Shown piece by piece: positions 1 through 49,538 of a stretch of DNA of 49,538 nt (position 1 is the stretch's first letter; every line of letters starts with the position of its first letter). The notes under the pieces are model-generated. The model was not told the origin of the DNA. It ran no database searches and saw only the letters and a program-made list of their open reading frames with translations. This stretch comes from Hyphomicrobium sp. (lineage in GTDB: Bacteria; Pseudomonadota; Alphaproteobacteria; Rhizobiales; Hyphomicrobiaceae). The position numbers were made by a program, and so were the translations under genes. Where the stretch lies: positions 563,795 to 613,332 of the forward strand of contig NZ_RXIZ01000015.1 of NCBI RefSeq assembly GCF_003987855.1, read 5' to 3'.

Positions 1-104
1 GTCGTCCGAAAGTCCTAGCCGGCCCGCAACGCTGTTAGCGCAGACCCATACGCCAGGGTCTGCGGCAGCCCGGCGTCCGGGAAAGCTTAGGTGGTGATGC
101 CGAA

Positions 105-326
105 TTAAACCTTCAATTCGGGAGCGGGATTTTTAGGGATGCCCCTGATGTCGCTCGCGCCCTGACTGGCGACCGCATAAAGCGTGCACGCCAAAACGAG
201 GGCGACGACCATGATGCCCATCCAAAGCGCCGAACGGCGCACGAACCATCCAACTGTTGGTACTCCGGACGCACGCGCTTCGTCCCACGCTGCGCCCTGG
301 GCCCCCTGGGCTCCGTGACTGGTCAT
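105..326 (-). CDS. small single-pass membrane protein, unknown function
   Basis: This reads as a 73-residue protein with a polar N-terminal half and one hydrophobic segment at about residues 33-53 (LWMGIMVVALVLACTLYAV), followed by a short tail ending in APELKV. The helix suggests a single-pass inner-membrane protein. The ATG lies at 324-326, but I see no strong ribosome-binding site before it. I do not recognise a family. It is isolated: nothing else is credible on either strand from 327 to 727. It is probably real because of the coherent membrane segment with flanking arginines, but a chance ORF is possible. Confidence 0.45.
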   Translation of the reverse strand: MTSHGAQGAQGAAWDEARASGVPTVGWFVRRSALWMGIMVVALVLACTLYAVASQGASDIRGIPKNPAPELKV

Positions 327-727
327 ATGCTGATCTGCCGCCCTAACTTGCCTCTGCGACTCACACGCTCACATCGCCCTGTCGACACCCCGCGCACAAG
401 TCGGCTGTTCGCCAACGAAGCGGAAATCGAATCGATTGTGGCCCCGGGGCAGCTTATCCGCTTGGAGCGTGATGCTGGCAAGGCCAAACTGTGTCGAATG
501 GGCTACGCTTTCGTGGCGATCTGAGGATGAAATATCACATCCTTGCGGCAAATGATCTTGATTAGCGTTTAGGCAGGGAGTGCGACAGCCGTGTTCTTGT
601 GCACGGGAAGTTTTCCCTCATACTCGTCATTAGTTCGCAGCAAGAACAAGAAACGTCATTTCGAGGAACCGCCCAGGCAACCCGATCGCTGTCACCAGCG
701 ATTGCACGACTGACACCTGGAGGTCCT
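327..727. other. gap without a supported gene
   Basis: Short ORFs exist on both strands (315-524 plus, 369-551 minus), but they overlap each other, have no ribosome-binding site and show no recognisable domain. The right end must carry the promoter and leader of the mini-protein at 728. I see no repeat or RNA gene. Confidence 0.5.
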
Positions 728-934
728 ATGATTGAACTCGTCGTCGCAGTTTGCCTGATCGATCAGCCCAACCGTTGCAAAGACGTCACGCTGAACTTCG
801 AAGGACAGAGCGTAAACGCCTCTCAGTGCATGATGAACGGCCAGATCGAGATGGCGAAGTGGATCGGCGATCATCCAAACTGGGTCATCCAGAATTGGCA
901 TTGCGGTGTCGCCGGGCGCTCTGCGAACCTCTGA
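728..934 (+). CDS. four-cysteine mini-protein, unknown function
   Basis: This is a 68-residue protein. The ATG at 728 is chosen because GGAGG sits at 719-723; longer in-frame starts from 599 lack such a site. It has cysteines at positions 9, 17, 34 and 59 and a C-terminal W-x-C pattern (NWHC). The 66-residue product at 41341-41541 shares the same plan: a hydrophobic start (x-C-L at 9-10), a second Cys near 17, a central Cys-Met, then a P-x-W-x-I-x-x-W-x-C block. The two are therefore paralogues. I believe such proteins are common in Hyphomicrobiales but without assigned function. The four cysteines could form disulfides or bind metal; there is no clear signal peptide. Confidence 0.7.
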   Translation: MIELVVAVCLIDQPNRCKDVTLNFEGQSVNASQCMMNGQIEMAKWIGDHPNWVIQNWHCGVAGRSANL

Positions 935-1017
935 GATAGCTTAGAAGCGTTTGGCCAGTTGACTTGCTGGCTGTCGTCGTCTCCCTGTCGGCCAAATTGC
1001 CGCTGGGAGCAACGCCG

Positions 1018-2307
1018 ATGTCATTACCTCCAACCGCGAAGTTCGCCACCGCCGCCGTTCACGCCGGGGCCGCCCCTGATCCGACGACGGGCGCCCGCGC
1101 CACCCCGATCTACCAGACCACGTCCTACGTTTTCGAGGACGTCGATCACGCTGCCGCGCTGTTCGGGCTGCAGGCGTTCGGCAATATTTATACTCGGATA
1201 ACCAATCCCACTCAGGCGGTGTTGGAAGGGCGCATCGCCGCTCTCGAAGGCGGCTCGGCAGCGCTCGCGTTGGCATCCGGTCACGCGGCGCAATTTCTCG
1301 CTTTCCATACGCTGCTCGAGCCTGGCGACGAATTCGTCGCCGGTCGTCAGCTGTACGGTGGCTCGATCAATCAGTTCAATCACTCGTTCAAGAAGTTCGG
1401 CTGGAACGTGGTCTGGGCCGATGCGACTGACCCCGCCTCGTTTGCCAAGGCGATCACCCCCCGAACGCGAGCGATTTTCTGCGAAAGCATCGCCAATCCC
1501 GGCGGCATCATCGTCGATCTCCCCGCCATTGCCGAGATCGCGATGACGGCCGGAGTGCCGTTCATCGTCGACAACACTTTGGCGACGCCATACCTCTGCC
1601 GTCCTAAGGAATTCGGAGCCGATATTGTCGTTCACAGTCTGACGAAGTTCATCGGCGGGCACGGCAACTCGATCGGCGGCGCCATCGTCGATTGCGGCAC
1701 CTTCAATTGGTCCGGCAGCCGCCACCGCTATAAGTCGCTGGTGGAGCCGAACCCGTCCTACGATGGGCTGGTTCTTGCCGACGCTTTCGGTCCGATGGCA
1801 TTTGCGATCGCCGCCCGTGTGCTCGGCCTGCGCGATCTCGGGCCCGCAATCTCCCCATTCAATGCCTTCTTGATCTTGACGGGCGCCGAGACATTGCCGC
1901 TGCGCATGCAACGCCAGTCGGACAACGCGCTGGCTGTCGCGCGGTGGCTCGAACGGCATCCGAAAGTCGCCTGGGTCAACTACGCGGGGCTGGAGACCAG
2001 CTCCAACCACGCGCTGCAGCAAAAGATTTGTCCAAAAGGTGCCGGGGCCGTCTTCACCTTCGGCCTCAAAGGCGGATATGAAGCGGGCGTGAAGCTCGTT
2101 TCGGGCTTGAAGCTGTTCAGCCTTCTCGCCAACATCGGCGACACGCGGAGCCTCGTCATTCATCCGGCGTCCACGACGCACCGGCAACTGAAGGACGATG
2201 AGAGGATAGCGGCCGGGGCGGGGCCGGATGTCGTGAGGCTGTCGATCGGCATCGAGGACATCGACGACATCGTTGGCGATCTCGAACAGGCGCTCGCTGC
2301 TGTTTAG
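1018..2307 (+). CDS. metY: O-acetylhomoserine aminocarboxypropyltransferase (sulfhydrylase)
   Basis: This PLP enzyme of the Cys/Met-metabolism family makes homocysteine from O-acetylhomoserine and sulfide in methionine synthesis. The 429-residue length is typical. Visible motifs are the N-terminal THAG-type box (AAVHAGAAPDPTTGARATPIYQT, first part), YTRITNPT, the substrate/PLP stretch ESIANPGG, the VDNTLATPYLCRP block and the PLP-lysine motif SLTKFIGGHGNSIGG. The ATG at 1018 follows GGGAGC at 1006-1011; an in-frame TTG at 964 would add 18 residues with no homology-like content. The C terminus has IHPASTTHRQL and VRLSIGIED, as usual for MetY/MetZ enzymes. O-succinylhomoserine sulfhydrylase (MetZ) is the alternative, but the long KFIGGHGNSIGG region favours MetY. 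The next gene starts 21 bases downstream. Confidence 0.9.
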   Translation: MSLPPTAKFATAAVHAGAAPDPTTGARATPIYQTTSYVFEDVDHAAALFGLQAFGNIYTRITNPTQAVLEGRIAALEGGSAALALASGHAAQFLAFHTLLEPGDEFVAGRQLYGGSINQFNHSFKKFGWNVVWADATDPASFAKAITPRTRAIFCESIANPGGIIVDLPAIAEIAMTAGVPFIVDNTLATPYLCRPKEFGADIVVHSLTKFIGGHGNSIGGAIVDCGTFNWSGSRHRYKSLVEPNPSYDGLVLADAFGPMAFAIAARVLGLRDLGPAISPFNAFLILTGAETLPLRMQRQSDNALAVARWLERHPKVAWVNYAGLETSSNHALQQKICPKGAGAVFTFGLKGGYEAGVKLVSGLKLFSLLANIGDTRSLVIHPASTTHRQLKDDERIAAGAGPDVVRLSIGIEDIDDIVGDLEQALAAV

Positions 2308-2328
2308 ACGCCCCAGGGGAAAGGGACC

Positions 2329-2649
2329 ATGAACCACCAGCTAGTTCTTCAATTTCAAGGCGACGACGATGACACGCTTGAGAAGGTCATCTCGCTCGAG
2401 GATCGCCTGATCGAGGCTCTCGACGGCTCCACGTCAGCCGAGGTCGATGGTCACGAGCAGGGCGACGGTGTAACCAATCTCATGCTGCTCGCGAAGAATG
2501 CGGCGAAGGTCTGGGAGAAGATAGAGCCGATCGTCGAGGATGCGTCCGACGATCTCGATATCAACGCCGTCGCATTCCGAGCGCTCGACGGCGACGACTT
2601 CACGGTTCTTTGGCCAGTCGATTACGAAGGCGAATTCGAACTCGCCTGA
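2329..2649 (+). CDS. acidic conserved-looking hypothetical protein
   Basis: This 106-residue protein is strongly acidic (runs such as GDDDDT, EDASDDLD, DGDD) with no cysteine, signal peptide or membrane segment. It has alternating strand- and helix-like stretches (MNHQLVLQFQ, LEKVISLEDRLIEAL, NAVAFRALDGDDFTVLWPVD) suggesting a small globular fold. The ATG is preceded by GGGGAAAGGGACC. It lies 21 bases after metY in the same direction, so co-transcription is likely, and it converges on phaC with only 24 bases between stops. I do not recognise a named family. Confidence 0.75.
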   Translation: MNHQLVLQFQGDDDDTLEKVISLEDRLIEALDGSTSAEVDGHEQGDGVTNLMLLAKNAAKVWEKIEPIVEDASDDLDINAVAFRALDGDDFTVLWPVDYEGEFELA

Positions 2650-2663
2650 TCGACACCGCGTCC

Positions 2664-2685
2664 AAGGCGCCCGCTAATGCGCCTT
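2664..2685. terminator. possible bidirectional terminator hairpin between convergent genes
   Basis: AAGGCGC (2664-2670) and GCGCCTT (2679-2685) form a perfect 7-bp stem around an 8-base loop, exactly where the acidic protein gene and phaC converge. The hairpin includes the last codons of phaC. There is no clear T-run, so termination is only inferred from position. Confidence 0.35.
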
Positions 2686-4482
2686 GACGTACGATCCCGG
2701 TGCCGCCTCGATGACGCCGAGTGTCTGTCCCGGAGCACGCGCCGGTATCCAGCCACCCGACTGCTGCGCCAGCCACTCGATCCAGTACGGCCACCACGAT
2801 CCGGGATGCTCTTTCGCCGTCGCTTGCCAATCAGAGACGCTCGTCATCGCCGTGCCGTCCGTCCAATACTGGTATTTGACCTTGTCCGGCGGGTTCACGA
2901 CGCCGGCAATGTGTCCCGATCCTGCGAGTACGAATTCGACCGGCCCGCCGAACATCTGAATACCGTGGAACACGGACGGCGCCGGCGCGATGTGGTCCTC
3001 CCGCGTCGCGACGGCAAAGATAGGCAGCTTGATCTTTCGCAGGTTGAGGCGAATGCCGCCGATCGTCATCTCGCCGCGCGCCAAGCGGTTCTCATTGTAG
3101 AACTCGCGCAGGTAGAACTTGTGATTGGCTGCCGCCATCCGCGTCGAGTCCTGGTTCCAGTAGAGCAGGTCGAACGGAAACGGCTTTTTGCCGAGCAGGT
3201 AATTGTTGACGACGTACGGCCAGATGAGGTCGCGCGGCCGCATCATGTTGAACACGTTCGCCATGCGCGAGCCGTCGAGGAAGCCGCGTTCGGTCATCAA
3301 CGCGTCTAAGCTCGCGAGCTGCATATCGTCGGTGAAAAGCAAAAGATCGCCCGCGAGCGAAAAATCGACCTGCGTGGTCAGCAGCGTGCAGCACTGGAAC
3401 GGCTCTTCGCCCCGCTGCGAGAGATAGGCAAGGCCGGTCGCCAGCGCCGTGCCGCCAACGCAGTAGCCGAGCACGTTGATCTTCTCGACGCCCGTTTCCT
3501 TTTGGACAGCGCGCACCGCCTCGAGAATGCCTTCGAGCACATAGTCCTCGAATGTTTTATCCGCGAGCGTCTCGTCCGGATTGACCCACGATACGATGAA
3601 GACCGTGAAGCCCTGGTCGACCACGTATTTGATCAAGCTCTTCGATGATGTGAGATCGAGGATGTAATATTTGTTGATCCACGGAGGGATCATGACGAGC
3701 GGCCGCTCGCGCACTTGCTCCGTCGTCGGGCTGTATTGGATCAGCTGGAACAGCTCGTTCTGAAAAACGACTTTTCCAGGTGTCGTCGCGAGATTGCGGC
3801 CGAGTTCGAAGGCATTCGGATCCGTCTGGCTGATCTTCATCAGATCGCCAGACCGCTTCAGGTCCTCGGCGAGAAGATTTGCGCCCTTGAGAAGGTTCTC
3901 GGCGTTGGACGCCAGCGTCTCGCGCAGAACCTCCGGGTTCGTGACCGGGAAGTTCGTCGGCGAATAGGCGCTCGTCAGCTGCTTCAGATAGAACTCCGCC
4001 CGATGCCGCTCCATCGCATCGAGCCCTGGCGTCGAGGCAAGCTGGTCCTCGGCCCATCGGCAGGCGAGCAGGTAGGCCTGCTTGCAGAAATCGAAGAACG
4101 GATTGTACGTCCACTCCGGATCCTTGAAGCGCTGGTCGCCGGGCGCCGGAGCGATGAGCGGTGGAACGTCCTTGTTCATCATCCGTGTCAGGACGTTATT
4201 CCAAAGCGCGGCAAACTGCCGGAAGAATTCCGCCTGAGCCTCAGACAGCTTCACGGGATCGGCCAGCCACTTCCGCACGAGCGCGGTCAGCGTCTCGGTC
4301 GCGGCCGAAAATTCGCTCGCAGGCGTGTAGGGGCCGAGTTTGGCGTCGGGACGTTCTGCCAGCTGAGCGAGCGCCGCGCTGCCCTGCTCGAATGCCCTCA
4401 GGATGTTGGTTGCGAAAGCCTCGGGGTCTGGAATCCGGTAGGCCGAGAAGAGGGAGGAAAAGTCGTGACTGTCCTGCGGCAT
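2674..4482 (-). CDS. phaC: class I poly(3-hydroxyalkanoate) synthase
   Basis: This cytoplasmic, granule-bound enzyme polymerises (R)-3-hydroxyacyl-CoA into PHA storage polyester. The 602-residue product has the class I layout: an N-terminal all-helical PhaC_N domain, then an alpha/beta hydrolase fold. The lipase-like box is GYCVGG with the catalytic Cys at about residue 341. The acid lies in ATREDHIAP and the histidine in GSGHIAG; PPWINKYYILDL and the C-terminal PGSWWPYWIEWL block are typical. The start at 4482 (MPQDSHDFSS) gives the usual N terminus; a longer in-frame ORF to 4575 adds 31 residues of basic, non-family sequence. No phaA, phaB, phasin or depolymerase gene is in the window, so this is a stand-alone phaC. 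Confidence 0.95.
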   Translation of the reverse strand: MPQDSHDFSSLFSAYRIPDPEAFATNILRAFEQGSAALAQLAERPDAKLGPYTPASEFSAATETLTALVRKWLADPVKLSEAQAEFFRQFAALWNNVLTRMMNKDVPPLIAPAPGDQRFKDPEWTYNPFFDFCKQAYLLACRWAEDQLASTPGLDAMERHRAEFYLKQLTSAYSPTNFPVTNPEVLRETLASNAENLLKGANLLAEDLKRSGDLMKISQTDPNAFELGRNLATTPGKVVFQNELFQLIQYSPTTEQVRERPLVMIPPWINKYYILDLTSSKSLIKYVVDQGFTVFIVSWVNPDETLADKTFEDYVLEGILEAVRAVQKETGVEKINVLGYCVGGTALATGLAYLSQRGEEPFQCCTLLTTQVDFSLAGDLLLFTDDMQLASLDALMTERGFLDGSRMANVFNMMRPRDLIWPYVVNNYLLGKKPFPFDLLYWNQDSTRMAAANHKFYLREFYNENRLARGEMTIGGIRLNLRKIKLPIFAVATREDHIAPAPSVFHGIQMFGGPVEFVLAGSGHIAGVVNPPDKVKYQYWTDGTAMTSVSDWQATAKEHPGSWWPYWIEWLAQQSGGWIPARAPGQTLGVIEAAPGSYVKAH

Positions 4483-4866
4483 GGCGGCTTTGAAAGCTTT
4501 CTTATGTTTTGTCCCGTCGGCACGAGCGCGATATCGCCATAACCCGGTCGACAGTGCGGCGAACATGGCCGCCAATCAAGCGCGAATCGGTCATGCTGGC
4601 CCAGCCATTAGGTAGGATGACATGGCACCAGCGTGGCCGCGTCACGTTTGCTTCCGCAGTGCGAAAATAGTGCGACGGAAACGTCTTTAACGCCGTTTCC
4701 CCCGCCGTCGCGCCGCAGTACTGGACGGACCATGGCGGGCGAGCGTAAAGAGGGCAGTCAGCCACGCATTTTCGCCGGACGTGCTTGGTTAAGCAAAGTC
4801 GAAAGGCTTTGTTGCCGGGGCGAACGGATTTACCGCCATTGCTGCGGTGCCGAGGGATTGAGATCT
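4483..4866. other. divergent intergenic region between phaC and the aminotransferase
   Basis: About 380 bases without a credible gene; the upstream in-frame extension of the aminotransferase ORF has no family content. It must hold two divergent promoters. A 7-bp inverted repeat, GGAAACG (4677-4683) and CGTTTCC (4694-4700), and CAAAG/CTTTG near 4796-4813 are the only symmetric elements I noticed. Neither matches a binding site I can name. Confidence 0.45.
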
Positions 4867-6093
4867 TTGAGCGAAGAATTTCACCGCATCAAGCGTCTGC
4901 CACCGTACGTTTTCGCGGAAGTGAACCGGCTGAAGGCGGCTGCCCGCGCGCGTGGCGCCGACATCATCGATCTCGGCATGGGCAATCCGGACATGCCGAC
5001 GCCGCAGCACATCGTCGACAAGCTCGTCGAGACGATCACCAAGCCGCGCACACATCGCTATTCGGCATCGAAAGGCATCCCGGGCCTGCGCAAGGCTCAA
5101 GCCGCCTATTACGAGCGCCGCTTCGGCGTGAAGCTCGATCCTGAAACCGAGATCGTTGCGACTCTGGGATCGAAGGAAGGTTTCGCCAACATCGCGCAAG
5201 CCATAGCCGCTCCGGGCGACATTGTGCTTGTGCCGAACCCGACATACCCGATCCACTCGTTCGGCTTCATCATCGCCGGCGCGGCGATCAGGCATCTGCC
5301 CGCGAGCAACGGCGAAGACTTCCTGCGCGCGATGGAACACGCGGTGAAGCACTCGATTCCGAAGCCGCTCGCCGTGGTGATGTCCTATCCGTCTAATCCT
5401 ACGGCGATGACCGTCGGCCTCGACTTCTATCAGGAGGCGGTCGCGCTCGCGAAAAAGCTCGACCTCATCATCCTGTCCGACATCGCCTACGCCGAACTCT
5501 ATTATGACGACAACCCGCCGCCTTCGATCCTTCAGGTGCCGGGAGCGAAGGACATCTCCGTCGAATTCACGTCGCTATCGAAGACCTACAACATGCCGGG
5601 CTGGCGGATGGGCTTCGCCGTCGGCAACGAGCGGTTGATCGGCGCCCTCGCGCGCGTCAAATCCTATCTCGACTACGGTGCGTTCACGCCCATCCAGGTC
5701 GCCGCCGCAGCAGCGCTCAATGGCCCGCAGGATTGCGTCGACGAAATCCGCGCCATGTACAAGAGCCGTCGCGACGTGCTTGTCGATAGCTTCGCCAAGG
5801 CAGGATTTCCGATCCCGCCGCCGCCGGCAACGATGTTCGCCTGGGCGCCCGTGCCGGAACGCTATCGCGCGATGGGCTCGGTCGAGTTCGCGAAGATGCT
5901 GATCGAAAAAGCCGACGTTGCCGTTTCGCCGGGAGTGGGTTTCGGCGAATACGGCGAAGGCTTCATTCGTATCGCCCTCGTCGAAAACGAGCAGCGCATC
6001 CGTCAGGCCGCGCGCTCAATCAAGAAACTATTCTCCGAGACGGCTGATGCGCCGGCTCCCGTTCCCCGCTTGCAAAAGTCCGCCACCCGATAA
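4867..6093 (+). CDS. class I/II PLP aminotransferase (AlaC / LL-diaminopimelate aminotransferase-like)
   Basis: This fold-type I aminotransferase of 408 residues begins LSEEFHRIKRLPPYVFAEVN. The TTG at 4867 is chosen because the family begins at this point and GAGGGA lies at 4852-4857; upstream in-frame codons give non-family sequence. Motifs seen are the substrate strip DLGMGNPDMPTP, YPSNPTA, the aspartate in SDIAYAELYYDD, the PLP-lysine segment SLSKTYNMPGWRMGF and the C-terminal arginine in EGFIRIALVENEQR. Hyphomicrobiales homologues are usually annotated as alanine- or LL-diaminopimelate-type aminotransferases. Its position 8 bases before homoserine dehydrogenase suggests a role in aspartate-family or alanine nitrogen metabolism. 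Substrate cannot be fixed from sequence. Confidence 0.88.
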   Translation: MSEEFHRIKRLPPYVFAEVNRLKAAARARGADIIDLGMGNPDMPTPQHIVDKLVETITKPRTHRYSASKGIPGLRKAQAAYYERRFGVKLDPETEIVATLGSKEGFANIAQAIAAPGDIVLVPNPTYPIHSFGFIIAGAAIRHLPASNGEDFLRAMEHAVKHSIPKPLAVVMSYPSNPTAMTVGLDFYQEAVALAKKLDLIILSDIAYAELYYDDNPPPSILQVPGAKDISVEFTSLSKTYNMPGWRMGFAVGNERLIGALARVKSYLDYGAFTPIQVAAAAALNGPQDCVDEIRAMYKSRRDVLVDSFAKAGFPIPPPPATMFAWAPVPERYRAMGSVEFAKMLIEKADVAVSPGVGFGEYGEGFIRIALVENEQRIRQAARSIKKLFSETADAPAPVPRLQKSATR

Positions 6094-6101
6094 TCACCCC
6101 C

Positions 6102-7427
6102 ATGGAACCTCTCAAACTCGGAATTGCCGGACTAGGCACGGTTGGCGGCGGACTGCTTGGACTGCTTCAGGCAAACGGCCCCCACTTCGCAAATATCGTC
6201 GGACGCGAGATCATCGTGACCGGCATCTCGGCGCGCAATCGCAAGAAAGAGCGCGGCATAGCGGTCGATGGCGTTGAATGGTTCGAGGATCCAGTCGCCC
6301 TCGCGCGCGATCCCTCGAACGCCGTCTTCGTCGAACTGATCGGCGGGGAAGACGGTGTGGCGAAGGCAGCCGTCGAAGCCGCGCTCAATGCCAAGAAGCA
6401 CGTCGTCACCGCCAACAAGGCGCTGCTCGCCAAGCATGGCATCGAGTTGGCGCGCCTCGCAGAGAAAAACGGCGTAGCGTTGAACTTCGAAGCCGCCGTT
6501 GCTGGCGGCATTCCCGTCATCAAGACCCTCCGCGAGGCGCTGGGTGCCAACCGGGTCAAGCGCGTCTATGGCATCTTGAACGGCACCTGCAATTACATTC
6601 TCTCGCAAATGCAAAGCGAGAAGCGTGCCTTCGACGACGTGCTGAAGGAAGCGCAGGCGCTGGGCTATGCGGAAGCCGATCCGACGTTCGACATCGGCGG
6701 CTTCGACGCCGCACACAAGCTCGCACTTCTGACGAGTCTCGCATTCGGAACCCGCGTCGCCTTCGAGCAAATTCATGTCGAAGGTATCCAGTCGATTACC
6801 CAGGCCGACATCGAAGCGAGCGATAGCCTTGGCTACCGTATCAAGCTCCTTGGCGTCGCGACCGAGACCGAGACAGGCATCGAGGCCCGCGTCTCGCCTG
6901 CGCTCGTCTATAAGGACTCGGCGATCGCCGAAGTATCTGGCGTGACCAACGCGGTCGCCATTGATGGAGATTTCTCCGGCAACATCCTTCTTATTGGTCC
7001 GGGCGCCGGCGCTAAGCCAACGGCATCCGCCGTCGCGGGAGACATTCTCGACATCGCGCGCGGCCTGATCGTGCCGCCGTTCGTGACGCCGACCGCTAAG
7101 CTCAAGGCGCACAAGCGCGCCAAGCTCGATCAGCATTACGGCTCCTACTACGTCCGCCTCGCGCTGTACGACAAGCCCGGCGCCATGGCGAACGTCGCCA
7201 AGAGCATGGGCGACCAAGGCATATCGCTGGAAAGCATTGTCCAGCACCGGCCGCAGACCCTTCACGCGCCGCGCCATGCTGCACGCGTGCCGAAAGACCG
7301 CGACCAGCCAGTCATCATCATCACGCATGAGACGACCGAACAGGCCATGCGTAAAGCGCTCGAAACCATAGAAGCAGACGGCAACGTCACCGAGCGACCG
7401 CAGATGATACGCATCGAAGAGCTTTGA
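6102..7427 (+). CDS. hom: homoserine dehydrogenase
   Basis: This 441-residue enzyme reduces aspartate semialdehyde to homoserine, the branch point to threonine and methionine. The N-terminal NAD(P)-binding motif is GLGTVGGGLL (residues about 9-18). The catalytic domain shows VVTANKALLAKHG, GGIPVIKTLREAL and NGTCNYILSQM, and DPTFDIGGFDAAHKLALL. A C-terminal ACT domain begins near residue 350 (YYVRLALYDKPGAMANVAKSMGDQGISLESIVQ), expected to bind threonine for feedback control. The loop after ESIVQ is longer and more basic than usual (HRPQTLHAPRHAARVPKD). It begins 8 bases after the aminotransferase stop with a poor ribosome-binding site, so translational coupling is likely. It is a monofunctional enzyme, not fused to aspartokinase. 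Confidence 0.96.
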   Translation: MEPLKLGIAGLGTVGGGLLGLLQANGPHFANIVGREIIVTGISARNRKKERGIAVDGVEWFEDPVALARDPSNAVFVELIGGEDGVAKAAVEAALNAKKHVVTANKALLAKHGIELARLAEKNGVALNFEAAVAGGIPVIKTLREALGANRVKRVYGILNGTCNYILSQMQSEKRAFDDVLKEAQALGYAEADPTFDIGGFDAAHKLALLTSLAFGTRVAFEQIHVEGIQSITQADIEASDSLGYRIKLLGVATETETGIEARVSPALVYKDSAIAEVSGVTNAVAIDGDFSGNILLIGPGAGAKPTASAVAGDILDIARGLIVPPFVTPTAKLKAHKRAKLDQHYGSYYVRLALYDKPGAMANVAKSMGDQGISLESIVQHRPQTLHAPRHAARVPKDRDQPVIIITHETTEQAMRKALETIEADGNVTERPQMIRIEEL

Positions 7428-7457
7428 ACCTTAGGGCACCGTGGAAGGACATGGATC

Positions 7458-8459
7458 ATGAGCAGGGCTGAACAGGCGAACGGCACGCACGGGCCGGGTC
7501 TCGACCGAATTCTGGTGCTTGAACTGGCGCGCGTGACGGAAGCTGCAGCCATCGCCGCCGCGCAGCTGCGCGGACGCGGCAACGAAAAGGCCGCCGACAA
7601 GGCCGCGGTCGATGCCATGCGCAAGGAACTCGGCCGTGTTGAAATTCGCGGTACGGTCGTCATCGGCGAAGGCGAAATGGATGAAGCGCCGATGCTGTAC
7701 ATCGGCGAAAAGGTCGGCACGGGCGAAGGACCGGAAGTCGACATCGCCGTCGATCCGCTCGAAGGTACGACCATCTGCGCCAAGGCGATGCCCAACGCCC
7801 TTGCCGTGCTTGCCATTTCAGAAAAGGGCGGCCTGCTCCACGCCCCCGACATGTACATGAACAAGATCGCCGTCGGTCCGGGCTATCCCGAGGGCATCGT
7901 CGATCTCGATGCGTCTCCCCATGAAAATCTCAATGCGCTGGCGAAGGCGAAGGGCGTGCCAATCCACGAGATCATGGCCTGCATTCTCGACCGTCCCCGC
8001 CATGCCGATCTCATCCGCGCCGTGCGCGAAGCCGGTGCCGGCGTGCAGCTGATCCCGGATGGCGACATCGCCGGCGTCATCTGGACGACGGACCCGAAAG
8101 AAACCGGCATCGATATTTATATGGGGTCCGGCGGCGCACCTGAGGGCGTACTCGCAGCCGCCGCTCTGCGCTGCATCGGCGGCCAGATCCAGGGCCGCCT
8201 GATGCCGATGAAGGACGAGGAGCGCGAGCGCGCCGAGAAGATGGGCATCGCCGATATCAAGCGGAAGTTCAAACTCGAGGACATGGCGTCCGCCGACGTC
8301 GTCTTCTCCGCAACCGGCGTCACCGACGGCTCGCTCCTCAAGGGCGTTCGCGTCCGTGGCGACTTTGCGGAAACGGAAACGGTCGTCATGCGCGCCAAGA
8401 CAGGAACCGTCCGCCGCATCAGGTCGACGGTTCGCAACGTCGGCGCGCGCTTCATCTGA
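7458..8459 (+). CDS. glpX: class II fructose-1,6-bisphosphatase
   Basis: This 333-residue metal-dependent phosphatase converts fructose-1,6-bisphosphate to fructose-6-phosphate in gluconeogenesis; some members also act on sedoheptulose-1,7-bisphosphate. The GlpX signatures are clear: GEGEMDEAPMLYIGEKVG, the metal site DPLEGTTICAKAMPNALAVLA, and GSGGAPEGVLAAAALRCIGGQ. Length matches the family. The ATG at 7458 follows GGAAGGACATGGATC. It lies 30 bases after hom and before recJ, an arrangement I believe recurs in Hyphomicrobiales. In a methylotroph it could serve the serine cycle or ribulose pathways, but nothing in the window shows this. Confidence 0.96.
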   Translation: MSRAEQANGTHGPGLDRILVLELARVTEAAAIAAAQLRGRGNEKAADKAAVDAMRKELGRVEIRGTVVIGEGEMDEAPMLYIGEKVGTGEGPEVDIAVDPLEGTTICAKAMPNALAVLAISEKGGLLHAPDMYMNKIAVGPGYPEGIVDLDASPHENLNALAKAKGVPIHEIMACILDRPRHADLIRAVREAGAGVQLIPDGDIAGVIWTTDPKETGIDIYMGSGGAPEGVLAAAALRCIGGQIQGRLMPMKDEERERAEKMGIADIKRKFKLEDMASADVVFSATGVTDGSLLKGVRVRGDFAETETVVMRAKTGTVRRIRSTVRNVGARFI

Positions 8460-8577
8460 TCGCGGGCTTCCTCAAACCTACTTGTGGAGACAACGCGAGC
8501 GAACGCCGCGCCGACGCCCGAATCGACCTACAACCTGAGGCGATCAAAGGGCGTCCACGAGTTAAGGTGGGAACCGA

Positions 8578-10410
8578 TTGCGTTTGAATCTTGCGACAGT
8601 GGAAGCGGACAGCGGTGCAACCGCGCGTCCGTTCCTCGGAGTGACCAAAAGCGCGCGCGGCTTCGCCTGGCGCGAGAGGCTTCCCGCGCACATGAAGCAG
8701 TTGGCGACTGCGATCAGTCAGCGCCACGGTCTGCCCGATCTCATGGGGAGCGTGCTGGCTGCCCGCGGCATCGGCCTCGACGCGGTGCCCACGTTCCTTG
8801 ATCCGACACTCAAGTCGCTGATGCCCGATCCAAGTACGCTGCGCGACATGGAGAAAGCCGCAGCGCGCTTGGCTGACGCTGTTCAAGCCAAGCAGAACGT
8901 TGCGATCTTCGGCGACTACGACGTCGATGGCGCATGCTCGTCGGCGTTGATGAAGCGGTTTCTCGAGTTCCACGAGACACCGGCGCGCATCTATATCCCC
9001 GACCGCATTTTCGAAGGCTATGGTCCAAACGTCGCCGCGATCGAAACCCTCGTCAACGAGGGCGCCAAGCTCATCGTCACCGTCGATTGCGGAACGACGA
9101 GCTATGAGCCGCTTGCCGCTGCGCGAAAACTCGGCGCCGACGTCGTTGTGATCGATCACCATCAGGCCGACGAACGCCTTCCCGATGTCAACGCGGTCGT
9201 CAATCCCAATCGGCAGGACGACATCTCGGGCCAGGGCATGCTCTGCGCCGCAGGGGTCGTGTTCCTCGTGCTCGTCGCTACGACGCGCGAGCTCCGTCGT
9301 CGCGGCTATTACAGCGGCTCGCGCGAGCCCGATCTCCTCAGCCTTCTCGACATGGTCGCGCTGGCGACGGTTGCCGACGTCGTGCCGCTCGTTGGGCTCA
9401 ATCGCGCGTACGTAAAGAAGGGTCTCGCCGTCATGCGCGCGAGAGAGAACGCCGGACTGACCGCACTTGCCGACGCGGCGGGCCTGTCAGTCGCGCCGAC
9501 CCCTTATCATCTGGGCTTTATTCTCGGTCCGCGCATCAATGCCGGGGGCCGTATCGGCAATGCCGCGCTGGGAGCGACGCTGCTTTCGACATCCGATCCG
9601 GTCGAAGCGCAACGCATCGCCGAGCTGCTTCACCGGCTCAACAAAGAGCGCAAGGATATCGAAAGTGCAGTGCTTGAAGAAGCGATGGCGATCGCGGATC
9701 GGCAGCTGAGCGAAAATCCCGCTCGCCCCATCCTCATCGTTGGCTCCGAAGCCTGGCACAAAGGCGTCGTCGGTCTCGTCGCAAGCCGCCTTGTCGAGCG
9801 GTTTCGCCGTCCTGCCTGCGTCATTGCTTGGGAAGCGACGGGGATGGGAACGGGTTCGCTCCGCTCCGTTCCCGGCATCGATCTCGGCGCTGCCATTCGC
9901 GCCGCTATGGCGGCTGGCCTTTTGGCAAAAGGCGGCGGCCACGCGATGGCAGCCGGATTGACCGTCAGCCGCGACGGCCTTGCCGCTCTTGAGACCTTTC
10001 TGCATGGCCATCTCGGTTCGGCAGCCCGGGGCATCGGCGACGCGGCGCATCTCGATATCGACGCTTCGCTTGTGGCCTCCGGCGCGACTCCTGAGTTGAT
10101 AGAACTGATCGATCGGGTGAGCCCGTTCGGGCAAGGCAACTCGGAAGCGCGTTTCGCCCTGCCGGCGCACCGTGTGAAGTTCGGAAAGGTCATCGCCGAC
10201 GCGCATGTCCGCGTCATCCTCGAAGGTGGTGACGGCTCGCGCGTCGACGGCGTGGCTTTCCGCGCCGTGGGCCAGCCGCTTGGCGATCTTTTGATGTCCG
10301 CGGGCGGGATGCCGCTGCATGTTGCCGGTCACCTGCGCAAGGACACATGGGGCGGCCGCGAGCGCATCGAACTGCAGATCGAGGACGCCGCCAACCCTCG
10401 AAATCAGTAG
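8578..10410 (+). CDS. recJ: single-stranded-DNA-specific exonuclease RecJ
   Basis: This 610-residue 5'-3' exonuclease of the DHH superfamily acts in recombination and mismatch repair. DHH motifs are visible in order: FGDYDVDGACSSALM (motif I), TVDCGTTS (II), VVVIDHHQAD (III, the DHH box) and TVADVVPLVGLNR (IV). FILGPRINAGGRIGNA follows, and the DHHA1 domain carries GGGHAMAAG; the C-terminal OB-like part completes the usual bacterial size. The start is TTG at 8578, preceded by AAGGTGGGAAC; no ATG lies before motif I except a later one at residue 39. The gap of 118 bases from glpX could hold its own promoter. The tRNA-Glu gene follows. Confidence 0.96.
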   Translation: MRLNLATVEADSGATARPFLGVTKSARGFAWRERLPAHMKQLATAISQRHGLPDLMGSVLAARGIGLDAVPTFLDPTLKSLMPDPSTLRDMEKAAARLADAVQAKQNVAIFGDYDVDGACSSALMKRFLEFHETPARIYIPDRIFEGYGPNVAAIETLVNEGAKLIVTVDCGTTSYEPLAAARKLGADVVVIDHHQADERLPDVNAVVNPNRQDDISGQGMLCAAGVVFLVLVATTRELRRRGYYSGSREPDLLSLLDMVALATVADVVPLVGLNRAYVKKGLAVMRARENAGLTALADAAGLSVAPTPYHLGFILGPRINAGGRIGNAALGATLLSTSDPVEAQRIAELLHRLNKERKDIESAVLEEAMAIADRQLSENPARPILIVGSEAWHKGVVGLVASRLVERFRRPACVIAWEATGMGTGSLRSVPGIDLGAAIRAAMAAGLLAKGGGHAMAAGLTVSRDGLAALETFLHGHLGSAARGIGDAAHLDIDASLVASGATPELIELIDRVSPFGQGNSEARFALPAHRVKFGKVIADAHVRVILEGGDGSRVDGVAFRAVGQPLGDLLMSAGGMPLHVAGHLRKDTWGGRERIELQIEDAANPRNQ

Positions 10411-10469
10411 GAAATCCGGCGCGCCGCCACGCAGCCCATCCTGTCGCAGGATGAGCGCTCCCAGGGCAG

Positions 10470-10499
10470 TTGCCAAAGGTGGCCAAAGCCGACTATACG
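10470..10499 (+). promoter_or_regulatory. sigma-70-type promoter for tRNA-Glu
   Basis: TTGCCA at 10470-10475 and TATACG at 10494-10499 are separated by 18 bases and end 22 bases before the mature tRNA. This is a good match to a housekeeping promoter for a stable RNA. Confidence 0.6.
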
Positions 10500-10521
10500 G
10501 TCCCTCTTGTTGCCGACGGAC

Positions 10522-10596
10522 GCTCCCTTCGTCTATCGGTTAGGACGTCAGATTTTCAATCTGAAAAGACGGGTTCGACTCCCGTAGGGAGCGCCA
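10522..10596 (+). tRNA. tRNA-Glu (anticodon TTC)
   Basis: The cloverleaf can be drawn directly. The acceptor stem pairs GCTCCCT with AGGGAGC, and discriminator G is followed by an encoded CCA at 10594-10596. The D arm is GTCTATCGGTTAGGAC. The anticodon stem CAGA/TCTG encloses the loop TTTTCAA, giving anticodon TTC. The T arm is CGGGTTCGACTCCCG. The 3' end (10579-10596) is repeated exactly at 19078-19095, so the gene has served as an integration site. A T-rich stretch (CTTTTTTAG from 10602) follows and may end transcription. Confidence 0.97.
10579..10596 (+). repeat. attL-like direct repeat (tRNA-Glu 3' end)
   Basis: The 18-base sequence CTCCCGTAGGGAGCGCCA covers the 3' half of the T stem, the acceptor 3' strand and CCA. 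It is identical to 19078-19095. Confidence 0.7.
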
Positions 10597-10970
10597 GCTA
10601 TCTTTTTTAGAATTGATTTTATTGGTTTTTGCGGCTTTTTGTCCGCCGCGAAAATCGGGAGTGTCATTCGACTTCTCATCACCCGACGAATGATTGTCGA
10701 ATGACTTCACCGAACGTCGCGTAAGCGTCTCGATAATCTCCAATGCACTGGGCATCATGTCCGCATTTCTACAAAATGCCGCCTACGGCAACCGCGCGAC
10801 GATCATCTGTCGAGTATGTCCACATCATCCCAGAAGCGGACTGGCAGGTGGTTTTGGAAGGTTGTCGTCGGCGACTGCCACGACGTCGGCTTTCAGTGGT
10901 CAATCAGAAGCGTTCCTGATGACATCGACAACCGCGTTTGACCCAGAGCCGACATTGCACACGGTAGCAG
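10597..10970. other. gap downstream of tRNA-Glu
   Basis: About 370 bases of lower-G+C DNA. The minus ORF 10540-10758 reads antisense through the tRNA and is an artefact; the plus ORF 10694-10990 shows no family and no ribosome-binding site. The T-rich run from 10602 to about 10637 may terminate the tRNA transcript. I see no integrase remnant. Confidence 0.5.
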
Positions 10971-11330
10971 CTAGTCCGGCTTTTTTCTGAAGGTGTCGCG
11001 TGCCTTCAGAACGCGGCTCATGTTCGTGGTGGCCCATTCAACAACAGGCGCCATGGCAGTGTTCAATGACCTGCCCAAAGTTGTCAGTTCATATTCCACC
11101 GTTACGGGCACGGTCGGAAACGCGCGACGGGTCAGAAGCCCGTCTTGTTCAAGCGCGCGAAGCGTCTGCGAGAGCATCTTCTGCGAAATACCGTCAATCT
11201 CGCGTTTCAACACACTAAAACGCTTTGGCCCATCCTCAAGTAGAGAGAGTACGAGCACTACCCACTTGTCCGAGATGCGGTCCAGCAGCTGACGAGTCGG
11301 GCACTTCGCGGCGTAGAGGTTCCATTTCAT
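10971..11330 (-). CDS. HxlR-family winged-helix transcriptional regulator
   Basis: This 119-residue protein has the full HxlR domain: CPTRQLLDRISDKWVVLVLSLL (with the single N-terminal Cys), the recognition region RFSVLKREIDGISQKMLSQTLRALEQDGLL and the wing TVPVTVEYELTTLGRSL. The ATG at 11330 (MKWNLYAAKCP) is preferred over an in-frame TTG at 11354, because the longer start would run into the palindrome that probably is its operator. HxlR proteins often repress a divergent gene and respond to electrophiles or redox change. The gene is divergent from the SnoaL-like gene at 11564, the likely target. The conserved Cys could be redox active. Confidence 0.92.
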   Translation of the reverse strand: MKWNLYAAKCPTRQLLDRISDKWVVLVLSLLEDGPKRFSVLKREIDGISQKMLSQTLRALEQDGLLTRRAFPTVPVTVEYELTTLGRSLNTAMAPVVEWATTNMSRVLKARDTFRKKPD

Positions 11331-11353
11331 ATCTAATGACCATGTGGTTACCA

Positions 11354-11365
11354 ATAGGTACCTAT
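11354..11365. promoter_or_regulatory. palindromic operator candidate for the HxlR regulator
   Basis: ATAGGTACCTAT is a perfect 12-bp palindrome, 24 bases upstream of the hxlR-type ATG and within the divergent spacer to the SnoaL-like gene. Known HxlR operators are short TA-rich palindromes with a GTAC-like core, so autoregulation and control of the divergent gene are likely. Confidence 0.55.
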
Positions 11366-11563
11366 ATATCCATACAGTGCCTTCTTTACAAAAGATACCT
11401 TTGCGCCAAAATTTCCTCTATCGGCGGTTGAGCCGAGTTGCACGCATGAGAGGAAAGAACATGAAAATGATCGCCGCCACGCTTGCGCGCTTCTCCGAGG
11501 CTCGGCGTCTCTTGACGCGCTTGCCGCTGATGAAATTCGAACCCAGCAAACACAGGAGGACAG

Positions 11564-11965
11564 ATGTCTGATCCCAAGGCACTACTGGCGCAGTTTGGTG
11601 CCAAAATTTTCGGAGAGAAGGATTTTACCGCTGTCGGTGGCCTGATGCGGGACGACTACATTCAGCACAATCCGCTCGTTGGACAGGGGAGCAAAGGCTT
11701 CAAGGATTTCTTCGAAGCCTGGTTCAAGGCGTCTCCGGACTTCAAGTTCGAGCTGAAGCAGATCGTATCAGAAGGTGACAAGGTGTGGGTCTACGGAACC
11801 TACTCCGGAACGCACAAGGGTGACTGGCTCGGCATCCCTGCCACCGGAAAGGCGTACAAGTTCGACGCAGTCGATATCTTTCGCATTCAGGACGGCAAAC
11901 TCGCCGAGCATTGGGATGTGCTCGACGTCTACAATTTATTCAAGCAGCTGGGTACCATCAAATAA
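11564..11965 (+). CDS. SnoaL-like / NTF2-fold protein (ester-cyclase type)
   Basis: This 133-residue protein matches the SnoaL-like polyketide-cyclase/NTF2 fold. It has an N-terminal helical pair (FGAKIFGEKDFTAVGGLMRDDYIQHNP), then the curved sheet with VYGTYSGTHKGDWLGIPATGK, the family stretch FDAVDIFRIQDGKLAEHWDVLD and a short C-terminal helix. The H-x-W pair (AEHWDVLD) and the D in MRDDYIQHNP are usual pocket residues. The ATG follows the strong site AGGAGGACAG. The divergent HxlR gene and the hairpin at 11977 make a self-contained two-gene unit. Enzymatic function in this family varies widely, so no reaction is assigned. Confidence 0.88.
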   Translation: MSDPKALLAQFGAKIFGEKDFTAVGGLMRDDYIQHNPLVGQGSKGFKDFFEAWFKASPDFKFELKQIVSEGDKVWVYGTYSGTHKGDWLGIPATGKAYKFDAVDIFRIQDGKLAEHWDVLDVYNLFKQLGTIK

Positions 11966-11976
11966 CACCTTCTTAG

Positions 11977-11997
11977 CCGCGCAATCGCATTGCGCGG
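11977..11997 (+). terminator. rho-independent-like hairpin after the SnoaL-like gene
   Basis: CCGCGCAAT and ATTGCGCGG form a perfect 9-bp stem with loop CGC, 12 bases after the stop codon, followed by TTCTCCT. The stem is strong; the T-tract is weak. Confidence 0.6.
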
Positions 11998-12965
11998 TTC
12001 TCCTACGGAGCAGATTCGTCGGCGCCGCTTTTCCGTGATGCACCAAAGAAGTCCACAATTTCCGGCTGAACGTTTGCCACGGTCCTTTTCGACGTCCGTT
12101 ATTGGCCCTCAGTCGACCAACCATCATTGTCCGCTTCCGGAGAGCTGCTGACGCGCAGCCTACCGGAATGATCGGCATCTGCGATCGAGCGGCGGATGTC
12201 CGTCAACTCGGCAATGCAGACGCCGTACCATGTTCGAATACTGTTCGGTGAAAGAGCCGTCATTGCTTCTCGATGGCTCGCGCAAGGCTTGTTTCGGACC
12301 TTTAGGTTTCCGACTTGCGGAGTGTAAAGCGCTGCTATCCTGAAGAAAGCTCACGCGAGCGTGTCGCATCGGCATCGCTTCGAGCCCTTGCCTGGCGGCC
12401 AACGCGATAGCGCCGCCCGCACGCGATGCGCATAGCGCCAAGGACGCTCTCACAGTCATCGCATTAGACGGTCGCAGCAAGCGATATGCCGGTGTCGATG
12501 TCCGCGATTTCAAGGCGGTGAACGTCGTCGAGCCACAAGCGCCTGCGGAATGCCCTTTTGATGGCTTCAGCTCTCTCACGCTCGTGATGGATTTACCAGA
12601 AAGCTGCGAATGTCGACTGAATTCGCTAGCGCTCAAGATTGCACTCAACTCGCAATTTTCGGCAATTAGATGCCTCAAGCTAATTCGGCAATCGATTGGC
12701 GGAGTGTATACAAATACCAAAAGCGCCTTCAGCGAGGGTGGGAGACCAATAAGATAATAACGTCAGGACTCGAATGGAAAAGACCACGGTTAAGTCATTG
12801 TATCTCCCGATCACGGGTTAGATCTGTAACGTAAAAGCCGCGCAATGAGCGAGTTGAAAGTGTGAATGCTCACTGGATATATATTATCCGCAAGAATCAA
12901 TGTTCAGCTTCTGAAAGCGAGGAAAATCAACAGCAATTTTGAAATAGCGTGGAAGCCCGGAATAA
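11998..12965. other. about 1 kb without a supported gene, inside the island
   Basis: Both strands are interrupted and no ORF here has a ribosome-binding site with a recognisable domain; the 186-codon minus ORF at 12160-12720 has an arginine/serine-rich shadow-like composition. One plus-frame stretch near 12435-12530 vaguely recalls a crotonase motif (AKDALTVIALDGRSKRYAG, then VDVRDFK), which may be a relic. The right end, A+T-rich from about 12700, presumably carries the autotransporter promoter. Confidence 0.5.
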
Positions 12966-15900
12966 ATGGACATACAAGAGTGCTTTCCTGTTTTAAAAAC
13001 AACCACTCGTGCAATTGTCATTTGTCTAGCCACGGCAACAGGTGCAGCCGCGCAACAGGCGCCAAGTTCCTGCACTGCAGTGCCCGGGATCACGACACTG
13101 GGACAAGTTTATAATCTGCCCCACGATGTGCCGCTGGGCACCTTCAACTCGACCAACAACAACGGCATCCAGAGTAATGTCTCGAACTTTGGGGTCACGG
13201 TGCAGTTACCATCGGGCACAACCGTAACGTATCCAAATTTCACTTTCTCGCTGCTCGGAGAAACCGCACACGAGAGTGATACGGGACCGTCGACTCCCGC
13301 GATGACGGTCCTGAATTGCGGAGCCGGCCCGGTACCGGCGATGGGCATCCTCGCGACGAGTGCCGGGGGTCAGGGCGGCGGCGGCCACGATGAGTTCCTC
13401 GACGCGCATGACGGCGCCCAGGGCGGCAATGGCGGCGCCGTCATCGTCGAGAACGTTGCGGGCGGCATCCTTGGATCCCTCTCATCGCCCGGAGTTGTCG
13501 CCGGCTTCGGCATCATTGCTACCAGTGAGGGCGGCAATGGCGGCGAGGGTGGCAGCAGCACAGTCGCCAGCGGCGGCAACGGTGGAATGGGTGGCAATGG
13601 CGGTAGTGTCATCGTGGCAAACGCCGGCACCATTTTAACGTCCATGTCGCACGCGCCGGGTATGACCGGCGAAAGCATTGGCGGTCAAGCAGGACCAGGA
13701 GGCGATGGGACGCCGTTGGATTGGGCGCATGCTGGCTCTGGTGGCACAGGCGGCAATTCCGGTGCGGATGTCACGGGCGTCAATTCCGGCTTGATTGCCA
13801 CATTGGGCAATGATTCCTCCGCGATCTCCGTGCACAGCGTCGGTGGCAACGGTGGTGCTGGCGGCAGCGAAAGCGGGCTCTTTTTTGCGCTCGGCGGCAC
13901 TGGTGGACGCGGCGGCAATGGGGGCACCATATCCGCGGGCAACAGCGGAACGCTGGTCACATCAGGAAACAATTCAAAAGGCATCAGCGCTCTTTCGATC
14001 GGCGGCGGCGGTGGCGATGGCGGCGCGGCCGTGGCCTTCGGCCCCGTTGTCTCCGTGGCAATCGGCGATGGCGGTGGTGGCGGCGGTTATGGCGCCAACG
14101 TCACCGTCGCCAATTCTGGTACGATCCAAACGTCCGGAACGACTTCCTATGGCGTCAGAGCGCAGTCGGTCGGCGGCGGCGGCGGCGACGGCGGCAGCGC
14201 CACTGTCGTTGCGGCGACACTCGGCGCGGACGTCCCCGTGGCGTCGATCTCTGTCGGTATCGGTGGTAGCGGCGGTGGCGGCGGTGGCTCCGGTACTGTC
14301 ACGGTGATCAACAGTGGTGTCATCGTCACGGGCCCCGGGACAGTATTGAGTCCGGATCAAGATCCCAGTCTGACGCTACCAGGCGATCTGTCCGCCGGCA
14401 TCATGGCGCAATCGATCGGCGGCGGCGGCGGCCTGGGCGGCAACGCGTACTCCGTTTCCGCTACTGCCGATCCGGATGGCTCGGTATCCGTTGCTGTGGG
14501 CCTTGGCGGTTCGGGCGGCAGCGGCGGCAATGGCAGCGATGTAAGCGTCACCAATATCGGCTCCATCACCACTGGCGGTCGCGAGGCGCCGGGTATGCTC
14601 GTTCAATCCGTTGGCGGTGGCGGTGGTGGCGGTGGCAATGTCGTCTCGGTCGCGGCGGCTGCAGGCAGCTTTGCTCTCTCGGCTCCTGTCGGCGTCGGCG
14701 GTTCGGGCGGTACTGGAGGAGACGGCGGCAATGTTTCAGTCGCTCAGGACGGCAGCATCACCACTCTTGCCGAGCAGTCGGCGGGTCTGATCGCTCAATC
14801 CGTGGGCGGCGGCGGCGGCAGCGGCGGGAACGTAACCGGCGTGGCGGCATCGGTCGGGCGGACGTCGGTTTCGCTGAACGTCGGCGTTGGTGGCAGCGGC
14901 GGCAGCGGCGGCGATAGCGGACAAACCATCGTGAACACCGGTGTCGGCAGCACCATTATAACCGCAGGCGCGCAGTCGGATGGGATGATCGTGCAGTCGG
15001 TCGGTGGCGGCGGCGGCAACGGCGGTAGCGTTCACAGTTATTCATTCGCAGCATCTGGCGGGGGCTCGAGCAGTTCGGGAGCGCTCGCGGCGACTGTTGC
15101 GGTGGGTGGCGGCGGTGGTGCCGGCGGCACCGGCGACTCCGCGACTCTCATTTCGAACGGTAGCGTCGTAACCTACGGTGACCAGTCGGATGGCGCGCTT
15201 GTCCAGTCAGTCGGCGGCGGCGGCGGCAATGGCGGTAGCGTCTTTGCATTGGCTGTTTCAGCTTCGCTCGACCAATCGAAATCCGGTGGCGGGTCTTCGA
15301 CGACACCGTCAATTTCGGCTTCTGTTGCCGTCGGGGGAAGCGGCGGCTCGGGAAACTCCGGCGGCGCTGCAAGTTTCACTATGGGCGACACCAGTTCGAT
15401 CCAAACCTATGGTCAGAACTCCGTCGGTGTGAAGGTGCAATCCATCGGTGGTGGCGGCGGCAATGGTGGTGACGCCGAAAGTTTCGCGGTGGCCACCGCT
15501 ATTCCAAATAGCTCTAGCCTTTTTGATCGCGCGTCAGACCTTTTCATCAATTATTTGTCCAAGCTCCGAATTGTCACGGGCCTACCCAATCTGGTCTCCG
15601 GGCAGAATTTTCAGGCGAGCGTCTCAGTCGGCGGCAACGGCGGCTCAGGCGGAATTGGGGGCACGGCGACTGCCAACTTGGGTGCGGGCAGCATTATTTC
15701 CACAAGCGGCGCACACTCAGACGCCCTTGTCGTTCAATCGATCGGCGGCGGGGGAGGCACCGGCGGCCAAAGCGACGCGTCGGGCTTCTCCGGTATCGGC
15801 GCCTATGCTCTCAATTTGGCTGTTGGAGGTCAGGGCGGATCTGGCAATCAAGGCGGAACGGTTTTGATTGGCAATAACGGCGAAGCCTACAACGACCACG

Positions 15901-18809
15901 GCTATATCTTGACTTCGGGCAGTCAGTCTTTTGGGATCCTTGCTCAGTCCATCGGAGGCGGCGGCGGCAACGCGGGCGCGGCAGTCGCATCGAACGTTCT
16001 TTTAAATCCTACGAGCAAGCTCAACGTCGGCATTGGAATTGGTGGCGAGGGTGGGACTGGCGCCGATGGTGGCGCAGTGACTGTCAGTCCCAACCTCAAC
16101 GTCTTCACAACGGGCATCGGTTCTTATGGCATCGTCGCGCAATCCATTGGCGGCGGCGGCGGCTCCGGGAGTTCCGCAACAGCGGGTGGCCGGGTCAACA
16201 TCACGGTCGGCGGTCACGGCGGCGAAGCTGGTAACGGCGATGCCGTAGAGGTCAATCTGGAAGGCACAGTCGCAACGAGCGGGATTGGCGCAGTCGGTGT
16301 CGTCGCCCAGTCAGTTGGCGGTGGAGGCGGCATCGGCGGCGCCGCTGGGGAGCCGTCATCCGCATTGCTGTCCGAGGTGAATGCCGCCCCCTTAGCAGTC
16401 GGCCTTGCTTTTGGCGGTGTTGGCGGAACTGGCGGCGACGGCGGCACAGTGACAGTGAATGCTTCCGGCGCGACCAACAACATTTTCACTACCGGGACCA
16501 CAGCCATCGGCATCCTGGCGCAATCGGTTGGCGGCGGGGGCGGCCTGAGTTCGGTCGTGGGCCTGAATGTCCCGATCGGCGGCCAAGTGCAGTTGCTTGC
16601 CAGGGGCAATAATGGCAACGGCAACGGCAGTGGCGGCGATGTGGCTGTCAGTGACAGTACAAGCGCGAAATTTTCGATCGTTACTTCCGGAGACGGCGCC
16701 GACGGCATCGTGGCGCAATCCATCGGTGGCGGCGGTGGCAGCGCCATAACGGATCTGCCAGCTCTCGCGACCAACATCGACTACCTCGGCAATCTGACTG
16801 CGCCACTTATTGGGTCGGGAGGAGATGTCACGGTCGATTTGAACGGCAGCATCACAACGAGTGGAAACGGCGCTCACGGCATCGTTGCCGAAAGCATGAC
16901 GAATGGCATGTCGATTTTCCAATCGGACGGTATCACCAACCTCTCTGGGCAGGCACTTGTAGGAGGAAGCACGAGCACCGGGGCCGTAAGTGTTACAATA
17001 GACGGTTCCGTGACGACGACGGGCAGCAACGCAGATGGTGTCGTGACCTATACTAACAGCATACTTGCTGGAACCACGACGGTGAACATCGGTGGCACAA
17101 TCGCGGTATCGGGCTCGGGGGCCTGGGGCATTCAGACGAACAATGGCAACAACACCGGACTCTCCGCCTCCGGCCAGGCGACTACCGCCATAACGATCGA
17201 ACCGGGTGGCGTGGTTTCCGCTGGGAGTGCCTCCGCGGGGGCGATCTCGGTGAACGATACGCTTGGTTTCGGGATGATCACGATCGAAAATGGCGGCCGT
17301 GTTACCGGTAATATTTCGGGACCCGAGGGTGCCGGCTTCGCGTCCCCTGTGAGCGTCATCAATTATGGATCTATGACCGGTTCGGTCGCTGATGTCTCTG
17401 CGTATTTCAACTATGGCCAGCATTTTCTCGCCGTCGATCCTCAGGGGCATGCGAGTAACTCGATCAATGTAGGGTCTTTGGCTGCAGTCAGGAACTCGAT
17501 CATCCCGCAATTGACCTCATTGCCGATCGGCGATTTCGCACCCAGCACGATCATCACGGCTGGGAATTTACCGCCGGACAGCACTGCGTCGTCAATCGGT
17601 TTGGAGTCGGGAACCCTGTCGACTCAATACAGTTATGCGGTGACATCTAATTCGGTGGCTATTACCGGAGCGTCTGTCGATTACAGCAGAGCGGGTCTGA
17701 CCGGAAATCTCGGCCATGCGGCGGCTCTGGCGAATGCCCAGGCGCGAGCCATTTCTTCGGGAGCGCATCCCAACCAGCCGAATTCTCCGTTGGACAATTT
17801 TCTTGTTGCGATGGCCAACACCAGTAGCGCCGCCACTCTCCAGAAGGATCTCGCGATCTTCGACGCGACCAAACAGTACTCCGATACCCAATCGAGCGCC
17901 ACTTCGGCGTCCAACGCTTTAACCAATATGCAAAGCTGCGGTGGCGAGGGGGCTGACAAGGCCAGCCTCAATCCCGTTGCACAGGGTAACTGCGACTGGA
18001 TCAGGTACACCTATTCAGATGGCACGCGCCAAAGCGGAGGGCAAAAAGAAAGATCCAACGGCCTGACCTTCGGACGTCAGCAAGAATTCGCGCCGCATAT
18101 CTATTTGGGCGCGAGCGGCGACTATGACCAATTTGAATTTAGTGGCGCGAACGCATCGAGCGAAGGCTCGCGGTTTGCCGCCGGCGGCATCGCAAAATAC
18201 GTCGACGGCCGTCTATTCGGTTCAGTGTCCATGGTGGCCAGCTATGATTGGGCGGACGGAACCCGCCTATTCAATTTGCCAGAGGATCCCAGCGTTTCTT
18301 CAACGCACATTGCGCGGTCGAACCACGCCGCAGTAACGGTCGCGACCCGCCTGAGGTTTGGATACTCCTTCGACTTCAATACATTCGATGTGACGCCGAT
18401 GGCCGATATTGATATCCCCGTGATTCACGATTTCGGTTATCGCGAGCGTGGCGGCGGCCAATTCGACTTGCGGTCGGATGCCGTCACGAACGTGCTGGTG
18501 GATGTGCATCCCTCAGTACAGATCGGCAGTCATGTCCAATATAGAGGCACCGACATTCGCGGGTATGTCGAACCCGGTGTCCGCTTCCAAGAGCTAGACC
18601 CGACAGTCCGGGTCGGCTTGGCAGATGGATTTGATTCCGATTTCACCACAACATTGACCGATCAGCGCGACCGCGTGGTAGGAACGATCGCAGGCGGCCT
18701 GATCATCGACTGGTCTGATCAATTAGAATCACGCTTGCAATGCGAGCGTGATATGGGCCCCACGTCGCAGATCCAGTCCTTGAGTGCAAAGGCAGCACTT
18801 AAATTCTGA
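12966..18809 (+). CDS. giant glycine-rich autotransporter (type Va-like) outer-membrane protein
   Basis: This 1947-residue protein has a signal peptide (TTTRAIVICLATATGAAAQQ, about residues 12-31), a very long passenger and a C-terminal beta-barrel of about 270-300 residues ending in Phe (SAKAALKF), as required for outer-membrane insertion. The passenger contains at least 13 copies of a [AV]-Q-S-[IV]-G-G-G-G-G block, spaced tens of residues apart and each preceded by a Thr/Ser/Asn-rich strand (for example ITTGGREAPGMLVQSVGGGG). This is the pattern of a repetitive beta-helix. Only a few Cys occur (near both ends of the passenger). The G-rich DNA yields many proline-rich shadow ORFs on the minus strand. 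The start ATG at 12966 has only GGAA before it. It is probably a surface adhesin or biofilm factor; ligand unknown. It is the main cargo of the tRNA-bounded segment. Confidence 0.92.
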   Translation: MDIQECFPVLKTTTRAIVICLATATGAAAQQAPSSCTAVPGITTLGQVYNLPHDVPLGTFNSTNNNGIQSNVSNFGVTVQLPSGTTVTYPNFTFSLLGETAHESDTGPSTPAMTVLNCGAGPVPAMGILATSAGGQGGGGHDEFLDAHDGAQGGNGGAVIVENVAGGILGSLSSPGVVAGFGIIATSEGGNGGEGGSSTVASGGNGGMGGNGGSVIVANAGTILTSMSHAPGMTGESIGGQAGPGGDGTPLDWAHAGSGGTGGNSGADVTGVNSGLIATLGNDSSAISVHSVGGNGGAGGSESGLFFALGGTGGRGGNGGTISAGNSGTLVTSGNNSKGISALSIGGGGGDGGAAVAFGPVVSVAIGDGGGGGGYGANVTVANSGTIQTSGTTSYGVRAQSVGGGGGDGGSATVVAATLGADVPVASISVGIGGSGGGGGGSGTVTVINSGVIVTGPGTVLSPDQDPSLTLPGDLSAGIMAQSIGGGGGLGGNAYSVSATADPDGSVSVAVGLGGSGGSGGNGSDVSVTNIGSITTGGREAPGMLVQSVGGGGGGGGNVVSVAAAAGSFALSAPVGVGGSGGTGGDGGNVSVAQDGSITTLAEQSAGLIAQSVGGGGGSGGNVTGVAASVGRTSVSLNVGVGGSGGSGGDSGQTIVNTGVGSTIITAGAQSDGMIVQSVGGGGGNGGSVHSYSFAASGGGSSSSGALAATVAVGGGGGAGGTGDSATLISNGSVVTYGDQSDGALVQSVGGGGGNGGSVFALAVSASLDQSKSGGGSSTTPSISASVAVGGSGGSGNSGGAASFTMGDTSSIQTYGQNSVGVKVQSIGGGGGNGGDAESFAVATAIPNSSSLFDRASDLFINYLSKLRIVTGLPNLVSGQNFQASVSVGGNGGSGGIGGTATANLGAGSIISTSGAHSDALVVQSIGGGGGTGGQSDASGFSGIGAYALNLAVGGQGGSGNQGGTVLIGNNGEAYNDHGYILTSGSQSFGILAQSIGGGGGNAGAAVASNVLLNPTSKLNVGIGIGGEGGTGADGGAVTVSPNLNVFTTGIGSYGIVAQSIGGGGGSGSSATAGGRVNITVGGHGGEAGNGDAVEVNLEGTVATSGIGAVGVVAQSVGGGGGIGGAAGEPSSALLSEVNAAPLAVGLAFGGVGGTGGDGGTVTVNASGATNNIFTTGTTAIGILAQSVGGGGGLSSVVGLNVPIGGQVQLLARGNNGNGNGSGGDVAVSDSTSAKFSIVTSGDGADGIVAQSIGGGGGSAITDLPALATNIDYLGNLTAPLIGSGGDVTVDLNGSITTSGNGAHGIVAESMTNGMSIFQSDGITNLSGQALVGGSTSTGAVSVTIDGSVTTTGSNADGVVTYTNSILAGTTTVNIGGTIAVSGSGAWGIQTNNGNNTGLSASGQATTAITIEPGGVVSAGSASAGAISVNDTLGFGMITIENGGRVTGNISGPEGAGFASPVSVINYGSMTGSVADVSAYFNYGQHFLAVDPQGHASNSINVGSLAAVRNSIIPQLTSLPIGDFAPSTIITAGNLPPDSTASSIGLESGTLSTQYSYAVTSNSVAITGASVDYSRAGLTGNLGHAAALANAQARAISSGAHPNQPNSPLDNFLVAMANTSSAATLQKDLAIFDATKQYSDTQSSATSASNALTNMQSCGGEGADKASLNPVAQGNCDWIRYTYSDGTRQSGGQKERSNGLTFGRQQEFAPHIYLGASGDYDQFEFSGANASSEGSRFAAGGIAKYVDGRLFGSVSMVASYDWADGTRLFNLPEDPSVSSTHIARSNHAAVTVATRLRFGYSFDFNTFDVTPMADIDIPVIHDFGYRERGGGQFDLRSDAVTNVLVDVHPSVQIGSHVQYRGTDIRGYVEPGVRFQELDPTVRVGLADGFDSDFTTTLTDQRDRVVGTIAGGLIIDWSDQLESRLQCERDMGPTSQIQSLSAKAALKF

Positions 18810-19188
18810 GTTACGGATCTCAAACATCGTGAATGCCCCGCCACGAGAGACACGGTTGCAAGCCACAAAAATTGCTCTGCGGTATTCGTACGCTCTGAAG
18901 ACGACGGGTCGCCATGTGCTCTACAAGTGCGGTGCTTTCGGAGTGCGGCCATCACCGGCGCCTCGGCTGCATACCGTGAATATGCGACCAACAAGCTCTT
19001 TCGAGCGGAGAGGAAATCCTTCAAGCCGGACGCAAAGTTGCAGGAATAGTAAGCCATTGAATGAACGCGCACGATCGCTCCCGTAGGGAGCGCCAATCAG
19101 CTTTTACAATATGCCGGCAAGGTGAGCGGCTGCGGCTACGGCCATCCGCTGACATCGCTCGGCCAGTGCTCCGTTGTTGAGGCGGCCG
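18810..19188. other. gap at the right island boundary
   Basis: No gene is supported. It contains the attR-like copy of the tRNA-Glu end at 19078-19095. The 125-codon minus ORF at 18719-19096 overlaps the autotransporter end and looks like a shadow. Confidence 0.5.
19078..19095 (+). repeat. attR-like direct repeat of the tRNA-Glu 3' end
   Basis: CTCCCGTAGGGAGCGCCA is identical over 18 bases to 10579-10596 and includes the CCA. No other part of a tRNA is present: upstream sequence diverges after a one-base gap (TCG then CTCCC). It can also fold as a 7-bp hairpin with a GTA loop. Confidence 0.65.
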
Positions 19189-20010
19189 TCAGGATTCCAG
19201 AAACGCCAGCAGATCGGCATTTATGGTCTCCGCTTCCGTCGTCGGCATCCCGTGCGGGAAGCCCTTGTAGCTCCTGAACGTGCTGTTTTTCAAAAGCTTC
19301 GCCGACAGCGGACCGGCGGCAACGTAAGGCACGATCTGATCGTCCTCGCTGTGCATCACAAGCACCGGCACGGTGATTTTCTTCAGGTCCTCTGTGAAAT
19401 CGGTTTGCGAGAACGCGACGATGCCGTCGTAGTGGGCTTTCGCGCCGCCCATCATGCCCTGTCGCCACCAGTTCTGGATGGTAGCCTCGGCGGGCTTGCC
19501 GGTCTTGTTGTAGTTATAGAATGGGCCCGACGCGATGTCGCGGTAGAACTGCGAGCGGTTGGCTGCTAGTGCCACCATGAAGTCGTCGAACACCTTCTTC
19601 GGCAGCCCGTTCGGATTGGTCGGCGTCTGCACCATCAACGGTGGCACAGCGCTGATGATCGCAGCCTTCGAGACGCGGCTCTCGCCGTGCCGCGCGATGT
19701 AATGCACGACCTCGCCGCCGCCCGTCGAATGCCCGACATGGATTGCATTCTGCAAATCGAGATGCGCGACCACCGCCGCGAGGTCGTCGGCATAGTGATC
19801 CATATCATGGCCATCGGCGGTCTGTGTCGAGCGACCGTGGCCGCGCCGATCGTGGGCGATGACGCGATAGCCTCTATTCAGGAAGAAAAGCAACTGCGCG
19901 TCCCAATCGTCAGCCGAGAGCGGCCAGCCATGACTGAACACGATAGGCTGACCGGCTCCCCAATCCTTGTAGAAGATCTCGATGCCGTCTTTGGTTTTGA
20001 CCGTGGGCAT
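19189..20010 (-). CDS. alpha/beta hydrolase, non-heme chloroperoxidase/esterase type
   Basis: This 273-residue cytoplasmic hydrolase belongs to the cofactor-free haloperoxidase/aryl-esterase group. The catalytic triad is readable: Ser95 in GHSTGGGE, Asp224 in SEDDQIVP and His253 in FPHGM. The HGWPLSADDWDAQ oxyanion region and HDRRGHGRS are hallmarks. The ATG at 20010 follows AAGGAACGCGTCCC. In vitro these enzymes perhydrolyse acids and halogenate, but their natural role is usually ester or lactone hydrolysis. It lies 93 bases after the thiocyanate-hydrolase-like genes on the same strand, so it could be the distal gene of that cluster or stand alone. Confidence 0.92.
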   Translation of the reverse strand: MPTVKTKDGIEIFYKDWGAGQPIVFSHGWPLSADDWDAQLLFFLNRGYRVIAHDRRGHGRSTQTADGHDMDHYADDLAAVVAHLDLQNAIHVGHSTGGGEVVHYIARHGESRVSKAAIISAVPPLMVQTPTNPNGLPKKVFDDFMVALAANRSQFYRDIASGPFYNYNKTGKPAEATIQNWWRQGMMGGAKAHYDGIVAFSQTDFTEDLKKITVPVLVMHSEDDQIVPYVAAGPLSAKLLKNSTFRSYKGFPHGMPTTEAETINADLLAFLES

Positions 20011-20103
20011 GGGACGCGTTCCTTAGCTGTTGGACAATTGAATAGACGAGCCGTCCGAGTGGCTGAGACTGATCCGGCCGTTCTCCATTGAGATCTCGAA
20101 CGC

Positions 20104-20427
20104 TTAGGAGTATCGCGCCGCAACTTCCTTCATTTTGAGGGCGATATCCGTTGGGGTTAGAATGCCTTTACGTAAAAGGATGTTGGAGAAGGCGACGATC
20201 CAACGCTCGTAATAGCTGAGCTTTCCGATCATTTCCGCCCCGAGAGCTTCGACCCCACAGCGCTTCTCCTCCGTATTGATAATCTTGTGAAAGTCGAGAA
20301 CGTCGGCCAGCGCGTGGCAACGTTTCTCCCAGGGCGCCAAATCATGGTCGATAGGGTTGATGGGGTCGGCAGGCATGCCGCCGATGTCATTGGGTAAGCG
20401 AATTACAAGCTCGGAGCTATCAGACAT
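20104..20427 (-). CDS. thiocyanate hydrolase beta-like subunit (nitrile hydratase beta N-terminal half)
   Basis: This 107-residue protein corresponds to the N-terminal half of nitrile hydratase beta. The marker LPNDIGGM matches the HD-x-GGM start of that family. The helical block APWEKRCHALADVL and the segment KLSYYERWIVAFSNILLRKGILT match the conserved YY-x-x-W region. The start ATG overlaps the stop of the catalytic-subunit gene (8 bases, 20420-20427), implying translational coupling. In thiocyanate hydrolase and toyocamycin nitrile hydratase, the beta chain is split into two polypeptides, as seen here. A nitrile hydratase accessory protein is a less likely reading, because those lack the IGGM start. 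Confidence 0.8.
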   Translation of the reverse strand: MSDSSELVIRLPNDIGGMPADPINPIDHDLAPWEKRCHALADVLDFHKIINTEEKRCGVEALGAEMIGKLSYYERWIVAFSNILLRKGILTPTDIALKMKEVAARYS

Positions 20428-21088
20428 GCGCGGCACTCCCGTTTTCGAGCTTCGGTTCGACCACACCGATCATAGCATCTCGAGTGACGAGGTCCGCGAG
20501 CTCCTCTTCGGTGAAAGTCTCGGTGCCTTTGGGCCGTTTCGGCAACACAAGGTAGCGGACCATCGCGGTCGAATCGCTAACCCTCACTTCGACGTCATCG
20601 GGAATGGTGGTGCCGAACTCGGCGAGCACTTTCCTCGGCTCCGACACGGCGCGCGCGCGATAAGGCTTCAGTTTGTACCAGTCGGGTGGAAGACCGAGCA
20701 CGGGGCGCGGATAGCAGGAGCAGAGCGTGCAGACGATAAGGTTATGAACCTTGTCGGTGTTTTCGAGCACGATCAGCTCAGTGTCATCGTAGAATGTAAT
20801 ACCGAAATCCTCCTCACACGCCGTGCGGCCGTTGGCTAGGAGGCGTTTGCGGAAGTTCGGATCTATCCAAGCGCGGGCGACGACCTTGGCGCCAAGCGCA
20901 GGTGTGCGGGAATCCAGAACCTCGATCTGCCGCCGGATCTCGTCGGCCTCAAAAAGCTTTCGTTCAATCAGCAGTTCTCGGATGGCCGTCTCTAGCATGT
21001 CGTAGTAGGTCGGCTTCTCAGTTTGGTTGATCTCCGCGTGCGGATGGTCGTGTTCATTATGATCATGATCGTGTTCCGTGTGGGTCAT
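20420..21088 (-). CDS. cobalt-type thiocyanate hydrolase/nitrile hydratase catalytic (alpha/gamma) subunit with His-rich N terminus
   Basis: This 222-residue metal subunit hydrates thiocyanate (to carbonyl sulfide and ammonia) or nitriles (to amides). The metal claw is VCTLCSCYPRPVLGLPPDWY, with Cys120, Cys123 and Cys125; Thr in the C-T-L-C-S-C motif indicates the cobalt form. The arginine after CSCYP (YPRP) resembles thiocyanate hydrolase more than nitrile hydratase (YPWP). YRARAVSEPRKVLAEFG and RPKGTETFTEEELADLVTRD are the usual C-terminal blocks. The start at 21088 follows GAGAGGGTGTGAAG. Residues 1-17 contain seven histidines (THTEHDHDHNEHDHPH), an unusual metal-binding head. The gene begins 2 bases after the preceding subunit's stop. 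Confidence 0.88.
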   Translation of the reverse strand: MTHTEHDHDHNEHDHPHAEINQTEKPTYYDMLETAIRELLIERKLFEADEIRRQIEVLDSRTPALGAKVVARAWIDPNFRKRLLANGRTACEEDFGITFYDDTELIVLENTDKVHNLIVCTLCSCYPRPVLGLPPDWYKLKPYRARAVSEPRKVLAEFGTTIPDDVEVRVSDSTAMVRYLVLPKRPKGTETFTEEELADLVTRDAMIGVVEPKLENGSAAHV

Positions 21089-21090
21089 CT

Positions 21091-21429
21091 TCACACCCTC
21101 TCGATCCAGCTTTCGAAGACCTCGATGCGCAATCCATCCTTCGGCGAACCGGTGTAATCGGGCCAAAGCTCAATCATAGGGAACGCGATCCGATAGTAAT
21201 GACGCCGTGAGCCGGCGTTGCGGCCGTAGCCTTCTTCCTCGTTGTCTACGAAAGCTGGTTCAACGACGGCCTCGACGCGCCCGATCTTTTTGCGGAGATA
21301 GCGGGGCACGCGGTAGTGTCCGACGGGCATTCGGTCGGCGATGCGAACCTCGTCCCCGGCCTTGAAGATCGGTGCTTCGCCGAATGCCGATACGATTTGT
21401 AAGGACTTTGGAGCGGGACGCGCAGTCAT
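21091..21429 (-). CDS. thiocyanate hydrolase alpha-like subunit (nitrile hydratase beta C-terminal half)
   Basis: This 112-residue protein matches the SH3-like C-terminal domain of nitrile hydratase beta. It has FKAGDEVRIADRMPVGHYRVPRYLRKKIGRVEAV, with the G-H-x-R-x-P-x-Y-x-R-x-K-x-G signature that contacts the metal site, and the C-terminal YYRIAFPMIELWPDYTG. The ATG at 21429 follows GAAGTGAGTCAGCG; a longer in-frame start at 21462 would overlap the upstream hydrolase. It is the first of three packed subunit genes. The conserved arginines in RVPRYLRKK probably bind the active-centre cysteine oxyanions, as known for the family. Confidence 0.85.
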   Translation of the reverse strand: MTARPAPKSLQIVSAFGEAPIFKAGDEVRIADRMPVGHYRVPRYLRKKIGRVEAVVEPAFVDNEEEGYGRNAGSRRHYYRIAFPMIELWPDYTGSPKDGLRIEVFESWIERV

Positions 21430-21436
21430 CGCTGAC

Positions 21437-22387
21437 TCACTTCGCAACAAGATTTCGATCAAGGAAATCGTGGATCAGCGGCACCATTTCATCCGCCTTG
21501 TCCTCAAGTGCAAAATGCCCGGTATCAAGGAGATGGAATTCAACCTTGGGCAAGTCGCGCTTATAGGGATAGGCGCCGTCTGCCGGAAAGATCGTATCGT
21601 TCTTGCCCCAGACGATCAGCGCGGGCGGTTGGCGTTCCCTGAAGAAAGCTTGGAACTTCGGGTAAAGCGGCACGTTCGTCCCGTAATCGAGGAACAGATC
21701 GAGTTGGATGTCCTTGTTTCCCGGTCGATCAAGCAGGCGTTGATCATGACCCCAATTGTCCGGATCGATCCGGGTGACGTCGCTGACGCCGTCCGTATAT
21801 TGAAATTTCGTGGTTTCCGGCTTGACGAGAAAACTCAAGGCTTCGCGGTGAGCGTCTGAGCCGTCGGCCCAATAGGCCTTGATGGGGTCCCAGAATTTCT
21901 TAAGGCCTTCCTCGTAGGCATTGCCATTCTGAATGATGAGCGCCGTGACACGCTCCGGATGCTTGAGTGCCAGTCGGTAGCCGACGGGCGCGCCGTAATC
22001 CATCAGATACAAGGCGTATTTTTGGACCCCGAGCTTGTTTGCCAACCCATCCATCAGATCGGCGTAGTGAGCAAAGGTGTAGGCGAATTGCTTATGATCG
22101 GGAGCGGCGCTTTCGCCAAAGCCCGGATAGTCGGGAGCGATCACGTGATAGCGATCGGCGAGCGCCGGGATCAAATTGCGAAACATATGGGAGGATGTTG
22201 GAAATCCGTGCAGCAAGAGCACAACAGGCGCGTCGGCAGGGCCGGCCTCTCGGTAGAAGATATTGATGCCGTCGATGTCGGCATTGCGATAGTGGGTCAC
22301 AGGCATCCCCGCTTCGGCGATCCCGGTTCCCATCAAGAGGGCCAACAGTGTCATCCAGGTCCGAAGGTGGCGCGCGCACGCAGACAT
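21437..22387 (-). CDS. exported alpha/beta hydrolase with Asp nucleophile (haloalkane dehalogenase/epoxide hydrolase type)
   Basis: This 316-residue protein has a Sec-type signal peptide ([17 protein letters not shown], about residues 11-27). The hydrolase core has [15 protein letters not shown] and [12 protein letters not shown]; the nucleophile elbow reads LMDYGAPVG with Asp130 rather than Ser. Asp264 (GKNDTIFP) and His291 (DTGHFALED) complete the triad. An aspartate nucleophile forms an alkyl-enzyme ester, as in haloalkane dehalogenases and epoxide hydrolases; the cap residues do not let me choose. Export to the periplasm is the notable feature. The gene is 37 bases after the MBL gene and 7 bases before the first thiocyanate-hydrolase-like gene, so it is co-transcribed with them. 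Confidence 0.88.
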
Positions 22388-22424
22388 AAACTTATCTCCT
22401 CATGTCGGTTTGAACCGAACGCCG

Positions 22425-23384
22425 TTAGACGCCCTCGTAGACCAATCGCGTAAAAAAGCCTGGGTCGATGACGAAATTTCCGAATTTACTGTCGAACGCA
22501 GCGGTTGGTTTTGCGGCGACGACTTCGTCGCGCGTGCGACCCTGCTTTTTGAGTGCGGCGACGCTTTCGCGGATTGTCACGAGCATATTGCGCCAGTCTT
22601 GCAATTCGACCCTGTTGCTCACGGGATGACCGTGACCTGGAATAATGATCGTCTTGTCAGTGGCGAGGGCGAGATTGGCATCGCAAGCCGCGATCGTGCC
22701 GTCGATACTGCCGCCCGTCGAATAGTCAATGAACGGGTAAGCGCCATTCCAGAAAGTGTCCCCGACGTGCACGATATCGGCTTCCGCGAAATGCACGGAA
22801 ATATCGCTATCCGTGTGTGCGGGGCCGTAATAATTGAGCCCCAGAGTCGTGCCGTTGAGCTTTAGCGTTCGATCCGTCGCGAAAACATCATCGGGAATGC
22901 CACCGGCGCTAAGCGGAAGAAAATTGTAGTCCCAGTCTTCAACCCGCTGCACCTGGGAGAGATATTTTCGTGTGTTTTCCTGTGCGATGATCTTGGCGCC
23001 CGCAGCGTGCAGCCACTCGTTGCCGTCGGCGTGATCGAAGTGCCAGTGCGTATTGATTAGATGCGTAATAGGATCGGCGCCGAGTTCGCCAAGGCTCTTG
23101 CGGATATGCGCCTCGGATACTCTGATGCCGGCGTCCACGAGCACCTTTCCGTCGGGGCCGGTGAGAACCGCGATATTCCCGCCGGACCCTTCGATGGCGG
23201 TTATGTTATCGCGAAGCTTGTGGGTCACGATGGGCGCGACGGCCGCGCTATCTTTAATCAGGCTGACGAGACCACGCGCCTCAGCGTAGGCCTCGCGCGG
23301 CGTCAACCAGCCAGCCAACCCCGCTTGCGCTGCTCCGATACAGCAAAGGCAGAAGCCACGTCGCGAGATATGAGATCTCTCCAT
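22425..23384 (-). CDS. Tat-exported MBL-fold metallo-hydrolase
   Basis: This 319-residue protein begins with a twin-arginine signal (SRRGFCLCCIGAAQAGLAG) and then has a metallo-beta-lactamase fold. The zinc motif is THWHFDHADG, followed by the histidine in GPAHTDSD, the aspartate/His segment IVHVGDTFWNG and the last histidine in IIPGHGHPVS. The ATG at 23384 follows GAGGATACG; the upstream in-frame ATG adds 13 residues before the RR motif. It resembles SoxH/quinoprotein-relay-type MBL proteins rather than true beta-lactamases. It is the first gene of the minus-strand cluster that continues into the exported hydrolase and thiocyanate hydrolase subunits. Tat export suggests metal loading in the cytoplasm and work in the periplasm. 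Confidence 0.9.
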   Translation of the reverse strand: MERSHISRRGFCLCCIGAAQAGLAGWLTPREAYAEARGLVSLIKDSAAVAPIVTHKLRDNITAIEGSGGNIAVLTGPDGKVLVDAGIRVSEAHIRKSLGELGADPITHLINTHWHFDHADGNEWLHAAGAKIIAQENTRKYLSQVQRVEDWDYNFLPLSAGGIPDDVFATDRTLKLNGTTLGLNYYGPAHTDSDISVHFAEADIVHVGDTFWNGAYPFIDYSTGGSIDGTIAACDANLALATDKTIIIPGHGHPVSNRVELQDWRNMLVTIRESVAALKKQGRTRDEVVAAKPTAAFDSKFGNFVIDPGFFTRLVYEGV

Positions 23385-23648
23385 CGTATCCTCTGCGCCC
23401 GCCAATGAACCGATTAGGTTCAATAGTTAGATCAGGCTTCGATGAAGGTTGGAAGACCATTATTACCTGTAAATCTGCCATACATGCAGCAGACAAGGTC
23501 GGTGATTAATCCCTACAATTCCAAATCAATCGAAATTCTGAATAGTGCGGGCCCAACAATAAATAGATCTAACGAGAGTGAAGTTCCGACAGTCTTTGTT
23601 CAATGCGCCAAATTGGAAATATGGTTCGTTATAAACGCAATCACGCCG

Positions 23649-23965
23649 ATAGATCGGCTGGACGCTATGTCCGTCTTTATGACAATCGTCGAGGCCGAAG
23701 CTTCTCGGAAGCGTCGCGGCGTCTAGGCATGCCGCTGGTAATTGTGAGCCGTAAGCTCGCCGAGCTCGAGGCAACATCCGCGTCTCACGTGATGCCCAAA
23801 GCCGATCCACCGGCTGACGTGGTTCTAAGGGCCGTGACCTCCACCCGCCCACGTCGGCGCTATACCGCCGGCAAGATCGCTCGCCAGATTAGCTTGCTGT
23901 GTCGTTTGTCCCCCGCCGAGATCTTCGACAAGGGCCTTCGCAAGCAGCTGCGGTTGCCCGTGTGA
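23649..23965 (+). pseudogene. frameshifted LysR-type regulator remnant
   Basis: Two frames together spell a LysR N terminus: IDRLDAMSVFMTIVEA in frame 1 and then SFSEASRRLGMPLVIVSRKLAELE in another frame. The expected text would be VEAGSFSEASRRLG; a single base appears lost around 23696-23699 (GCCGAAGC instead of GCCGGAAGC). The natural start is ATA at 23649 instead of ATG. After the helix-turn-helix the sequence no longer resembles an effector domain and stops at 23965. It is divergent from the MBL/hydrolase/thiocyanate-hydrolase cluster, so it probably once regulated it. Confidence 0.75.
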
Positions 23966-24137
23966 AAAAGCGGTACGGTCCAGAAAGCGCCGCTCACGGC
24001 AGCACCCCCAAAATAACAAAGCCGGATGCCCAATTTGGGGTTGAACCTCTTCTGGCCACCATTCACAAAGTCAATAAGACCCTGACAGGCCAACGCTGAG
24101 CGGTACAGCTCCGGGGGTTTCTATAGACCCGGTCAAT

Positions 24138-27100
24138 TTAGGTCCGCTCGAGCGCAAAGAGATCGAAGTTGCCGCGCAGCACGTCTTCGACTCTGCCGCT
24201 GCGAACACTGCCGTCTCCATTGCGAACCAGCGGGGTCGCTCCCCGCCGGTATCGCCGGACGATGTGCGTGGACCGTTTGGCCTTGTCGCCGAACGCTTCC
24301 GCAAGATCATGAGCGGTTTCGGCCTTGAACGCGTTGCCAAGCGGCAATGCGGCGACGAGAACTTGCGCCGTGACACGGCTGCCTCCGACCTCGCTTCTCT
24401 CGAGAATATGCAATCCGGCTTCGCGTGCGAGCGCCCGATAGGCTCCGAAGCCCGAGACGATCAACACCGAATTAGCGCCGCCCGGTCCAGGGCCGAGCTC
24501 CGTTGCATTCATGTTTCGATTACGTGCCCAGGCCCGGTACATTGTGCCGAGTTCGGCGCACCACGCGAATGCGGCCTCGCTTGCATCCATGTCCGTCACG
24601 AAGGCCGGCTCTACGACGAGTGCGACTTCCACCGGCGCCCGTTCGTCGAGATCCTTCAAACCTTCATTGACGAGGTGAATTTGCATCGCAAGCCGGGAGA
24701 CGAGCTCCCGGAAGCTTTTTCCCCGCGCTCCAATCTGCCGTTCGAGACGTCCCGCAAGTGAAGTTGCCGTTTCGGTCGCGACCTCCAGGCGGTCCATCAA
24801 TTCGAGCCGGACAAGTGTTTGCGCCCGATCCGCCCGCGACCAAAACTCGGGAGCGCCAATCTCGCTGGTCAATCGTGATTTCTCTGCCGCCCATTCGGCG
24901 GACTCAAGCCGGTCTGTAATTGGTTCGCGGGCAGCGGCCAGAACGGCGATTTCCTCGCGGTCGCCGGAGGGCGCGCGTATCATGTCGAACAGGCTCGATG
25001 GGGCACCGGCTCTCGTTTGCTCTTCAGCCGGTGTCGCGACGGCGCCATCGCCATCCGGATCGACGAAATCAGCGCGCAGCGCATTGCCGTCGCGGCGGAC
25101 GAAAACGAACTGGTCGCCTTCGGGGAAACGCCGTTCGACGATCGTTTCGGCCAAAGGAGCGATGACAAAGTGATCGACTGCACGCTTCAGCGGCCGGGCA
25201 CCCATCTCGGCGGAGAAGCCTTTCTCAAGCAGGAATTCGATCGCGCTTGCGTCCCACTCGACAGCCCAATCGCGATCTTTCAGGCCGCGCCGTTCAAAGA
25301 TGCGAGCAAGCTCTTTCATCAAGATTCCCCGCATCAATTCGCGGGTAAGCGGCTTGAAGATGATGACCTTGTCGAGCCGGTTTTGAAACTCGGGACGGAA
25401 CGTTTGCGAGATGGCCCTGTGGATCTGCTCATCCTTGAAGTCGGACGAGGACGGTCTGAAACCAATGCTTCCCGTTTCGCGATGCGTAGTCGCGCCGAGG
25501 TTCGAGGTCAGGATGATGATGCTGTGTCGGAAGTCCGCAGTCTGTCCGGTGGCATCGGTTAGCCGGCCCTCGTCGAAGACCTGGAGAAAAAGATCCCAGA
25601 TCTGCGGATGCGCTTTCTCGAACTCGTCCAGCAGCACAACCGAGAACGGCTGCTTCCCGATACGCGCGACGAGCGTCTCGGCGTCTGCCGGAACATTACC
25701 TCCGCCGAGGATCTTCTGAGCGCCTTCGTAGGTCTGGTATTCGCTCATGTCGAGGCGGATCATGCGATCGGTCGAGCCGAAAAGGTAATCGGCGACAGTC
25801 TTCGCAAGCTCCGTCTTGCCGGTCCCCGTGGGGCCCGCGAACAGAAAGACACCGATCGGCTTCCCCGGATCGTTGAGGCCGGATTTGAGCATTGCGATGC
25901 GCTCGACCAGCGCGTTGACGGCCTCGGGCTGTCCAATGACCCGAGCCTGGAAGAACTCACGAACCTGATCGAGGCTCAGGCGTTCGGCGCCATCGAGGAT
26001 CGAAAGCGGCAGACCAGTCATCTGCGAAAGTGTCTCGAGGACTTCCCGGCCACCGAGGGATTTGCTCTTCGCCTTCTCCGAGCGCGCGGCGGTCATTTTC
26101 ATGAGGGAAAGGGCTGCCCCCGGAAGATGCATCGAGGTCAAGTATCTTTGCGCCGCATCGACGGACGTTCTGGCGAAGCTCGGTTCGATGGGTATTCGCG
26201 CCGACTGTTCCAGGCGTCTGGCAAGGATCTCCGCGAGCGCGATGGCATCAGCTTCATCCATGTCCTCCATGCGCACGATTTCGAGATGGCGCCTCAAGGC
26301 GGGCTTCAGCTGCTGCAGCTTCCTCGTCGCTGCAAGCGAGGCTTCGGCCCAGATCAGGACCCGTCCGGCCGACACCGCAGGAAGGATCTGATCGAGAATG
26401 CTCGCGCTCTGGCTCTGGTGCGCTCCGCTTAGCGCAAGGCCAAGAAGGTCCGGAACGTACCAGATCAATTTCTTGCTGATGTCGAGTTCCTGCAGTGCGT
26501 CTCGTATGCGCCCCTCGAGCTGGCCGATGTACATCTGCCCGGCTTGGAGATCGGCTCCGCTGGCTTGGAGCACGCGCCAGCCACTTGCTGCGATGCGCTC
26601 GGCCAGAAGCTTCAGGAACGATGTCTTTCCGACATGGGATTCGCCGCTGACCAGGAGGACGCGCAACGAGCCGCCCTCAAGCAACTGTTGCGCGGCGTCG
26701 AGCGCGTCCTTCCAAGCGTCAGCCTCAATGAGAAGTCCGTTCTCGGAGTTGTTCCAGAACCGGCCGATCGACTCCAGGAAGGGTGATTGCGCTTGCGATG
26801 ACGAGCTTTCTGCCGTTGATGCCGGATTCTGCTGGACGGTGGGCGGGGCTATCTCTGCCCCGAGCCGGGCCGCGATCGGGTGACTGACCAGTGCCAGGAA
26901 ATCCCTGATCTGCTCGCGCTTCCAGAGCGGCAAGGCCATGACGTCGGGCCCCGCGTCGGCAGGCGCGTCGTCGCCAAGAGCCGCAAAATGCTCGGCAAGC
27001 AGGTGGCGGAGGAGGACGTTGTCCGGCCACCAGTCGCGGAAGCCGACAAGGAACGCGCCCGTCGCGGGGCGGGGATCAGCTTTCCGGAGATACTGAAAGG

Positions 27101-27512
27101 CGAATGTCATCTGCCATACGGACAGGCCGTCGAAACGTGCTGGCACACGCGATGCGGATCCCCAAGCGTCTGGTCGTTGCGCCAGAGCAGCAAAGGCGGC
27201 GCATGACAGCGGCCAGTTCTGCCCGAAGGCGTAGTCGAAGAGCGTATCGATGGGCGTTTTTGGATCGACGAGAAGGACTACCGCGCTCTTGAAGTCTTCG
27301 TTCTCCGCGAGCTCATTGGTGTGAGCGGAATCGCGCGCAAAAGGTTCGAGCGTCTGGCTGATCTTGTGCAACTTGGTGCCGAGCCGTGGCTCGGGCGCGC
27401 TCTTTCCAAAATGCCGGAACTTCTTCAGATCAGCCCAGGTGCCGCCGCGCAGCCGGAAAACGATCATCCCTCCGATGATTGTCCAGAACAACAGTACAAG
27501 GATCTGATCCAC
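24138..27512 (-). CDS. membrane-anchored Clp-type AAA+ ATPase fused to a GGQ-less release-factor-2-like domain
   Basis: The product is 1124 residues from a GTG at 27512, chosen because GGAGAG precedes it and the next residues form a membrane helix (VDQILVLLFWTIIGGMIVF). A linker domain of about 230 residues follows. AAA module D1 has Walker A GESHVGKTSF (about 290-299) and a ClpA-like MYIGQLEGRI loop, but a degenerate Walker B (IWYVPDLL), so it may not hydrolyse ATP. D2 is intact: GPTGTGKTEL (about 560), LLDEFEKAH (about 627), FRPEFQNRLD arginine region (about 705), and the ClpB_D2-small domain with GFSAEMGARPLKR. The D2 pore loop GYVG is replaced by GGGNVPADAE, while SIGF (about 682-685) occupies the ClpP-binding position. 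Residues about 865-1124 resemble RF2 (APEFWSRADRAQ; VSGFGAYRALAREAGLH; terminal VEDVLRGNFDLF), but SPF and the whole GGQ section are absent. Confidence 0.82.
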   Translation of the reverse strand: MDQILVLLFWTIIGGMIVFRLRGGTWADLKKFRHFGKSAPEPRLGTKLHKISQTLEPFARDSAHTNELAENEDFKSAVVLLVDPKTPIDTLFDYAFGQNWPLSCAAFAALAQRPDAWGSASRVPARFDGLSVWQMTFAFQYLRKADPRPATGAFLVGFRDWWPDNVLLRHLLAEHFAALGDDAPADAGPDVMALPLWKREQIRDFLALVSHPIAARLGAEIAPPTVQQNPASTAESSSSQAQSPFLESIGRFWNNSENGLLIEADAWKDALDAAQQLLEGGSLRVLLVSGESHVGKTSFLKLLAERIAASGWRVLQASGADLQAGQMYIGQLEGRIRDALQELDISKKLIWYVPDLLGLALSGAHQSQSASILDQILPAVSAGRVLIWAEASLAATRKLQQLKPALRRHLEIVRMEDMDEADAIALAEILARRLEQSARIPIEPSFARTSVDAAQRYLTSMHLPGAALSLMKMTAARSEKAKSKSLGGREVLETLSQMTGLPLSILDGAERLSLDQVREFFQARVIGQPEAVNALVERIAMLKSGLNDPGKPIGVFLFAGPTGTGKTELAKTVADYLFGSTDRMIRLDMSEYQTYEGAQKILGGGNVPADAETLVARIGKQPFSVVLLDEFEKAHPQIWDLFLQVFDEGRLTDATGQTADFRHSIIILTSNLGATTHRETGSIGFRPSSSDFKDEQIHRAISQTFRPEFQNRLDKVIIFKPLTRELMRGILMKELARIFERRGLKDRDWAVEWDASAIEFLLEKGFSAEMGARPLKRAVDHFVIAPLAETIVERRFPEGDQFVFVRRDGNALRADFVDPDGDGAVATPAEEQTRAGAPSSLFDMIRAPSGDREEIAVLAAAREPITDRLESAEWAAEKSRLTSEIGAPEFWSRADRAQTLVRLELMDRLEVATETATSLAGRLERQIGARGKSFRELVSRLAMQIHLVNEGLKDLDERAPVEVALVVEPAFVTDMDASEAAFAWCAELGTMYRAWARNRNMNATELGPGPGGANSVLIVSGFGAYRALAREAGLHILERSEVGGSRVTAQVLVAALPLGNAFKAETAHDLAEAFGDKAKRSTHIVRRYRRGATPLVRNGDGSVRSGRVEDVLRGNFDLFALERT

Positions 27513-27885
27513 CGAACTCTCCGAGCGCCCTGCTTTCGGGAAGAGAAAAAGCAGAACCGCCCGCACGGTTGTCAACTGGCCCGCGCACAATGGCGCGGCC
27601 TCCAAGAAGATGAGGCTTTTGAACCGAAAGGCTTAACCCTACCTGGTGAAGCTCAGATAGGATGCCAGTGCATCACGCTTGGGCGGCCAATCATACTATT
27701 ATCTCAAGCGGAAGCTCGAGCAGGGGCCCGAGGGGCAAGGTATAGTCCGCTGCAGCGTTCACCGCCTTATGGACGACAGATCCGCACCCGCTCTGCTGTG
27801 CACGCGTGGCACGCTAAGCGCACGACTATTTCAGTGGGACACTCGCCGACAGAAATGCGAAGGCCGCGGGCTCATCAGATCGTGT
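27513..27885. other. divergent spacer without a supported gene
   Basis: About 370 bases between the AAA+ gene start and the small membrane protein. In-frame ORF extensions on both strands lack ribosome-binding sites and family content. I see no clear promoter or RNA. Confidence 0.45.
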
Positions 27886-28107
27886 ATGCTGGAGCGTCTG
27901 ACCGAGCTGATGTCGGGGCTTCTCATGGCAAACATTTTAACTGCGCTTGTCGGCGCCATCTTCGGCTATGCCGTGGTCTGGCTAGGTTTCACAATTCACG
28001 CTGGATCGTTCATCATAGACGGGCCATGGGCGAATGTTGTTTCCGCTGTCACGGGAGCTGTCGTGGCGTTGTTGATCAAATATGCCATCAGCAAAGAGTA
28101 TGGGTGA
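27886..28107 (+). CDS. small two-helix membrane protein
   Basis: This reads as 73 residues with two hydrophobic segments (LTALVGAIFGYAVVWLGF and WANVVSAVTGAVVALLIKYAI) joined by a short glycine-containing turn. The glycine-zipper-like helices recall the C-terminal half of GlsB/YeaQ/YmgE stress membrane proteins, but the match is weak. Starts at 27886, 27910 or 27928 (MANILTALVG) are all possible; none has a strong ribosome-binding site. It is divergent from the AAA+ fusion gene. Confidence 0.55.
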   Translation: MLERLTELMSGLLMANILTALVGAIFGYAVVWLGFTIHAGSFIIDGPWANVVSAVTGAVVALLIKYAISKEYG

Positions 28108-28366
28108 GAAAGCGCGATCGAGCCCGAAGATGCATCAAAGCGCTAAATTGGCAGATGATGGCTTGGCCGCGTTAGGCGACGAAGTTTCAAGCGCCTGGGC
28201 GACCGATCGAACATCAGTGGATCTGTGCCGTCTTAGGCGTTGTAAATAACGTCGCCTGAGCGTCGCGTTTGACGCAATTCGCAATCGTTTGGAAATGTTG
28301 TCAAACAGCGCGCTGCGCATTAGAGCCCTCGCTATGCATGGCTTGGTGCCATCGCAAAAATTGATT

Positions 28367-28597
28367 TCAAGTTTGACTTGCTATGAACAGACGCCCCGAA
28401 ATCGTGATGTTGTATCGCATTTCGTTTTTGCTCAGCCGCATCGCTTCAATGAACTTTTTCTTGAGAAGCTCGGCATAGGACGCGTGGTTGCGATTGTGTC
28501 TCACCGTCTGCACACCACCAAACAATATAATTTCTTGCAGCACTCGGAGCTGGTCGGGCTCTAATGTGAGCGACCCATTCCCATCTCGATCAATCAT
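28367..28597 (-). CDS. hypothetical protein, unknown family
   Basis: This 76-residue product starts with an ATG preceded by GGAGAAGAAAGTTCAAG. It opens with MIDRDGNGSLTLEPDQLRVLQEIILFGG and ends with YNITISGRLFIASQ; the first 10 residues recall a calcium-loop (D-x-D-x-N-G-S-L) but one copy is not evidence of an EF-hand. A plus-strand ORF (28289-28564) overlaps and is judged a shadow because it lacks a ribosome-binding site. Confidence 0.5.
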   Translation of the reverse strand: MIDRDGNGSLTLEPDQLRVLQEIILFGGVQTVRHNRNHASYAELLKKKFIEAMRLSKNEMRYNITISGRLFIASQT

Positions 28598-28647
28598 CTT
28601 GAACTTTCTTCTCCGCTCGCACTTCGAGCTTGGGAGAAATATCGGTT

Positions 28648-28938
28648 CTAAGAACTAGCTTTGATGCTAGGTGGCACAACGCTTTGGCTGTCTGCACCAA
28701 TGGCAATTTCTAGATCTTTGGGATCGATGGTCAGCACTTGTCGCGCAACGCTGCCCAGTATTTTCGCCGGCATTTCTATTGTCGTGGCCAAACGCCTGTA
28801 AGCGACGAAGGATAAGCCTTCGATCAGTTCTTCGACAGTTTCGACTTCGTATGTCCCAGCATCAAATTTCTCATCGACACCCGCAAGTTCGAACGGGCGA
28901 GAGAACGTTATGGATTTGCGCGTGGTTCGGCCTAGCAA
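28648..28938 (-). CDS. conserved-looking small protein, unknown function
   Basis: This 96-residue protein contains ITFSRPFELAGVDEKFDAGTYEVETVEELIEGLSF (first part beta-rich) and YRRLATTIEMP. I recall this F-x-x-P-F-x-L-x-G-V-D-x-x-x-x-x-G-x-Y-x-V-E-T-x-E-E-L-I-E-G pattern from many Hyphomicrobiales hypothetical proteins. There is no signal peptide or membrane helix; the N terminus is basic. It sits in a group of small minus-strand genes with the CsbD-like gene, which hints at a stress regulon, but function is unknown. Confidence 0.7.
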   Translation of the reverse strand: MLGRTTRKSITFSRPFELAGVDEKFDAGTYEVETVEELIEGLSFVAYRRLATTIEMPAKILGSVARQVLTIDPKDLEIAIGADSQSVVPPSIKASS

Positions 28939-29013
28939 GCTAACCTCCCATTGCGTCGCTTCGTGTGATCCGCCGCCTCTAGCGCTGATGCCAGAGGCGA
29001 CGGGCGACGGGAG

Positions 29014-29217
29014 TTAGAGCGCGCGGCCTTTGGCAAATGCATCGACGTCCTTTTCGGCCTGGGCCTTATCCAACTGGTACTTGGATTGAACCTGAGCCAC
29101 GAGGTCGTCCTTGGATTTGAGCGCAGCTACGTCGGACGCACTGAACTTCGACCACTTTGCTGCGATTTCAGATCGCATGCCGATGGGGTGTGTTGCGTTT
29201 GCGATGTTCTCAGACAT
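29014..29217 (-). CDS. CsbD-like stress protein
   Basis: This 67-residue protein resembles the CsbD fold: EIAAKWSKFSASDVAALKSKDDLVAQVQSKYQLDKAQAEKDVDAF. The W-x-K-x-x-x-x-D-V-x-x-L-x-x-x-x-D-x-L-V-x-x-x-Q-x-x-Y pattern and the terminal A-E-K-D-V-D-x-F are typical. CsbD proteins are abundant general-stress proteins of unclear mechanism. The ATG follows TAGGAG at a proper distance. The long A+T-rich upstream region with an 18-bp palindrome suggests dedicated regulation. Confidence 0.82.
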   Translation of the reverse strand: MSENIANATHPIGMRSEIAAKWSKFSASDVAALKSKDDLVAQVQSKYQLDKAQAEKDVDAFAKGRAL

Positions 29218-29707
29218 ATCAAAACTCCTAAAAAATTCACAGAAAAAGAACGATTAGAACAAGAATTATCCAAACCATCCGAGAACATAGATGGGCCTTC
29301 CACTAGCATATAGCAAGAATAATCGTGCTTTTTATTGAAATAATTCATGCTGATGTATTCGCGAATACATAACGCATACATTTGAAATATACAGAAGTAT
29401 AAAGCGGATTGAAATGTGAATACATAGAGGAACAACTTAATACTTGAAATTATACTTGGGGTTCAAGAGCTGGGGCTTCGGTCCGACAGGGCGATTTTGG
29501 TGTTCGCGGACACGCTAATCCCGATCAAGCCGGCCGCTGCGATGTCCGGTAAGTACGCACAAATGGCGTCACGGAGAGACGTTCAGGCGTTCTCCCAGCC
29601 GTTTGTCGACACGGACAGCAAGTCAACTCAACACCAGTGCGGAAGCCACACTAGGCCCGAAGCCGCGCAAGACGCGGTGTTCAACGGTGTAGTCGGGCGC
29701 AACTGCG
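29218..29707. other. A+T-rich regulatory spacer upstream of the CsbD-like gene
   Basis: About 490 bases without a credible gene, notably A+T-rich from 29220 to 29460. It holds the 18-bp palindrome at 29353-29370 and related half-sites. The plus ORF at 29497-29772 overlaps ssuA antisense and looks spurious. Confidence 0.55.
29353..29370. promoter_or_regulatory. 18-bp perfect palindrome (operator candidate) with nearby half-sites
   Basis: ATGTATTCGCGAATACAT is perfectly self-complementary. The half-site element recurs as GCATACAT at 29374-29381 and GAATACAT at 29418-29425. It lies 136-153 bases upstream of the CsbD-like start. No family is assigned; the symmetry and repeated half-sites argue for dimeric protein binding. 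Confidence 0.6.
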
Positions 29708-30691
29708 TTATCGCACCGACGCTTGCTTGTCGGGCGACCATATCTGGGCGGATTCAGCATCCACCCGCTTAGGAAGGCCGCCTTGCTCGAAGAATACATC
29801 GGCAATTTTCTGCTCTTCCGCGAGACTCTCCAAAGTTACGGGGCGGACCTCGTAGCTCCGATGGCTGTTGGCAAGTGAGACGACACCCGAATCCAGCCCC
29901 CATGTGGGAGCCAACAGCTGCGCTGCCACTTCGGGATTTTTCCTCACCCATTCACCGGTCTTTTGAAGCTTGGCGAACACCAGCCTTAGGACATCGGGGC
30001 GGGAGGAAGCGAAGTTCGTCGACGCCAGATAGTACCGTCGATAGTTCGCTATGCCGGCTCCATCGGCTAGCACGCGGGCTTGCGTCTGCTTGAGCGTAGC
30101 CGAGACGTAGGGATCCCATGTCACCCAGGCATCCACTGCGCCCTTTTCAAACGCGGCGCGACCGTCTGCCGGCGTAAGGTAGGCGGGCTCAATATCGGAA
30201 AACTTCAAGCCTGCTTTCGATAGGGCCGCGATCAGGAGATAATGGCTGCCTGATGCCTTCGTAACGGCGACTTTCTTTCCTTTAAGCTCGGCCACCGAGT
30301 GGATCGGTGAGCTTTCCTGCACCAAAAGTGCCTGCGCCGCTGGTGATGGGGCTTCGCTTGCGAAGTACGTCAACTTCGCACCGGCAGCCTGCGCGAAAAT
30401 CGGCACGGTGTCTGCAACATCACCTGATAGATCGACAGCCCCCACGTTCAGTGCTTCCAACAGGGGGAGGCCGCTCGAGAACTCCGACCATTTGACGGCG
30501 ATGCCGAGTTCCGCAAGGCCCTTTTCGAGCTCGCCGTTACTCCGCAGGATCGCAATGAGCGTCGAAGATTTCTGATACCCGATCCTGACGGTTGAGGATT
30601 GATCTGCCGCTGATGAGACGCCCGCAGAGGTCGTGAGCGCGATGCCGAGCACGACCGCGCCTTGCAGCAGTTGACGACGATCCATGGTCAT
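29708..30691 (-). CDS. ssuA: aliphatic sulfonate ABC transporter substrate-binding protein
   Basis: This 327-residue periplasmic binding protein captures alkanesulfonates. It has a Tat/Sec-like leader (MDRRQLLQGAVVLGIALTTSAGVSSAADQ, first part) and a family opening VRIGYQKSSTLIAILRSNGELEKGL. VKWSEFSSGLPLLEALNVGAVDLSGDVADTVPIFAQAAG and DAWVTWDPYVSA are diagnostic for the SsuA/NrtA-like group. The second ATG (30685) is the probable start because it sits just before the RR motif. It is divergent from ssuDCB with 246 bases between, an unusual layout since ssuA is commonly in the same operon. Confidence 0.92.
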   Translation of the reverse strand: MTMDRRQLLQGAVVLGIALTTSAGVSSAADQSSTVRIGYQKSSTLIAILRSNGELEKGLAELGIAVKWSEFSSGLPLLEALNVGAVDLSGDVADTVPIFAQAAGAKLTYFASEAPSPAAQALLVQESSPIHSVAELKGKKVAVTKASGSHYLLIAALSKAGLKFSDIEPAYLTPADGRAAFEKGAVDAWVTWDPYVSATLKQTQARVLADGAGIANYRRYYLASTNFASSRPDVLRLVFAKLQKTGEWVRKNPEVAAQLLAPTWGLDSGVVSLANSHRSYEVRPVTLESLAEEQKIADVFFEQGGLPKRVDAESAQIWSPDKQASVR

Positions 30692-30937
30692 AGCCTTCTT
30701 GTTTGACAGCCCATGCTGCCGATCGTTTGAACTGGCTGGTGTTGTCGAGGCGCGATCGATCCATGGCCACCAATAAATTTGGAAAAGCTAATCTCTTTTT
30801 GTTGTTTGTTCCCAATCGGAGAGCCGTCCAAGATTGCAGCCAACGGTGGCCAGCGCGACGGAGAGGCGATCACTCTTCGGCGCATTTTGCGTTGGCCGCC
30901 ATGGTTGGATGCAAGAACGACATCAGGAACAACGTGC

Positions 30938-32107
30938 GTGACAGTTACGCCCTCTTCGACTGCCAACATACTTTGGTTTCTTCCGACACACGGCGACGGC
31001 CGGTATCTCGGATCATCCTTCGGGGGGCGAGAAGTCGACCTGAGTTACCTGCGCCAGATTGCGGACGCGTCCGATAAGCTCGGCTATTATGGGGTGCTTC
31101 TGCCGACGGGCCGAAGCTGCGAGGACTCCTGGGTGATTGCGGCGGCGCTTCTGCCGCAGACGCGTGATCTTCGCTTTCTCGTCGCCGTGCGGCCCGGGCT
31201 GCTATCGCCGGCAGTCGCTGCGCGAATGACCGCGACGCTGGATCGTATTTCGGATGGACGACTTCTGATCAACGTCGTCACGGGCGGTGATCCCGTCGAA
31301 AACAAGGGCGACGGCGTCTTCCTTGCCCATGACGAACGATACGCAGTCACCAAGGAATTCCTCGATGTCTACAAGGCGCTTCTCGCAGGCGGCCGTGTTG
31401 ATTACGAGGGCCGGCATATAAAGATAGAAGACGGTCGGTTGCTGTTTCCACCGCTGCAGACGCCGCACCCGCCATTGTATTTCGGCGGCTCGTCGGAGGC
31501 CGGCATTGCCGTTGCGGCCGAGACGATCGACAAGTACCTCACGTGGGGTGAACCGCCTGCGGAAGTCGCAAAGAAAATCAATGCGGCGCAGAGAGCGGCG
31601 CATGCCAAAGGCCGCAGCTTTTCTTTTGGTATCCGTCTTCACGTGATCGTTCGTGAAACCAACGATGAAGCTTGGCGCGCTGCGAACGACCTCCTGAAAC
31701 ACGTGGATGACGAGACTCTGGCTTCCGCGCAGAAGACCTTCGAACGCATGGATTCTATCGGCCAGAAGCGCATGCTAGCGTTGCACGGCGGCGGGCGCGA
31801 GAAACTGGAAGTCAGTCCAAATCTCTGGGCCGGAGTCGGCCTCGTTCGCGGCGGAGCTGGAACCGCCCTCGTGGGCGATCCGGAAACGGTCGCCGAGCGC
31901 ATCAAGGAGTACATGCGGATCGGCATCGATACCTTTATCTTCTCGGGCTACCCGCATCTGGAAGAAGCCTATCGGTTTTCCGAGTTGGTATTTCCGCTTT
32001 TGCCGCTTGCGCCAACGATGCGAACAACTCGCAAGAGACGCGGACCCGTTGGGGAGACGATTGCCAATGACTTCTCGCCGGCAGAACGTCAGCGAGGGCA
32101 ATCCTGA
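30938..32107 (+). CDS. ssuD: FMNH2-dependent alkanesulfonate monooxygenase
   Basis: This 389-residue luciferase-fold enzyme cleaves alkanesulfonates to aldehyde and sulfite, releasing sulfur for growth. The family begins [16 protein letters not shown], found here 12 residues after a GTG at 30938 that follows AGGAACAAC; a longer ORF from 30779 adds 53 non-family residues. Diagnostic blocks are [53 protein letters not shown] and [14 protein letters not shown]. No flavin reductase gene (ssuE/msuE) is in the window, so FMNH2 must come from elsewhere. Its stop codon overlaps the ssuC start (TGATG), indicating an operon ssuDCB. MsuD (methanesulfonate) is a possible alternative specificity. Confidence 0.95.
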
Positions 32108-32907
32108 TGCGCTTCGGGCAGTTGCCGTTCCGGCAAGCGGCTGCGCAGGTCGTCCCGTGGTTTGTGCCGCTCGCAGTCCTGGTCATATGGGAACTTTGCG
32201 CACGTTTGGGCTTCATAGAGGCACGCACATTGGCTGCTCCCAGCCAAGTCGCGGTTGCATTCTGGGCCAGCGCGAAGAGCGGCGAACTTGGACGCAACGT
32301 CGTAATCAGTTTCGAGCGGGCGATGCTTGGTCTGGCGATAGGTGGCGGTCTCGGATTTCTTCTTGGCGTTCTTACGGGCGTTTCGCGCATCGCGGAATTG
32401 CTGCTCGACTCGGGCTTGCAGATGCTTCGTAACGTGCCGCATCTTGCCATCATCCCGATGGTCATCCTTTGGTTCGGCATTGACGAGACCGCGAAGATCT
32501 TCCTTGTGGCGGTAGGGACCTTCTTTCCCATTTACCTCAATACCTATCACGGCATGCGCACGATCGACCGCGGGTTGATCGAAATGGCGGAAGTGAACGG
32601 CCTGGGAAAGTTCGCAATTTTCCGGCGAGTGCTTCTGCCAGGCGCGATGCCTTCAGTTCTTATCGGTTTGCGCTATGCGCTAGGCATCATGTGGTTGACG
32701 CTCATCGTTGCAGAAACGATCTCGGCGTCATCGGGCATCGGATACATGACAATGAATGCGCGCGAATTTCTCCAGACGGACATCGTGGTTCTCGGCGTTC
32801 TGATCTATGCGCTTCTCGGGAAAGCGGCAGACGCCACCACAAAACTGATCGAACATCGGGTGCTCGCTTGGCATCCCGCCTATCACGCCTCGGCCTCTAC
32901 AAATTGA
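32107..32907 (+). CDS. ssuC: sulfonate ABC transporter permease
   Basis: This 266-residue integral inner-membrane permease belongs to the BPD_transp_1 family, with about six membrane segments (for example WFVPLAVLVIWELCARLGF and ALGIMWLTLIVAETIS). The EAA cytoplasmic loop that docks the ATPase is visible as EVNGLGKFAIFRRVLLPGAMPSVLIGLR (central part). It starts at 32107, overlapping the ssuD stop by one base, and is followed by ssuB after 25 bases. The family cannot be separated from nitrate or taurine permeases by sequence alone; the ssuA and ssuD neighbours decide. Confidence 0.94.
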   Translation: MRFGQLPFRQAAAQVVPWFVPLAVLVIWELCARLGFIEARTLAAPSQVAVAFWASAKSGELGRNVVISFERAMLGLAIGGGLGFLLGVLTGVSRIAELLLDSGLQMLRNVPHLAIIPMVILWFGIDETAKIFLVAVGTFFPIYLNTYHGMRTIDRGLIEMAEVNGLGKFAIFRRVLLPGAMPSVLIGLRYALGIMWLTLIVAETISASSGIGYMTMNAREFLQTDIVVLGVLIYALLGKAADATTKLIEHRVLAWHPAYHASASTN

Positions 32908-32932
32908 GAGAGCGGGCTGCGGAGCAGACATC

Positions 32933-33739
32933 ATGTTGCAACGAGTTCAGAGTGTCCACGGCGCGTTTGTCTCACAGCCCGTCGACCGTCTTGAAGCGGG
33001 ATCGACGCGCTCGCACTTGGACGAGCGCCGGCGAAAAGGCGAAAGGCTCGTACTTGAGGATCTGCATCTTTCCTTTGGCACAAGGCAGGTCCTGCGAGGT
33101 TTGAATCTCGAAGTGCCGGCAGGACAGTTTCTTGCGATCGTCGGTCGCTCTGGCGTCGGAAAGTCTACGTTGATGCGCCTGATCGTTGGACTCGACCGTC
33201 CGACAAAGGGTCGAGTGTCCATTGGAGGTGCCGCAGTCGAAGGGGTTCAGCGCACAGTCAAGCTGCTCTTCCAGGACGCTCGTCTTCTGCCTTGGCAAAC
33301 AGTGTTGAGCAACGTTGGCATCGCCCGCACCCCCGGCTGGCGCGACAAGGCATTGGAAGCACTCCGCGACGTTGGTCTTGCCGATCGCTCCAACGACTGG
33401 CCCGCTGTTCTATCTGGTGGACAACGCCAGCGCGTCGCGCTGGCGCGTGTGCTCGTCGGAGAACCGGGCGTCCTGCTTCTTGACGAACCCTTCGGTGCTC
33501 TCGATGCGCTCACGCGATCAGAAATGCACGGGCTACTGGAGAAACTATGGTTCCGCGACGGATTTACGACCGTGCTGATCACTCACGATGTCGCTGAAGC
33601 TGTCGCGCTTGCCGATAGGGTTGTGGTGATGAACGAGGGGAGGGTGACCTTCGACGTGGACATCACCGTGGAAAGGCCGCGCCGCAGGAGCGACGTGCAA
33701 TTATCGGCGCTACAGGATCGAATTCTTCAGGGAGTCTAG
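32933..33739 (+). CDS. ssuB: sulfonate ABC transporter ATP-binding protein
   Basis: This 268-residue cytoplasmic ATPase energises sulfonate import. It has Walker A GRSGVGKST, a Q-loop LLFQDARLLPWQ, the ABC signature LSGGQRQRVALARVL, Walker B VLLLDEPFGALD and the H-loop TVLITHDVAEAV. The first 40 residues are a poorly conserved extension before VLEDLHLSFG; the start ATG at 32933 follows GCGGAGCAGACATC, and an internal start cannot be excluded. It is the last gene of ssuDCB and converges on the LysR gene 79 bases away. Confidence 0.94.
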   Translation: MLQRVQSVHGAFVSQPVDRLEAGSTRSHLDERRRKGERLVLEDLHLSFGTRQVLRGLNLEVPAGQFLAIVGRSGVGKSTLMRLIVGLDRPTKGRVSIGGAAVEGVQRTVKLLFQDARLLPWQTVLSNVGIARTPGWRDKALEALRDVGLADRSNDWPAVLSGGQRQRVALARVLVGEPGVLLLDEPFGALDALTRSEMHGLLEKLWFRDGFTTVLITHDVAEAVALADRVVVMNEGRVTFDVDITVERPRRRSDVQLSALQDRILQGV

Positions 33740-33818
33740 CGATCCGGTGAAGGTGCCGGCCTCATCAAAGCGCCGTTGGAGAGGCACGAGCGTACGCTTC
33801 AGCATGTGAAGTTCTCGG

Positions 33819-34748
33819 CTATTCTGCGACGCTATTGTCCGAAGCTCGAATAACGTCTTCAGTGACCGACGGATTGCAGTGCTCGATGAAGCGGTAAGCG
33901 TATCTCCGGAGCAGACGCCCACGCCGGATCGCGATGCTCGAGGTGCTCGGCCTGAACAGGTCGTCTGCGCTGAGCTTGACGAGCTTGCGGTCATATTCGC
34001 GATCATATGCAACTGAGGCAATGATGCCGACGCCCATTTCCAGTTCCGCGTATGCCTTGATGACGTCCGCATCGAGAGCAGTAATGGAAATGTCGGGTGT
34101 CAAACCCGCCGCCTCGAAGGCCTCATCGATGCGGCGACGACCGGTCAACCCATCATCGTAAGTAATGAGCGGCCACTCGGCGATAGCGGCGAGCGTCAAA
34201 GGCTTTTCTTTGGTCAATGCGTGGCCGCGCGGAACGACAATGGCATGGTCCCATGTGTGGTAGGGAAATGCGAGGATACCGGTATGATCTTCCAGAGTAT
34301 CGGTTGCGATTGCGATGTCCGCGTCGCCCTCCAGCAGTATGCCGGGTAAATCCTTGGGGCTCGCCTGCTGAAGATTGAGTCTCACCTTGGGAAAGGCTGT
34401 TTTGAACCTCGCGATCACCGGCGGCAGCGTGTAGCGCGCCTGCGTGTGAGTGGTCGCGACTCTCAGAACGCCGTCCTCGCCTTCGGCAAAGTCCGCGACA
34501 ACTCGCGAGAGGTTATCGGCATCGACGAGCATTCTCTCGACGATCTTGAACACTTCTTTCCCGGGCTCCGTCAGGCCAAGAAGACGCTTGCCGTGCCGCA
34601 CAAAAATCTCGACCCCGAGTTCTTCTTCCAGGTCCCGGATATGCTTGCTGACGCCTGATTGAGACGTGAAAAGCACGTTAGCTGCTTCGGTTAGATTGAA
34701 GCGGTGCCGCACGGTCTCGCGAATAATGCGCAGCTGTTGAAAGTTCAT
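33819..34748 (-). CDS. CysB/Cbl-type LysR transcriptional regulator
   Basis: This 309-residue LysR protein opens with MNFQQLRIIRETVRHRFNLTEAANVLFTSQSGVSKHI (typical CysB/Cbl start, first part), the helix-turn-helix at about residues 18-40. The effector domain has RVATTHTQARYTLPPVI and a sulfate/APS-type pocket (THTQARY), as in CysB and Cbl that govern sulfate-starvation genes. It is next to ssuDCB, convergent with ssuB, and the likely activator of both ssuA and ssuDCB. The A+T-rich region upstream of it (34840-34865, with TTATAACAAAT-like sequence on the minus strand) may be an autoregulatory site. Confidence 0.93.
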   Translation of the reverse strand: MNFQQLRIIRETVRHRFNLTEAANVLFTSQSGVSKHIRDLEEELGVEIFVRHGKRLLGLTEPGKEVFKIVERMLVDADNLSRVVADFAEGEDGVLRVATTHTQARYTLPPVIARFKTAFPKVRLNLQQASPKDLPGILLEGDADIAIATDTLEDHTGILAFPYHTWDHAIVVPRGHALTKEKPLTLAAIAEWPLITYDDGLTGRRRIDEAFEAAGLTPDISITALDADVIKAYAELEMGVGIIASVAYDREYDRKLVKLSADDLFRPSTSSIAIRRGRLLRRYAYRFIEHCNPSVTEDVIRASDNSVAE

Positions 34749-34944
34749 GCCTGTGTAGGCCCTCAGCTTCTCGGCGGACAGTCCGGGATGTTTGCAGATT
34801 ATCCGTCTTTGCAGAGGCCGGAATGAATATATTTTGCTTTGCTTATAACAAATGCTGATTACGAACGTGCCCCACGCATTAGCTTCGGTACAAGTTGAGC
34901 GATCTGAAGCGCCTATCGTAAGCCGGCATCGATGCCTCTCGCTT

Positions 34945-35874
34945 TCAACCGAAGAACTTCATAAAGGCCGCTAGCGTCTCTTCCGGCGCCTCTTCCGGTA
35001 GGAAGTGTCCGCAATCGAATGCTTCGCCGTGGACAAGCGCTGTAGATTTCTCGCGCCAGCACGCAACCACGTCGAACTGGCGCCCAACCGTTCCGCGACC
35101 ACCCCACAACACGAGCATAGGCGATGAAATTCGGCGCGATGCTAGGTCGTCGGAGCGATCGTGCTCAAGATCGATAGTGGCCGCCGCGCGATAATCCTCG
35201 CAGGCCGCGTGGATGGCACCCGGCCTGGTGAATGCGGAAATGTAAGCACCCATCGCCTCCTCGCTGATCGCGCCCTCGCGCTTGCACCAGCTGCTCAAGG
35301 TTCTGCGCAAATAATATTCGGCCTCCGCGCCAATGAGGCGTTCAGGCATATCAAAGGGCTGAATGAGAAAGAACCAATGATAGTAGGCTTCGGCAAAGGC
35401 GCGGTTCGTGTTCGCGTACATGGTTGCCGTAGGCGCGATATCGAGGACCGCGAGCCGAAGAACCCGGTCGGAATGATCAAGGGCAAGGCGGTGAGCGACC
35501 CGGCCCCCTCTGTCGTGTCCAGCAAGATAAAATCGTTCGAAGCCAAGCGAGGCCATCGCCCGAACCTGATCATCGGCCATGGACCTCTTTGAATAGGTGA
35601 CATGGGCTGGCCCATCGGCAGGCTTGCTCGATGCGCCATAGCCTCTGAGATCGGTGACGACGACGGTGAAATGTTCTGCCAGAGGTTCGGCTATCTTGTG
35701 CCAGCAGACGTGCGTTTGCGGATAGCCATGTAGCAAAAGAAGCGGCGGCCCGGACCCTTTCACCCGCGAAAAAATTTGCATACCGCCACCGACATCGATC
35801 AGATCCGAGCTAAATCCTTCAAACAAAGACAGCTCCTCGGTGATCTTGCTGCAGTTTCCGGTAGCTAACCGCAA
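34945..35874 (-). CDS. fluoroacetate dehalogenase-type alpha/beta hydrolase
   Basis: This protein has up to 309 residues and hydrolyses haloacetates. Residues matching the well-studied fluoroacetate dehalogenase set are all present: nucleophile Asp121 and Arg122 in GHDRGGR, Arg125, Asp145 (VLDIAPT), the halide-binding His166-Trp167 (AYYHWFF), Tyr228 (CEDYRAA) and His290 (DCGHFLPEE). The constant spacing of +11 to the first six and +9/+10 to the last two, relative to the Rhodopseudomonas enzyme as I recall it, supports C-F bond activity. The 35874 start is a TTG; a TTG at 35826 after GAGGAG would give the usual N terminus (LFEGFSSDLIDV). It is adjacent to the sulfonate locus, minus strand, unlinked by operon. 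Confidence 0.88.
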   Translation of the reverse strand: MRLATGNCSKITEELSLFEGFSSDLIDVGGGMQIFSRVKGSGPPLLLLHGYPQTHVCWHKIAEPLAEHFTVVVTDLRGYGASSKPADGPAHVTYSKRSMADDQVRAMASLGFERFYLAGHDRGGRVAHRLALDHSDRVLRLAVLDIAPTATMYANTNRAFAEAYYHWFFLIQPFDMPERLIGAEAEYYLRRTLSSWCKREGAISEEAMGAYISAFTRPGAIHAACEDYRAAATIDLEHDRSDDLASRRISSPMLVLWGGRGTVGRQFDVVACWREKSTALVHGEAFDCGHFLPEEAPEETLAAFMKFFG

Positions 35875-36011
35875 TGGTTACAGGCTCGCTTGTGATGTCG
35901 GGCAATGCTAGTTTGATTTCACGCGAAAGTCTCTGCTCACGAGCTATCTTCCCAGGCCATATGAGCGGAGCGCGTACGCGCTGCACAACGATTTAGCGTA
36001 GGTGTTCGCCC

Positions 36012-36512
36012 ATGGACGCGCGACGGATTGAGCTCCTTCAGCAGATGGCGATTTTTGGCGGTGTCCGAAGTGACGTTTTGGAATTTCTATTGGGGTGCTG
36101 CCAAATTGTTCGGGTGGACGAAGACGACTATTTCTTTCGCGAGCACCAGAACGGCGAGTCGATGTTCGTTCTCGAAAGCGGGACCGTCGCGGTGGCCAAG
36201 CAACACAATGGGCGGGACTATGTGCTGGGTACGTTGAAGGCTGGCGACTGCTTCGGCGAGATGGCGGTCATTGATCACTGTTCGCGCAGCGCGTCCGTAT
36301 ATGCGTTAGAGGCAAGTGCTGCCATCGAAATTACAGCCTCAAATCTCTATCGCCTCTATGCGCATGACCTGAAGCAGTTTGCGCTCATCCAGATGAACAT
36401 GGGCCGCGAGGTCTGCAGACGGCTTCGGCAGGCAAACGAAATGCTTTTCAATCAGCGAACAGAATTTCTGCCCGAAAGCGGGGAAGGGACTGCGGATCGC
36501 GCCTGGGTCTGA
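36012..36512 (+). CDS. cyclic-nucleotide-binding domain protein without DNA-binding domain
   Basis: This 166-residue protein is a single CRP-type cNMP-binding domain. It has a beta-roll YFFREHQNGESMFVLESGTVAVAK and the phosphate-binding cassette GDCFGEMAVIDHCSRSASVYALE, with the expected E and the R-S-A core. A helix follows but no helix-turn-helix, so it is not a transcription factor. Such proteins act as stand-alone effectors or partner kinases. It precedes the PAS hybrid kinase gene by about 270 bases in the same direction. Ligand (cAMP or cGMP) is not predictable. Confidence 0.9.
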   Translation: MDARRIELLQQMAIFGGVRSDVLEFLLGCCQIVRVDEDDYFFREHQNGESMFVLESGTVAVAKQHNGRDYVLGTLKAGDCFGEMAVIDHCSRSASVYALEASAAIEITASNLYRLYAHDLKQFALIQMNMGREVCRRLRQANEMLFNQRTEFLPESGEGTADRAWV

Positions 36513-36582
36513 ACCCTTTGAAGCAAATGGCCTCGGCGGCCAAAGCCACCTGCAGGTGAGGGGTCGTTTACGAATATTGCGA

Positions 36583-36640
36583 AAGTCTGAAACGCTGAGG
36601 AAACTCAGACTTACTGCAGTTTTCGCTGTTCAAACAGCGA
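36583..36640 (+). promoter_or_regulatory. cluster of perfect inverted repeats between the cNMP gene and the kinase
   Basis: AAGTCTGA (36583-36590) and TCAGACTT (36605-36612) are 8-bp complements. Inside them CTGAG-GAAA-CTCAG (36595-36608) is a competing hairpin with a GNRA-type loop. TCGCTGTT-CA-AACAGCGA (36623-36640) is another 8-bp inverted repeat. They may terminate the cNMP gene or form alternative leader structures for the kinase; the sequence alone does not decide. Confidence 0.5.
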
Positions 36641-36784
36641 CGGGGCAATGATGTGGTAAGCATTGATCTTCAGTATGCGTAGCGATTTGCCGGCTTGATG
36701 AGCCTGCATCAGGGCCTGGCTTCGGCTGCTTGGTGCTTGCTAAGCCGCGCGCGGAGATTATCAGTTCGGAAACGCTCTACGACG

Positions 36785-38704
36785 ATGTCATACAAAGCCA
36801 CCTTGGGCTCACATCATGACCTCCGGGCAGCGACGCGACTGATCCTCGGCATGGCCGCGATCATCTTCGTGACAGAAGGGCTAATCATGGTCCTTTTGGC
36901 TAACGTCGATTTTTCGAATTATCCGTTGATCGAGGCCGCCATTGACGCCGGTTCGCTGACGGCGATTGCGGCGCCTCTATCCTATTTCATCTTGCTGAAA
37001 CCCTTCATCTTGCGGACGGCAGCTGCGGAAGCTGCACTATCGAGTGCCTTGGAGACGAGTCGAGCGCGAGAAAAAGAGCTTACCGCGGCCCTGGCGGACG
37101 CGGAGCTACAGAAGAGAGTCTTGGATCAGCATTGCTCGTATACGAAAACGGATACCCGCGGCCGCATCATCTATACGAATGACCAATTCATTCGAATGAG
37201 CGGGTATTCCCGCGAGGAAATCATTGGGCGGACCCATGGCATCGTGAATTCCGGCACGCATCCCAAAGCGTTCTGGGCCAACATGATTGAAACCTTGAAG
37301 CGCGATGGCGTCTGGCAAGGCGAAGTTTGTAATCGGAAAAAGGACGGCTCGCTATACTGGGTGCAAGCGACCAACGTTGCCGAGAAGAACGCTGAAGGAA
37401 AGTTGACGGGATATTTCAGCGTTCGCTCCGACATCACGCCAACAAAGCTGCGTGAGGAAGAACTCGGGAAAGCGCAAACCGAGCTTCGCCGCGCCATTGA
37501 GATTGCCGAAGCGGCCAGCCGCGCCAAGTCGGGCTTTCTTTCCACCATGAGCCACGAGATGCGCACACCGTTGAATGGCGTGCTCGGCGCGCTCCAACTG
37601 CTCGATCAAGAGGGATTGACGGAAAGGCAGAAGGACCTCGTCGAGCGTGCGAAGGAGTCGAGTGAAGCGCTCCTGGTACATATCAACGACGTCTTGGATT
37701 TCTCGAAGCTCGAGGCTGACAAGCTTGATCTAGATCCGCAAGCGTTCGATTTGGTCGCGCTTCTGAATTCCGTAAGCCACATTGTCGAGCCGCAAACGCA
37801 AAAGGCTGGAAACACAATTCGATTGATTCTCGACGAGGGCTTACCCAAGCGCTTGTCTGGTGATGCGATAAGACTGAAGCAGGTACTGCTCAACCTCGTC
37901 TCGAACGCTGCGAAATTCACCCGTAAAGGCGAAATCAGCGTGTCCGTCGCACGGATCGGCGGCGATGACGCACGTCCCTTGCTCGAATTTGCAGTGCGCG
38001 ACACTGGGATAGGAATTCCCGAGGAACGCCTGAACGACCTGTTCCGCGAGTTCTCGATGGTCGACTCCTCGTACACGCGGCGCACCGGCGGAACGGGGCT
38101 CGGCCTCGCGATTTCCAAACGGCTGATTGAGATGATGGGCGGCGAGATCGGGGTCAGCAGCCAAGCTGGAGTCGGCAGTCGGTTCTGGTTTCGCTTGTCT
38201 CTGCCGTGCGCGAATGGCGAGGACCACGAGACCAGCGAAGTCGAGACGACTTCCGCTGAGCCGGTTGGCAGGTTCGCCATTCTGCTCGTCGACGACAACC
38301 GCACGAACCGGTTCGTAACGAGCCAGCTTCTTCTCTCGGCCGGCCATTCGGTGGTGTTGGCATCGAGCGGCAAGGAGGCAGTCGATTTGGCCGACCGGAG
38401 CAAGTACGACGCGATCTTCATGGATATATCGATGCCCGATATGGATGGGCTTGAAGCGACCCGCATGATCCGATCGCTATCGCGCTACAACGCGGACACT
38501 CCGATCGTCGCGTTGACGGCTCACGCCGTCGTCGGCGACAGAGAGCGTTTCCTCGCCCGCGGGATGAATGGCTACTTGGCGAAGCCCGTCAGGCTTCGCG
38601 ACATTGCCCGAACGCTTGCGCAGATTGAGGTTGGCCGGGCGACGCCTCAGGGCACGGCGCAAGTCCTAAAGTCCGAAACCGCGAGCCCGGTATCCGTGGG
38701 ATAG
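36785..38704 (+). CDS. PAS-domain hybrid histidine kinase/response regulator
   Basis: This protein has about 639 residues. Two membrane helices near the N terminus (RLILGMAAIIFVTEGLIMVLL and LTAIAAPLSYFILL) precede a coiled linker. The PAS domain begins GRIIYTNDQFIRMSGYSREEIIGR and ends at FSVRSDIT. The HisKA box is FLSTMSHEMRTPLNGVLGALQLL with the phospho-His at about 257. The ATPase has NLVSNAAKF, RDTGIGIP and GGTGLGLAISKRL. A C-terminal receiver domain carries the phospho-Asp in FMDISMPDMDG (about 547) and Lys in LAKPVR. There is no HPt domain, so it would need a separate HPt partner. The start at 36785 is uncertain; an ORF from 36695 adds 30 residues without support. Confidence 0.93.
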   Translation: MSYKATLGSHHDLRAATRLILGMAAIIFVTEGLIMVLLANVDFSNYPLIEAAIDAGSLTAIAAPLSYFILLKPFILRTAAAEAALSSALETSRAREKELTAALADAELQKRVLDQHCSYTKTDTRGRIIYTNDQFIRMSGYSREEIIGRTHGIVNSGTHPKAFWANMIETLKRDGVWQGEVCNRKKDGSLYWVQATNVAEKNAEGKLTGYFSVRSDITPTKLREEELGKAQTELRRAIEIAEAASRAKSGFLSTMSHEMRTPLNGVLGALQLLDQEGLTERQKDLVERAKESSEALLVHINDVLDFSKLEADKLDLDPQAFDLVALLNSVSHIVEPQTQKAGNTIRLILDEGLPKRLSGDAIRLKQVLLNLVSNAAKFTRKGEISVSVARIGGDDARPLLEFAVRDTGIGIPEERLNDLFREFSMVDSSYTRRTGGTGLGLAISKRLIEMMGGEIGVSSQAGVGSRFWFRLSLPCANGEDHETSEVETTSAEPVGRFAILLVDDNRTNRFVTSQLLLSAGHSVVLASSGKEAVDLADRSKYDAIFMDISMPDMDGLEATRMIRSLSRYNADTPIVALTAHAVVGDRERFLARGMNGYLAKPVRLRDIARTLAQIEVGRATPQGTAQVLKSETASPVSVG

Positions 38705-38749
38705 GGCATCGCCATCTCGTCGCGGCCGCGGGCGGGGCCTGGCGAAGTT

Positions 38750-38763
38750 TTGACTACAATCAA
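38750..38763 (+). promoter_or_regulatory. FNR/FixK-type box upstream of uspA
   Basis: TTGAC-TACA-ATCAA differs from the consensus TTGAT-N4-ATCAA by one base. It lies 70-83 bases upstream of the universal stress protein ATG, on the expected side of the gene. Universal stress proteins are classic targets of FNR/ANR/FixK in low oxygen. Confidence 0.65.
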
Positions 38764-38832
38764 GTCGATCAACGGCTTTAAGCGCCATCCTGCAGTCATC
38801 GAACTCCTCGTTAAAGTCTAAGGAGAAAGCAA

Positions 38833-39252
38833 ATGACGCATAAGGTGTTGTGCGCGGTCGACGATACCGAGCATTCAAAAAGTGCAGTTGCTCAAGCCGC
38901 TGAACTCGCCAAGGCGACTGGCTCGGAGCTGACGATCCTCGCCGTCAACCTGCCCGTCGGCGGCGAGGGAAGAGGCGGCATCAAGATCTACTCCTGGGAA
39001 GATGCCGATGCCAATCGCGTGCTGAGCGATGCCGCCGCGGTAGCGAAGAAAGCAGGCGTTTCGGGAGCCAAGACAATTACGGTCAAGGGGCGCGATGCGG
39101 CTCGCTCGATTGTCGTTTACGCTGAAGACAATGGCATCGATCACATCGTCGTTGGCACCGGCGGCAAGGGCGCCATAACCCGCTTCATGTTGGGTTCGGT
39201 GTCGAGTGACGTTGTCGCCCGCGCGCACTGCCCCGTAACGATTGCTAGGTAG
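38833..39252 (+). CDS. universal stress protein (UspA family)
   Basis: This 139-residue cytoplasmic protein has the Usp fold: a strand KVLCAVDDTEHSKSAV, a central helix and a C-terminal nucleotide-binding motif G-x-G-G-K-G-A-I-T-R-F-M-L-G-S-V-S (VVGTGGKGAITRFMLGSVS), indicating an ATP-binding subtype. The ATG follows AAGGAGAAAGCAA, a very good ribosome-binding site. The FNR/FixK box upstream points to micro-oxic induction. It follows the hybrid kinase in the same direction but with a separate promoter. Confidence 0.94.
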   Translation: MTHKVLCAVDDTEHSKSAVAQAAELAKATGSELTILAVNLPVGGEGRGGIKIYSWEDADANRVLSDAAAVAKKAGVSGAKTITVKGRDAARSIVVYAEDNGIDHIVVGTGGKGAITRFMLGSVSSDVVARAHCPVTIAR

Positions 39253-39324
39253 CCGAACGCGGAATGCTGCAGGGACAACTTGGCGCTCGATAAGGGGCGC
39301 CGAGACCCGCGGCGCAAACGTGCT

Positions 39325-39705
39325 TTACTGAGCATTCAATTCAATGAGATCCGGAACCGCAGTGCCGCCGGGGCCGATCTCTGCAGCCGCCGATTGGCAG
39401 CTCATCTGGATCATGATGCGGCACGGGTTCGGGTCGAGAGGGCGTGAGCAGTTTTTCACTTTCTGCCAAGCCTCATAGATCTTAGCGCTCTGATCATTGA
39501 ACGCCTTAAGATCGTCGCCTTGATAATTCGCCTTCAACCCCTCAGCTGCTTTACCGACGCGAAAACCAGGACACGTCTCAGCAGCCCCCTGCGCCTGAGC
39601 GTACCGGGCTCCCGCATCGCGCGCACTCATGAGAGGGGCCTGCGCGCTCGCAGGCAAACAGCTCAAAACCATAGCAAAAAACGCAAATCGTATTGCTTTA
39701 AGCAT
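39325..39705 (-). CDS. secreted four-cysteine hypothetical protein
   Basis: This 126-residue protein has a clear signal peptide (AIRFAFFAMVLSCLPASAQA, cleavage after about residue 22). The mature part has four cysteines (45, 86, 95, 103) and an alternating helical composition, with the segments TCPGFRVG, NCSRPLDPNPCRI and MSCQSAAA. Two disulfides in the periplasm are likely. I do not recognise a family. It lies just downstream of the RpoE/ChrR pair on the same strand, so it may be in that regulon, but spacing (87 bases) does not prove an operon. Confidence 0.75.
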   Translation of the reverse strand: MLKAIRFAFFAMVLSCLPASAQAPLMSARDAGARYAQAQGAAETCPGFRVGKAAEGLKANYQGDDLKAFNDQSAKIYEAWQKVKNCSRPLDPNPCRIMIQMSCQSAAAEIGPGGTAVPDLIELNAQ

Positions 39706-39792
39706 GGCTGCCCCACGTCCATCGACCTAGCCAACCTACGAGGGATAGCTGGGATTGGATCACGGCCAACGCATTGGCCGGGGGGCGTCGCT

Positions 39793-40431
39793 TTAGATTC
39801 CCGTGAGCTTTTGTACAAGACGCGCCAGAAAACCATTGTAACGGGCCGGACCCTCGGAAGCGATCAGGCAAATGCAATCGCCGCCTGGCGCGGCGACAGG
39901 CGAGTGCTCGATGCCTTCATCCATCTCCAGGACGTCGCCGACCCCATAGGATCCGAACGCGTCATTGAAAGCCCCCTGAAGCACGAGCGTCAACTCGGAG
40001 CCGCTATGGCCGTGATCTGGAAGCTGGAGCCCGGGCGCGACCCTGATGAACCGCAGCGATGCTTTGGAGTGTTCCGATAACGATACGGTATGAAACCACA
40101 CGCCCGGTGCCAGGCGCCGCCATTTTATGCGATCAAGGCGCGGACCGACGGCCGCTCTCAACGGCTCAGGGACGTCGCCGTGCTCCACATGCTGGGCGCC
40201 GCCTGTTGCGGCCACGGGAGCGCTTCCTGGCAGCGCCGGAGCGGTCCCCACCGTCTCGGGAGGCATTTCTTCCAGCAGCGTCGCGCCGACCTTATCGAAA
40301 ACCGCCAACTCATGACGGCAGCGCGGGCACATCGCCATGTGACTGGCCATCACAGCCGCGAGCGCTTCCGGCATGCTGCCCGCAGCGCAGCTCAGCAAGT
40401 TCTCCGGTGCCGGATGGAATTTGATAGTCAT
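39793..40431 (-). CDS. chrR: ChrR-type zinc anti-sigma factor with cupin domain
   Basis: This 212-residue anti-sigma factor binds zinc at its N-terminal anti-sigma domain: His31, Cys35 and Cys38 in HMAMCPRC. A long linker leads to a C-terminal cupin with His140 and His142 (PDHGHSGSE), Glu146 and His176 (EGIEHSP). In Rhodobacter sphaeroides ChrR releases RpoE on singlet oxygen or organic hydroperoxide; both zinc sites match. Its start overlaps the sigma-gene stop by 4 bases (ATGA), so the pair is translationally coupled. The cupin site is probably the stress sensor. Confidence 0.93.
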   Translation of the reverse strand: MTIKFHPAPENLLSCAAGSMPEALAAVMASHMAMCPRCRHELAVFDKVGATLLEEMPPETVGTAPALPGSAPVAATGGAQHVEHGDVPEPLRAAVGPRLDRIKWRRLAPGVWFHTVSLSEHSKASLRFIRVAPGLQLPDHGHSGSELTLVLQGAFNDAFGSYGVGDVLEMDEGIEHSPVAAPGGDCICLIASEGPARYNGFLARLVQKLTGI

Positions 40432-40970
40432 TCGTCCGGATCCCCGACGGCAGTGCGAAGTTTCAAATAGGCCAAGCGAATCCGCGATTTGATCGTGCCT
40501 ACCGGAAGCTGCAACCGCTCGGCAATAGCTCGATGGGGCAGGCCCTCGATAAAGGACAGAACCACCACCTCGCGCTGCTCCTTTGGCAACCCATCTAGGG
40601 CTTGCTTTATTTTCTGGCGTTCCTGCTCGCTCGAGATTGCCTCATCAGCGGCGATCTCTGAGCTTGCCTGCTCCACGTAAGTATCGGGCAACTCGACCCA
40701 TGTCTTTTCCTTACGTAGCTGGTCGATCCTTAGATTACGTGCGATCGCAAAAATCCAGGTGGTGACCGAACCCTTGTCCAGGGAATATAGCGAGGCTTTC
40801 CGCCATACGTTCAGCATGGTTTCTTGGGCAAGCTCTTCCGCGGTTGCGGCGTCTGTGCCTTGCCGCATCATGAACGCTTTTACGATCGGACCAAATTTTT
40901 CGAAAAGCGCGCGATACGCTTGTGGATCATTATTGGCAGCGATCCGTTCCAGCTTCTCGCGATCTGACAT
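40428..40970 (-). CDS. rpoE: RpoE-like ECF sigma factor (singlet-oxygen type)
   Basis: This 180-residue sigma factor shows region 2 (DAATAEELAQETMLNVWRKASLY and GSVTTWIFAIARNLRIDQLRKEK) and region 4 (ALDGLPKEQREVVVLSFIEGLPHRAIAERLQLPVGTIKSRIRLA), which fits the ECF11-like group partnered with ChrR. It directs transcription of genes protecting from singlet oxygen and peroxide. The upstream region should carry its own autoregulated promoter (TGATC-type -35); I looked and could not find a convincing copy. The anti-sigma gene follows in an ATGA overlap. Confidence 0.93.
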   Translation of the reverse strand: MSDREKLERIAANNDPQAYRALFEKFGPIVKAFMMRQGTDAATAEELAQETMLNVWRKASLYSLDKGSVTTWIFAIARNLRIDQLRKEKTWVELPDTYVEQASSEIAADEAISSEQERQKIKQALDGLPKEQREVVVLSFIEGLPHRAIAERLQLPVGTIKSRIRLAYLKLRTAVGDPDE

Positions 40971-41340
40971 CGTCTTTCAAATCTTGGGCGGCACCCGAGG
41001 CGGGCTTTGCGCAGCACTTAACAGCTTTCTAGCGCCTTGTAATGTAAATCGCGCCGCCTCGGGCGACTAGAGGCAGGCACCAGACCTTGCGAAAGTGGAT
41101 AATCGATTAGCCGGCGCTCGCGCGCGATGGCTGACAAGTCGTGATCCGCCAATCACCTCCGCTCGTATTTGGGGTCACGCTGGCTCGAGAAATCGGGCAG
41201 GTGTGTCACTGTCAACTTGCGGGGCTTGTCTTGCCACGGTCCCGCATTTTTTCTCTCCTGCTTCCAAGGAAATGAAAGTCCCGCGTAGGTGATCCTGCAA
41301 GCTGGCCGCTCCGTATTGATGGGAAAAAACGGAGCAGAAG
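40971..41340. other. gap between rpoE and the second mini-protein
   Basis: No gene is supported; the ORF at 41095-41292 has an arginine/serine-rich shadow composition and no ribosome-binding site. It should hold the rpoE promoter on the left and the mini-protein promoter on the right, but I see no strong motif. Confidence 0.45.
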
Positions 41341-41541
41341 ATGTTCGCGATTTACTTGTCCGCCTGCCTTCTCCGCGATCCGAGCGTATGCCGGGAATTC
41401 AAGATCGACAGCGGGGACGATAGCAGCTCGATGGCATGCCTGATGCAAGCGCCTCTTCAGTTCGGCTTCTGGGCCAAGGAGCATCCGGGCTGGCAAATCG
41501 CCCGTTGGCGTTGCGGCGCGTCCAGCGAGAACAAGATTTGA
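41341..41541 (+). CDS. four-cysteine mini-protein, paralogue of 728-934
   Basis: This 66-residue protein aligns along its length with the product at 728-934. Cys9 lies in x-A-C-L, Cys17 in SVCREF, then MACLMQAP (central Cys-Met), and the tail KEHPGWQIARWRCG matches DHPNWVIQNWHCG. The ATG at 41341 follows GGAGCAGAAG. Function is unknown; conservation of all four cysteines in two distant loci supports a structural or metal role. It lies upstream of the Cys4 PAS-like gene in the same direction. Confidence 0.75.
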   Translation: MFAIYLSACLLRDPSVCREFKIDSGDDSSSMACLMQAPLQFGFWAKEHPGWQIARWRCGASSENKI

Positions 41542-41595
41542 GTTCTGCGACCACGTTGACGCAGATTGAGCTAAGAATATTGTAAAGGAACGCAC

Positions 41596-41623
41596 GAGGC
41601 GGAGCTGAGTTGAGCTCCGTCTC
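41596..41623 (+). terminator. hairpin between the mini-protein and the Cys4 gene
   Basis: GAGGCGGAGCT and AGCTCCGTCTC form an 11-bp stem (one G-T pair) around a 6-base loop, 55 bases after the mini-protein stop. There is no T-run, so it could be an attenuator or stability element instead of a terminator. Confidence 0.4.
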
Positions 41624-41657
41624 GCTCCGTTGATATCCAGAAAATGCAGATTGCGAC

Positions 41658-42209
41658 ATGCTGAAACAGGCCGAGGCTCCCGGCATCGCCTATCGATTAG
41701 ATTATGATAACAACATAGTCGGTGTCCATTTTCCCGGTTCGTATGGATGCGCAGAAGATCTCGAAGCTAGGCGCGCCGTTGGTACGAATCTTCTGTGGCA
41801 CGTTAGCGGCCTCGCGACAGCGACCTATGTGAAGTCCATGTTGGACGGCGCTCGACGAGGAAAGCGAATTAAATTGCCATACCGTTGCGACGCGCCTGGC
41901 CGGCGTCGTCGCTGGGTCATGGAAGCAAGCTTGATTTCCGGCGACGGCTTGCTGCTGACGCATAGTCTAATAGAGGACAGAGCGCTCACATCCCGACTGC
42001 AATTCAGAGCCGCTGATAGCTTCGTGCAGGCGATCCCCCGATGCAGCATCTGCAATCAGGTATTCTGGGGAGCGGGCTGGGAAGACCTAGATGAAAATGA
42101 AGAAAGCCATGTCAAAGGCGTGGTGAAAGATGGCGGCATATTGGACGTAGTCTATGAGATTTGCCCTAGCTGCCGCACGCTCTCCCAGATCGATTGGATG
42201 GTCAGTTAG
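41658..42209 (+). CDS. PAS-like protein with a Cys4 zinc-type cluster
   Basis: This 183-residue protein starts AYRLDYDNNIVGVHFPGSYGCAEDLEARRAVGTNLLWHV (first part), a PAS-like layout with the R-x-x-V-G-x-x-L-W-x-H pattern. KLPYRCDAPGRRRRWVMEASL follows in the middle. The C-terminal part has CSIC (129-132) and CPSC (169-172), two C-x2-C pairs about 37 residues apart, a likely zinc ribbon or metal/redox site. No catalytic domain is attached. It lies next to the HD-GYP/kinase group, convergent with it, suggesting a sensory adaptor. I do not recognise a named family; homologues I recall are hypothetical proteins of Hyphomicrobiales. Confidence 0.7.
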   Translation: MLKQAEAPGIAYRLDYDNNIVGVHFPGSYGCAEDLEARRAVGTNLLWHVSGLATATYVKSMLDGARRGKRIKLPYRCDAPGRRRRWVMEASLISGDGLLLTHSLIEDRALTSRLQFRAADSFVQAIPRCSICNQVFWGAGWEDLDENEESHVKGVVKDGGILDVVYEICPSCRTLSQIDWMVS

Positions 42210-42220
42210 ATCGTTCTCTT

Positions 42221-43303
42221 TCAATTCGTCGCCTGCTGAAGAGAATTTAGTTCGTCGCCGGCGGGCGTATCCCCATCCGTATTGTTGGCCAAGAAGACCC
42301 CAACGATAACATCCCAGTTCTGCAGAAAAGCGTCGACGCACGCCGGATCGAACTGCGAACCGCTGCCCGCGATAATCGCGTCCCGCGCTTCTTCCAAGGA
42401 CCATGCGCGCTTGTAGGGCCTCTTCGATGTGAGCGCATCGAAGACGTCGGCGACCGCAACGATCCGCGCAGTGAGCGGAATGTCTTCTCCCTTAAGCTTG
42501 CGCGGATAACCGGTGCCGTCCCATCGCTCGTGATGAGCAGCGGCTATCTCACTTGCCATCTCGATGAGCCCGCAAGTGCTTCCCGAGAGGATGGCTTCTC
42601 CGATGAGGGTGTGTTTCTCGATCTCTATCCGCTCCTCAGGATCAAGCGGTCCTGGCTTTAGCAGTACCAGATCGCTGATGCCGATCTTCCCCACATCGTG
42701 CAAAGGTGCTGCGCGATAAATTAAATCGCAAAGAGCATTGTCGAGATTGAGCCCATGCGCGACGACCGATGAATAAAGGGCCATCCGCAGGATATGCGAG
42801 CCCGTATCGCCGTCGCGATACTCCGCAGCGCGAGCCAGCCGAAGGATGATTTCTGCTTCACGATCGCTGATGACGCGTGTGGCCTTTTCGATCTCGTCAG
42901 CCAGCCAACTCGCCTTGTCGGAAATTTTCTTCTGAGCTTCTCGCAATTTCAAAAGGTTCTTTAGGCGCGCCTTGACTTCTATTGGATCGATGGGGCGACG
43001 TAAGAAGTCGGTCGAGCCCGCTTCTAGCGCTCTGTGTCTGACCACCGATTCCTCATTCGCCGTGATCATGACGATGGGAATATCTCGACCCCATGCCTCC
43101 ATTCTGAGGGCTGCTGTGAGTTCGATGCCGTTCATGCCCGGCATCATGTAATCGACGATCGCGAGATCGGGTTGGATGTTCCCGCCCTCGACGAGCGCCT
43201 TGACCGGATCGTTGAATGAAAACGGTTCCGCACCGGCGACCCGCACAAGCGCGTTCATCATGGCGACGTTGGTGGAGCTGTCGTCCACGATCAGAACCTT
43301 CAT
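42221..43303 (-). CDS. RpfG-type response regulator, HD-GYP c-di-GMP phosphodiesterase
   Basis: This 360-residue protein joins a receiver domain (VLIVDDSSTNVAMMNAL; phospho-Asp in LAIVDYMMPGMNG; Lys in FLRRPIDP replaced by Arg-Arg) to an HD-GYP domain. The HD-GYP domain has HILRMALYSS, HDVGKIGI, HTLIGEAIL, HHERWDGTGYP and DVFDALTSKRPYK, so the c-di-GMP hydrolase motifs are intact. The start at 43303 is preferred because GAAGGACCGGTC precedes it and the receiver begins at once; an ORF to 43450 would overlap the kinase gene by 32 bases. In the receiver the usual K-P switch pair reads R-R-P. It is last in the run chemoreceptor-CheW-kinase-HD-GYP and the natural output for the kinase. Confidence 0.93.
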   Translation of the reverse strand: MKVLIVDDSSTNVAMMNALVRVAGAEPFSFNDPVKALVEGGNIQPDLAIVDYMMPGMNGIELTAALRMEAWGRDIPIVMITANEESVVRHRALEAGSTDFLRRPIDPIEVKARLKNLLKLREAQKKISDKASWLADEIEKATRVISDREAEIILRLARAAEYRDGDTGSHILRMALYSSVVAHGLNLDNALCDLIYRAAPLHDVGKIGISDLVLLKPGPLDPEERIEIEKHTLIGEAILSGSTCGLIEMASEIAAAHHERWDGTGYPRKLKGEDIPLTARIVAVADVFDALTSKRPYKRAWSLEEARDAIIAGSGSQFDPACVDAFLQNWDVIVGVFLANNTDGDTPAGDELNSLQQATN

Positions 43304-43418
43304 GACCGGTCCTTCGGCTGCCGCCGTCGTCGGCGCTCGTCTTTTGGTTTGAGGGGGCAAATCGGTATTCAAAGGCTTATCCGTTTCTTTTTGATTTGCG
43401 TCACGCTGCGCTGTCAAC

Positions 43419-46286
43419 TTAGGCGGCTTTCTCTCTGGCGACGCCATCAAGATAATCGGCGAAAGCCTTTTCCGTCCGGAGCAGCATGTCTTCGAATGCC
43501 AAGCTGCCGCTTAAAGCATCCGACATGTTTTCCTCGGCGCACAGGCGCTCGATACTTCTCGCCAGTTCCCGCAGTTGACGCGCGCCGGCGCTGGCACTCG
43601 CGCCAGCGATCGCATGACTAAGGCGCGATAGCTCCCGCGCATCGGCATTTGCGCGCGCAACCGTCAATTCGGCGAGCCGATCATGCATTTCCTCGACGAA
43701 TTCGCATACGATCATCCGGACTGTGTCTGGCGTGGTCGCGAGCAAAAGATCGGAAAGCGATGCGAGATCGAGCAAGTCGCCTTGGTCGTCGCGGGGCTCG
43801 CTCTTGGCTGTGAGTCCCTCAGCCTGCGCCTTGGCCGGCAGTGACTTGAGCACATCCTCTATGCCGCCGACGCGCAATGGCTTCGTCAGGTAATCGTTCA
43901 TGCCCGCAGCCAAGAATTTTTCGCGATCGCCAGCGATTGCGTTGGCGGTCAGCGCCACGATAGGGACGTCGCTGTAGGGAGGAGCCAACGTCCGTATCTG
44001 ACGCGTAGCTTCCAGGCCGTCGAGCTCCGGCATCGATATGTCCATGAAGATGATGTCGTATAAGGTTGCGCTGGCAGCTTCGACAGCTTCGCGCCCATTG
44101 TTCGCCGTATGGACGCGATGACCCGCAGCTTCCAAGAGCCGCTTGCCGACGATGCGATTGGTCACGTTGTCATCGACGAGCAGGATGAGCCGCTTTTCCA
44201 CGGGACCCGACATGCGCCGCCCCGTGGATGTTTTCTTGACCTCGCCTTCGTTCGCGCGAGGCAAAGTCAGCTTGAACCAGAATGTGCTGCCTTCGCCTTC
44301 CTTGCTGAATACGCCGATCGTGCCACCCATAGCCTCTATGAGCCGCTTGGAGATCGCGAGCCCGAGCCCTGTCCCTCCGCTGTTGCGCGTGTAGGTGGAG
44401 TCAAGCATCGAGAATTCTTGGAACAGGTCTTTCAACCGTTCTTCCGAAATGCCGATGCCGCTGTCGACGACCTGAACTTCCATGGTGGGCGACTCTTCGC
44501 TTCCACCTGCTCGTAGCACCCGGATCTTGACCGAGCCCTGGCGTGTGAACTTGTTGGCGTTCGAAACGAGATTGAGAAGGACCTGGCGGACGCGCACCGC
44601 GTCTCCGCGAACGAACTTTGGAAGTTCGCCGACCATCTCTGATCCGAGATGGTTATCTCGCGCCTCCGCTTGAGGGGTGACGATATCCAAGACGCTGCCG
44701 ACGAGCTTACCGAGATCGAAAGCCTCAGAAGACAGCCTCAGCCGGCCAGCCTCCATCTTGGAGAAGTCGAGAACGTCGTTGATGTGGACGAGCAATGCTT
44801 CGCTCGATTCCGTGGCGATCTCGACCGCTTCCGCTTGTTCCAGGCTAAGGCTCGTTCTGCGGAGGATTTCGAGAGCCCCGATGACCCCGTTCAAGGGCGT
44901 CCGCATCTCGTGGCTCATTGTCGAAAGAAAGCGCGACTTCGTGGTGATTGCCACGTTCGCGGCGTTAATGGCTTCCTCGAGCTGCGTCTGACGGCCCACT
45001 TGGGTCGTGATGTCGCCGAGCGTGATGACGCTGCCCCCGCTGGCGAGCTTATGACAGCGCCATTCGACAATCCGTCCGCTCGGTCGCCGCAACTGGCAAT
45101 TTTCAGGGAAGCTTTTCTGAGCGTCATCGCTGGTATCTAATGATTCCGGCAGCTCAGCGCCGGTCCGAAGGTTTTTCAGGAAGATGGCAACTTCTCGCTT
45201 GGAGGCAACCTCCAGGATTTCTTCGGCCCGCGCGTTGACCACCGCTAACTCGTTGTTGGCTTGCACCATGATGACGCCCTGATCGATATTGGCGAGTGTC
45301 ACCTCGAGTTCCTTCGTGCGCTCTGCGACCCTGCGTTCCAGCGTCTCGTTGAGCGACGACAACGCGTTGAGGCTGCGTTTCAGAATTGCCGCGCCTTGTC
45401 GTCCTCGGCGGACAGCAAGGAATGCGATGCCGGCGAATAGAGCCAGAGCCACCGCAACGGCAATCGAAACCTGCGCGGCGAATTTGCCGCTGGCATCCGC
45501 TTTTGACCAAACCAGCGTGCCGACCGGCGTGCCATTGGCGGCGCGAACAACGAGTTCGTCACGGCCGGATTTATTGACCTCGGTCCAGTGAAGATCTTGG
45601 AATCCGAAGCGACGGCCGAGTTCGCTCACCTCATCGGACAGGAGGTAGTCCACGGCAACGAGAAGGAACGGCCGAGCTGCAATCTGGCCTGGCTGGGCTG
45701 CGTCGGGCACGATTGTTTCCACGATCACAAGTGCCGGCCGATTTCCTATTCGCCTCACGTCTGAGACGATGCGGTGCTCTGCGATCTGGCCTTTGCCCAG
45801 GTCGAATGCCGTGGTCGCTGGGTGGCTGTCGTGAGCAACGCGACTGTTCCGGGACCTGAGAGTTGCGACCAAATCGTCTATCGGGCGCCACTTCGCGTCG
45901 AACGAGCTAGGCTCCGAACGTTGACCATCTTGAAACGCAAAGACCGGCTTGTTGCCATCGTCCAGAACGTAGATTTCGTCATAGTCCAACAGATTGCTGA
46001 GGTAGGCACCGTAAAAGGAATTCATCCAATCGAGGTTCAGAGAACGGGAGTTGACATATGCGTCGCTCCACACCGTTTCCATCTTGAGCTCTCGGGCTCG
46101 TGAATCACCCAACAGTCGAAATACGCCGGAAATTGCTTCCGCATCTTCCGTCCGGGAATGCTGGCGCGAGTAGGACAAGCCAGCAAAAAAGGTCCCCACC
46201 ACGACGATAACCGCCGCGGCAAGACTTACGAATATTGGAATTTCGACAGAGTTCTGAAGGAACTTCTGCGCCTGACGGTGCGGCAT
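43419..46286 (-). CDS. CHASE4-domain hybrid histidine kinase with receiver and HPt domains
   Basis: This 955-residue inner-membrane kinase starts with a helix (IPIFVSLAAAVIVVVGTFFAGL). A periplasmic CHASE4 domain (about 40-260, with ELKMETVWSDAYVNSRSLNLDWMNSFYG, first part) precedes the second helix (QVSIAVAVALALFAGIAFLAV). A PAS domain is followed by HisKA (FLSTMSHEMRTPLNGVIGALEIL, His about 459), the ATPase (NLVSNANKF, DSGIGI, GGTGLGLAIS), a receiver (FMDISMPELDG, Asp about 749) and a C-terminal HPt (RLSHAIAGASASAGARQLRELA, His about 891). The ATG at 46286 is chosen over an in-frame GTG at 46313. It can therefore run a full His-Asp-His relay, ending on the HD-GYP receiver downstream. The signal sensed by CHASE4 is unknown. 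Confidence 0.94.
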   Translation of the reverse strand: MPHRQAQKFLQNSVEIPIFVSLAAAVIVVVGTFFAGLSYSRQHSRTEDAEAISGVFRLLGDSRARELKMETVWSDAYVNSRSLNLDWMNSFYGAYLSNLLDYDEIYVLDDGNKPVFAFQDGQRSEPSSFDAKWRPIDDLVATLRSRNSRVAHDSHPATTAFDLGKGQIAEHRIVSDVRRIGNRPALVIVETIVPDAAQPGQIAARPFLLVAVDYLLSDEVSELGRRFGFQDLHWTEVNKSGRDELVVRAANGTPVGTLVWSKADASGKFAAQVSIAVAVALALFAGIAFLAVRRGRQGAAILKRSLNALSSLNETLERRVAERTKELEVTLANIDQGVIMVQANNELAVVNARAEEILEVASKREVAIFLKNLRTGAELPESLDTSDDAQKSFPENCQLRRPSGRIVEWRCHKLASGGSVITLGDITTQVGRQTQLEEAINAANVAITTKSRFLSTMSHEMRTPLNGVIGALEILRRTSLSLEQAEAVEIATESSEALLVHINDVLDFSKMEAGRLRLSSEAFDLGKLVGSVLDIVTPQAEARDNHLGSEMVGELPKFVRGDAVRVRQVLLNLVSNANKFTRQGSVKIRVLRAGGSEESPTMEVQVVDSGIGISEERLKDLFQEFSMLDSTYTRNSGGTGLGLAISKRLIEAMGGTIGVFSKEGEGSTFWFKLTLPRANEGEVKKTSTGRRMSGPVEKRLILLVDDNVTNRIVGKRLLEAAGHRVHTANNGREAVEAASATLYDIIFMDISMPELDGLEATRQIRTLAPPYSDVPIVALTANAIAGDREKFLAAGMNDYLTKPLRVGGIEDVLKSLPAKAQAEGLTAKSEPRDDQGDLLDLASLSDLLLATTPDTVRMIVCEFVEEMHDRLAELTVARANADARELSRLSHAIAGASASAGARQLRELARSIERLCAEENMSDALSGSLAFEDMLLRTEKAFADYLDGVAREKAA

Positions 46287-46419
46287 AGCGAGTATTAACC
46301 TCCCGCTATGCACCGTAGTTGAATTCGATTAAGCACCGGATAATTCGGTATACTGAACGTCGCTACAAAGCTTAATCGGACCTTGTACTTCTGGCGTAAA
46401 TCAGAATGGCTCTCGTACT

Positions 46420-46875
46420 TTATGACGAGTGGGCCGGCACGACGGCATCCAGGGCCAACAGCTCAATCATCGAGCTGTCGCTTGGTACGACAGCGCGAAT
46501 GAAGGCTTTTGAACTCGCGGATGCCACTTCCGGAGTCGCTTGCGTGTCGGAAGGAGATATCGAAAGGATATCGGAAACACCGTCCACCAAAATGCCGACC
46601 ACCTGATCGAGCACCTCAACGACCACGATGGCATGTCGCAAAGTTGGTTCGGTTGACGGAAATCCGAGGCGCGCTGCCAGATCGATGATCGGCAGGACCA
46701 CACCTCTAAGGTTTATAATTCCTGAAACGAAGTTCGGCGCGTGGGGAAGGGGGGTGGGACTGGTCCACCCCCGGATTTCCCGAACCGACATGACGTCGAT
46801 ACCAAACGTTTGATCGCGCAGCTTGATGGCTAAGACTTCAGCGGAACTTCCGTTCGCTCTTTCGGCGAGTTGCAT
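46420..46875 (-). CDS. cheW: CheW chemotaxis coupling protein
   Basis: This 151-residue adaptor has the CheW fold: VLAIKLRDQTFGIDVMSVREI, PHAPNFVSGIINLRGVVLPIIDLAARLG (first part) and VVVEVLDQVVGILVDGVSDIL. It links chemoreceptors to the kinase CheA. The ATG at 46875 follows AAGGATAAATGAC. It sits 36 bases after the globin-coupled receptor gene, so the two are probably co-expressed. No cheA, cheY, cheR or cheB is in the window, so it must plug into a chemotaxis system elsewhere. Confidence 0.94.
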   Translation of the reverse strand: MQLAERANGSSAEVLAIKLRDQTFGIDVMSVREIRGWTSPTPLPHAPNFVSGIINLRGVVLPIIDLAARLGFPSTEPTLRHAIVVVEVLDQVVGILVDGVSDILSISPSDTQATPEVASASSKAFIRAVVPSDSSMIELLALDAVVPAHSS

Positions 46876-46911
46876 GTCATTTATCCTTGTTTGTTGTTCG
46901 GAAGGCGCGTC

Positions 46912-48597
46912 TTAAAACTCTTCCCAATCCGCCTTTTCGCCGCCCGATGCAGCTTTCAACTTTGGTTGCGCTGGCTTGCTCGCCCGCAGGGGCTTTGGCG
47001 CGATCTTTCGGCTCATGTGATCAGCGGTATGTCGCAGCGCCGAAGTGCCGTGCTGCGTCAGGGCGAAGCTATTCACAATCCTCTGCAACTCGTCAGTTTG
47101 TTGACCAAGCGTATGGCAGGCCGCAGTCGTCTCTTCGACCATCGCGGCGTTCTGCTGTGTCGTCTGGTCAAGCTCCGCGATGGCGACATTGACTTGAGCC
47201 AGGCCCGTGGCCTGCTCCTCGGCGGCGTGGGCAATCGACAGGATCATTTCGTTGATGCTCATCACATGTGAAATGATCTGCTCCAATGTCCGACCGCTAT
47301 CGGATACGAAGTGAACGCCATGCTCGACCTGCTCGCTCGAACGGGAAATGAGCGTCTTGATTTGCTTAGCGGCCTCAGCGGATCGTTGCGCGAGGGCGCG
47401 AACCTCAGAGGCGACAACCGCAAATCCTCGTCCCGCATCTCCTGCGCGCGCGGCTTCGACACCCGCATTGAGCGCCAAAAGGTTGGTCTGGAATGCGATT
47501 TCGTCGATAACGCCGATGATTTTCGCGATTTCCTTGGACGAGTTCTCGATCTCGGCCATCGCATCGACAGCCTGGCGTACGACGTCGCGACTTGTTTCGG
47601 CTGCGCTCTTGGCGCTGCTAACCGTATCGCGAGCATGTGCCGACTCTTGCGCGGTCTTTTTTACCGTCGTTGTGATCTCCTCGAGGGAGGCCGCGGTTTC
47701 TTCAAGACTTGCAGCCTGCTGCTCCGTCCGTCTCGACAGATCGTCAGCCGCGGAGGAGATTTCCTGCGTGCCAGACACCATTCCTCCAGTGCCGGCGACC
47801 ACTTGCTGCATGGCTGTCTCGACTTGCTCTATCGCGGCGTTGAATTCCGTCTGTAGCTCGCGATAAGCCGGCGGCAAATCCTCGTTTATTCTCGAGGTTA
47901 AATCTTTGTTGGCGACCCTGGCGATAGCCGCGCCCATTGCGGTCAGAACGGCTGTGCGTTCACGGTTGGCCGCCTCTTCTTCGCTTTGGCGCAAGGCTTC
48001 GCGCTTCGCTTCTTCCGCCCGGACGCGCTCCGCTTCTTGTGCCGCTTCACGCTCCAGCTTTCGGCGCGCCTCTTCAGCAGCTTCGACATACATCGAAATG
48101 GAAAGATCCATGTCGAGCATCATCGCTTTGATGAGTGCACTTAGGCTCGCTGAGACCTGCCCGGGCCCGATTTTCGGGCGCCCCAACATCGAGTTCTTCG
48201 GCCACATCTCGGTAACGATACTATTGATCAGATGCTCGACGACGATCGCGTAACCGCCGATGTACCACCGAGGCTCAAGCCCTATGCGCGCATGCGTTTG
48301 CCCCACCTTGCGGACGTTGGCGACGTAACGCTGGTCGAAGTTTCCGGCGCTGATCGATTTCCAATGATCGACCTGGGAGCCTTTCGCAGAATCCATGTGC
48401 TTCTGGGAATTGAAGAACTTCCGCGTCTCGGGGGTCTTCTGGATCGTTTTGTAAAACAGATCGAGCGCGACCGGAAGTTCACGGTCCAAAATGGCCTTGA
48501 TGCTTCGAATGCTTGCGCACGCGTCATCGTCGAGTTCAATGAATGCAAGCCGGTCTTGAATATTCTGTTGTTGTTGGGCGTCGTTCTTCATCTTCAA
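46912..48597 (-). CDS. globin-coupled methyl-accepting chemotaxis protein (protoglobin sensor)
   Basis: This 561-residue soluble receptor has an N-terminal globin-coupled sensor (residues about 10-180). The pattern F-x-x-x-x-H with [27 protein letters not shown] (first part) supplies proximal His102 for haem. A long charged coiled coil ([27 protein letters not shown], first part) leads to the methyl-accepting domain, whose tip is [48 protein letters not shown] (central part). There are no membrane helices. The last five residues, DWEEF, resemble the CheR/CheB-binding pentapeptide (NWETF type). It is likely an oxygen sensor for aerotaxis. The CheW gene follows immediately. Confidence 0.95.
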
Positions 48598-48787
48598 TCC
48601 TTGTGGCGCTCAGTGAGCAACGTCGCGAACTGAAGACTAATCGCGCAGCGAATCCTCCGAATTCCAAAGTCACGTCAAGATTTCTCTATGTCGCGTCGCG
48701 CGTGGCGGGCAATATGTGAACCTGATCCAGATACATTCCACATGTAATATTTCCCGGACGTTGCAAAAAGGAATCGGACTAGCGGCC

Positions 48788-48793
48788 ATTATA
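48788..48793 (-). promoter_or_regulatory. -10 element for the globin chemoreceptor
   Basis: On the minus strand the hexamer reads TATAAT. A -35 hexamer at the proper distance is weak (ACAAAT), as expected for an activator-dependent promoter. The start would lie near 48782, giving an untranslated leader of about 185 bases. Confidence 0.5.
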
Positions 48794-48847
48794 GATCCGC
48801 ATCGTCACTGATTTGTATGGTTTGATTTGCAGATCGCCGCGGTCAAA

Positions 48848-48861
48848 TTGATTGCAATCAA
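48848..48861. promoter_or_regulatory. perfect FNR/FixK box
   Basis: TTGAT-TGCA-ATCAA matches the consensus TTGAT-N4-ATCAA exactly. Its centre (48854.5) is about 72 bases upstream of the start predicted from the TATAAT at 48788-48793, close to the -71.5 class I position used by CRP/FNR proteins. Confidence 0.7.
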
Positions 48862-48995
48862 TGCTTCACATCCTATTGCGATGAGGTTGCGAGTCGGCCT
48901 CCGGTTTCCCTCGCCGGAGGATCTCTGGGTAAGCTCGCGCCACCCCCGTCGCGAGCACACGCCTTGGAGCGACCGAGGCAAACACCCAGAGAAAA

Positions 48996-49026
48996 GCGGC
49001 ATCAGGTCATCTCGGCCTGGTGCCGC
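48996..49026 (-). terminator. rho-independent terminator of the outer-membrane gene
   Basis: GCGGCATCAGG and CCTGGTGCCGC pair over 11 bp (one T-G) around a 9-base loop; on the minus strand the stem is followed by TTTTC. It lies 32 bases beyond the stop of the outer-membrane protein gene. Confidence 0.75.
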
Positions 49027-49058
49027 ACGCGCATAGACGCCGCGAGTCTCCGCGTTCT

Positions 49059-49538
49059 TCAGAAGTGCAGCGTCGAACCAACCACTGGACCTTGCTGCAG
49101 CACGTCGTATTCGTACTTCGAGGTGCCGGAGCCTTGCGAGTAATCGACCGACAGCGCTCGGTACCCCACGTAGCCGTCCAGCGCATGTCCGTAGAGCATG
49201 CAGATGTGCCAATTGTAGGTGGCGAGAACTTGCCAGGAGAAATCGCTTCCGACTCCAAATCCCCCGAAGTCGGCGCGAAGAACGAGATCTTCTCCAGGCG
49301 CTATGTGATTGCGCACGCGGAAGCCCACGAATGGGTCGGCCCAATCGACCGATCCTGACTTTGCAAACCACCGGCCGTTTTGGAATTCAAGTCCGGATGT
49401 GTTCACCGAGGTGACGGTGGTGGCAGAGACGTCCGAGTCCTGATGCCAGTAGCGAACGCCGCCGAGAAGGTCGAACGCGCTTGATCCGGAAGCGACCGGA
49501 TTGCGGCCTGACCAAATCTCGTAGGCACCGCCGGCCTC
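49059..49538 (-). CDS. outer-membrane beta-barrel protein, partial (5' end outside window)
   Basis: The reading frame is open from the window edge to the stop at 49059. It ends GGFGVGSDFSWQVLATYNW and then VVGSTLHF, with alternating hydrophobic residues and a terminal Phe, typical of an outer-membrane beta-barrel. LLGGVRYWHQDSDVS and GFRVRNHIAPGEDLVLRADFGG are two earlier strands. The gene continues off the edge, so length and function cannot be stated; the GTG at 49406 is only an internal codon. Confidence 0.8.
   Translation of the reverse strand, partial: EAGGAYEIWSGRNPVASGSSAFDLLGGVRYWHQDSDVSATTVTSVNTSGLEFQNGRWFAKSGSVDWADPFVGFRVRNHIAPGEDLVLRADFGGFGVGSDFSWQVLATYNWHICMLYGHALDGYVGYRALSVDYSQGSGTSKYEYDVLQQGPVVGSTLHF

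What the first reader, a model, noticed from the sequence alone, without database searches (positions are those of the whole stretch)
24138..27512. Membrane-anchored Clp-type AAA+ ATPase fused to a release-factor-2-like domain without SPF and GGQ
Seen: an N-terminal membrane helix, two AAA modules, then about 260 residues that read like RF2 in order: PCRF-type APEFWSRADRAQ, the core VSGFGAYRALAREAGLHILER, and an ending STHIVRRY...VEDVLRGNFDLF like the RF2 C terminus. The stop-codon tripeptide and the whole GGQ section are missing, so it cannot terminate translation. Known: RFs bind the ribosomal A site; Clp ATPases remodel proteins. Inference: a ribosome- or nascent-chain-targeted remodeller at the membrane, for example stalled-complex clearance. 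I know no characterised protein with this architecture.
Basis: partly seen in the sequence, partly recalled or inferred. Interest (0 to 1): 0.8.

Follow-up and report, generated by a model that had tools for sequence, protein, structure and literature searches.

The report
Membrane Clp ATPase with release-factor core
A family of bacterial membrane-anchored protein-unfolding machines carries, at its tail, the core of the protein that normally ends protein synthesis, stripped of the parts that read stop codons and cut the chain, which suggests that the machine docks on ribosomes or RNA for a purpose not yet described.

The parts
24138..27512 (-). whole gene, GTG start, 1124 aa, stop TAA
27450..27512 (-). 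N-terminal membrane helix (residues 1-21), followed by RGG (positive side, so the rest is expected in the cytosol; inference)
   Evidence: hydropathy, 16 of 16 members; helix 2-21 in the model (pLDDT about 56-61 there)
26778..27383 (-). all-helical N domain, residues 44-245; no Pfam family of note (1 of 11 members, E 0.089)
26073..26777 (-). AAA module 1 (residues 246-480): Walker A kept, Walker-B Asp replaced, pore-1 aromatic kept
26622..26645 (-). module 1 Walker A GESHVGKT
26529..26531 (-). module 1 pore-1 aromatic (Tyr328)
25053..26072 (-). AAA module 2 plus D2-small (residues 481-820), all ATPase motifs intact
25812..25835 (-). module 2 Walker A GPTGTGKT
25611..25634 (-). module 2 Walker B LLDEFEKA
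25677..25715 (-). place of the deleted GYVG pore-1 loop of module 2 (KILGGGNVPADAE)
   Evidence: deleted in 16 of 16
25458..25466 (-). IGF tripeptide at the position of the ClpP-docking loop of ClpA
24978..25052 (-). variable linker, residues 821-845
24642..24977 (-). RF2 domain-1-like helical part, residues 846-957, with APEFW motif
24141..24641 (-). RF2 domain 2/4-like superdomain, residues 958-1124
24261..24341 (-). junction where RF2 carries domain 3 (GGQ); here about 25 residues instead of about 95
   Evidence: profile 210-235 against RF2 219-315

Best explanation
Shown: a conserved family of Hsp100/Clp-type double-AAA proteins with a predicted N-terminal membrane helix and, at the C-terminus, an RF2 core from which the catalytic GGQ domain has been cut out and the codon-reading motifs erased. 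Inferred mechanism: the helix tethers a hexamer to the inner membrane with the helical N domain and ring 1 facing the membrane; ring 1, which keeps its pore aromatic and Walker A but not a normal Walker B, grips substrate; ring 2, a complete ATPase without a gripping pore loop, supplies the force; at least in the alphaproteobacterial members an [ILM]GF loop docks ClpP. The RF2 shells lie on the distal, cytosolic face and bind a translation-linked target, most likely the ribosomal A-site region or rRNA/mRNA, without needing a stop codon. The result would be unfolding or ClpP-dependent degradation of proteins handled at membrane-bound ribosomes, for instance stalled or misinserted nascent chains. 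The ribosome step, the hexamer and the client are inference.
Against: No binding data of any kind. The lost codon-reading elements are also decoding-centre contacts of RF2 (recalled), so the A site may no longer be the target. The [ILM]GF loop is kept in only 1 of 6 members of the other class (4 PGF, 1 PAF), so ClpP docking cannot be general. Loss of the ring 2 GYVG loop argues against ordinary threading; in ClpA the pore-1 loops of both rings contact the polypeptide (PMC9663308, passages). Among the three close relatives the D2/D4 core evolves faster (dN/dS 0.112-0.157) than either AAA module (0.030-0.116). No translation gene is a shared neighbour in the loci compared. Only a monomer was modelled; whole-chain pTM is 0.45.
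Confidence: 0.38

Rival explanations
1. The RF2 core was recruited as an RNA-binding or partner-binding adaptor that no longer visits the ribosomal A site, as in chloroplast PrfB3, and brings specific clients or mRNAs to a membrane unfoldase.
For: PrfB3 is an RF2 paralogue that lost SPF and GGQ and preferentially binds the petB 3' UTR (PMC5897788, passages). Codon-reading motifs are absent here in 17 of 17; family-specific Arg residues are kept.
Against: PrfB3 is not described as an ATPase or membrane protein in the passages seen; no RNA-binding test exists here.
Confidence: 0.27
2. A membrane-protein extraction or quality-control ATPase of FtsH/Msp1 style, in which the RF2 core only stabilises or regulates the hexamer on its distal face.
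For: N-terminal helix, then AAA rings, then a C-terminal domain on the far side resembles FtsH topology (inference, FtsH recalled); ring 2 ATPase motifs intact in 16 of 16; the RF D2/D4 core has the highest dN/dS of the large domains in close relatives.
Against: Over the whole family the RF D2/D4 core is better conserved than AAA1 and the N domain, more than a mere spacer would need; RF core and N domain were not seen apart in the genomes searched.
Confidence: 0.2
3. The RF-like region is a degenerate relic of a gene fusion without a present role.
For: Loss of catalytic domain and codon motifs.
Against: Fusion conserved down to about 36% identity and across classes, with purifying selection in the RF parts.
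Confidence: 0.04

Closest known systems
Peptide chain release factor 2 (PrfB), domains 1 and 2/4
   Different: domain 3 with GGQ excised; GAGG-type, SPF and HTS motifs lost; fused to a membrane ATPase
ClpA/ClpC (Hsp100 unfoldases of ClpP)
   Same: two AAA modules, complete module 2, no ClpB middle domain; [ILM]GF loop in 10 of 10 alphaproteobacterial members
   Different: membrane helix, another N domain, module 1 Walker-B Asp lost, module 2 GYVG loop deleted, RF2 core at the end; [ILM]GF in only 1 of 6 members of the other class; far below the NCBIfam ClpA cut-off (311 against 993 bits)
PrfB3 of land-plant chloroplasts
   Same: RF2-related protein that lost the SPF and GGQ motifs (PMC5897788, passages)
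   Different: described as an RNA stabiliser; no ATPase or membrane anchor mentioned in the passages seen
PrfH
   Different: keeps GGQ and lacks domain 1 (PMC1586002, passages): the reverse of this protein
FtsH and Msp1
   Same: membrane-anchored AAA+ enzymes (FtsH recalled; Msp1 from the abstract start in the listing)
   Different: single AAA ring, no release-factor part (recalled)

Membership tests
Class-I release factor 2 | domain 1 and domain 2/4 fold | tested here: met
Class-I release factor 2 | SPF stop-codon tripeptide | tested here: not met
   absent in 17 of 17 members; SPF or SPY in 10 of 10 RF2 compared
Class-I release factor 2 | GGQ domain 3 | tested here: not met
   about 25 residues in place of about 95; the letters GGQ occur in 2 of 17 members (L067, L068), in the linker and the helical domain (alignment), not in a domain 3
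Hsp100/Clp double-ring ATPases | two AAA modules with D2-small, Clp fold | tested here: met
ClpA equivalog | NCBIfam ClpA cut-off and Clp_N domain | tested here: not met
   311 bits against 993; Clp_N not among the best 25 of 33 families shown (the other 8 were not seen); a separate ClpA above cut-off exists in 16 of 16 host genomes
ClpP partner unfoldases | hydrophobic-G-F or IGL docking loop in the last AAA ring | tested here: inconclusive
   10 of 10 alphaproteobacterial members, 1 of 6 members of the other class
ClpP partner unfoldases | physical binding to ClpP | not testable with these tools
   ClpP gene in 16 of 16 host genomes, 10 above the cut-off
ClpB/Hsp104 disaggregases | coiled-coil middle domain | tested here: not met
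   absent in 10 of 10 members aligned
PrfB3-type RF2 paralogues | loss of SPF and GGQ together with RNA binding | tested here: inconclusive
   loss met; RNA binding not testable here

The most novel reading that the evidence does not exclude
A dedicated membrane-bound bacterial ribosome quality-control machine: an RF2 shell that enters or covers the A site of stalled membrane-bound ribosomes without reading a codon, physically joined to an ATP-driven unfoldase (with ClpP in the alphaproteobacterial members) that pulls the nascent chain away, a one-polypeptide counterpart of the eukaryotic Vms1-Cdc48 pairing.
Probability: 0.2. Interest if true: 0.92.

Novelty: new variant of a known kind. Interest (0 to 1): 0.72.

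Why it matters
To my knowledge it would be the first Clp-type unfoldase whose targeting domain is a translation factor, and a natural release factor reduced to its docking shell. It makes two questions testable with one protein: whether the RF2 domain 2/4 fold binds ribosomes without codon reading, and how bacteria clear membrane-bound ribosomes whose chains are stuck. The exchange of ring roles is also a natural experiment on how double-ring AAA+ machines divide gripping and force.

Tried and rejected
Operon logic: among the ten first loci, the only neighbour clusters outside the gene that span more than 2 loci belong to one family, f210; of the ten f210 ORFs scanned, six had matches to pyruvate kinase, DUF1036, a response regulator, N-formylglutamate amidohydrolase (twice) and an M15 peptidase. 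A window/L033 link is only a shared PAS domain. Among six loci of the other class, secreted M12-type metallopeptidases occur near the gene in 4 of 6 and MerR-TipAS regulators in 3 of 6, all in one genus, g517. The two groups of loci were not compared with each other. My greedy ORF picker missed the gene in L079 and L087; one search recovered both.

Plasmid carriage: tblastn against 72,556 plasmids gave 2287 records with matches, 0 covering 80% of the query; 10 records were listed. Defence: PADLOC models match the AAA parts, with one weak match (1.1e-4) in L065 that begins in the N domain. Phage and viral collections were not searched. The genome-contig scan gave 3 loci, the same genes as three found by the genome search.

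Assembly chimera: rejected, since one member lies in a single-contig, 100% complete genome (G1119) and the arrangement is kept in 16 full-length members. No stand-alone RF core at E 1e-8 or 1e-20, no N domain outside carriers at 1e-4 (6 of 249 genomes, all carriers). These are samples of genomes. N domain: no sequence match of note; modelled only within the whole chain, so I do not claim a new fold. A hexamer could not be modelled. The alignment sets the short SEVGG...VAALP stretch opposite domain 3; the HMMER alignment was used instead.

Paper searches that showed no description of the fusion: 20 of 567 listed; none; 2 papers hold 'PCRF domain', neither opened. Papers: PMC5897788, PMC9663308 and PMC1586002 passages only; PMC6514570 outline, passages and section 8; all others search listings. 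The roles of the GAGG-type and HTS motifs, TipAS, FtsH, Clp ring orientation and Clp motif names other than IGL, KYR and GYVG are recalled.

Full report
WHAT IS THERE. The ORF 24138-27605 (-) is open for 1155 codons. The GTG at 27512 is the likely start, because VDQI(L/F)V at that point opens the membrane helix in both close relatives too. From there the protein has 1124 residues: a membrane helix (1-21), an all-helical domain (44-245), AAA module 1 (246-480), AAA module 2 with D2-small (481-820), a variable linker (821-845) and an RF2-like end (846-1124). Limits come from the AlphaFold model of the whole chain (mean pLDDT 74.6, pTM 0.45) and from the alignments.

WHAT IT LOST. In RF2 the catalytic domain 3 is inserted in the codon-recognition domain (PMC6514570, passage). 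Here the profile goes from position 210 to 235 while RF2 goes from 219 to 315, so domain 3 is removed and the rest still folds in the model. SPF or SPY, the GAGG-type motif and HTS or QTS are present in 10 of 10 RF2 and absent in 17 of 17 family members. Two members contain the letters GGQ, in the linker and in the helical domain (L067, L068). All 17 have LVR(D/N) and R(S/T)GR near the end, where the 10 RF2 compared have Lys, and no Arg, at the aligned positions.

A CONSERVED FAMILY. The fusion was found in 19 genomes: 3 of 22 genomes of the window's genus (G000, G013, G015) and G023 in its family (60 genomes); 8 of 397 sampled genomes of the order (which also lists 15 RF2 places in 14 further genomes and G456); 2 of 385 of the class (plus 3 RF2 places); 3 of 398 of the phylum, two of them outside the class; 8 of 147 in the family of one of those. 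The samples overlap (G000 recurs). In 17 of the 19 the match sits in an open frame over 1000 aa; the other two lie at contig starts. L033, the same contig as in G013, is titled a Hyphomicrobium MAG, so the window is probably of that genus. The N domain alone, searched in 249 genomes of the order, is found in 6, all carriers of the fusion. Mean pairwise identity in 16 full-length members: helix and following stretch 20%, N domain 27%, AAA1 37%, AAA2 63%, RF domain 1 36%, RF domain 2/4 43%. dN/dS in three close relatives is 0.035-0.112 for RF domain 1 and 0.112-0.157 for the core, against 0.046-0.116 for AAA1 and 0.030-0.057 for AAA2. The core is under purifying selection, though among close relatives it is the fastest of the large domains.

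THE ENGINE. Counts over the 16 full-length members: module 2 Walker A, Walker B, sensor 1, Arg finger and sensor 2 are intact in 16 of 16; its GYVG pore-1 loop is deleted in 16 of 16; module 1 Walker A is kept in 16 of 16, its pore-1 aromatic (Y, F or W) in 16 of 16, its Walker-B Asp in 0 of 16 and the following Glu in 4 of 16. The loop at the ClpP-docking position reads IGF, LGF or MGF in 10 of 10 alphaproteobacterial members and in 3 of 3 ClpA controls, not in 3 of 3 ClpB controls; in the other class it reads MGF once, PGF four times and PAF once. Flanks of the loop vary, so its conservation in the first group is unlikely to be passive (inference). No ClpB middle domain in 10 of 10 aligned. 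Structural neighbours are ClpC, Hsp104, ClpA and ClpB. ClpA exists besides it in 16 of 16 hosts, ClpP in 16 of 16 (10 above the cut-off), so this is an addition, not a replacement.

SURROUNDINGS. In the window the nearest genes scanned are hydrolases, a metallo-beta-lactamase-fold protein, a nitrile hydratase alpha-chain gene and an ABC uptake system. Outside family f210 no neighbour spans more than 2 of the ten first loci. In the other class four loci of one genus share M12-type metallopeptidase genes, and three of them have a MerR-TipAS regulator downstream on the same strand. TipAS domains bind ribosome-targeting thiopeptides (recalled); this is a weak pointer to ribosome stress or plain synteny. 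The gene most likely works as a single gene with general partners.

MECHANISM. Shown: architecture, loss of termination motifs, intact ring 2 ATPase motifs, family-wide ring-role change, selection on the RF core. Inferred: in Clp proteins the N-terminal side is the substrate entrance and the D2 side faces ClpP (recalled), so the helix puts the entrance at the membrane and the RF2 shells on the cytosolic side beside any ClpP. A codon-blind RF2 shell could hold the machine on ribosomes or RNA near the membrane. PrfB3 shows that an RF2 relative without SPF and GGQ can live on as an RNA-binding protein (PMC5897788, passages); the Vms1-Cdc48 pairing (PMC6514570, passages) shows that a release factor and an AAA+ unfoldase do meet in ribosome quality control. 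I give about 0.38 to the full mechanism and 0.97 to the architecture.

AGAINST. No binding data exist; the codon motifs lost are also ribosome contacts (recalled); PGF/PAF in the second class speaks against general ClpP docking; the missing GYVG loop speaks against ordinary threading; the core's dN/dS in close relatives is the highest of the large domains.

NOVELTY. Five searches of the paper library showed no description, and a 2019 survey of release-factor evolution has no occurrence of Clp in its main text and, in the passages and section 8 that I read, mentions no such fusion. Both halves belong to known families, so I file it as a new variant; I know the combination from nowhere else.

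Noticed in passing
L071 (own-genome prfB, G000:C18:21934-22974): The genome's own RF2 match holds one in-frame TGA, as would be expected of the programmed frameshift of prfB (recalled, not tested).
   Followed up: no
L079 4751-5497 (-), L086 11606-12442 (+), L087 8269-9018 (+): MerR-TipAS regulators downstream of the fusion gene in 3 of 6 loci of the other class, all in one genus; TipAS recalls thiopeptide, ribosome-targeting, antibiotics.
   Followed up: partly
L079 11098-13563, L086 2941-5469 and 5823-7859, L087 460-2739, L089 14920-17049: M12 (reprolysin-like) metallopeptidase genes with PPC domain, most with a P domain, near the fusion gene in 4 of 6 loci of the other class.
   Followed up: partly
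window 12966-18809 (+): A 1947-aa ORF without any Pfam match at 1e-3.
   Followed up: no
window 20104-21462 (-): Nitrile hydratase alpha-chain gene with two small neighbouring ORFs that may be partner subunits (by eye).
   Followed up: partly
window 43419-46313 (-) and 36695-38704 (+): Two hybrid sensor kinases, the first with CHASE4, PAS, HisKA, HATPase, receiver and Hpt domains, the second with PAS, HisKA, HATPase and receiver.
   Followed up: partly
window 23603-23965 (+): Small ORF beside the gene that looked by eye like the remains of a LysR-type regulator; no Pfam match.
   Followed up: partly
G000:C8:193123-193389 (L073): A 147-aa open frame matching prfB positions 221-284, probably ArfB (recalled).
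   Followed up: no
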